Made by a program: the position numbers and the translations under genes
Assembly: GCA_030592845.1 (NCBI GenBank)
Contig: JAUVII010000014.1
Location: forward strand, 1-32,692
Direction: 5' to 3'
DNA length: 32,692 nucleotides
DNA from: Candidatus Krumholzibacteriia bacterium
Lineage (GTDB): Bacteria > Krumholzibacteriota > Krumholzibacteriia > LZORAL124-64-63
Shown: positions 1 through 32,692 of the stretch, one piece after another
Layout of the letters: every line of letters begins with the position of its first letter
How positions within the stretch are numbered: the first letter of the stretch is position 1
Notes under the pieces: generated by a model
Told to the model about the DNA's origin: nothing
The model's input: the letters and a program-made list of their open reading frames with translations, nothing else
The model's database searches: none

Positions 1-67
1 AGTCCAACCGATGATGATCGTTGATCGGCAGATAGAGTCCTGCACTTGAGTGGGTCCGGCGTTTTAC

Positions 68-1054
68 TCAAACGGAATCAAACCCCCACACCGCCAGGTC
101 CAGGGCGCCTGGGACCACCACTCCATCCGGTCCGACGGTGCCGAGGATACTGGCCGGATCGGTGGGATCGATACCACCCCCATGCCCGGAACCCTGCAGA
201 TACCGGGAAAGCTGTTCCGGTTGGGTCATGACCCAGAGCCCGGTTGTCCGGGCGGTAACCACGGCCCCGCGACGGGCCAGGGAATCCGCCAGGGCCTGTC
301 CGCCGGGAGGAACCAGGACATGGCGGGCCAGATCCCGTTCCCGGACTTCGTCCAGCAACGGCAGCACCAAACCGTGGGGTCCACTCCATTCACAGACATA
401 CTTGACGAAATCCGCGCCTTTGCCGCAGAAAGCCGCCGCCACAACCTGATCCCCCTGCCCCACGGCCACCAGACCGGTTGTTCCAGGCATACCGTATAAT
501 TGGGCGGCATCGCCCGGATTCCGGATGGTTCTGTAAGGATGACGGCCGTACAGCGAAGAAACCGCGTCAGCGTCTTTATCGGCGTAGGGACGGCAGGAGA
601 ATCCGGACGGAAAACCGTTGGCCGCGGCAACATTCTGCAAATCCACATGAAATTCCCATCCGGCGGGGCGAAAACCCCGTCCGGTATAGGTTTCCGGTTG
701 ATCCGTCCACAAAACCACCAAAGGGACATTGGCCGAGGACAGACTGGCGATCATTGCGGTCTGAAGATCGCGGCTCAAACCCCTGCCCCGACGATCGGGC
801 CGGGTGACAACGCAGCCAATCCCGGCAACGGGAACCGCGCCGCAACTTGTTTGAAACTGTCGCACCAGGCAGGCCGCGCCGGCAACCACCTTATCATCCT
901 CCAAAATTCCAAATACACCGGCCCGGTTGCCCTGACCCAGAATAAGAGGAAAATCCTCCCAGGAATGGGTTTGCGCACCCGCGGGGCGAATTTCCTGATC
1001 CACCAAGGTCAGGTAATCGTGGAATTGGGCCGGATCCAGGGGACCGATATTCAT
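68..1054 (-). CDS. GNAT-family N-acetyltransferase
   Basis: Predicted cytoplasmic acyl-CoA-dependent acetyltransferase of 328 residues with unknown substrate. The N-terminal half carries the GNAT acetyl-CoA pyrophosphate loop (RRGRGLS, about residues 88-94, after the beta-strand GIGCVVTRPD) followed by the usual helix. The C-terminal half is a second, more divergent domain, so the layout recalls two-domain Eis-like acetyltransferases rather than a minimal 150-residue GNAT. The ATG at 1054 is preferred to an upstream TTG at 1081 because GGAGG lies 4 bases ahead of it (GGAGGCAGT-ATG). It is transcribed divergently from the flagellin gene across a 248-bp gap. A flagellin-modifying role is conceivable from position alone, but nothing in the sequence shows it. 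The fold call is fairly sure; the function is not. Confidence 0.8.
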   Translation of the reverse strand: MNIGPLDPAQFHDYLTLVDQEIRPAGAQTHSWEDFPLILGQGNRAGVFGILEDDKVVAGAACLVRQFQTSCGAVPVAGIGCVVTRPDRRGRGLSRDLQTAMIASLSSANVPLVVLWTDQPETYTGRGFRPAGWEFHVDLQNVAAANGFPSGFSCRPYADKDADAVSSLYGRHPYRTIRNPGDAAQLYGMPGTTGLVAVGQGDQVVAAAFCGKGADFVKYVCEWSGPHGLVLPLLDEVRERDLARHVLVPPGGQALADSLARRGAVVTARTTGLWVMTQPEQLSRYLQGSGHGGGIDPTDPASILGTVGPDGVVVPGALDLAVWGFDSV

Positions 1055-1151
1055 ACTGCCTCCAGCTGGTTTGGTCTTCAATTCCGCACTTTATGCTGAT
1101 TTGATCCCATTTTGCAAGTTGGATCGGGACTTACCAATAATCAAAAAAGGC

Positions 1152-1179
1152 TCAAGTTTGCAATATTATCGGCCGATGA
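1152..1179 (+). promoter_or_regulatory. Sigma28-like (FliA) promoter of the flagellin operon
   Basis: TCAAGTTT at 1152-1159 and GCCGATGA at 1172-1179 closely match the flagellar sigma28 consensus TAAAGTTT / GCCGATAA, with a spacer one base longer than the enterobacterial optimum. A start near 1186 would give a leader of about 117 bases before the flagellin ATG at 1303. Flagellin is a classic sigma28 target, which supports the call. The -10 overlaps a near-perfect palindrome (TTATCGGCCGATGA, 1166-1179). Confidence 0.65.
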
Positions 1180-1198
1180 AGCACAGGACAGGATCAAT

Positions 1199-1228
1199 GG
1201 GCCTGTTCCAGGATGGAATCCCAGGCCC
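1199..1228 (+). promoter_or_regulatory. Leader hairpin 1, candidate CsrA-binding site
   Basis: In the flagellin leader, GGGCCTG (1199-1205) pairs perfectly with CAGGCCC (1222-1228). Nested inside, TTCC (1206-1209) pairs with GGAA (1215-1218) and exposes the loop AGGAT (1210-1214). A loop GGA, here with RGGAUG, is the core of the CsrA consensus RUACARGGAUGU. csrA and fliW lie on the other strand nearby. The structure is seen directly; CsrA binding is inferred. Confidence 0.55.
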
Positions 1229-1232
1229 AAAA

Positions 1233-1252
1233 GTGGAGCGGAGATTCTCCAC
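1233..1252 (+). promoter_or_regulatory. Leader hairpin 2, candidate CsrA-binding site
   Basis: GTGGAG (1233-1238) and CTCCAC (1247-1252) form a perfect 6-bp stem with the 8-base loop CGGAGATT, which again holds GGA. It lies about 50 bases ahead of the flagellin start. The ribosome binding site AAGGAGG (1289-1295) supplies a further GGA. Two sites, one near or over the Shine-Dalgarno, is the arrangement known for CsrA control of hag in Bacillus. Binding here is inferred. Confidence 0.5.
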
Positions 1253-1302
1253 ACCAAATACCGGGCAACCGGGACCCAAACAGTTTTCAAGGAGGAAAGC
1301 TC

Positions 1303-2130
1303 ATGGGAATCCGCATCAACACCAACATCGCTTCCATCAACACCCAGCGTCACCTGCTGAACGCCACCACCGCGTTCGCCAAGTCCATGGAGAAACTCAG
1401 CTCGGGGCTGAGAATCACCAGGGCGGGCGATGACGCGGCCGGTCTGGCCATCAGCGAAAGCCTCAAGGCGGACATCCGTGCCTTGAACCAGGCCAGCCGC
1501 AACGCGTCCGACGGCATCAGTATGCTCCAGACGGCTGAAGGCTCCATGGACGAGGTTTCCAACATCCTGCAAAGGATGAAGGAACTCGCCCAGCAGTCTC
1601 TCAACGGCACTTTGGGTGACACCGAGCGCGGTTACCTGAACGCGGAGTACACCGCCTTGATCGAGGAAATGGATCGTATCGCCGCCACCACGGACTTCAA
1701 CGGAGTCAAGATGCTGGACGGCAGCGGGGGAATTGTCGGGATCCAGGTCGGCATCACCAACCTTCCCCAGGACCGGATCGCCGTCGATTTGAGCCAGTCC
1801 CAAACCGCGACTGATCTCGGAATCGTCAACACCATCGGAACCGTGGCCGATGCACAGCTGGCCATGGGTGAGATCGACGTCGCCATCCAGAATGTCGTGG
1901 CCGCGCGCGGCGCCTGGGGCGCGGTCCAGAACCGTCTGGAATCGACCATCAGGAATATCAGCATGACGGCGGAAAACCTTTCGGCCGCCAACAGTCGGAT
2001 CCGCGACGTGGATGTCGCCTACGAGACATCCAGGATGACGTCCTACCAGATCCTGCAACAGGCCGGAATTTCGATGCTGTCCCAAGCCAATCTGGTTCCC
2101 GGATTGGCGTTGAGTCTGCTGGTCAGTTGA
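1303..2130 (+). CDS. fliC: Flagellin
   Basis: Major filament subunit of 275 residues, exported by the flagellar type III apparatus and polymerised under the FliD cap. The N-terminus MGIRINTNIASINTQRHL and the helical block with SSGLRI, AGDDAAGLAIS, RNASDGISMLQTAEG and LNGTL are textbook D0/D1 flagellin. The C-terminal D1/D0 block (ENLSAANSRIRDVD, then MTSYQILQQAGISMLSQAN) is also typical. It is short because the variable D2/D3 domains are almost absent. The last residues (LVPGLALSLLVS) differ a little from the usual ending. The ATG at 1303 follows AAGGAGG at 1289-1295; an in-frame ATG at 1213 would add residues that no flagellin has. It is the first gene of the filament operon, behind a sigma28-like promoter and a structured leader. 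Confidence 0.97.
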   Translation: MGIRINTNIASINTQRHLLNATTAFAKSMEKLSSGLRITRAGDDAAGLAISESLKADIRALNQASRNASDGISMLQTAEGSMDEVSNILQRMKELAQQSLNGTLGDTERGYLNAEYTALIEEMDRIAATTDFNGVKMLDGSGGIVGIQVGITNLPQDRIAVDLSQSQTATDLGIVNTIGTVADAQLAMGEIDVAIQNVVAARGAWGAVQNRLESTIRNISMTAENLSAANSRIRDVDVAYETSRMTSYQILQQAGISMLSQANLVPGLALSLLVS

Positions 2131-2154
2131 CGGCGGAAAACCATGCCCCCACCC

Positions 2155-2216
2155 CGGGCCGTGCCCTGAAGGCGCGGCCCGAGGGCGGGGAAAACAAGAC
2201 CGGCGCGTCGGCCGGT
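2155..2216 (+). terminator. Hairpins after the flagellin gene
   Basis: Two inverted repeats occupy the 151-bp gap between flagellin and flaG. The first is an 11-bp GC-rich stem with one G-T pair (2155-2165 with 2171-2181, loop CTGAA). The second is ACCGGC/GCCGGT (2199-2204 with 2211-2216) followed by TTTGAA. Neither has a full U-tract. They may act as a partial terminator or an mRNA stabiliser that lets flagellin be made in excess of the downstream genes. The role is inferred. Confidence 0.35.
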
Positions 2217-2281
2217 TTGAACGGAAAGAATCGTTCTGCTGATTGGGAGAAAAGGATTTTTCCCGAGCGGGAGTAAAAATC

Positions 2282-2707
2282 ATGAACACTATTGGAAACA
2301 ATCAAGGCGTTCAGACAATCGGACCACAGGTAAAGTCCCTGGAAACTAAGGACCCGTTGAAACCCGCGGTTGGCCAGCCATCAGATCCGGAAACGGATTC
2401 ACCGGCCAAGGACTCCCTGACCGGAGCGGGGGTTCAGCCTGTCTCTGTCCAGCCCAAAGGCGGACAGCAGTACCTTGACCCCGAGCAGATGTCCGAGTTC
2501 GTGACCAAGGTTGCCGAAGCCATTCGCAAGGCATCCGTGGAACCCCATGTAGTGGGATTCAAGCCGGACCCCGACAGCAGGGGCTATCTCATCGAGATCC
2601 GGAAAGCCGACGGAACGCTGGTGACCAGCTTCACACCGGAAAAAGTCCTCAATCTGCATGGGAATCCTGACGATCTTTCAGGTATGGTCATCGACCTCAA
2701 AACCTGA
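2282..2707 (+). CDS. flaG: FlaG family flagellar protein
   Basis: Small protein of 141 residues. The first 60 or so residues are low-complexity and polar. The C-terminal 80 match the FlaG pattern: a predicted helix (PEQMSEFVTKVAEAIRKA), a strand with VGFKPDPDSRGYLIEIR, then TSFTPEKVLNL and an ending GMVIDLKT. The usual FlaG reads VVKVVD..GEVIRQIP..E, so this copy is divergent. FlaG proteins are linked to filament length control and usually sit between flagellin and fliD, as here. The ATG at 2282 follows GAGCGGGAG; an upstream in-frame start at 2243 is less likely. No catalytic function is expected. Confidence 0.75.
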   Translation: MNTIGNNQGVQTIGPQVKSLETKDPLKPAVGQPSDPETDSPAKDSLTGAGVQPVSVQPKGGQQYLDPEQMSEFVTKVAEAIRKASVEPHVVGFKPDPDSRGYLIEIRKADGTLVTSFTPEKVLNLHGNPDDLSGMVIDLKT

Positions 2708-2763
2708 TTCCAGACGCACTCCGCGTCTGTGAAGAGGGTGGGACGGAACCCTTGGAGTTTAAC

Positions 2764-4083
2764 ATGACCTCGGTCTCATTTACCGGTTTGGCCACCGGAT
2801 TGGATACAGCCAGCATAGTGGCCCAGTTGCTTGAAATCAGACGGCGTCCGGTTTACCGCCTGGAAAACCGCCGGGAAGATTTCCAGAATCAACTGGCGGC
2901 CCTTTCCTCCCTGAAAACAAAATTATTGGCCTTGCAGGAAGCCGCCGCGCGCCTTGACACCCCCGGGGAGTTCAATGCCCTGCGCGCAACCTCAAGCCAT
3001 GACAATATATTGACCGCCATCGCCGGACAGGGAGCCGCGGCGGGCAGATATGATATTACAGTTGAAGCACTGGCCACCGCGCGAAAAGACATTTCCCAGG
3101 GCTACGCTTCGCCTGACGACATCATTGGTCAGGGAACCGTCTGGTTTACCGTGGGAGGCGTCACCACTCCGATGACCCTGGCCGCGGGCACGACCCTGGC
3201 CGAGTTCAAGGACATGGTCAACAACAGCATCGATGGAGTGAGCGCGTCCCTGATCAACGATGGGTCAGGCGGGAATTCCCATTACCTGGTTTTGAGAAGT
3301 GACACCGAAGGGATGGCCGGCGATTTCACGGTGCACACCAACGGGCTGACCGGCGGACAAAATCCCGTTTTCACCAATACACAGGCAGCCGCGGACGCCC
3401 GGCTGATCGTCGACGGCCTGGCCGTGACCGCGGGCAGCAACCATCCCAGCGATGTCATCAGCGGCCTTACCCTGAACCTTCTTCAGGCGGAGCCGGGAAC
3501 CACCATCAGTTTGCAAATCGATCTGGACGGCACCGAAGTCGAAGAATCCATCAAAGCCATGGTGGACGCCTACAACGACCTCTTCGCCTTCATCCAGGAA
3601 CAATCGGCACCCGGAGGCGACCTTCACGGTCACCCCACCCTGCGTTCGGTGGGCAACCGTTTGGAAAATATTTTCCACTCCTCCCTGTCCGGATCATCAG
3701 GACCCATGTCCATGCTGTGGGAAGTGGGCATCAAAACCGGTGAAAACCGCCAGCTTGTCTGGGACCCGGCGAAATTCCAGGAAGCCCTCCAGTCCGATTT
3801 CAGCGGGGTTCGAGATCTCTTCGTGGAAAGAGACGGCAACCTTGGCAAGAGCTACCTGATCTTCACGGCCATCGACGACATGACGGACAGCGTTTCGGGA
3901 TTGTTCAAGATTTCGAACGACGCCCTCAACTCAAAAATTCGCACCACCGACAAGACGATCGAACGCTATGAACGGGGCCTTGAGTCGTACCGGTTGAATC
4001 TGGAGACCAGATTCCGGGCCATGGAGCGGATGGTGGCGCTACTGCAGGCCCAGGGCAGTTATCTCAGTGGCCTCAATTTTTAA
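2764..4083 (+). CDS. fliD: Flagellar hook-associated protein 2 (filament cap)
   Basis: FliD caps the growing filament and promotes flagellin folding at the tip. The 439-residue product begins TSVSFTGLATGLDTASIV, the conserved FliD N-terminus (SGLaSGlDt.siV), and continues with a coiled-coil region. A flagellin-hook IN-type motif follows at about residues 115-195 (VWFTVGGVTTPMTLAAGTTLAEF and onward). The C-terminal FliD domain (MVDAYNDLFAFIQEQSAPGG to the end) closes with the coiled coil ERYERGLESYRLNLETRF and a GSYLSGLNF tail. The ATG at 2764 has GGAG seven bases upstream; an in-frame TTG at 2752 is rejected. It lies 56 bp after flaG and 34-46 bp before fliS. Confidence 0.95.
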   Translation: MTSVSFTGLATGLDTASIVAQLLEIRRRPVYRLENRREDFQNQLAALSSLKTKLLALQEAAARLDTPGEFNALRATSSHDNILTAIAGQGAAAGRYDITVEALATARKDISQGYASPDDIIGQGTVWFTVGGVTTPMTLAAGTTLAEFKDMVNNSIDGVSASLINDGSGGNSHYLVLRSDTEGMAGDFTVHTNGLTGGQNPVFTNTQAAADARLIVDGLAVTAGSNHPSDVISGLTLNLLQAEPGTTISLQIDLDGTEVEESIKAMVDAYNDLFAFIQEQSAPGGDLHGHPTLRSVGNRLENIFHSSLSGSSGPMSMLWEVGIKTGENRQLVWDPAKFQEALQSDFSGVRDLFVERDGNLGKSYLIFTAIDDMTDSVSGLFKISNDALNSKIRTTDKTIERYERGLESYRLNLETRFRAMERMVALLQAQGSYLSGLNF

Positions 4084-4117
4084 CGGCAAACCGGAACCGG
4101 CGGGAGACATCGAACTC

Positions 4118-4537
4118 ATGGAAGGCCAGATGGGAGTGCAGCGTTATTTGGAGGCGGATATCCAGTCGATATCCCGTGAAAAACTCCTGGTACTCCTGTA
4201 CGAAAAAATGGTCTCTGATCTAATGGAAGCCCGTCGGGCCATCCTGGCCGGTGACAGGATTCGCATGGCTGACCGCATCACGCACTCCCAGCAAATCATC
4301 GCGGAATTGCGCAGCGCCCTGGATCATTCCGTGGGTGGGGAGATTTCCGTTAATCTGGAAGCCCTGTACGATTTCCTGTTTCTGGAGCATTTGTGCATTC
4401 TGGTGGACCGGGAAGTCGTCAACATCGACAATTGCCTGGCGGTGCTGAAGCCCCTGCTGACCGCCTGGCGCCAAATTCCTGAAGGCACAGCGGACGAAGC
4501 AGGTCGTCCCCGTGTCGGACATTCGGTATCGGCCTGA
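4118..4537 (+). CDS. fliS: Flagellin export chaperone FliS
   Basis: FliS binds the flagellin C-terminus and prevents early polymerisation before export. The product is all-helical, about 139 residues. It carries the family signature QRYLEADIQSISREKLLVLLYEKM, like Y...I.tASPe.Ll.mLYdg in classical FliS, followed by SQQIIAELRSALDHSVGGEI and a helix with YDFLFLEHLCILVD. The start is uncertain. ATG 4118 follows GGGAG by 11 bases, and ATG 4130, which gives MGVQRYLEADI, follows GAAGG more closely and fits family N-termini as well. A GTG at 4067 inside fliD is unlikely. The C-terminus overlaps nothing; the next ATG is one base after the stop. Confidence 0.88.
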   Translation: MEGQMGVQRYLEADIQSISREKLLVLLYEKMVSDLMEARRAILAGDRIRMADRITHSQQIIAELRSALDHSVGGEISVNLEALYDFLFLEHLCILVDREVVNIDNCLAVLKPLLTAWRQIPEGTADEAGRPRVGHSVSA

Positions 4538-4538
4538 A

Positions 4539-4883
4539 ATGAAACTATTGGAAACAATCCAAACCGCCGGCGAACTGACGATGGAGTTGAACGCCCAATT
4601 GGAGTCCTCCGACCAGGAGACCTGGGAAGACATTCTGGGCAGGCGCGGCGAAGCCATGGACCAGTTGGAAATGGTACACAGAAATTCCTCGGAAAGTGAA
4701 CGGGAGTCCTGCCGGGGGGCACTGAAACAACTCCATCGGGATGATAAATTGCTCCGTCAGAAATCGGACGATATCCTCGGAATGCTGACTCTGGAAATCA
4801 GGGAGCGGTTGGGAAGGTCATCATACGTGGGTCATACTGCGGGTGGGGACACTCTCCAGGCCTGTCTCGACCGGAAAGCCTGA
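4539..4883 (+). CDS. FliT-like flagellar chaperone (putative)
   Basis: Small helical protein of 114 residues that starts one base after the fliS stop, so it is likely translationally coupled. Its placement after fliD-fliS is where fliT, the FliD chaperone, usually lies. Size, high charge and helical content (ETWEDILGRRGEAMDQLEMV, ALKQLHRDDKLLRQKSDDIL) agree with FliT/FlgN-type chaperones. FliT is poorly conserved and no diagnostic motif is visible, so the call rests mostly on context. ATG 4539 is chosen over GTG 4512, which would overlap fliS. The TGA at 4881-4883 directly abuts the csrA stop codon on the other strand, so the two messages must overlap unless each terminates inside its own gene. 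Confidence 0.6.
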   Translation: MKLLETIQTAGELTMELNAQLESSDQETWEDILGRRGEAMDQLEMVHRNSSESERESCRGALKQLHRDDKLLRQKSDDILGMLTLEIRERLGRSSYVGHTAGGDTLQACLDRKA

Positions 4884-5159
4884 TTACCCCCCACTTTTTC
4901 CGTGGCCTTTCTTATGACCGTCCTGTTTGTTGCCGTCCTGAATTTTTTTACGGATCCCATCCAGATCTACTTTCGTGGATTCCGCCGCATTCAGGGTTGA
5001 ACTCTTTATTTCTTCATAGATTTCGTGACGGTGTACCGGAATGGACCTTGGGGCATCGATGCCGATCTGGACCTGGTCACCGCGTATATCGACGATCATG
5101 ATGGAGATATTGTCCCCGATCATGATCTTCTCATTGCGTTTTCGGCTGAGTATGAGCAC
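4884..5159 (-). CDS. csrA: Carbon storage regulator CsrA (RsmA family)
   Basis: RNA-binding translational regulator of 91 residues. It is a canonical CsrA from residue 1: [18 protein letters not shown], then [11 protein letters not shown], and the RNA-binding strand [10 protein letters not shown] with Arg44. The core ends near residue 60; the rest is a charged Gly/Lys/His tail (ending [11 protein letters not shown]) longer than in the 61-residue E. coli protein. In fliW-bearing bacteria CsrA represses flagellin translation and is held off by FliW. The start is GTG, with GGGAGG just upstream. It lies 54 bp after fliW and is the last gene of the flgF-to-csrA operon. Its stop codon touches that of the convergent fliT-like gene. 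Confidence 0.96.
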
Positions 5160-5213
5160 GGGACCTCCCTGTCCTGTCTCCGGAACGCCACGCGGCGCTT
5201 ACGGGGGGTTGGG

Positions 5214-5807
5214 CTAAACCCCGGCGGGCTCGGGCGTTTCCACCTCGGGTCGGACCTCAGACTGACCGCTTTCGGATGAGGAATCAAGCACTTCCTGAAA
5301 AAGGGCTTGCACCGCATCCTGGCCAACTACTGATACTATATCATTCTCCGCTGACTGGCCATCAACCGCAAGCCCAAATTTCAAGTAATTGATTTCCTGC
5401 TGAACACTCAAGTCAGGGTCATCCAGTACCAGTTGCATTCCTTTGCGGGAATCGACGTTAACCACTAACGGGGCCAACATGTTACCGGTAATCCTGGTTC
5501 CGCCCTGATGAATAGTGCTGATAATCATTACCGCCAGCCATTCACCTTCCTGCCCCTGCAGGAGCTCGTGCGTGGCCGGAGGCAGGGGTATATCGTAGCT
5601 GTCCGCGAAAAACGCAGGCTGGCTCACTGGAAAGCCAAAATCGCCCCTGTCCAGGGATTGGAACCACTTCATGGGGATTTCATCACCCAATTCGAGGATC
5701 AACCAGTTGTGGAGATCCGGCATTCCCACCAGCCCTTCGGGCATATGGATCATGTCCTCCTCGCGGTAGGCGAGTTCTCCGAAGCGAACGGTCTGGAACT
5801 TAGGCAT
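5214..5807 (-). CDS. fliW: Flagellar assembly factor FliW
   Basis: FliW binds CsrA allosterically and also binds flagellin. When secretion draws flagellin away, FliW frees itself to inhibit CsrA, and flagellin translation resumes. The 197-residue product shows the family pattern: VRFGELAYREEDMIHMPEGLVGMPDL at the N-terminus (the F.G.i.f..GlpGF region), WFQSLDRGDFGFPVSQP, AVMIISTIHQGGTRITGNMLAPLVVN (like T.NLlaPivIN), and QLVLDDPDLSVQQEI. A C-terminal acidic tail of about 40 residues (SSSESGQSEVRPEVETPE) is extra compared with the roughly 150-residue classical FliW. The ATG has AAGGAG eight bases upstream. It sits between flgL and csrA, the usual order. Confidence 0.95.
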   Translation of the reverse strand: MPKFQTVRFGELAYREEDMIHMPEGLVGMPDLHNWLILELGDEIPMKWFQSLDRGDFGFPVSQPAFFADSYDIPLPPATHELLQGQEGEWLAVMIISTIHQGGTRITGNMLAPLVVNVDSRKGMQLVLDDPDLSVQQEINYLKFGLAVDGQSAENDIVSVVGQDAVQALFQEVLDSSSESGQSEVRPEVETPEPAGV

Positions 5808-5856
5808 TTCAGGCTCCTTGCTGGTCGGCGCCGTTCTGTCCGGCTCATCCGACGTG

Positions 5857-7398
5857 TTAACGCAGGTATTGCATCAAGTTGTTACCAAACAGTTTGCTGG
5901 TCACCAGCAAACTGGCCTGATAACTGGCTTGGGCCCTGCTCAGGTCTGCGGCCACACGGGCCACATCAACATCACGTTCCAAAGAAAGATTGGTGCGCAG
6001 CCGTCCATCCCGCTGACGCAGGATCCCTTCGGCCCAATCGAGATCATTCTGCCGGCCACCGTTTTTTACCAGCAACCCGGTCAAGGTCCGGCCCAGGGAC
6101 ATCAGTTCGCCAACGGCGCCATGGACAGCATCCTTGTCTCCGGCAATCAGTGCCGTTTGGAGGTCTTCCATGATCCCGAACATCCTGGAGGGGGTTCCTT
6201 CACCGCTTATTCCCAAAGCCGTGGCCGTGCCGGAAGCATCACCATCCCTGATGGTGAAGGCGGCGGAACTCGGTCCAACCACCTGCAGATACCCATCCAG
6301 AAGGGTCAATTCCATGCCGGGCATGACCGTGGCAAACTGGTCCTGTAGATCGCCCAGGGTTACCGCCGCCCCCAGGTTGAGGTTGGTGACTCCCCCTTCC
6401 CACAGGATATCAATTGACCCCAGGGGCAGTTTCCCGGTCAAAGCGGAAATATCACTCAGCAGCGTATCGGAGTCCGGGGCGCTCCGGATATCGGATCCCC
6501 TCAGGGTTCCGCCGTCCGTGGAGGTATTGATGCCCAGGGACCCGGCCGTGGTTCCACCGGAGACTTCCCCAACCTTCAGGGGTCCGGTTCCGTTGATGAC
6601 AAGACCATTTCCGTCGGGCCCGATATCCACCGTGACAGTGCCCTTGGTGCCTGCCTCGATGCGGCTCATCACGTCGCCGATCGTCACCGCGCCCGTCAGG
6701 TCGATCTCGTGTACCAACCCCGATCCGACCGTTATGGAGATCGAGCCGGTGTTCCAGCCTTCCCCCAGGTTCAGGTCCGCCAAAAGGGTTGAATCCAGAA
6801 GATCCGGCCCCAGATTGACAGTCCCCGGCAGGCTGGAAGACTGGCTCCCCATGAAGATGTCGCCGGCAATATTCAGGATCATTGTGGAATTCGGACCAGT
6901 TCGCCCGGTGATGTCCCCGCCATCCCCCACATAGGTGACCGACCCACCGTTGAAAATGAATGGAGCATCTTGAGTGCGCTGTCCGGCAAAAATGTAATGG
7001 CCTTCGATGGAGGTGTTCAGCAACTCCATCATCCTCCCCACCAGGTTTTTCACTTCCTCGGCGGAGTTGGTCATGGTTTCGCTGTTGGCCAGGGACGAGG
7101 ATTCCCTCAGGGCGATGACGCGCACATCGGCGAGAATTTCACTCAGATCCTGCAGAGCTATATCCGTCCCGTCAACCAGGGTCCGGCTGCGGCTGACATT
7201 GGTCAGATAACTTTCATTCCGGGTAATGAGGGCGTTCAGCCGCTGCATGATGCCGACGGCCCGGGGATCATCGGCATAGGAATTCACTCGCTGCATACTG
7301 CCGGCCATCCGCTGCTGCTCCAGCAGGGAGGCAAGGCTGCGATTGAGATCACCCACCATGATCGCCGAAAGATAGCTGTCGGTAATGCGAATGGTCAT
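5857..7398 (-). CDS. flgL: Flagellar hook-associated protein 3 (hook-filament junction)
   Basis: FlgL forms the ring that joins the FlgK ring to the filament. The ends are flagellin-like: MTIRITDSYLSAIMVGDLNRS with SYADDPRAVGIMQRLNALI at the start and LSRAQASYQASLLVTSKLFGNNLMQYLR at the end. It has 513 residues, long for FlgL (often 300-400). The extra length is a central insert with two flagellin-hook IN-like repeats, about residues 207-291 (IDLTGAVTIGDVMSRIE to TTAGSLGI) and 315-398 (LNLGAAVTLGDLQDQF to GTATALGI). A linker with SDIRSAPDSDTLLSDISAL separates them. The gene starts 15 bp after flgK and ends 49 bp before fliW. Confidence 0.94.
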   Translation of the reverse strand: MTIRITDSYLSAIMVGDLNRSLASLLEQQRMAGSMQRVNSYADDPRAVGIMQRLNALITRNESYLTNVSRSRTLVDGTDIALQDLSEILADVRVIALRESSSLANSETMTNSAEEVKNLVGRMMELLNTSIEGHYIFAGQRTQDAPFIFNGGSVTYVGDGGDITGRTGPNSTMILNIAGDIFMGSQSSSLPGTVNLGPDLLDSTLLADLNLGEGWNTGSISITVGSGLVHEIDLTGAVTIGDVMSRIEAGTKGTVTVDIGPDGNGLVINGTGPLKVGEVSGGTTAGSLGINTSTDGGTLRGSDIRSAPDSDTLLSDISALTGKLPLGSIDILWEGGVTNLNLGAAVTLGDLQDQFATVMPGMELTLLDGYLQVVGPSSAAFTIRDGDASGTATALGISGEGTPSRMFGIMEDLQTALIAGDKDAVHGAVGELMSLGRTLTGLLVKNGGRQNDLDWAEGILRQRDGRLRTNLSLERDVDVARVAADLSRAQASYQASLLVTSKLFGNNLMQYLR

Positions 7399-7413
7399 GT
7401 CACGTCCTGCCCT

Positions 7414-8784
7414 TTACACGATTGCCAGGAGAGTGTCGTACATCTCCTGCACGGTGGCGATCACCTTGGCTGCGGCGTTATAACTGTTTTGGAAGCGGAC
7501 CAGATTGGCGCCTTCTTCATCCAGGCTCACTCCGCTGACGCTGGCCATCCGGGCCGAAAGCGAAGCCACCACGCTCAGTTGATTTTCCACCATGAACCCG
7601 AAACTGTTGAGTTTGCCGGCCACGTCGGTAACAACCGACCGGTAGGATTCGTTGATGGATTTCCGCGCCGGCCCGACCAGGCTGCTTCGGCCAAGGTCGG
7701 CAATGGCCAGGGCGATTTCGTTGTCGGCGGCCGCACCTGTCGTGCCGGTGGCCACCAGACTTTCATTGTTCAGGAGGGACTCGTTGACTCCGATGGTGCT
7801 CATGCTGTCGCCGGTGAAAAACATCACGCCGCGCCCACCGGACGTCAGGCCCTGGGTGTGCAGATTGTTCACTTCGGTAATCAGCTGCCGCGCCACGGCG
7901 TCCAACTGTTCACGGACCGCGGTGACATGAACGTCCCGCGCAGTCAGAAGCCCTTGCAGCTTGCCGGGCGAGAGGTTGACGTCCTGCTGGTTCCCGGCCG
8001 TCACCACGGCAAAGGTGTAGCCGTCGCCATCGGGACGGTAGATACCTTCAAAAAGGGTGACCCTGTCCCGCGCGACCATCGTGCGCCCGGCCAGGATGAT
8101 GTCCTTGGAGCCGTCCTCGCGCTCCAGAACCGATACCTCGGCGAGTTCCGCCAACTGACTGATGCGAAGATCCCTCTGGTCCCGCAGATCGTTGGCCGGA
8201 TGCCCGTTGGATTCGGCTGCCATGACCTGTCTGTTCAATTCGCCGATATCCCGGAGAAGACGGTTGAGGTTAGCGGTTTCGGCCTGGATGTTCTTTTCCA
8301 GATCCGTTTCCAGCCCCCGCAGGGCTTCTTCGATGGCCCGAAAGTCCGCCACCAGCGTCTCGGCTTTTGAGACCACGTTGAGTTTCAGGCTGTCGTTGAC
8401 CGGAGGTTGCGCCAGATCGTTCCAGGCGGAAAAGAAATTGTTGAGGGCATCGCCAAGATGGTCGTTGTCTATGGAACCCAGAATCCCCTCGATGTCGTAA
8501 AGCGCGGTGTCGACCGCGGCGTAGGAGTGAAGCCGGGAAGTCTGCACTCTCATGTTGTTGAGGAGGAATTCATCCTGAATGCGGCGAATCCCCAGGACTT
8601 CGACCCCGCGACCGATGGAGCCGTATCCCAGAATTTCCGCCCGCCGCGTTCCGAAAATGACATCCTGCCGGTTGAAACCGGGAGTGTTGGCATTTGCGAT
8701 GTTGTGCCCACTGGTGGCAAGACCCGCCTGGGCGGCCAGAAGAGCCGAAAGGCTGTTGTCCATGATGGCGTTCAGTCCGGACAT
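7414..8784 (-). CDS. flgK: Flagellar hook-associated protein 1
   Basis: FlgK makes the first junction ring on top of the hook. The N-terminus has the rod/hook family helix LAAQAGLATSGHNIANANTPGFNRQDVIF, and the C-terminus ends with SGVSLDEEGANLVRFQNSYNAAAKVI, both diagnostic. A long coiled-coil region lies between (IEEALRGLETDLEKNIQAETANLNRLLRDI). At 456 residues it is somewhat shorter than the roughly 550-residue enterobacterial protein, and shorter than its partner FlgL here, which reverses the usual size order. The ATG follows GAGAGGA. It is 11 bp after flgN and 15 bp before flgL. Confidence 0.96.
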   Translation of the reverse strand: MSGLNAIMDNSLSALLAAQAGLATSGHNIANANTPGFNRQDVIFGTRRAEILGYGSIGRGVEVLGIRRIQDEFLLNNMRVQTSRLHSYAAVDTALYDIEGILGSIDNDHLGDALNNFFSAWNDLAQPPVNDSLKLNVVSKAETLVADFRAIEEALRGLETDLEKNIQAETANLNRLLRDIGELNRQVMAAESNGHPANDLRDQRDLRISQLAELAEVSVLEREDGSKDIILAGRTMVARDRVTLFEGIYRPDGDGYTFAVVTAGNQQDVNLSPGKLQGLLTARDVHVTAVREQLDAVARQLITEVNNLHTQGLTSGGRGVMFFTGDSMSTIGVNESLLNNESLVATGTTGAAADNEIALAIADLGRSSLVGPARKSINESYRSVVTDVAGKLNSFGFMVENQLSVVASLSARMASVSGVSLDEEGANLVRFQNSYNAAAKVIATVQEMYDTLLAIV

Positions 8785-8795
8785 TGGTCGTCCTC

Positions 8796-9323
8796 TCAGG
8801 CTTGCCGCACGAGCACCCCACCGGGGCCGCTGCGTGTGTTTTGGGCATCGCCGTCGTAACAGCCGGCCGGGTTGTCCAGCACGGCGTCCTTGAATATTTC
8901 CGCTTCTTCGTGAACCAGGTCCAGGCAGAATTCCGCCAACAACCGGTTCAATTCATTTTGCCGGGCAAGTTTGGCGGCGGTCCGACGGACACCGCCCAGG
9001 GCACTGGCCACGGTACGCTTGGTTTCGGGTTCCGTGTAGTCCAGGAGGTCTTCCACTCCGTGGGGAGGAATGCTCAGGTCCATGCGTTTTGCCAGCTCTC
9101 CGACGTACCTTTCCCGGGATATCCGGGCCTCGTTGGCCAAAGGCAGGTAGCGGGCCCATTCCCTGGCGTTGGCCTCCAGGCGGTCCACATCTTGCCGTTG
9201 CATGTAAGAATTCTGACGCCAGGCCAACCTTAAAAGGCGGCGATACTGGTGACTTTCTTTGTCCAGAATGCTCCCCAAACGGCGGCAATCTTCATTTTCG
9301 AGCCTGGTGTTGTCCTTTGGCAT
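8796..9323 (-). CDS. flgN: FlgN family chaperone (putative)
   Basis: Helical protein of 175 residues directly upstream of flgK and flgL, whose export chaperone in other bacteria is FlgN. Helix-rich segments are SILDKESHQYRRLLRLAWRQ, the heptad-like DVDRLEANAREWARYL, and a C-terminal helix (LARQNELNRLLAEFCLDLVHEE) that resembles the FlgN substrate-binding region. The last residues (GPGGVLVRQA) are probably flexible. The in-frame start at 9425 is replaced by ATG 9323, which follows GGAGG. FlgN is weakly conserved, so context carries much of the weight. Confidence 0.75.
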   Translation of the reverse strand: MPKDNTRLENEDCRRLGSILDKESHQYRRLLRLAWRQNSYMQRQDVDRLEANAREWARYLPLANEARISRERYVGELAKRMDLSIPPHGVEDLLDYTEPETKRTVASALGGVRRTAAKLARQNELNRLLAEFCLDLVHEEAEIFKDAVLDNPAGCYDGDAQNTRSGPGGVLVRQA

Positions 9324-9363
9324 TTCCGAATGTCCTCCGTGAAACTGTCCCAATTGACGGGTT

Positions 9364-10233
9364 CTATGGGCCTGATGACGCCAGATGCGTGCCACCACCC
9401 AGGTTTTTGTACCTATCCAGAACACTTTTTACATAGCGCCGTGTTTCAGGGTAATCGGGTACGCGGCCTCCCAGGCGTTTAACGGTTCCCGGTCCGGCGT
9501 TGTAGGCAGCCAGGGCCACATCCAGCTTGCCCGCGAATTTCTCCAGCATATCGGCCAGATACCGCGCCCCGCCTTCGAGGTTCTGGGCCGCGTCCGTCCG
9601 GTTGGCGACCCCCAGCTCCCGGGCGGTGTCGGGCATCAATTGCATCAGGCCCAGGGCCCCCTTGGGAGAACGGGCTTCAGGATCGCCGCCCGATTCTTCC
9701 ATGACCACCGACAGGATGAGGGCGGGGTCCAGACCGGAACGCCGCGCGGCTGTTTCAATTTCAGAGCTGAACCGGCTCAACGTGTCCGTGACAGCCGTTC
9801 CCTGGTTGGCCGCCAAAATGGCCAGCCGTTTGTGAGCCACGGTTTCAGGGGCAGAAAGCTCCATGGCCCTGTAACGCTCCAGGGCCGAGGGTGCAGGGGG
9901 GCCGAAAGAAGGTCTTGCAGGAGGGCTTTCCACGTTATCCTGATCCGAATCCCGGGAAAGCTGCCGCACGATCATGTCGGCAATGCCCATCCCGCCATGT
10001 CCGTCGGCCATGGCCCGGGCGATTTCCGCATCGTGCATCTGCTGGTAGAATTTGGTTGCGCCCCCGCCGTTGAAAAGATCGTTGACCGGAACCGTCTGCC
10101 GCATGGCTTTCAGCAGGGTATTCAGAAAGACACCTTCGAATTCCCGCGCGGATTCTTCCAGACGCACCTGCTCCGTGTGGTCACCAGCTACGGTGACCAG
10201 TGGGTTCAGCAGCGTCTGTCCCGGGATTTCCAT
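9364..10233 (-). CDS. flgJ: FlgJ-type rod cap protein with lytic transglycosylase domain
   Basis: Rod assembly cap plus peptidoglycan hydrolase, 289 residues. The N-terminal 100 residues are the FlgJ rod-binding domain (EESAREFEGVFLNTLLKAMRQ, then FYQQMHDAEIARAMA and GGMGIADMIVRQL). A Pro-rich linker at about 103-117 leads to a transglycosylase SLT (GH23) domain. That domain has the catalytic Glu180 in VVMEESGGDP, the motif SPKGALGLMQLMPDTA, and AYNAGPG at 243-249. In enterobacterial FlgJ the C-terminal hydrolase is an unrelated glucosaminidase-type domain, so the cell-wall-cutting half here comes from a different family. No signal peptide is visible, as expected for a type III export substrate. 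It follows flgI by 19 bp. Confidence 0.93.
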   Translation of the reverse strand: MEIPGQTLLNPLVTVAGDHTEQVRLEESAREFEGVFLNTLLKAMRQTVPVNDLFNGGGATKFYQQMHDAEIARAMADGHGGMGIADMIVRQLSRDSDQDNVESPPARPSFGPPAPSALERYRAMELSAPETVAHKRLAILAANQGTAVTDTLSRFSSEIETAARRSGLDPALILSVVMEESGGDPEARSPKGALGLMQLMPDTARELGVANRTDAAQNLEGGARYLADMLEKFAGKLDVALAAYNAGPGTVKRLGGRVPDYPETRRYVKSVLDRYKNLGGGTHLASSGP

Positions 10234-10252
10234 CTGCGGTTCCTGGTCCCTT

Positions 10253-11389
10253 CTACATCAGAATGAGTTCGGCCTGCAGCGATCCGGCCCTTTTCAGGGC
10301 TTCCAGAATGGCGATGATATCCCTGGGGCTCGCCCCGATATCATTCAGGACACCTACGACATCCGCCACAGTGCTGGTATCGGGTACACGCAGGACCCGG
10401 GCATCGCGGTCTTCCACATCCGTGTTGATATCCGGCACCACGACAGTATCTCCCCGCCGGCTGAAGGAACTGGGCTGGGAAACGTCGTAATAGGTGCTGA
10501 CGACAACCTTCAGGTTCCCATGAGCCACCGCGGCTTCCTTGAGCTTGACGTTTTTCCCAACGATGATGGTGCCAGTACGCTCATTGACAACCACCCTGGC
10601 GACGGCATCGCTGCGGGCGGTGAGTTCGCTCATCCGCGCGATGAATCCCACGGGATTCGTATTTTCTTCCACCGGGATGGTCACCAGAATACGCTGGGAA
10701 TCCTTGGCCTGGGCCGTTCCCTGTCCATACAGGGCGTTGATGGACGTAGCGACTTCGGAGGCGGTAATGAAATCCGGATTGTGCAGCAGCCAGGCCACCT
10801 GCCCGCCACGCATGAAGCTCCCGTTCAGCTTGACCTTTACCGACCCGCCGTTGGTGACGAGACCGGCCTGGGTGTGGTTTTTCCGGTAGCTGTTTCCGGC
10901 CCCTGACTTCACATTGAATCCACCGATGGAAACACTTCCCTGGGCCAGGACGCACAGGGTACCGTCGGCAGCCCGTAACGGTGTCATGACCAGATGCCCG
11001 CCTTCAAGGCTGGTCGCATCGTTCAGGGAACTGACCTTGACGTCAATTTTGCCGCCCACATTGAGATTGGGATCCAGGGTGCCGGTCACGATAACGGCAG
11101 CCACGTTTTTTGCCTTCAGGTCCCGGGGGCTGATGGTCACATCCAGTTTTTCCAGCAGGGTGGCGATGGAATTTGCCGTGTTTTCCACGGAATATCCGTC
11201 ACCCGTTCCATTGAGTCCCACAACCAGGCCATAACCGACCAGGGGTTCCTCAGTGGTGCCCTCCAGGTAGGCCAGGTCCTTGATACGGGAATTGTCCTGG
11301 GCCATGACGGGATTGGCGTGCCAGCTGAAGGCAACCACACAAACCAGAACCGCGTAGCCCGTCCATTTCGACCGCGAATTTCCGAACAT
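10253..11389 (-). CDS. flgI: Flagellar P-ring protein
   Basis: Periplasmic P-ring subunit of 378 residues that forms the bushing around the rod in peptidoglycan. A Sec signal peptide (hydrophobic AVLVCVVAFSW, cleavage near PVMA-QD) precedes the FlgI body: SRIKDLAYLEGTTEEPLVGYGLVVGLNGTGDG, VAAVIVTGTLDPN, GGHLVMTPLRAADG and, near the end, TVADVVGVLNDIGASPRDIIAILEALKRAGSLQAELILM, all strongly conserved. The ATG at 11389 has AGGAGG seven bases upstream, and that site overlaps the flgH stop; the in-frame start at 11422 is rejected. It is coupled to flgH (10-bp gap) and followed by flgJ. Confidence 0.97.
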   Translation of the reverse strand: MFGNSRSKWTGYAVLVCVVAFSWHANPVMAQDNSRIKDLAYLEGTTEEPLVGYGLVVGLNGTGDGYSVENTANSIATLLEKLDVTISPRDLKAKNVAAVIVTGTLDPNLNVGGKIDVKVSSLNDATSLEGGHLVMTPLRAADGTLCVLAQGSVSIGGFNVKSGAGNSYRKNHTQAGLVTNGGSVKVKLNGSFMRGGQVAWLLHNPDFITASEVATSINALYGQGTAQAKDSQRILVTIPVEENTNPVGFIARMSELTARSDAVARVVVNERTGTIIVGKNVKLKEAAVAHGNLKVVVSTYYDVSQPSSFSRRGDTVVVPDINTDVEDRDARVLRVPDTSTVADVVGVLNDIGASPRDIIAILEALKRAGSLQAELILM

Positions 11390-11399
11390 CCTGTTCCTC

Positions 11400-12023
11400 C
11401 TAGAACAACCAGTTGAGTACACGGGTCACTACCCCCGGCTTGGAAGTGTCGTTGATGATGCCCGAGCCGTTGTAGGCGATCTGGGCGTCCGAGATGTAGG
11501 TGCTGAGAATGGTATTGTCGGCCCCGATGTCCCGCGCGCGGCAAATTCCGGTGATTTCAATCAGCTGTTTTTCACCGTTGATGTTGACCATACGGGTCCC
11601 TTCCAGCCGCAAATCCCCGTTGGCAAGAATTTCGACGATACGCGCCGACATTTCCGTCCGCAGGCTGCCGCTGCGCTGGGTGTTCCCATCCCCGAGATAC
11701 TCGTTTTCAACGGTCATGTCCCAGGGTTTGATGAAATGCAGCCACCCGAGGGCCGGCCCGCCCCTGGTTTCACTCTTGTTGTTCGCCTTGGTCTTGCTGG
11801 CGGCATTGGCCGTCGCGCGTTCCGTAATGATGATGGTGATCAGATCACCCTCTTTCCGGGCCTTGATGTTGGACACCAGGGATTCCCCGGTATCGAAATC
11901 CACCAGGGGAGTCTTTGCCTCGACGATCTCCACGGCAAAAAGGGTCACCATAAGACACCCCAGGACTAACGGCAGGGCCGTTTTCCCCACGGGAATACTT
12001 TGCAAAGCGTTCATCGGATTCAT
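11400..12023 (-). CDS. flgH: Flagellar L-ring protein
   Basis: Outer-membrane L-ring subunit of 207 residues. Family motifs are clear: GDLITIIITERATANAASKTK, FIKPWDMTVENEYLGDGNTQRSGSLRTEMSARIVEILANGDLRLEG, INGEKQLIEITGICRARDIGADNTILSTYISDAQIAYNGSGII. Classical FlgH is a lipoprotein. Here the leader has a cysteine (VLGC, about residue 23) in the middle of the hydrophobic run rather than at its end, so it is unclear whether it is lipidated or cut by signal peptidase I after IVEA. The ATG at 12023 has GGAG eight bases upstream and lies one base after the flgA stop. Confidence 0.96.
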   Translation of the reverse strand: MNPMNALQSIPVGKTALPLVLGCLMVTLFAVEIVEAKTPLVDFDTGESLVSNIKARKEGDLITIIITERATANAASKTKANNKSETRGGPALGWLHFIKPWDMTVENEYLGDGNTQRSGSLRTEMSARIVEILANGDLRLEGTRMVNINGEKQLIEITGICRARDIGADNTILSTYISDAQIAYNGSGIINDTSKPGVVTRVLNWLF

Positions 12024-12024
12024 T

Positions 12025-12981
12025 TCAATTTCTCCATTCAACGATTCCGGGACCCGCAACACGGGCGTTGACCAGCCGTCCGGTAACTTCACTGCGGACG
12101 GGTATGGTTTGACCAAGGCAGCCGCTCTGCCGGGCGATTGCCCGGACCGTGACCGCCACCTGTCCCCTGCTTATCTGCAACTCGACCCGATCACCGGCCA
12201 CTACGATGGGCGTGATCTTCAAATCCGCTTCCCGGAGGAAGGCTCCGGCCTTCAGCTTCCTGGTGCTGCTGGCCCCATGCGTACTGGCCCGGGTTATGGA
12301 AAGACCGCGTTTCTGGTCGGCCAGGTCGCGCCATTCCCAGTCGAACATGTTTTCTTCCAAAGGCCGGTCCCGGGGTATATCCGAGATGGCACGGCCCACT
12401 TCTCCGAACTGGTGCAAGGTAACCGTCACCGGGAAACTCTCTTCCCTGTTCTGGTCCACCACGGTGACACGAACGAGGTTGCGGCCCGGAGCCAGTAATT
12501 CTTTTCTTTCGCACTCGATTTTCCAGTTTCCCGCGGCCGCCAGCCTCACTGGCGGCAGGTCCAGTTCGAACCAGGAATCCGGGGCCCCGGGATAGGCCGG
12601 GGGTACAAATAGCTGGATTTGCCTGGTCACTTCCCGATGGAGGTTTTCGGGTGTCACTTCGGTGCCCGAGAACACCAGGTGGCACCGTTCGCTCCCGGCG
12701 AACCGCACCCCACCGGCCAGCCCCGCGGTGACCAGACGGCGGAGAATGTCCCTTCTCGAAACCGTCACGACTCCGTTGGGTTTCAGTCCGGCCCGGATGA
12801 CCAGGTCCTGCACATTGGCGGGAACCGGCCCCCTGCTCAGATCACCCAGTGTTGCCACATCGTGGTCCAGGACAAGCGTGTCGGGCAGCGTCAGGTTCCA
12901 GTTGCCGGCCGCGCACACCGATCCGGCGGATGCCATCAGGATCAGGGTCAAGGCCAGGCATTTAAGTTTACGGTCCATCAT
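12025..12981 (-). CDS. flgA: Flagellar P-ring assembly chaperone FlgA
   Basis: Periplasmic chaperone for FlgI, 318 residues, longer than the 219-residue E. coli protein because of an extended N-terminal half. A signal peptide (LKCLALTLILMASAGSVCA-AG) starts the protein. The C-terminal SAF-like region has ISDIPRDRPLEENMFDWEWRDL, TRKLKAGAFLREADLKITPIVVAGDRVELQ and GQVAVTVRAIARQSGCLGQTIPVR, then the typical ending VRSEVTGRLVNARVAGPGIVEW. The start is a double ATG (12981 and 12978) that directly follows the flgG stop with no gap, with AAAAGG just upstream. It is coupled to flgH downstream. Confidence 0.92.
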   Translation of the reverse strand: MMDRKLKCLALTLILMASAGSVCAAGNWNLTLPDTLVLDHDVATLGDLSRGPVPANVQDLVIRAGLKPNGVVTVSRRDILRRLVTAGLAGGVRFAGSERCHLVFSGTEVTPENLHREVTRQIQLFVPPAYPGAPDSWFELDLPPVRLAAAGNWKIECERKELLAPGRNLVRVTVVDQNREESFPVTVTLHQFGEVGRAISDIPRDRPLEENMFDWEWRDLADQKRGLSITRASTHGASSTRKLKAGAFLREADLKITPIVVAGDRVELQISRGQVAVTVRAIARQSGCLGQTIPVRSEVTGRLVNARVAGPGIVEWRN

Positions 12982-13773
12982 CTACCTTTTGAGGCGGTTT
13001 ACGGTCTGCAGCATCTCGTCGGCCATGGTGATGGTCTTCGAGTTCAATTCGTACGCCCGCTGGGCGGAAATCATGCTGACCAGTTCATCCACCGTTTCCA
13101 CGTTGCTCATTTCCAGGAATCCGGAAGCGGTTTCCCCCATGCCGTTTATTCCCGGGGTATCCAGGATGGGACGTCCACTGGCGGGAGTTTCCACAAACAG
13201 GTTCCCACCGCGCGCCATCAGGCCGGCTGCGTTGGGAAAGCGGGCGAGCTCCAGCTGCCCGATCTCCTGGACATTGGCGTCGTCACCCTGGACCATCACG
13301 CTGATGATCCCGTCCCGGGCAACGGAAAGTTCAAGTGCATCCTCGGGAATTTGAACGGCCGGTTCGAGACGGTAGCCGGATGAGGTAACGATGTTGCGGT
13401 CGGCATCCATCTTGAAGGTGCCGTCCCGCGTGTATTTGATGGTGTCGTCCGCCAGGCGCACCTGGAAGAATCCATCGCCTTCGATCATCAGGTCCAGGGG
13501 ATTGCCGGTGGAAATCACGGTACCCTGGCTGAAGTTCTTGTTGGTGGCCACCAGCTTTACGCCGTGCCCGATCTCGATCCGGACGGGCAGGGCCCTGCCT
13601 TCGGCGTCCACCTGGCCGCCGGGCATCACCTTTTCATAGAGGAGATCCTGGAATTCGGTATGGCTCTTCTTGTAGCCGGTCGTATTTACGTTGGCCAGGT
13701 TGTTGGCGATGGTATCGATGTTCATCTGCTGGGCCTTCATTCCCGAGGCCGCGGTTCCCATTGCTCTGATCAT
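12982..13773 (-). CDS. flgG: Flagellar distal rod protein
   Basis: Distal rod subunit of 263 residues, near the family norm of about 260. It opens with MIRAMGTAASGMKAQQMNIDTIANNLANVNTTGYKKSHTEFQDLLYE, the hallmark rod N-terminus. The central domain has GHGVKLVATNKNFSQGTVISTGNPLDLMIEGDGFFQV and YTRDGTFKMD, and the end is SNVETVDELVSMISAQRAYELNSKTITMADEMLQTVNRL. All are at the expected places, so the call is secure. The ATG follows GGAAGGTG. It is 33 bp after flgF and abuts flgA with no gap. Confidence 0.97.
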   Translation of the reverse strand: MIRAMGTAASGMKAQQMNIDTIANNLANVNTTGYKKSHTEFQDLLYEKVMPGGQVDAEGRALPVRIEIGHGVKLVATNKNFSQGTVISTGNPLDLMIEGDGFFQVRLADDTIKYTRDGTFKMDADRNIVTSSGYRLEPAVQIPEDALELSVARDGIISVMVQGDDANVQEIGQLELARFPNAAGLMARGGNLFVETPASGRPILDTPGINGMGETASGFLEMSNVETVDELVSMISAQRAYELNSKTITMADEMLQTVNRLKR

Positions 13774-13806
13774 TGGCTTTCACCTTCCGTGAAAAATCGA
13801 CTGCCG

Positions 13807-14568
13807 CTATCCGCTCACGCGCGGCAGGTTGTTGACAGATTTCTCCAGCATCTCGTCTTCGGTCGTCATGACCTTGCTTTGAATCTCGAAGGCCCTCTGG
13901 GCGGCGATCATCGCGATGAGGGTATCGATGGGATTCACATTGCTCCCCTCGAGATGACCCTGGGCAACCACCACTTCGGCCGTATCCAGAACCCGCTGTT
14001 CCATATCGGCCGGCGGAACGACCAGGCTCGCGCCCAGATGTTCCAACCGCGTGGGGTCGGCGAATCCAACCAGTTTCAGGCTGTCGGTCTTTTTGCCGTC
14101 CACCATGATCGAGCCGTCGTTGGCGATGGTAAATTCCTCGCCCTTAAGTAGAATCGGGCCCCGTTCTCCCATCACGGCATGACCGTCGGGTGTGGTCAGC
14201 CGCTGCTCCGCGTCCAGGAGAAAGGATCCATGACGTGTGTAAGCCGGTCCGTTCTCCGTACTCACCTCGAAATAGCCCGCGCCAATGATGGCCACATCCG
14301 TATCCCGACCGGTTGCCTGTACGGACCCGGGACGATTGTCCAGGGCGTGATACATCTGCAATCGGGTTCCCGCCATCCGCCGGGGTCCCAAAACCGGACT
14401 GGAGCCTGATTGCCCCTCCTGCAGTTCCGTTTGGGTCATCTCGGCCACCCTGGTCAGGATCTGCTTGAACCCGGCGGTATTGACGTTCGCCAGGTTGTTG
14501 GCCAGGGCATCGATCCGGTTCTGCTCCAACATCATGGCGTTTTCAGCAGTGTTGAGGCTTCTGATCAC
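13807..14568 (-). CDS. flgF: Flagellar proximal rod protein FlgF
   Basis: Proximal rod subunit of 253 residues, paralogous to FlgG. Motifs: LNTAENAMMLEQNRIDALANNLANVNTAGFKQI at the N-terminus, RDTDVAIIGAGYFEV, YTRHGSFLLDAEQRLTT, and the C-terminal SNVNPIDTLIAMIAAQRAFEIQSKVMTTEDEM. The probable start is GTG at 14568, giving VIRSLNTAE, with AAAGGA seven bases upstream; starts further out (14622) would add non-homologous residues. It is the first gene of the 11-gene flgF-to-csrA operon and lies about 40 bases downstream of a sigma54-like element. Confidence 0.93.
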   Translation of the reverse strand: MIRSLNTAENAMMLEQNRIDALANNLANVNTAGFKQILTRVAEMTQTELQEGQSGSSPVLGPRRMAGTRLQMYHALDNRPGSVQATGRDTDVAIIGAGYFEVSTENGPAYTRHGSFLLDAEQRLTTPDGHAVMGERGPILLKGEEFTIANDGSIMVDGKKTDSLKLVGFADPTRLEHLGASLVVPPADMEQRVLDTAEVVVAQGHLEGSNVNPIDTLIAMIAAQRAFEIQSKVMTTEDEMLEKSVNNLPRVSG

Positions 14569-14616
14569 GCTTATTCCTTTCGGCAGGTACACCTGTCCTA
14601 CTTCCTGAACGCAGCA

Positions 14617-14634
14617 GGGCAAGGCTCATGCCGT
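14617..14634 (-). promoter_or_regulatory. Sigma54-like promoter upstream of flgF
   Basis: Read on the minus strand, CGGCATG-AGCC-TTGC resembles the sigma54 (RpoN) consensus TGGCACG-N4-TTGC: the invariant GG and GC are exactly ten bases apart. A start near 14608 would leave a 40-base leader to the flgF GTG. RpoN drives rod and ring genes in many polarly flagellated bacteria. Two mismatches and the lack of a visible activator gene keep this tentative. Confidence 0.4.
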
Positions 14635-14814
14635 CAGGTACCGGTTTGCCCGGGGCCGAAATAAATGAAAATCGGGAAAATTTTGCCGGGAAGTGAAAAT
14701 CTCAACAACCAGCCTGTCGGCTTCCATCGGGCCTTTCCGGCTGGATCCAGGGATTTTGCGGTGGCGGGAATTTTGAAGAGGATGGAGGCGGAAAAATCTT
14801 CCCCATAATACCAA

Positions 14815-14847
14815 AGCCCCCGGTGTCCATTATGGAAAGCGGGGGCT
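14815..14847 (-). terminator. Terminator hairpin after the histidine kinase gene
   Basis: AGCCCCCG (14815-14822) and CGGGGGCT (14840-14847) form a perfect 8-bp GC-rich stem. On the minus strand it is followed by TTGGTATT, a weak U-tract, 45 bases after the kinase stop codon. Likely intrinsic terminator. Confidence 0.6.
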
Positions 14848-14892
14848 GACAGGAACCAAGGCACCGGGTGGGTGATTAGTTGACGAATCTCC

Positions 14893-16398
14893 TCAATTGA
14901 GGGATCCCTGAAGATCCGGAGCGACGTCCGGGCTGTCTGATCCATTATCGCCGCAATCGGCCGTCTCGGAAGACAACGGAACGGTAAAGGTGAAGGTGGA
15001 CCCTTTACCCGGAACACTGGTGACGGTCACTTCGCCCCCATGGGACTCGACCAGTTTCTTGACGATGACAACCCCGAGACCGACGCCACTGACTTTTCGC
15101 TGGGTTGAGCCACGGGTATAGGGGTCGAACAGAACGGCCAGTTCCTCGGCAGACATGCCGATCCCGCCGTCCGAAATGGAAACCTGGGCCCACCCCGTAC
15201 GGGGCACGACGGTCAGGCGAATCCAACCTGAATCCACGTTGTATTTGATGGCGTTGGAGACCAGGTTGCGCACGATCTGGGTAACGCGCAGCGGGTCCGC
15301 GAAAACACCGACATCTTCCCGGGGCAGGGCCACGTCCAGGCTCACGTTCGAACCGGCGGCCATGGGTTCGAGGTCCGCGACCACGTCTTTTATCAGTTCG
15401 CCCAGATCCATATCCCGGCTCTTGAGATTCACGAATCCCGCATCAATTTTGCTGATGTCCAGAAAGTCGTTCAACAGGCTGGTCATCTCGGTGATTTTCC
15501 GGTTCACGCTGCCCAGGAACTCCATCTGGGTTTCGTTCATGTCTCCGGTTTTTCCCGTGGCCATCAGGGAAACGTATCCCTGGATAACGGACATGGGCGA
15601 ACGGAGATCGTGGGCGATCATCGAATGGAAATCCGCCTTGATCTTTTCGGCGGCAACTTCCTGGGTGATGTCGCGGAAGGTATAGGCCATTGCGGTCTCA
15701 CCGTCCTCCAACTGGATGGGAGCCGTCCGCGCGGTGAGCAGAATATCCTCATCGTCCACGTTGATGGTCAGGTGCAGGTCCTCCTGCGTGCCCTCACGGA
15801 GTTGGGCGATCGTCTCGTCCGGGACTTCCAGCGTTCGCAAAATTTCCGTCATGGACTTGAATCGGGCCACTTCCCGCGGCATCCGCAGGAGGTTCAGAAA
15901 CACCTGGCTGGCCAGGAGCATTTCATCGGCGTTGCTGCAGATGGCCACCGGTTCGTGCAGGAAACGGAAAATCTGGTTGAGCTTGTTGCTCTCCAGGCGG
16001 AGCTTGTCCTGCAAATCCTTGATACGCAAAAAGGCGGCGATCTTGGAATAGAGTTCGTCCGCGCCGATACCCTTGGTGATGAAGTCGTCCGCGCCCATTT
16101 CCAGACCGCGGATCTTTTCGGAAGTCCGGGTCTCCGAACTGATCATCAGGATGGGAATTCCGCGGGTGTCGTGGTGTTTGCGAAGAATGCGGCTGACGTC
16201 GAAGCCGTGCATCCCGGGCATTTCCTTGTCCAGCAGAATGAGGTCCGGCAGCAACTCCATGGCCAAGCGGGCCCCGATGGCGCCGTCGGCCGCGGTGACC
16301 ACGCCATAACCCTTTTTCTCCAATATCCTTTTGAGATACAGACACGTCGGTGGTGAATCGTCCACAACCAGGATCGTGCGGTCCTTGGGGTCGGTCAT
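14893..16398 (-). CDS. Receiver-PAS-like-histidine kinase hybrid (soluble)
   Basis: Cytoplasmic phosphorelay protein of 501 residues without a membrane segment. Residues 1-125 are a CheY-like receiver: acidic pair Asp13/Asp14, phospho-acceptor Asp57 (LILLDKEMPG), Ser87/88 and Lys109 (FITKG). Residues about 135-250 form a PAS-like linker ending FRDITQEV. A HisKA domain follows with His263 in FHSMIAHDLRSPMSVIQGY, then a HATPase domain with N-box VRNLVSNAIKYN (Asn382), G1 SDGGIGM and G2 GVGLGVVIVKKL. An N-terminal receiver upstream of the kinase suggests that input comes from another kinase. ATG 16398 has AGGG eight bases upstream; an in-frame start at 16419 is less likely. It is close to flg genes, but no chemotaxis gene is present, so its target is unknown. 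Confidence 0.92.
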   Translation of the reverse strand: MTDPKDRTILVVDDSPPTCLYLKRILEKKGYGVVTAADGAIGARLAMELLPDLILLDKEMPGMHGFDVSRILRKHHDTRGIPILMISSETRTSEKIRGLEMGADDFITKGIGADELYSKIAAFLRIKDLQDKLRLESNKLNQIFRFLHEPVAICSNADEMLLASQVFLNLLRMPREVARFKSMTEILRTLEVPDETIAQLREGTQEDLHLTINVDDEDILLTARTAPIQLEDGETAMAYTFRDITQEVAAEKIKADFHSMIAHDLRSPMSVIQGYVSLMATGKTGDMNETQMEFLGSVNRKITEMTSLLNDFLDISKIDAGFVNLKSRDMDLGELIKDVVADLEPMAAGSNVSLDVALPREDVGVFADPLRVTQIVRNLVSNAIKYNVDSGWIRLTVVPRTGWAQVSISDGGIGMSAEELAVLFDPYTRGSTQRKVSGVGLGVVIVKKLVESHGGEVTVTSVPGKGSTFTFTVPLSSETADCGDNGSDSPDVAPDLQGSLN

Positions 16399-16453
16399 TC
16401 CGTAACCCTTCTTCCTCAATTCATATCGGCAGACAAAACCAAGCGGATAAAAC

Positions 16454-16484
16454 GAGCCGAATGGGACAGCTCACTATCCGGCTC
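16454..16484 (-). terminator. Terminator hairpin between the PilZ and kinase genes
   Basis: On the minus strand GAGCCGGAT pairs with ATTCGGCTC (16476-16484 with 16454-16462, one G-U pair) and is followed by GTTTTAT. It lies 70 bases after the PilZ stop and suggests that the downstream kinase is transcribed from its own promoter. Confidence 0.5.
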
Positions 16485-16553
16485 TATTCTGTATATCGGT
16501 CGGAAGGAGTAATCCTGAACGGAAAAATGCTCCGCTGAGGACGTAAAAGACAA

Positions 16554-16952
16554 TCAGGCAGGGTCTTCGATCATAAGGGAAATATGCTTTTCAAGATTGG
16601 CGGACCCCAGGGCGTCAATGTTGGTGAAAAAGACCGCGACCTCGTATTCGGAGCAGTCCTTCTGGGCGGTCTCCGGCATGATCCGAACCACGAGTCCCTC
16701 GCAGGGCACCGGGGCCAGTTCAAAATCATCGGCACCACCGGTGGAGGGGACGGAAACCTCCAGCACCATGGCCAGCTTCGTCATCGGCTCAATGAAATGG
16801 TCAGCTTTGAAATAGATTCCGGAAGAGCTGATGTTGATGGTCTCCAGGGTGGCGGTTTCCTGTGAACCGTCGTCCCGGGGCATCTTGACTTCCAGCTTGA
16901 GGCGGGCATTGATCCTGTCGGACTTGCGCCGTTCCGAATTATTATCCGTCAT
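16554..16952 (-). CDS. PilZ domain protein
   Basis: Single-domain PilZ protein of 132 residues, probably a cytoplasmic cyclic di-GMP receptor. The two binding motifs are present at normal spacing: RxxxR within ERRKSDR near the N-terminus, and NxSxxG in NISSSGIYF around residue 41. The rest fits the PilZ beta-barrel (MVLEVSVPSTGG, CEGLVVRIMPE, YEVAVFFTNID). Being near the flagellar locus suggests a motility-to-sessile switch role, like YcgR, but it lacks the YcgR N-terminal flagellar domain, so that is inference. ATG 16952 follows GGAG. It appears to be monocistronic, between hairpins at 16454-16484 and 17035-17068. Confidence 0.88.
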   Translation of the reverse strand: MTDNNSERRKSDRINARLKLEVKMPRDDGSQETATLETINISSSGIYFKADHFIEPMTKLAMVLEVSVPSTGGADDFELAPVPCEGLVVRIMPETAQKDCSEYEVAVFFTNIDALGSANLEKHISLMIEDPA

Positions 16953-17034
16953 CCCAGTTGCTCCTTCTGAAAGGCGTCACACCAACCGAGGGAAACAAGG
17001 TCAGTGAAATATGACCCTGGCAGGGAGCCTACCA

Positions 17035-17068
17035 GCCGGCATTGTTTCATACAAGAAACAATGCCGGC
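17035..17068 (-). terminator. Perfect 14-bp hairpin after the COX24-type gene
   Basis: GCCGGCATTGTTTC (17035-17048) and GAAACAATGCCGGC (17055-17068) are exact reverse complements with a 6-base loop, ATACAA. It lies 12 bases after the stop of the minus-strand mini-gene. There is no U-tract on either strand, so it may end transcription with help or protect the 3' end of a short abundant message. Confidence 0.5.
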
Positions 17069-17080
17069 CGCTCTGGCTCA

Positions 17081-17170
17081 TTACTTCTTCTTGTGACGGT
17101 TCTTACGCAACCGCTTTTTGCGCTTGTGCGTCGCAATCTTTTTGCGTTTGCGCTTTCGACCGTTAGGCAT
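17081..17170 (-). CDS. COX24/AURKAIP1-type mini ribosomal protein, 29 residues
   Basis: Very small, highly basic protein. Read on the minus strand it starts MPNGRKRKRKKIATHKRK and ends with KNRHKKK; nearly every residue is Lys, Arg or His. This matches the short bacterial proteins with the AURKAIP1/COX24 C-terminal domain, related to mitoribosomal mS38 and common in Bacteroidetes and relatives, where they are thought to be small-subunit ribosomal proteins. The ATG at 17170 follows AGGTGGGAAGAG. It is flanked by the hup hairpin upstream and a perfect 14-bp hairpin downstream, so it probably has its own transcript. Such genes are often missed because of size. Family recognition is from memory but the pattern is distinctive. 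Confidence 0.9.
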   Translation of the reverse strand: MPNGRKRKRKKIATHKRKKRLRKNRHKKK

Positions 17171-17291
17171 CTCTTCCCACCTTTCCATCTTTTGTTACTG
17201 ACGATGGTCACAAAAATACGCACGGAGGAGTCAGAGGTCCCCGTGTCGCTCAATTGATTGCCCAAGATAGGTAATCCGGGGATATGAGACA

Positions 17292-17311
17292 ACCTGGAAC
17301 TGCGTCCAGGT
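17292..17311 (-). terminator. Hairpin at the end of the HU/IHF gene
   Basis: ACCTGGA (17292-17298) and TCCAGGT (17305-17311) make a perfect 7-bp stem with loop ACTGCG and overlap the first stop-codon base. On the minus strand it is followed by TGTCTCAT, a poor U-tract. Possible terminator. Confidence 0.4.
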
Positions 17312-17592
17312 CAATCTTTATGGTTGAGCCGGCCCTTGAGTTCGTTGGAAGACTTGAAATAGGGAACTCGTTTAGCAGGCACATCAACCGAGGCGCCGGT
17401 CCGGGGATTCCTCGCCAAACGGGCCCTGCGCGTCTTTACCTTGAAGCTGCCGAACCCGCGAAGTTCCACTTTGTCGCCACCGACAAGGGCCTGACCAATG
17501 TTTTCCATGATCAGGTTGACGATGACACCGGTGTCCTTCTTACTGACGCCTGTTTGCTGGGAGATGATTTCGACAAGTTCCGCTTTGGTCAT
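17311..17592 (-). CDS. HU/IHF family DNA-binding protein
   Basis: Nucleoid protein of 93 residues that binds and bends DNA as a dimer. Sequence landmarks: MTKAELVEIISQQTGVSKKD (N-terminal helices), DKVELRGFGSFKVKTRRARLARNPRTG with the RNP intercalating tip of the DNA-binding arm, then VPAKRVPYFKSSNELKGRLN. The arm sequence ARNPRTGASV and the tail fit HU or the IHF alpha branch; the two cannot be separated safely by eye. ATG 17592 has GGGAG seven bases upstream. It seems to be a single gene, with a long non-coding stretch upstream and a hairpin at its stop. Confidence 0.93.
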   Translation of the reverse strand: MTKAELVEIISQQTGVSKKDTGVIVNLIMENIGQALVGGDKVELRGFGSFKVKTRRARLARNPRTGASVDVPAKRVPYFKSSNELKGRLNHKD

Positions 17593-18081
17593 TCCTTGCT
17601 CCCTGATTCATTCCACCAGATGTGTTCGGCCCTGAAGTATACCATCTTGACCCGTACGGCGATTGGCCGTTCTACCTTGTTTGTTTCTTACGGGTTAAGT
17701 ATGGAATAAATACCATATCCGGAAGGTCTTTCCAAGAAAAAAATGTTCCCCGCGATCTGCCGCGTGAGAACCGGCACGACGCTACAACACGGAGAGCGTA
17801 GGTCATGAGGCAATCAATCCCGGACAGCACAGAGAACATTTACACGGGTAACGCAACCCTTGTGCCATGGGGACCGTTGTCTCTCAATCATCAGCTGGAT
17901 CCTTATTGTTTGATTGTAACCAGTAGTATTTGAATAACTTAAGAGTCCCGCAAAACACAGGATAATGAGTTGGGAAAGCCCTTGCATCAGGGTCTTCTCC
18001 TACCCCGAAAGATGCAATCGGAAACAACACCACCCCACAGGGAGTGCAAAATGCACCCACCGTAAACCAGTTTTTTCCAAT
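17593..18081. other. 489-bp non-coding stretch upstream of the HU/IHF gene
   Basis: No credible gene, tRNA or repeat is seen. It holds the HU/IHF upstream region and the tail of the nucleotidyltransferase transcript. A small inverted repeat, GTGCA/TGCAC at 18044-18056, lies about 30 bases after the upstream gene's stop and could be a weak terminator. No clear -35/-10 pair could be assigned. A small RNA cannot be excluded. Confidence 0.5.
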
Positions 18082-19494
18082 CTATTCCCCGAGTTTTTGA
18101 AATAATTTCTCGTGGGCGGACGTGAACCTGCATCCTCGCCGGGACATGACGATGGCCGTGGTCGACCGGGCCCGATCCACCGCGTAGCCGGGGCCTCCGG
18201 GCTGGCCGCCCCACTGAAAATTTCCGACAAACTTGGGCGGCATCTCCCCGCCGAAGATATTGCTGGCGAATCCCACGCTGGTTCCTGTGTTGAACATGGT
18301 GCCGATGGCGGTTTTGGCGTGATCGGCCATCATCAACCCCACGAACCGGCTGCCGGTCGCCACCGTTCCAAAACCGAGGTCCACCCTGATCTCTCCGTAA
18401 TTATTCTTGAGATCACTGCAGGTGGTAAGGGCGCCAAGGTTTATCCAGGAACCCAGTACGGCGTGGCCAATGAATCCGGCGTGCTGTTTGTTGGCGAAAT
18501 CCCCGAACGTACTCTCCCCTATTTCACCCGCCAGACGGTTGACGATCCCAAAGGATGAATCCCCGTGAAGACGTGCGCCCGGTTTTACCAGGGAACCCGG
18601 ACCGATGTAGAGCGGACCTTCAAGGTAACAATGCGGCATTATTTTGACACCGCGGTCAATTATGACGGGACCCGCGGTGGTATTGATGGCCGTGCTCGAG
18701 GCGAGTTCGACGCCTGCGCCGCAAAAAACATTTTCGGGCGAGTCCACTTCCAGCCGCGAAACAATTTCAGCTGAAAAACTCGACACCAGGGATTTGAGAG
18801 ACGTTTCCAGGGACCAGTCGGGTTCGGGTCCATCTTCGGCCGTGAAGATGCCAAAGGGTTCCCGGCGGTATGCCTGGCCCGTGCCCACAAAGGAAAGATC
18901 ACCTTTTATGGCGGAACCGGTGGCATCGACAATATCCCAGATCCACGCAGGGCCAGAGGCCTGCATCTTTTCCAGGCCGGCAAACACGCTGGCAGGATTT
19001 TGCCCCCCGGGAGCTTTCGGCTTCCAGGGCGCGGGAGTCGCGGCCGGATCAGCCCAGACACCCCGGCGGTCGTTTCCCTCTTCCCAGACACCCCAGTCCG
19101 CGGCCAGCCGCATGGCCTCATCATTTTCCAGCAGGGCCGCGACCAGCCCCTCTTCGTTTTCCCAGACGAATGTCGGACAGTCATGGCCCAGTTCAAGCAA
19201 GCCTTGAACGAGAGAAAAATCCGGCGCCAAAAGGCCGTTGAGAAACAGGAACCTGACGTCCGGACCGCCTTTATCACCCAGTCCCGCGGGCCCCCAGGAC
19301 CAGCCCGAAGCGGTGCTGAGATTTTCCAGCATGGCCCGTCCGAGAAGAATCCCTCCCTGTCGGCCGTTGCACAGGTCCACTCTTTCCCGGGTGTTGAACA
19401 TCCCGCAGCGCATCTCGAACACCGGAGTGCTCCAGGCAGCCGGCCGCATGCGCGCCAAAAGATGGTCCTCGAAAATGACGGGTATGATGTTCAC
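18082..19494 (-). CDS. GlmU-like putative sugar nucleotidyltransferase with left-handed beta-helix
   Basis: Product of 470 residues. The N-terminus (NIIPVIFEDHLLARMRPAAWSTPVFEMRCGMFNTRER) matches a divergent NTP-transferase N-terminal domain found with GlmU-like proteins, not the strict GlmU LxAGxGxRM signature. The C-terminal half is a left-handed beta-helix with hexapeptide-like turns (VIIDRGVKIMPHCYLEGPLYIGPGSLVKPGARLHGDSSFG, and INLGALTTCSDLKNNYGEI), as in sugar acyl- or nucleotidyltransferases. It may act on sugar-1-phosphates for envelope glycans; the substrate is unknown. The start is taken as GTG 19494 because AGGAG lies six bases before it and the protein then begins like its relatives; a TTG at 19515 would overlap sppA. 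The gene begins just after the sppA stop, so the two are probably co-transcribed. Confidence 0.82.
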   Translation of the reverse strand: MNIIPVIFEDHLLARMRPAAWSTPVFEMRCGMFNTRERVDLCNGRQGGILLGRAMLENLSTASGWSWGPAGLGDKGGPDVRFLFLNGLLAPDFSLVQGLLELGHDCPTFVWENEEGLVAALLENDEAMRLAADWGVWEEGNDRRGVWADPAATPAPWKPKAPGGQNPASVFAGLEKMQASGPAWIWDIVDATGSAIKGDLSFVGTGQAYRREPFGIFTAEDGPEPDWSLETSLKSLVSSFSAEIVSRLEVDSPENVFCGAGVELASSTAINTTAGPVIIDRGVKIMPHCYLEGPLYIGPGSLVKPGARLHGDSSFGIVNRLAGEIGESTFGDFANKQHAGFIGHAVLGSWINLGALTTCSDLKNNYGEIRVDLGFGTVATGSRFVGLMMADHAKTAIGTMFNTGTSVGFASNIFGGEMPPKFVGNFQWGGQPGGPGYAVDRARSTTAIVMSRRGCRFTSAHEKLFQKLGE

Positions 19495-19507
19495 GGTTTT
19501 CTCCTGC

Positions 19508-21244
19508 TCAATCAATGATGCCGGTTGGTTGCATCCGCCAGGCGCCGGACTCCATGCTTTGGCGCACCTGATGCATATCTTCCCTGACGGAACGATACAG
19601 CAACCATCTCCCCGCCATGGTCAGGGAGGCTGAGTCACCTTTCAACAGGGTGGCCAGCAGATCCTGCTTTTCCGGAAGATGCCACAATCCCGTTTTGGTG
19701 TCTGCGGGAATCTCGGCCAAACGCCGGGCGGCTTCCACGGCTTCCCAGAAGCCTCCCACTTCATCGGTCAGACCGTTGGCCACAGCCTGCCTCCCTGTCC
19801 AAACACGACCCTGGCCAAGGGATTCCACTTTTTCGACCGTCATGTTCCGGTATTCGGCAATGCCCTCGACCCAGACGTGGAAGCTGGCGTTGTGACGTTC
19901 CTCGAAGTTTTTGAATTCCTCTTCGGTGAAGCCCCGGTCAGCCCCCATGAATCTGGCGTTCGGTCCCCTGGTCACATGGCTGAAACTGATGCCCAGTTTG
20001 TCGTACATTTCACTCATGTCGAACTTGGCTGAAATCGAGCCGATGGAACCGGTCACGGTCATGTTGTTCGCGACAATCCAACTGGCGCGGTAGGCCATGG
20101 AGTAGCCGCCGGAAGCGGCGACGTCGACCATCGAAACAACGACGGGCTTTTTCCCGGCGACAACTTCGACCATGTGGCCCATGAGGTCCGAGGCAAGCGA
20201 CTCCCCCCCTCCGCTGTCGATGCGCAGCACGATGGCCGCCACATCTTCGTCCTCAAGAGCGCGTTTCAATTCCGCGTTGATGGTCTCGTGTCCCATCATC
20301 AGGCCCAGCAGGGGATTCACACCATTGGTCCGGCCCCCGATCGTGCCCTGGGCATGGATCACGGCTATTTTCTTCTTGCCGCCCAGGTCGAAGTCTTCCG
20401 GATCTTCCTCTGCGTACCTTGAGCCGGATACGATGCGCGGAGTGTCGTCTTTTTCCTGCATGAAACGGGCTGACAATTCATCCCAGTACATCACCCCGTC
20501 CACAAGCCCAAAGGAAAGAGCTTCGGATGACAGGAACTCGGCCCGGGTCATGATGGCGTCCAAACCACCGGCGTCAATACCCCTTCCGGCGGTCAGGCCT
20601 TCGAGATAAAGATCCATGTATTCGTCCAGCATCCATTCCTTGTTGGCGATCGCCTCGGGGGTCAGGTCGTCGCGCGTAACGATCTGAGCGGCGGATTTGT
20701 AATCCTTGATGGCGCTGACGAGAGGGTCGATGCCCATTTTCTTCAGGGCCTGTTTAAGATGGGGATGGCTGGCATCCAGCCCGACGATGGTAATGTAGGA
20801 CGACGGCGGACAGAAAAACGAATCACAGGCGGCGGCCGTATATAACACGTTCAGATCTATGTAGTCGGCATAGGCCAGAACGGGCTTTCCGGCCGCCCGC
20901 ACCCTGGCAACACCCCGGCGAATTTCTTCAAGTTTCCCCCGACCGGCGTCGTTGGAACCGGACAGTTGGAGAACAACGCCATCGATCCGCTTGTCGTTGG
21001 CAGCCATGGCAAGATTGGTGAGAACCGATTGAAGGGTCTGGCTGTCCCCTCCGGTAATGGCGCCCGCGAGTCCCGTGGGCGGATCGTACTCGGGAAGGGA
21101 TCCGTAGAGGTCGAGGTGAAGCCAACTGTGATCCTTGATCTTGGTTTGTCCGTCCAACTTCATGGCCACCAGCCCTATCGTGATGCCGGCAACCAGCACC
21201 AGGGCCAGAACCGCAGCGCCGAGTGAAATCAAAAAGACTCTCAT
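19508..21244 (-). CDS. sppA: Signal peptide peptidase SppA, 67K type
   Basis: Inner-membrane serine protease of 578 residues that degrades leftover signal peptides. It has one N-terminal membrane anchor (about residues 3-28) and then two tandem SppA/ClpP-like domains. The general base is Lys183 in AIKDYKSAAQ in the first domain and the nucleophile is Ser378 in DVAASGGYSMAY in the second, the Ser/Lys dyad split known for E. coli SppA. Other family motifs are IVLRIDSGGGESLAS and TVTGSIGSISAKFD. ATG 21244 has GGAGG five bases upstream (GGAGGTAGTC-ATG); an in-frame start at 21322 is rejected. It is followed with almost no gap by the nucleotidyltransferase-like gene. Confidence 0.95.
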   Translation of the reverse strand: MRVFLISLGAAVLALVLVAGITIGLVAMKLDGQTKIKDHSWLHLDLYGSLPEYDPPTGLAGAITGGDSQTLQSVLTNLAMAANDKRIDGVVLQLSGSNDAGRGKLEEIRRGVARVRAAGKPVLAYADYIDLNVLYTAAACDSFFCPPSSYITIVGLDASHPHLKQALKKMGIDPLVSAIKDYKSAAQIVTRDDLTPEAIANKEWMLDEYMDLYLEGLTAGRGIDAGGLDAIMTRAEFLSSEALSFGLVDGVMYWDELSARFMQEKDDTPRIVSGSRYAEEDPEDFDLGGKKKIAVIHAQGTIGGRTNGVNPLLGLMMGHETINAELKRALEDEDVAAIVLRIDSGGGESLASDLMGHMVEVVAGKKPVVVSMVDVAASGGYSMAYRASWIVANNMTVTGSIGSISAKFDMSEMYDKLGISFSHVTRGPNARFMGADRGFTEEEFKNFEERHNASFHVWVEGIAEYRNMTVEKVESLGQGRVWTGRQAVANGLTDEVGGFWEAVEAARRLAEIPADTKTGLWHLPEKQDLLATLLKGDSASLTMAGRWLLYRSVREDMHQVRQSMESGAWRMQPTGIID

Positions 21245-21754
21245 GACTACCTCCAAGGAACAACGAGGCCAAGTGGCCGCAGTTTTAGCTGGACCAGAGT
21301 GTATTTCACTACCTTGGCCCAATCGAACATTGGACTCAAGGAATGTTTATCCAAAAACATTTTTGATTTAATTTCCTACATTGCAAGGAGTTCAAATCAT
21401 TCGGAATTTACCCGCTTTCCGGGAAAGGTATTTCTGCCAAAAAATTAACAAGGGCCCAGTTTTTTATTTTGATAGGGGTAATCAATATATTGATAAACCA
21501 TTGATCCTCCGAAAACCCACACCAGTTAGCTGTTATTTTACAATCTGTTACATGGTTTTAAAAATGATATGGGATTCATTTTCATTACCAGACCGGGAAT
21601 GTTTCGTGACTAATTTTATCCACTTTAATCATTCCTTGCCGACAGGGCTCAGATACTCAAAGTTTCGATTTAAATTTACAGTTAAGTCGTAGGTGTTCTC
21701 TAAAGGTGCCGCTACTGGGGCCCATAACAGCCGGGAAACCGGCGGAGGTTCAAA
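21245..21754. other. 510-bp AT-rich divergent intergenic region (sppA / cytochrome operon)
   Basis: This stretch is visibly richer in A and T than its neighbours and has no credible gene. It separates sppA (leftward) from the cytochrome operon (rightward), so it should hold both promoters. A weak candidate for the operon is TTTACA (21675-21680) with TCTAAA (21699-21704). A perfect 14-bp palindrome at 21481-21494 is listed separately. Confidence 0.5.
21481..21494. promoter_or_regulatory. Perfect palindrome ATCAATATATTGAT, possible operator
   Basis: A 14-bp perfect palindrome lies in the AT-rich region, with further TTGAT half-sites at 21469-21473 and 21501-21505. TTGAT is the half-site of CRP/FNR-type regulators, but here the halves point outward (ATCAA-N4-TTGAT), opposite to the FNR box TTGAT-N4-ATCAA. 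It may be an operator for a redox regulator of the cytochrome operon. It is about 260 bp from the first gene. Confidence 0.3.
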
Positions 21755-22171
21755 ATGAAATTCAACACGTCGCTCAAGGTGCTTCTCGTCCTGATGATTC
21801 TCACGGGTCTGGCCGTTACCGCCATGGCCGAGGACAAACCGGAACCCAAGGCTGAGAAGATCGACAGTGAGGTCGAGATCAAGGAAATCGATGTCAAGAA
21901 GATGGACGGCAAGGCGCTTTTCATCGCCCACTGCAAGGTCTGCCACATGGAAGACGCGGATGCCGGCGAGTACACCCCCATTTCCCTGATCATGGACCAG
22001 TGGGACGAGTTCTACGACGAGACTTTCGCCGAGACCCACAAGGAAGTGGCCTGCCCGAAGGACAAGGACAAGAAAGTCACCGACATGATCACCAAGGATA
22101 TGATCAAGAAGCTGCGCAAGTTCTGCGTGGACCACGCGGCTGACAGCGAACAGCCCATGACCTGCGGTTAG
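21755..22171 (+). CDS. Small periplasmic monohaem cytochrome c
   Basis: Exported protein of 138 residues with a Sec signal peptide (LKVLLVLMILTGLAVTAMA-ED). One haem-binding motif is present: Cys60-Lys-Val-Cys63-His64 in IAHCKVCHMEDA. Several methionines downstream (66, 80, 111, 116, 135) could be the sixth ligand. Three extra cysteines (100, 124, 137) lie in the C-terminal half, within KEVACPKD, LRKFCVDHA and PMTCG; they could form a disulfide. A Lys/Glu-rich linker follows the signal peptide. Probably an electron carrier between the inner membrane and the octahaem protein encoded downstream. ATG 21755 follows GGCGGAGG. It is the first gene of a three-gene operon. Confidence 0.85.
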   Translation: MKFNTSLKVLLVLMILTGLAVTAMAEDKPEPKAEKIDSEVEIKEIDVKKMDGKALFIAHCKVCHMEDADAGEYTPISLIMDQWDEFYDETFAETHKEVACPKDKDKKVTDMITKDMIKKLRKFCVDHAADSEQPMTCG

Positions 22172-22179
22172 ATTTCAGC

Positions 22180-22222
22180 GGCCGCGGCAGCGGCCCTTTA
22201 CCGGGTCCGGAAATTATTCCGG
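22180..22222 (+). promoter_or_regulatory. Tandem hairpins between cytochrome and porin genes
   Basis: Two short perfect stems follow each other: GGCCGC/GCGGCC (22180-22185 with 22190-22195, loop GGCA, then CTTT) and CCGGAA/TTCCGG (22207-22212 with 22217-22222, loop ATTA). They fill much of the 99-bp gap. They may attenuate or process the message so that the small cytochrome is made in excess. The function is inferred. Confidence 0.4.
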
Positions 22223-22270
22223 CCTGACCACCCCAAGGCGAAAGCCTATTTCAACCCCGGAGGGGCGGAA

Positions 22271-23902
22271 ATGAAAAAGACGTTGATCACTCTGCTGACT
22301 CTTATTGCCGTATTCGCCATGGCGACCGGCGCCTTTGCCGAGAAAGACACGGATGCCAAACTCAAGGCTCTGGAGAAGCGTTTGCAAAGTCTGGAGCAGA
22401 AATCCGCCAAGGACCGCATCCAGTGGACGGGCGATCTGCGGGTCGAGGCCCACAGTATTACCGGTGAAGTGGATGCCTATACCGATGGTATGCGTGTCCA
22501 GGCTCTGACCTATGGGGCCATGTTCATGGCCATGAATATGGAAAACCCCACCGACCCCGCTACGATTGACCAGTATATCGGTGAGCATTACGCGGAGTTC
22601 CAGGTATTCCGCTCCATGAACGACTTCCCCGAAGTCAAGGATTGGGTCCAGGAGATGATGGCTACCAATCCCAACATGGGCGCCATGATGATGGCCTTCA
22701 TGCAGGATGCCGCCCGTGAAGGTTTCAAGACCGACAACAGCATCCTCTACACCACCCGCCTGCGCCTGAACATGGACGCCAAAGTGGCCAAGAACGTGGC
22801 CTTCAACGGCCGTTTGAGTATGTACAAGCCCTGGGGTGCTTCCACACAGACAGGCGTTTTCAACGGTCAGGCCAATACCATGAACACCGACGCCGCCTGG
22901 CCCGGAGTTCCGGGTGACGCCACCCTCCGAGTCGACCGCGCCTATTTCACTTGGAAGAACATCGCCGATGTGCCCCTGTACCTCAGCCTGGGCCGCCGCC
23001 CGAGCACCGATGGTCCCCCCATGCACTATCGTAACGATGAAGTGCGCGCGGGCACGCCCATGGGCACCATCATCGACATGCAGTTCGACGGCGCCACGCT
23101 GGGCTACAACTTCGGTTCCAAGACCACGGTCAGGGCCTGCTACGGTCTGGGTTACGAATCCCAGTACGGTAACGGTTCCCTGGACAGGGATGCGGCACTG
23201 AAGGACGCCCACTTCTTCGGATTCAACATCGACGCCTACAACACGCCGGAAATGCAGATCCAGACCACCATCGCCCGGGCTTTCGATATTACCGACGGTT
23301 ACGCCGGCAACATCATCATGCCCAACGATCCGGTGAGCGGACAGGCCATGCCCGGGCCCATCGTGACCAGGTTCAGCCCTTCGGCCAACCTGGGCGACTT
23401 CGACGTAGCCAGCGTTTTGCTGGCCCGTCGTGACGGCCCCATTGACTGGTTCGTGACCGGCAGTTGGAGCCAGAGTCATCCCGATGATGGGGTCACCGGA
23501 CCCTTCGGCGGGTTGATGAGCGGACCCTACGACAATCCCGAGAGCCAGACCGGCGACATGTACTATGTGGGAGCCCGTTTCAACTTCAACGATGAGAAAA
23601 CCAAGGTTGGCCTGGAGTGGAACAAGGGGTCCGAGTACTGGTTCAACTTCGCCCCCAGCCAGGATGACCTCGTTGCTCCCAAGACCAGCACACGCGGTAC
23701 CGTTTGGGAAGGTTACACCACCCACCGCATCAGCCGCCGGTTCGTGGTCAAGCTGGCCTACATCAACTACAATTACGATTACACGGGATCCGGCTGGCAC
23801 GTGGGTGCACCGGCAGAACTGGGCGACACGCCTGCCATCCAGGGCTTCCCCACCTACTCCAAGGTCGGAAAAGTCTCACTGGGCTTCAGCGCCAGGTTCT
23901 AG
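22271..23902 (+). CDS. DUF3373-type outer-membrane beta-barrel porin
   Basis: Outer-membrane protein of 543 residues with a signal peptide (TLITLLTLIAVFAMATGAFA-EK). A short coiled coil follows (KLKALEKRLQSLEQKSAKD), then strand-rich sequence beginning IQWTGDLRVEAHS and ending GKVSLGFSARF, with a terminal Phe as in barrel proteins. The segment RVDRAYFTWKNI and LYLSLGRRPSTDGPPMHYRND, then FDGATLGYNF, matches the DUF3373 porin family as I recall it. A Met-rich stretch at about residues 77-90 and 132-150 is unusual. Its place between two cytochrome genes suggests a channel that serves the respiratory module, for substrate entry or as a porin sheath. The ATG follows GGAGG. Confidence 0.8.
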   Translation: MKKTLITLLTLIAVFAMATGAFAEKDTDAKLKALEKRLQSLEQKSAKDRIQWTGDLRVEAHSITGEVDAYTDGMRVQALTYGAMFMAMNMENPTDPATIDQYIGEHYAEFQVFRSMNDFPEVKDWVQEMMATNPNMGAMMMAFMQDAAREGFKTDNSILYTTRLRLNMDAKVAKNVAFNGRLSMYKPWGASTQTGVFNGQANTMNTDAAWPGVPGDATLRVDRAYFTWKNIADVPLYLSLGRRPSTDGPPMHYRNDEVRAGTPMGTIIDMQFDGATLGYNFGSKTTVRACYGLGYESQYGNGSLDRDAALKDAHFFGFNIDAYNTPEMQIQTTIARAFDITDGYAGNIIMPNDPVSGQAMPGPIVTRFSPSANLGDFDVASVLLARRDGPIDWFVTGSWSQSHPDDGVTGPFGGLMSGPYDNPESQTGDMYYVGARFNFNDEKTKVGLEWNKGSEYWFNFAPSQDDLVAPKTSTRGTVWEGYTTHRISRRFVVKLAYINYNYDYTGSGWHVGAPAELGDTPAIQGFPTYSKVGKVSLGFSARF

Positions 23903-23914
23903 AAGGAGTTTTGC

Positions 23915-25321
23915 ATGAAGTTAGCAGCGACCATTGCGATGTCGCTGGTGATTGTTGTCCTGGCGGCCGGGGATTCCTCGGCCGCCAGGCGTACCTACTC
24001 TCACCAGGACGACTACTTCGAACACTACGAAGGCACGGCCACCTGTCTGGAATGCCACGAGGAAGAAGCCGAGTCCTTTTTCCACAGCCAGCATTACCAG
24101 TGGCGGGGGCAGTCCCCCAACATCGTCAACGCCGATGGTGAGATGCTGGGCAAGATGAACACCATGAACGATTTCTGCACCAACCCCTTGGCCAGTTGGA
24201 TCGGCAACGCCGTGAATGTCGAAGGCAAAGTCATCGCGCAGGGTTGTTCATTGTGCCACGCGGGCCTTGGCAAGAAGCCGTCCCCGGTATTGAGCCGTGA
24301 GCAGCTCGAAAACATCGATTGCCTGATCTGCCACGCATCCGGCTACCGCCGCGACCTCTACCAGGATGAAAATGGCGAGTGGGAATGGCGTCCCATCCTC
24401 TGGAAAAACCAGGTTGGCCTGGATTCGGTTTCCAAACGCATCACCATGCCCGAACGCAAGATGTGCCTGCGCTGTCACGCTGGAGCCGGCGGCGGCCAGA
24501 ACTTCAAGCGCGGCGATATCGAATACGAACTGGCCGACTGTTCGCCCGATTTCGATGTCCACATGGCCACAGAGGGCAACGATTTGCACTGCGTGGATTG
24601 CCACGCGGGCGACGACCACCGGGTCCGTGGACGCGGGTCGGATCTTTCGGGCACCGACAGCCCGGACAACCCTCTGTACTGCACCAGCTGTCACGATGAG
24701 AAGCCACATGGCGTCAAAGCCCTGGACCACCATACGGACCGTCTCAACTGCACCGTCTGCCACATCACGGAATTCGCCAAGTCCGACAAGACGGACATGA
24801 AACGCGACTGGTCGACGCCGCTGCATCACGAGATCGCCAACAAGTATTCCGCCACCATCACCTTTGGTGAAAATGTGGTTCCGGTCTACGCGTGGTTCAA
24901 CGGGAACACCCGCCTGATGAAGATGGGCGACGAGGTGGAGTTCGACGACGACGGCACCGTGACCATCATGGCGCCCCAGGGCAACCGCAAGGACAAGAAG
25001 GCCAAGATCAACGCCTTCAAGCTCCACGAGGGTGTCCTGCCCATTCTCAAGGACCAGAAGTGGCTGATCCCCATCGCCGTGGATGAATTCTTTATCGACG
25101 GTGATATCGAGAAAGGTGTTCGTGAGGGGGCCGCGGCCGCCTACGACATCCACGATCCCGAATACGAGTGGGTCAAGACCAAGCGTTACATGGGAATCTT
25201 CCATGAAGTAAGGCCGGCGGACAAGGCCCTGCAGTGCCTGGACTGCCACCGTGAAGGCGGGCGCATGGACTGGCAGGCGCTGGGATACAAGAAAGATCCT
25301 CTGCTCGACGCCATGGACTGA
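23915..25321 (+). CDS. Octahaem c-type cytochrome, OTR-like family
   Basis: Exported 468-residue protein (signal peptide through DSSA-AR, no lipobox) with eight CxxCH motifs at residues 44, 111, 136, 184, 226, 256, 279 and 441. The order and spacing resemble octahaem tetrathionate reductase (OTR): a first haem followed by a hydrophobic segment with FFHSQHYQW, then MNDFC (Asn85, Cys88), which aligns with the OTR active-site Asn/Cys pair, and GGGQNFKRGD (Lys198), which aligns with the segment carrying the lysine ligand of the catalytic haem. OTR reduces tetrathionate, nitrite and hydroxylamine in vitro; the physiological substrate is uncertain. The OTR aspartate three residues before the lysine is Gln195 here. 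It starts 12 bp after the porin gene behind AAGGAG. Family assignment is from memory of the motifs. Confidence 0.85.
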   Translation: MKLAATIAMSLVIVVLAAGDSSAARRTYSHQDDYFEHYEGTATCLECHEEEAESFFHSQHYQWRGQSPNIVNADGEMLGKMNTMNDFCTNPLASWIGNAVNVEGKVIAQGCSLCHAGLGKKPSPVLSREQLENIDCLICHASGYRRDLYQDENGEWEWRPILWKNQVGLDSVSKRITMPERKMCLRCHAGAGGGQNFKRGDIEYELADCSPDFDVHMATEGNDLHCVDCHAGDDHRVRGRGSDLSGTDSPDNPLYCTSCHDEKPHGVKALDHHTDRLNCTVCHITEFAKSDKTDMKRDWSTPLHHEIANKYSATITFGENVVPVYAWFNGNTRLMKMGDEVEFDDDGTVTIMAPQGNRKDKKAKINAFKLHEGVLPILKDQKWLIPIAVDEFFIDGDIEKGVREGAAAAYDIHDPEYEWVKTKRYMGIFHEVRPADKALQCLDCHREGGRMDWQALGYKKDPLLDAMD

Positions 25322-25341
25322 AGTCCAAAAATAGAATTTGG

Positions 25342-25390
25342 AAAAAACCGGCGCCGCCGTTGAAAAACAACGATGGCGCCGGTTGTTTAT
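25342..25390. terminator. Bidirectional intrinsic terminator
   Basis: AACCGGCGCC (25346-25355) pairs with GGCGCCGGTT (25375-25384), and inside it CGTTG (25358-25362) pairs with CAACG (25368-25372) around an A5 loop. An A-run precedes the stem and TGTTTAT follows, so both strands have a U-tract. It serves the cytochrome operon and the convergent lipoprotein gene. Confidence 0.8.
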
Positions 25391-25392
25391 AA

Positions 25393-26193
25393 TCACTTAC
25401 CGATATATATGTTCTCAACCGGCCAGGCGTCCCAGTTGTCATTGTTATGTGGCTGAGGTACGGCAGTGTTGATCTGGGTTGCCCGAGCATTTCCCCAGGT
25501 CCCCTCGGGATACCCCGTGGCCTCGTGAAGGACACCTTCGGCCTTGCACTTCAGGCCCAGAAACTCGACATACATGTTCTCTTCCGGGAAGAAGCTGACC
25601 TCGATCAGGTCGGGCATCGGCATGCCCGGCTCCGGCATGACGAACTTGAGATTCAGACTCACGGTACCCAGGGCCGGCTCCATCCCGTCATAGGCAACGG
25701 CCTGAGGGGAGTATCCGAACAGGGGGTCCCACGTGTCCCAGTTGAGGCCCCAGATCAAGGCTTCAGTTGCCCTCAGGGTGACATGGACCAAGGCAGTACC
25801 ATCGCCGCGAACCCTTTCGGTCACTTTACCTGTAATTACTGTGCCGATATCGACTGCGCCCCCGGTTTCGCTGTACAGCCAGGCGGCACCCAGACCGGCA
25901 TAATCAGGCCACAGGGCGTACCACGTATCCGGGTTATACCACACGGTGTAGTTGGGCACCGGATCATTGAAAATGAAACACCCGCCTTCACCGTCAGCCC
26001 AACAATAGGTTCCCTGAGCAGCAAGCCAGTCATCGAAGGGACGGGTTACGGCTTTGCCAAGTTCTTCTGTTTTCGAGACACCGGAAGTTGCGGGTTGGGT
26101 CACTTCACTTGAGCAGGATGCCAACAGGGCGATGATGGCAATGGCGATAGCCAGGAAAAGGCCAAGCCTGACAGGATTGGATTTGATATTCAT
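25393..26193 (-). CDS. Lipoprotein of unknown function
   Basis: Predicted lipoprotein of 266 residues with a clear lipobox: LLASC, Cys27, followed by SSE. The mature part is rich in Trp, Tyr and Gly and looks like beta-rich secreted sequence: WYNPDTWYALWPDYAGLGAAWLYSETGGAVDIGT, VTERVRGDGTALVHVTLRATEALIW, MYVEFLGLKCKAEGVLHE. Two further cysteines (CWADGEGGCF) near residues 64-72 could form a disulfide. I do not recognise a family. It has its own upstream region, with GGAGG six bases before the ATG, and converges on the cytochrome operon through a shared terminator. No neighbour suggests a role. Confidence 0.75.
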   Translation of the reverse strand: MNIKSNPVRLGLFLAIAIAIIALLASCSSEVTQPATSGVSKTEELGKAVTRPFDDWLAAQGTYCWADGEGGCFIFNDPVPNYTVWYNPDTWYALWPDYAGLGAAWLYSETGGAVDIGTVITGKVTERVRGDGTALVHVTLRATEALIWGLNWDTWDPLFGYSPQAVAYDGMEPALGTVSLNLKFVMPEPGMPMPDLIEVSFFPEENMYVEFLGLKCKAEGVLHEATGYPEGTWGNARATQINTAVPQPHNNDNWDAWPVENIYIGK

Positions 26194-26423
26194 GGTTTTC
26201 CTCCAAATTATTCTGAACCAGATTAAAAAAAATCAAATTGCCCTGAAACCGGAAGACCCCCTTTCCGAATCAAGTGATAATGGTACACAGGACGCTTGGC
26301 CCTGAAATATTTTCATGGGTTATGGCAGAAAATTATGTATCGTCAATTCCAGGGACTCCTCCAGATTCCCTGGTTTAAGTGCGAAAGGCACTCAATAGAA
26401 AACAAATTATCACAATCAAATTA

Positions 26424-26442
26424 CCGATTCAAGGGTAATCGG
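26424..26442 (-). terminator. Terminator hairpin of the efflux operon
   Basis: On the minus strand CCGATT and AATCGG (26437-26442 with 26424-26429, loop ACCCTTG) form a 6-bp stem starting 5 bases after the RND stop codon, followed by TAATTTGATT. An alternative pairing ATTACC/GGTAAT overlaps it. Moderate support. Confidence 0.4.
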
Positions 26443-26447
26443 CGTTG

Positions 26448-29400
26448 TCAGGCCTTTGGCTGGTGCCACCAACCCCAGAGGATGAATCCGAAAAACCTCT
26501 TGATGGGATCCAGGGTCGAGTACATGACCGGCACCACCACGAGCGTCAGGAAGGTGGCCACGGTCAACCCCCAAATCACCGCGACACCCATCGGCCCCCA
26601 CCACTGGCTCGACTCGCCGCCAATGACAATCGCCCTGCTGAAGTTCCCGCTGAACAGCGCGCTGAAATCGATGGCCAAACCCGTAGTTAGAGGAATCAGC
26701 CCCAGGATCGTGGTCACGGCGGTCAGGATCACCGGACGGAACCTTGTCATACCCGCATGAATGATGGCCTCGGTTTTGGCCATGCCGCGTTCCCGCAACT
26801 GGATGATGTAGGTCAGCATCACGATAGCGTTGTTCACCACGATCCCCGCCAGCGAAATGACCCCCACTCCCGTCATGATAATGCCGAAGGGAGTGTGGGT
26901 GATCATCAACCCGGCCAAAACCCCGATGAGGGACAGGATCACACTGAACAGGATGACCACCGGCACCGTCACCGAACTGAACTGGCTGACCAACACCACG
27001 AAAATCAGCATGATGGCGATCATGAAGGCGTTTTGGATGAAATCGGACGCTTCCTTCTGATCCTCGCTTTCCCCGGTGTACTCCAGGGAATAGCCAGGCG
27101 GCAACTTGAAGTCCTTGAGATCTTCCTGCACCAGTGCAAGCAGGGCATTGCCGTTGAAGCCTCCGCCCACTTCGGCGCTCACCGTTACCACCCGGCGGGC
27201 GTCGATCCGGGTGATGGCAGCCAGGCCTGTGCCGAACTCCACCCGCGCGAAGGCCGACAATGGTACGGTATTGCCTTCATAGAAGACCGTGGCGTTTTCC
27301 ACATCCTCCACTTTGCCGCGGAAAGGCTGCAGATAGCGCACAATGATGTCGTACTCGTCTTCACCCACCCGATACTTGGAGACTTCGGTCCCGTGCAGCG
27401 CGGTCCGTATTGTTCCCGCGATGTCGAAGGTACGCAAACCGTAGCGGCCGGCCTTTTCGACATCCGGTATGACCCGCAGTTCCGGCAGGGACCGGTCGTA
27501 GTTGTCCATTATGTCGACCAGACCATTTATGTTACGGAGGCGTTCCTGGATATCGGCGGCAATCCCGCCCAGGACGTTGAAGTCGTCCCCGGTAATTTCG
27601 ATGTTGACCGGGGCGCCGGTGGGTGGGCCATTCTCCATCTTCTGGACCGTAAGCCGGGCGCCGGTGAACGCGGACAGACGCTCCCGCAGTTGATCCAGGG
27701 ACACCTGCGATGACTGACTGCGATCGACAATGTCGACAAATTCAATGGTTACGGATCCCTGATGCGAAGGCAGGGACCCGCCACCGCCCTGTTGGTCGAT
27801 AGGCGTTCCCACCGAAGTGGCATAGGCCTTCAGATCGGGCAATTCCGCCACTTGTTCTTCCACGGTTTTTGCATAGTGGTCAGTCATTTCGATGCGGGTC
27901 CCACTGGGCGCATCGATGTTGACGTTGGCAAATTTGGGCTCGGTGTCGGGAAAGAGCTCTACGCCGGCGTTGAATTTCAGGAACAGGATGAAAACCACCA
28001 GGAGCAACAGGTTCATGCCCATGATGACGGGGAACCGGTGGGACAGGGCCCACGTGAGTACCGGGCGGTAGGTCCTCTGCCCATAAGCGATCAATTTGTC
28101 CCCGAGAAGCATCTTCTCCCCCTCGGCGCGGGGAACCCCCATGAAGCGGGAGCACAGGACCGGGTTGAAGATCATGGCCACCAGGAGCGAAGACGACAGG
28201 GTGATCACCAGGGTGATGGGCAAGTATTTCATAAACTCGCCCATGACGCCGGGCCAAAGCACCATCGGTCCGAAAGCGCAGATGGTGGTCAGGGTGGAGG
28301 CGATGACTGCTCCGGCCACCTGCGCGGTGCCGACGCTGGCCGCCTCGTCCGATGTTTTCCCTTTGCCCCGGTGGCGGTAGATGTTTTCCACGATCACGAT
28401 GGCGTTGTCCACCAGCATGCCGAGAGCCAGGATGAGGCTGAACAACACGACCATGTTCAAGGTGATACCCATGGCGGCCAGTACGATGAAGCTGATCAAC
28501 ATCGAAAACGGAATGGCGATGCCCACGAAAATCGCGTTGCGGACACCGAAGAAGGCCAGCAGCACAATCACCACCAGGATCAGGCCGCTGAGAATGTTGT
28601 TCTCCAGTTCCGATACCATTCTTTTGATTTCCACCGACTGGTCGGCCACCACGTTGACTTCCACACCGGCCGGGAAAGTGGGTTTCAGCCGTTCGATCGT
28701 TGCCTGAACCTCCTCGGCAATCTCAATGATGTTTTCCCCGCTGCGTTTCTTCACAACCAGGGTCACGGCGTCGCGTCCACCGACGCGGCTGATCGTTTCC
28801 CGATCCTTCACCCCGAACCGGACCGTGGCCACGTCGCGCACATAGACCGGCGGATCGATGCCCAGGTTGACGACGAAATCAAGGATCTCCTCGACGGTTT
28901 CCACTTCGCCGGGAACACGGACCTGGTAATCGTAGACGCCCAGGGAAAGTTTCCCCCCGGGGATCGTCATGTTCTGAAGCGCCACCGCATCCTGCACATC
29001 AAGGAGGGCCAGGTCGTAGTAGGCGAGTTTTTCCGGGTCCACATCGACCTGGACCTCGTTTTCGATGCCACCGACGAGATCGACACCCAGAATCCCCTTG
29101 ATCTGTTCCAACTCCTCCTGCAGGTCCTCACCAAGTTTTTTCAAAAGGAAAAGGTCGATATCTCCGGCAAGGTTGACCTGCATGACCGGAAACAAATCCG
29201 ACGCGCTGACTTCCTGCACCACCAGGTCGTTGCGGGGGTCGGTGGGCAAATCGGGCTTGGCCAGTTCCACCCGGTCGCGGACCGATTGAAGGGCGTCGCT
29301 CATGTCCACCTTGGACTCGAATTCCATGGTGATGACCGACATGCCGTAGGAAGAAGAACTGGTCATCTCCTTCAGGTCCTCCACACCCTTTAATTGCTGT

Positions 29401-29603
29401 TCGAGTTTGCGGGTGACCAGGTTCTCCATGTCCTCGGGACTGGTGCCGGCATAGGGCGCCATGACCATGACGAAGGGGATCTTGACATCGGGTGAAGACT
29501 CCCGCGGCAAACCCAGATAGGACTTCAGCCCCATCACGAAAATGATGAACATGAAGGCGAAAATCATGGGATACCGGCGGATTGCTCCGTTGGTGATCTT
29601 CAT
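26448..29603 (-). CDS. RND efflux transporter, AcrB-like inner-membrane pump
   Basis: Proton-driven inner-membrane transporter of 1051 residues, normal for the hydrophobe/amphiphile RND family. The N-terminal transmembrane helix and the porter start (LPRESSPDVKIPFVMVMAPYAGTSPEDMENLVTRKLEQQL) are typical. The proton-relay helix reads LALGMLVDNAIVIVENIYRHRG, with one Asp and then Asn in place of the AcrB Asp-Asp pair, as in many non-enterobacterial members. A second porter half (FPDTEPKFANVNIDAPSGT, GTPIDQQGGGGS) and TM10-12 follow (GVGVISLAGIVVNNAIVMLTYIIQLRERG, LTAVTTILGLIPLT). The ATG overlaps the MFP stop codon by four bases (ATGA), so the two are co-translated. The substrate is unknown. 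It is the last gene of the efflux operon. Confidence 0.96.
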   Translation of the reverse strand: MKITNGAIRRYPMIFAFMFIIFVMGLKSYLGLPRESSPDVKIPFVMVMAPYAGTSPEDMENLVTRKLEQQLKGVEDLKEMTSSSSYGMSVITMEFESKVDMSDALQSVRDRVELAKPDLPTDPRNDLVVQEVSASDLFPVMQVNLAGDIDLFLLKKLGEDLQEELEQIKGILGVDLVGGIENEVQVDVDPEKLAYYDLALLDVQDAVALQNMTIPGGKLSLGVYDYQVRVPGEVETVEEILDFVVNLGIDPPVYVRDVATVRFGVKDRETISRVGGRDAVTLVVKKRSGENIIEIAEEVQATIERLKPTFPAGVEVNVVADQSVEIKRMVSELENNILSGLILVVIVLLAFFGVRNAIFVGIAIPFSMLISFIVLAAMGITLNMVVLFSLILALGMLVDNAIVIVENIYRHRGKGKTSDEAASVGTAQVAGAVIASTLTTICAFGPMVLWPGVMGEFMKYLPITLVITLSSSLLVAMIFNPVLCSRFMGVPRAEGEKMLLGDKLIAYGQRTYRPVLTWALSHRFPVIMGMNLLLLVVFILFLKFNAGVELFPDTEPKFANVNIDAPSGTRIEMTDHYAKTVEEQVAELPDLKAYATSVGTPIDQQGGGGSLPSHQGSVTIEFVDIVDRSQSSQVSLDQLRERLSAFTGARLTVQKMENGPPTGAPVNIEITGDDFNVLGGIAADIQERLRNINGLVDIMDNYDRSLPELRVIPDVEKAGRYGLRTFDIAGTIRTALHGTEVSKYRVGEDEYDIIVRYLQPFRGKVEDVENATVFYEGNTVPLSAFARVEFGTGLAAITRIDARRVVTVSAEVGGGFNGNALLALVQEDLKDFKLPPGYSLEYTGESEDQKEASDFIQNAFMIAIMLIFVVLVSQFSSVTVPVVILFSVILSLIGVLAGLMITHTPFGIIMTGVGVISLAGIVVNNAIVMLTYIIQLRERGMAKTEAIIHAGMTRFRPVILTAVTTILGLIPLTTGLAIDFSALFSGNFSRAIVIGGESSQWWGPMGVAVIWGLTVATFLTLVVVPVMYSTLDPIKRFFGFILWGWWHQPKA

Positions 29604-30784
29604 TTTCCAGCCTCCACCTTGGAACCGGACAGGGAATTACCTGAATCGTCTCCCTGCTCAGTGATCCTGGTCCCGGAACCGGAGCCGAGAACCTCGGGGG
29701 GATCATCGTTCGTGGACCCGTCCCGGGCCGAAGCCTTTTCGGTTACACGGACCAGACTGCCGTCCCGCAGGTCGCGGTGGCCACGGACAACCAGAAGATC
29801 GCCTGGTTCAAGCCCACCCCGGACTACAACCATGACACCCTGGTCCTCGCCCAGTTCCAGGCGATGAAGAACCGCGCGGTCACCTTCGACGACATAGGCG
29901 ATCGGTCCGACGCGTCCCGGAAGGATGGCGTCCCTGGGGATGGCCACCACATCGAACACCAGATTTTTTTCCAGGCGGGCCCGTCCGATAACCCCGCTGT
30001 GAAATTTCAGGTCGGGGTTGGGGATTTCTATCTCCACCTTGAACTTGCCGGTCATCCGGTCGGCTTCGAATCCGACCCAGGAAACCATCCCGTGAGCGCG
30101 TTCCCGTGATTCCCCCATCTTGATGGTCGCCTTGTCTCCCACGCCGACCCATTGCACCTGCGAATCGGTGAGGTAGGTTTCAAGTTTAAGGGTGTAGGGG
30201 TCCAGAATGCGAGCCACCCGTTGCCCGGGGATCACCAACTGGCCGAGTTCGACATACCGATCGACCAGGACGCCGTCGAAGGGCGCCTTGATACCGGCCC
30301 GTTCATACCGTTCACGCAAAACCTCGACCCGGGAATCCGCCAGGGCGTGGCTGCTTTCCGCAGTCAACAATTCGATGCGGCTAACCTTGCCCGCCTTGTG
30401 CAACTGTCTGACCTTGTCGAGGTTGTAGTCTTCAAGAGCAAAGGAAGCCTCGGCCGCTTTCAACTCCGACTTGAGAATGTCCCGTTCAATGACCAGCACG
30501 GTTTTCCCTTTTCCCACAGCCTGGCCCTTGTCCACGGGCAGGGCCACCACGGGACCGCTCTCCTGAGCGCTCAGGTCCGTACCTCGGACCGGGGCCACGG
30601 GCCCGGAAATCTCGAAGAATTCCGCAATCGTTTCGGAGCCCAGTTCCAGGATCCTGACATTGCGGGGGTTCTCCCCACTTGATTCACTCTGGGTTTGTTC
30701 ACTGCAACCGGCGGCCAGGAGCATAGCTCCGAACAACAGGACGGCGGACACAAGGCCGGTCATTTTTCGTTTTTCACAACTCAT
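29600..30784 (-). CDS. RND periplasmic adaptor (membrane fusion protein), lipoprotein
   Basis: Adaptor that links the inner-membrane pump to the outer-membrane channel, 394 residues. Lipobox LLAAGC with Cys27. The lipoyl-like half motif ESGPVVALPVDKGQAVGKGKTVLVIE and its partner GIKAPFDGVLVDRYVELGQLVIPGQ flank a short alpha-hairpin (ELKAAEASFALEDYNLDKVRQLHKAGKVS). The beta-barrel and membrane-proximal domains follow (LETYLTDSQVQWVGVGDKATIKM; VVAIPRDAIL; VVRGGLEPGDLLVVRG). The C-terminal 50 residues are low-complexity and hydrophilic (SARDGSTNDDPPEV), probably disordered and longer than usual. It overlaps tolC upstream (ATGA) and the pump gene downstream (ATGA). Confidence 0.95.
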   Translation of the reverse strand: MSCEKRKMTGLVSAVLLFGAMLLAAGCSEQTQSESSGENPRNVRILELGSETIAEFFEISGPVAPVRGTDLSAQESGPVVALPVDKGQAVGKGKTVLVIERDILKSELKAAEASFALEDYNLDKVRQLHKAGKVSRIELLTAESSHALADSRVEVLRERYERAGIKAPFDGVLVDRYVELGQLVIPGQRVARILDPYTLKLETYLTDSQVQWVGVGDKATIKMGESRERAHGMVSWVGFEADRMTGKFKVEIEIPNPDLKFHSGVIGRARLEKNLVFDVVAIPRDAILPGRVGPIAYVVEGDRAVLHRLELGEDQGVMVVVRGGLEPGDLLVVRGHRDLRDGSLVRVTEKASARDGSTNDDPPEVLGSGSGTRITEQGDDSGNSLSGSKVEAGK

Positions 30785-32319
30785 CGGGAAACCTCCGCCA
30801 CCAGGCCGGGAATACTGTTAAGGCGTACGAGGGGACTTTGGCCCACCGCTCTTTTCAGGGAAGAAGTCAGAACCAGGACTTCGTACCGGGCATCGATCAC
30901 GTTGCTCCGGGCTTCGGCTCGGTTGGCTTCGGAAACCAGAACATCGAGGTAGTTGATCTTGCCCATTTGCAGCATCAACAGACTTTCATCCAAAACTTCT
31001 TCGCTGCGTTCCTGGTTCAGGATCACAGCCTCAAGGATTTCCCGCGCCATGGACAGGTTGGCCAGGATCTCCATGACCTCCACCTGCACTTCGCGGCGCT
31101 TGCCGGTCAGTTCGGCCTCGGTGCGTCGGATGCGGCCTTCGGTCTCGGCAACCTTTCCGCGAACCAGCATGCCGTCGAAAATGGGAATGTTCAACGCCAC
31201 GGAAGCGCGCCATGATTCGTGGCCGTTGTCGAACATGGTGTCGGTGGTTTTGCCCACATAGCCGTAGGAACCGTACAAGGTCAGGTAGGGACGGTTGTCG
31301 GCAATCTGAGCCTGCCGGTTTTTATGGAGGATATCGACAAACAGGGCCGTCGCCATCAGTTCTGGCCTTATCTGGGCCAGTTCCAGGGCGCGAGTTTCAT
31401 CGATATGATCATTTTCAACAAACTGTTCGTTGGCCACACTCAGTGGCAATTGGGGTATGCGGCCGATGAGCGCATTCAAACGGCTGCCTTCGTTGCGCAG
31501 ATTGGCCTGGGCGATGCTCAACTGGGGACGGATGTTCGCCAGGGTCACGGCGGCCTGCAAAGTATCCAGCCGAGTGGCCATGCCCAACTCATAGCGCATT
31601 TTCATGATCTCGACCAATTCGGACTGGTTTGCCAGTTGGGCCTCCACCGCGTTGATCTTTTCCGCGGCGCGGATGATGCTGTAATAGGCCTCCACGGTTG
31701 CTTCGGCCGTCGTGTGCTCAACCGCCACCACCGCCAGGTCCTGTTGCGCTATGCCCAGTTTGGCGGCGCCGGTGGCCCCCATGATCTGAATGGGATTGAT
31801 TTTCCAGTTCATGTCCAGACTTCCCTTGAGGAAGGTCTGGGCAGGGATGGCCTCCGCCTCGGGAATCAAGGATCCGAAACCTCCCAGCCAGTCATGGAAC
31901 CAATCCGGACTCCCCGGTGGCGGAGCCAAGCTACCGCCGCCCCCACCCCCGAAGGTGGAGTCGAGGGCAAAACTCGGATCACGGCCGCGGGACCAGTCAC
32001 CGATAAGGTCCAGGGTCGGCAGGCCGGTTGACAGGGCCTGCTTCATCTGTCCCTGGAGTTCCTCCCGGCGCAGACGTTCCGCCTGAAGACGATCGTTGGC
32101 CCGCATGGCTTCATCGACACAGCCGACGATGTCCATGACCACTCCGGTCCCGGGGCGTGCGTCGATGACTGGTCCCAGGGGTTGGGCGCGCGTGAAATTC
32201 GGCACGGGGTCGGACTGTTCATCCACCTGTCCGAAAACCGAACCGCATATTAAAAGAGTTCCGGACAGCACTAGAAATAGAGCTATTCCCGGTTTGGAAA
32301 ACAGAAGAGACCGCATCAT
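30781..32319 (-). CDS. TolC-family outer-membrane efflux channel
   Basis: Outer-membrane factor of 512 residues with a signal peptide (KPGIALFLVLSGTLLICGSVFG-QV). It has the duplicated helical-hairpin build of the family: first repeat GCVDEAMRANDRLQAERLRREELQGQMKQALSTGLPTLDLIGDWSRG, second repeat with LAQIRPELMATALFVDILHKNRQAQIADNRPYLTLYGSYGYVG, and coiled-coil helices in between. A Gly/Pro-rich insert (FGGGGGGSLAPPPGSP) lies near residue 128. The start is uncertain: ATG 32319 or the adjacent ATG 32316, with GGAG 4 or 7 bases upstream; the longer frame to 32415 would run back into the tetR gene. The stop overlaps the adaptor start. Confidence 0.92.
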   Translation of the reverse strand: MMRSLLFSKPGIALFLVLSGTLLICGSVFGQVDEQSDPVPNFTRAQPLGPVIDARPGTGVVMDIVGCVDEAMRANDRLQAERLRREELQGQMKQALSTGLPTLDLIGDWSRGRDPSFALDSTFGGGGGGSLAPPPGSPDWFHDWLGGFGSLIPEAEAIPAQTFLKGSLDMNWKINPIQIMGATGAAKLGIAQQDLAVVAVEHTTAEATVEAYYSIIRAAEKINAVEAQLANQSELVEIMKMRYELGMATRLDTLQAAVTLANIRPQLSIAQANLRNEGSRLNALIGRIPQLPLSVANEQFVENDHIDETRALELAQIRPELMATALFVDILHKNRQAQIADNRPYLTLYGSYGYVGKTTDTMFDNGHESWRASVALNIPIFDGMLVRGKVAETEGRIRRTEAELTGKRREVQVEVMEILANLSMAREILEAVILNQERSEEVLDESLLMLQMGKINYLDVLVSEANRAEARSNVIDARYEVLVLTSSLKRAVGQSPLVRLNSIPGLVAEVSR

Positions 32320-32320
32320 G

Positions 32321-32692
32321 TCACTCCGCATCCTTTGTTGGGTCGATTGGAAATTTACAGAGGGATCCGAGGGCTGAAAGATCTTCGTCCGATCTGGGCG
32401 ACCTTGCCAGGGCATCGGACATGATGACCGTTCCCACTTCGTCGAGAAGGGTTAAAAGTTCTTCCCACTGGATTTCAGGCGGCAGCCCGTTGCAGATATC
32501 GGTGGCCAAACCGTGGGTAAAAATTGCCATCTTCCGCAACAGGACAATTCTTTCCACCGGATTCAACTGGGCCAGATCCGGGAGCACGGCCATCCGTTCC
32601 AGAAGCTCAGTCACGAAACGGGGCCCAGCCGTGCAATCGACGTGCGGCTGGTGAAACAGGGCACTGTACAACAGCGGATGCCTGCGGGCGAA
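32321..32692 (-). CDS. TetR-family regulator, C-terminal part (cut by window edge)
   Basis: Only the last 123 residues are in the window. The frame is open through 32692 (FARRHPLLYSALFHQP at the edge), so the start and the N-terminal HTH domain lie outside. The visible part resembles a TetR ligand-binding C-terminal domain: HPLLYSALF, then RKMAIFTHGLATDICNGLPPE and a helix with WEELLTLLDEVGTVIMSDAL. Its TGA is one base before the tolC ATG, so it heads the tetR-tolC-MFP-RND operon and probably controls it in response to pump substrates, as AcrR-type regulators do. TetR identity is moderate because the HTH is not seen. Confidence 0.7.
   Translation of the reverse strand, partial: FARRHPLLYSALFHQPHVDCTAGPRFVTELLERMAVLPDLAQLNPVERIVLLRKMAIFTHGLATDICNGLPPEIQWEELLTLLDEVGTVIMSDALARSPRSDEDLSALGSLCKFPIDPTKDAE

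Follow-up and report, generated by a model that had tools for sequence, protein, structure and literature searches.

OTR is an octahaem cytochrome that reduces tetrathionate, nitrite and hydroxylamine (PMC4484225), and in Acidobacteriota (Ca. Sulfomarinibacter) an otr gene is up-regulated 36-fold with tetrathionate (PMC8528874). At the otr locus of Shewanella, SO4142 encodes a periplasmic monohaem cytochrome and SO4144 is otr (PMC5955497); one gene lies between the two in locus L218 of this study, and SO4143 is thus probably a DUF3373 gene. The route of tetrathionate-like anions to periplasmic reductases is usually credited to unspecified porins, and our literature search, which had most subscription papers outside its reach, returned no paper that names SO4143 or discusses a porin of the otr locus.

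The three genes described here correspond to this otr locus, SO4142-SO4144. They are found in the window (the whole stretch of 32,692 nucleotides that was analysed), which derives from a Candidatus Krumholzibacteriia MAG of 3.7 Mb (82% complete), and encode a monohaem cytochrome (g1), a DUF3373 barrel (g2) and an octahaem cytochrome (g3). The earlier note on this DNA was aware of no named system made up of these parts; however, the Shewanella locus (PMC5955497 for SO4142 and SO4144) has the same three families in the same order and on one strand, with the active-site Lys and Cys of the octahaem conserved. There are two differences: the window octahaem is only about 31% identical to OTR, with insertions and a score below the TIGR04315 cut-off, and the MAG of the window has, in addition, a separate canonical OTR without DUF3373.

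Genes and products of the window locus

Table 1. Features of the three-gene locus, with positions in the window
Feature	Position	Strand	Remarks
g1, periplasmic monohaem cytochrome c, 138 aa	21755-22171	+	one CxxCH, Sec-type signal
g2, DUF3373 outer-membrane barrel, 543 aa	22271-23902	+	PF11853, E 7e-109
g3, octahaem c-type cytochrome, divergent OTR family, candidate terminal reductase, 468 aa	23915-25321	+	eight CxxCH
Intrinsic terminator hairpin after g3	25346-25384	+	fold -32.6 kcal/mol, z -6.37 vs shuffles

A tight three-gene operon closed by a strong terminator had been claimed, and both parts are borne out: the three ORFs share one strand with gaps of 99 bases (g1-g2) and 12 bases (g2-g3), a GGAG-like site precedes each start codon, and the hairpin stands out clearly against shuffled sequences (Table 1). 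As the hairpin sits between convergent genes (the other at 25393-26193), it may serve as terminator for both. An Rfam search of the window matched no RNA family. Positions 1213-14622 of the window appear, as judged from sequence, to hold largely flagellar and CsrA-type genes (flagellin, hook-associated, FliW-like and rod proteins).

The g1 protein matches Pfam family PF00034 with an E value of 9.5e-5, above the family cut-off. Its haem motif CxxCH spans residues 60-64 and its C-terminal HAADSEQPMTCG contains Cys137. Across 46 homologues, the only invariant residues are C60, C63, H64, P75, Q82, W83, D130, P134, T136 and C137. A distal Met ligand, as in class I cytochromes, has no invariant candidate among 70 g1 sequences and the usual His/Met ligation is therefore unlikely; possible conserved ligands are only C137 and, in most sequences, H95. 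Our guess is that the haem is ligated by His/Cys. A fold search with a model of g1 (pTM 0.51) gave only chance-level matches to cytochrome c6.

The g2 protein scores 365 bits against PF11853 (cut-off 26.1), has an N-terminal signal and a coiled-coil helix and ends in Phe543, as outer-membrane barrels do. AlphaFold2 predicts, with moderate confidence (pLDDT 76.7, pTM 0.74), a barrel of 16 strands that carries a helix at its N-terminus and a helical insertion separating strand 1 from strand 2. The best Foldseek matches of this model are porins (OmpM1, AlgE, OmpF, PorB). Six near-invariant arginines (R57, R163, R165, R181, R223 and R288) are on the predicted lumen side, as are conserved acidic residues. 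The DUF3373 profile also matches a solved structure, 10aw ('50 kDa outer membrane protein'; 7e-31), and the match covers the greater part of the barrel. We take 10aw to be, probably, Omp50 of Campylobacter; Omp50 is cation-selective, and this selectivity of a probable solved relative is a poor fit to an anion pore. DUF3373 has been placed under TCDB 1.B.62 (PMC4827864). Its relation to the Omp50/PBP porins (TCDB 1.B.60 and 1.B.62; PDB 10aw) is nevertheless distant: TCDB gives 18 strands for these, compared with 16 in the g2 model, and no tie to a reductase is known for the solved relative. The porin ExtI was rejected as a relative of DUF3373: it is grouped with the OprO/OprP phosphate-selective porins (PMC5877670).

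The description of g3 as an OTR-like eight-haem enzyme stands as far as the eight CxxCH motifs and the OTR family are concerned, but g3 is a divergent member. It reaches 306.7 bits against TIGR04315 (E 3e-91), below the curated cut-off of 375 bits, compared with 606.4 bits for the Shewanella copy and 569.7 bits for another octahaem of its own MAG (contig C291). It matches 1sp3, the solved OTR, at E 1.3e-71 and its eight motifs are collinear with the haem motifs of 1sp3; it nevertheless forms a separate type, in which extra residues are inserted between haems 1 and 3 and also behind haem 3. K198, C88 and N85 of g3 align with K153, C64 and N61 of OTR and are invariant in 13 orthologues; in OTR, Lys153 and Cys64 belong to the catalytic haem. 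Octahaems that appeared as '7-haem' proteins are not a CxxCK nitrite-reductase-like variant: haem 6 uses CX3-4CH instead.

The C291 octahaem (L065, G000:C291, 6681-8228, minus strand) is the second one of the MAG, a canonical OTR about 50% identical to 1sp3. No recognised DUF3373 gene lies near it or near any other canonical-type gene that was read in the phylum, indicating that OTR does not need such a porin. A third octahaem (L066, G000:C180, 2678-4606, minus strand) of 642 aa has an N-terminal hydrophobic stretch and is distantly OTR-like; matches resembling it are found in many genomes of the window's family.

Distribution of the trio and exchange of the reductase

A scan with the DUF3373 profile, with one genome per species, yielded 80 loci. 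All three gene families are present in 63 of these (including five loci whose third gene is only a distant relative of about 700 aa), and on one strand in all 63. The organisms are Krumholzibacteriota, Acidobacteriota, Kiritimatiellales, several gammaproteobacterial MAGs and Shewanella. Within the window's phylum, 28 of 80 genomes have DUF3373, nearly all of them from the window's own family; the trio is complete in 22 of the 28 g2-positive loci read, again always on one strand (22/22), and most of the remaining loci are truncated at the end of a contig or come from two genomes in which a different reductase is present. Starting from the octahaem gives a similar picture: a DUF3373 gene is directly upstream of 16 of 17 close g3 homologues (one acidobacterial order). 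The one-strand arrangement in all full-trio loci, at family level and in the scan, indicates that the linkage is not due to chance. Absence of linkage outside this genome had been set beforehand as refuting the proposal of a module; linkage was found across several phyla.

The trio is also present in Shewanella. DUF3373 lies directly upstream of OTR in 30 of 30 OTR loci read, preceded by the monohaem gene wherever the locus extends far enough, and the adjacent octahaem shares about 80% identity with 1sp3. Among 98 Shewanella genomes searched, one has an OTR that is identical to 1sp3 over the 421 residues compared; the gene order at its locus is monohaem cytochrome, DUF3373, OTR.

The tetrathionate-induced otr of Ca. 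Sulfomarinibacter may be of the DUF3373-linked type as well. The two qPCR primers used for this gene fall in frame and 193 bp apart in a gene of the DUF3373-linked type, with 7-8 mismatches in total, and one of them falls on TKNSRG, within a stretch that is absent from canonical OTR. None of 37 genomes of the order contains an exact match to the primer pair; the link thus rests on in-frame approximate sites and the primer evidence is suggestive only.

The g1-g2 pair is found beside four types of partner: the divergent octahaem of the window type, at the majority of loci; canonical OTR, in Shewanella; a PhsA/PsrA-like Mo enzyme that is TAT-exported and accompanied by an FeS protein and an NrfD-type membrane subunit; and a cytochrome of about 700 aa with 7-8 haems. 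The DUF3373 tree, which was made quickly and without bootstrap and in which two long branches meet, requires 7 or more switches of partner type, compared with a possible minimum of 3 and a mean of 28 after shuffling. The Mo enzyme is like PhsABC/PsrABC (CISM family) and replaces the octahaem beside g1 and DUF3373 in Acidobacteriota and in two other genomes of the window's phylum; it is absent from the window, and its matches score 577-598 compared with a PhsA cut-off of 694. This recurrence of the monohaem-DUF3373 pair beside four reductase types seems to be undescribed.

Several further genes adjoin these loci. A NapC/NirT-type quinol dehydrogenase gene lies directly 3' of the octahaem in two gammaproteobacterial MAGs (L160, 2993-3523; L178, 9303-9803). 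PAS and sigma-54 activator genes, possibly regulators, adjoin the Mo-enzyme module in L073 (1801-4077) and L074 (1752-3548; the Pfam check of these domains covered L074). A decahaem gene is downstream of the octahaem in L120, L132, L133, L135 and L159, of DmsE/GSU2203 type where tested (L132), and in L120 and L135 the next gene after the decahaem encodes a protein of 570-610 aa without Pfam match, which could be part of a separate MtrAB-like conduit.

Proposed function and alternative readings

We favour, with moderate confidence, a module in which a periplasmic terminal reductase is served by an oxyanion porin and a monohaem carrier of its own. The DUF3373 barrel would pass a small soluble oxyanion across the outer membrane. 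A sulfur oxyanion, for instance tetrathionate or thiosulfate, is the most likely substrate, with nitrite or hydroxylamine as further possibilities. Reduction would take place in the periplasm on the octahaem g3, whose Lys-ligated haem and neighbouring Cys would act as they do in OTR, and g1 would deliver electrons from the quinol-side chain to g3; alternatively, g1 may handle the sulfur substrate via its invariant C-terminal Cys. A quinol-fed enzyme would fit the NapC/NirT genes found after the octahaem at loci L160 and L178. The Mo-enzyme version is another soluble-substrate reductase with no multihaem wire and supports a module built around a substrate porin. The near-invariant lumen arginines and the partner switches on the DUF3373 tree point the same way, as does, tentatively, the tetrathionate-induced otr of Acidobacteriota. 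Speaking against this reading are the canonical OTR genes that lack a DUF3373 neighbour, the cation selectivity of Omp50 and the conserved acids of the predicted lumen.

The earlier note had left the choice between a periplasmic reductase with its own porin and an electron conduit across the outer membrane; the linkage, the OTR active-site residues, the 16-strand model, the exchange for a Mo enzyme and the NapC genes all favour the reductase. For a conduit, the octahaem or g1 would have to sit in the barrel and pass electrons to an outside acceptor such as a metal oxide, as in MtrCAB. A porin gene beside genes of multihaem and other c-type cytochromes is the layout of known conduits such as MtrCAB and OetABI, and also of the ExtI porin cluster (PMC5877670, PMC10553843), and some Thermoanaerobaculia have a DmsE/GSU2203-type decahaem after the octahaem. 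However, the known conduits have larger barrels and surface cytochromes. MtrB has 28 predicted strands (PMC5877670) and the large barrels of MtrCAB-type conduits, which enclose a multihaem cytochrome, have 26-28, while the g2 model has, at moderate confidence, 16, and its top fold matches are solute porins. The cassette (21322 to 25393) encodes no surface lipoprotein cytochrome (the Sec signals of g1 and g3 lack a lipobox), the MAG, at 82% completeness, has no detectable MtrB_PioB relative, and the Mo-enzyme version has no multihaem protein to serve as wire. Because the barrel is predicted to be narrow, a surface cytochrome is absent and the Mo version lacks a wire, we consider a conduit unlikely.

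The electrons could also flow the other way, with the octahaem or its swapped partner oxidising a reduced sulfur or nitrogen compound, g1 acting as acceptor and the electrons passing on to an oxidase. The invariant Cys of g1 does recall the His/Cys cytochromes of sulfur oxidation, SoxXA and TsdA. Relatives of the octahaem, for example HAO, are oxidative (PMC8840924). An oxidative role is still unlikely: g3 has the active-site Lys and Cys of the reductase OTR, two loci have the quinol dehydrogenase as partner, and the otr of Acidobacteriota is induced by tetrathionate. Similarly improbable is that the barrel is no substrate route at all but has a general or stabilising role in the outer membrane, such as export of the product, a function in the envelope or anchoring of the cytochromes. 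The TCDB relatives of DUF3373, the Omp50/PBP families, are characterised either as general or as having no known substrate (PMC4827864), and no role is known for the N-terminal coiled coil and helical insertion of g2, but DUF3373 is repeatedly and specifically linked to respiratory reductases of several types.

Returning to the module with its own porin, the finding of pore and carrier beside differing reductases suggests a reusable substrate-supply module. A broader version of this reading is possible, albeit somewhat doubtful: the His/Cys-type monohaem cytochrome and an oxyanion-selective DUF3373 porin would be a general 'front end' reused with unrelated reductases (OTR, divergent octahaem, PhsA-like Mo enzyme and the multihaem cytochrome of about 700 aa), so that several phyla would need a dedicated outer-membrane pore in order to respire bulky sulfur oxyanions. 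As far as we could find, the literature holds no description of a dedicated outer-membrane pore step for such enzymes. Should a single barrel family serve this step and remain paired with its small cytochrome while reductases are exchanged, its genes would mark such respiration in the genomes of uncultured phyla. The proposal would be directly testable in Shewanella, whose copy of the trio includes the solved OTR. One Shewanella genome offers a natural test case for the need of the porin: at locus L207 the OTR is intact, but the DUF3373 gene upstream of it falls into two ORFs and is apparently broken.
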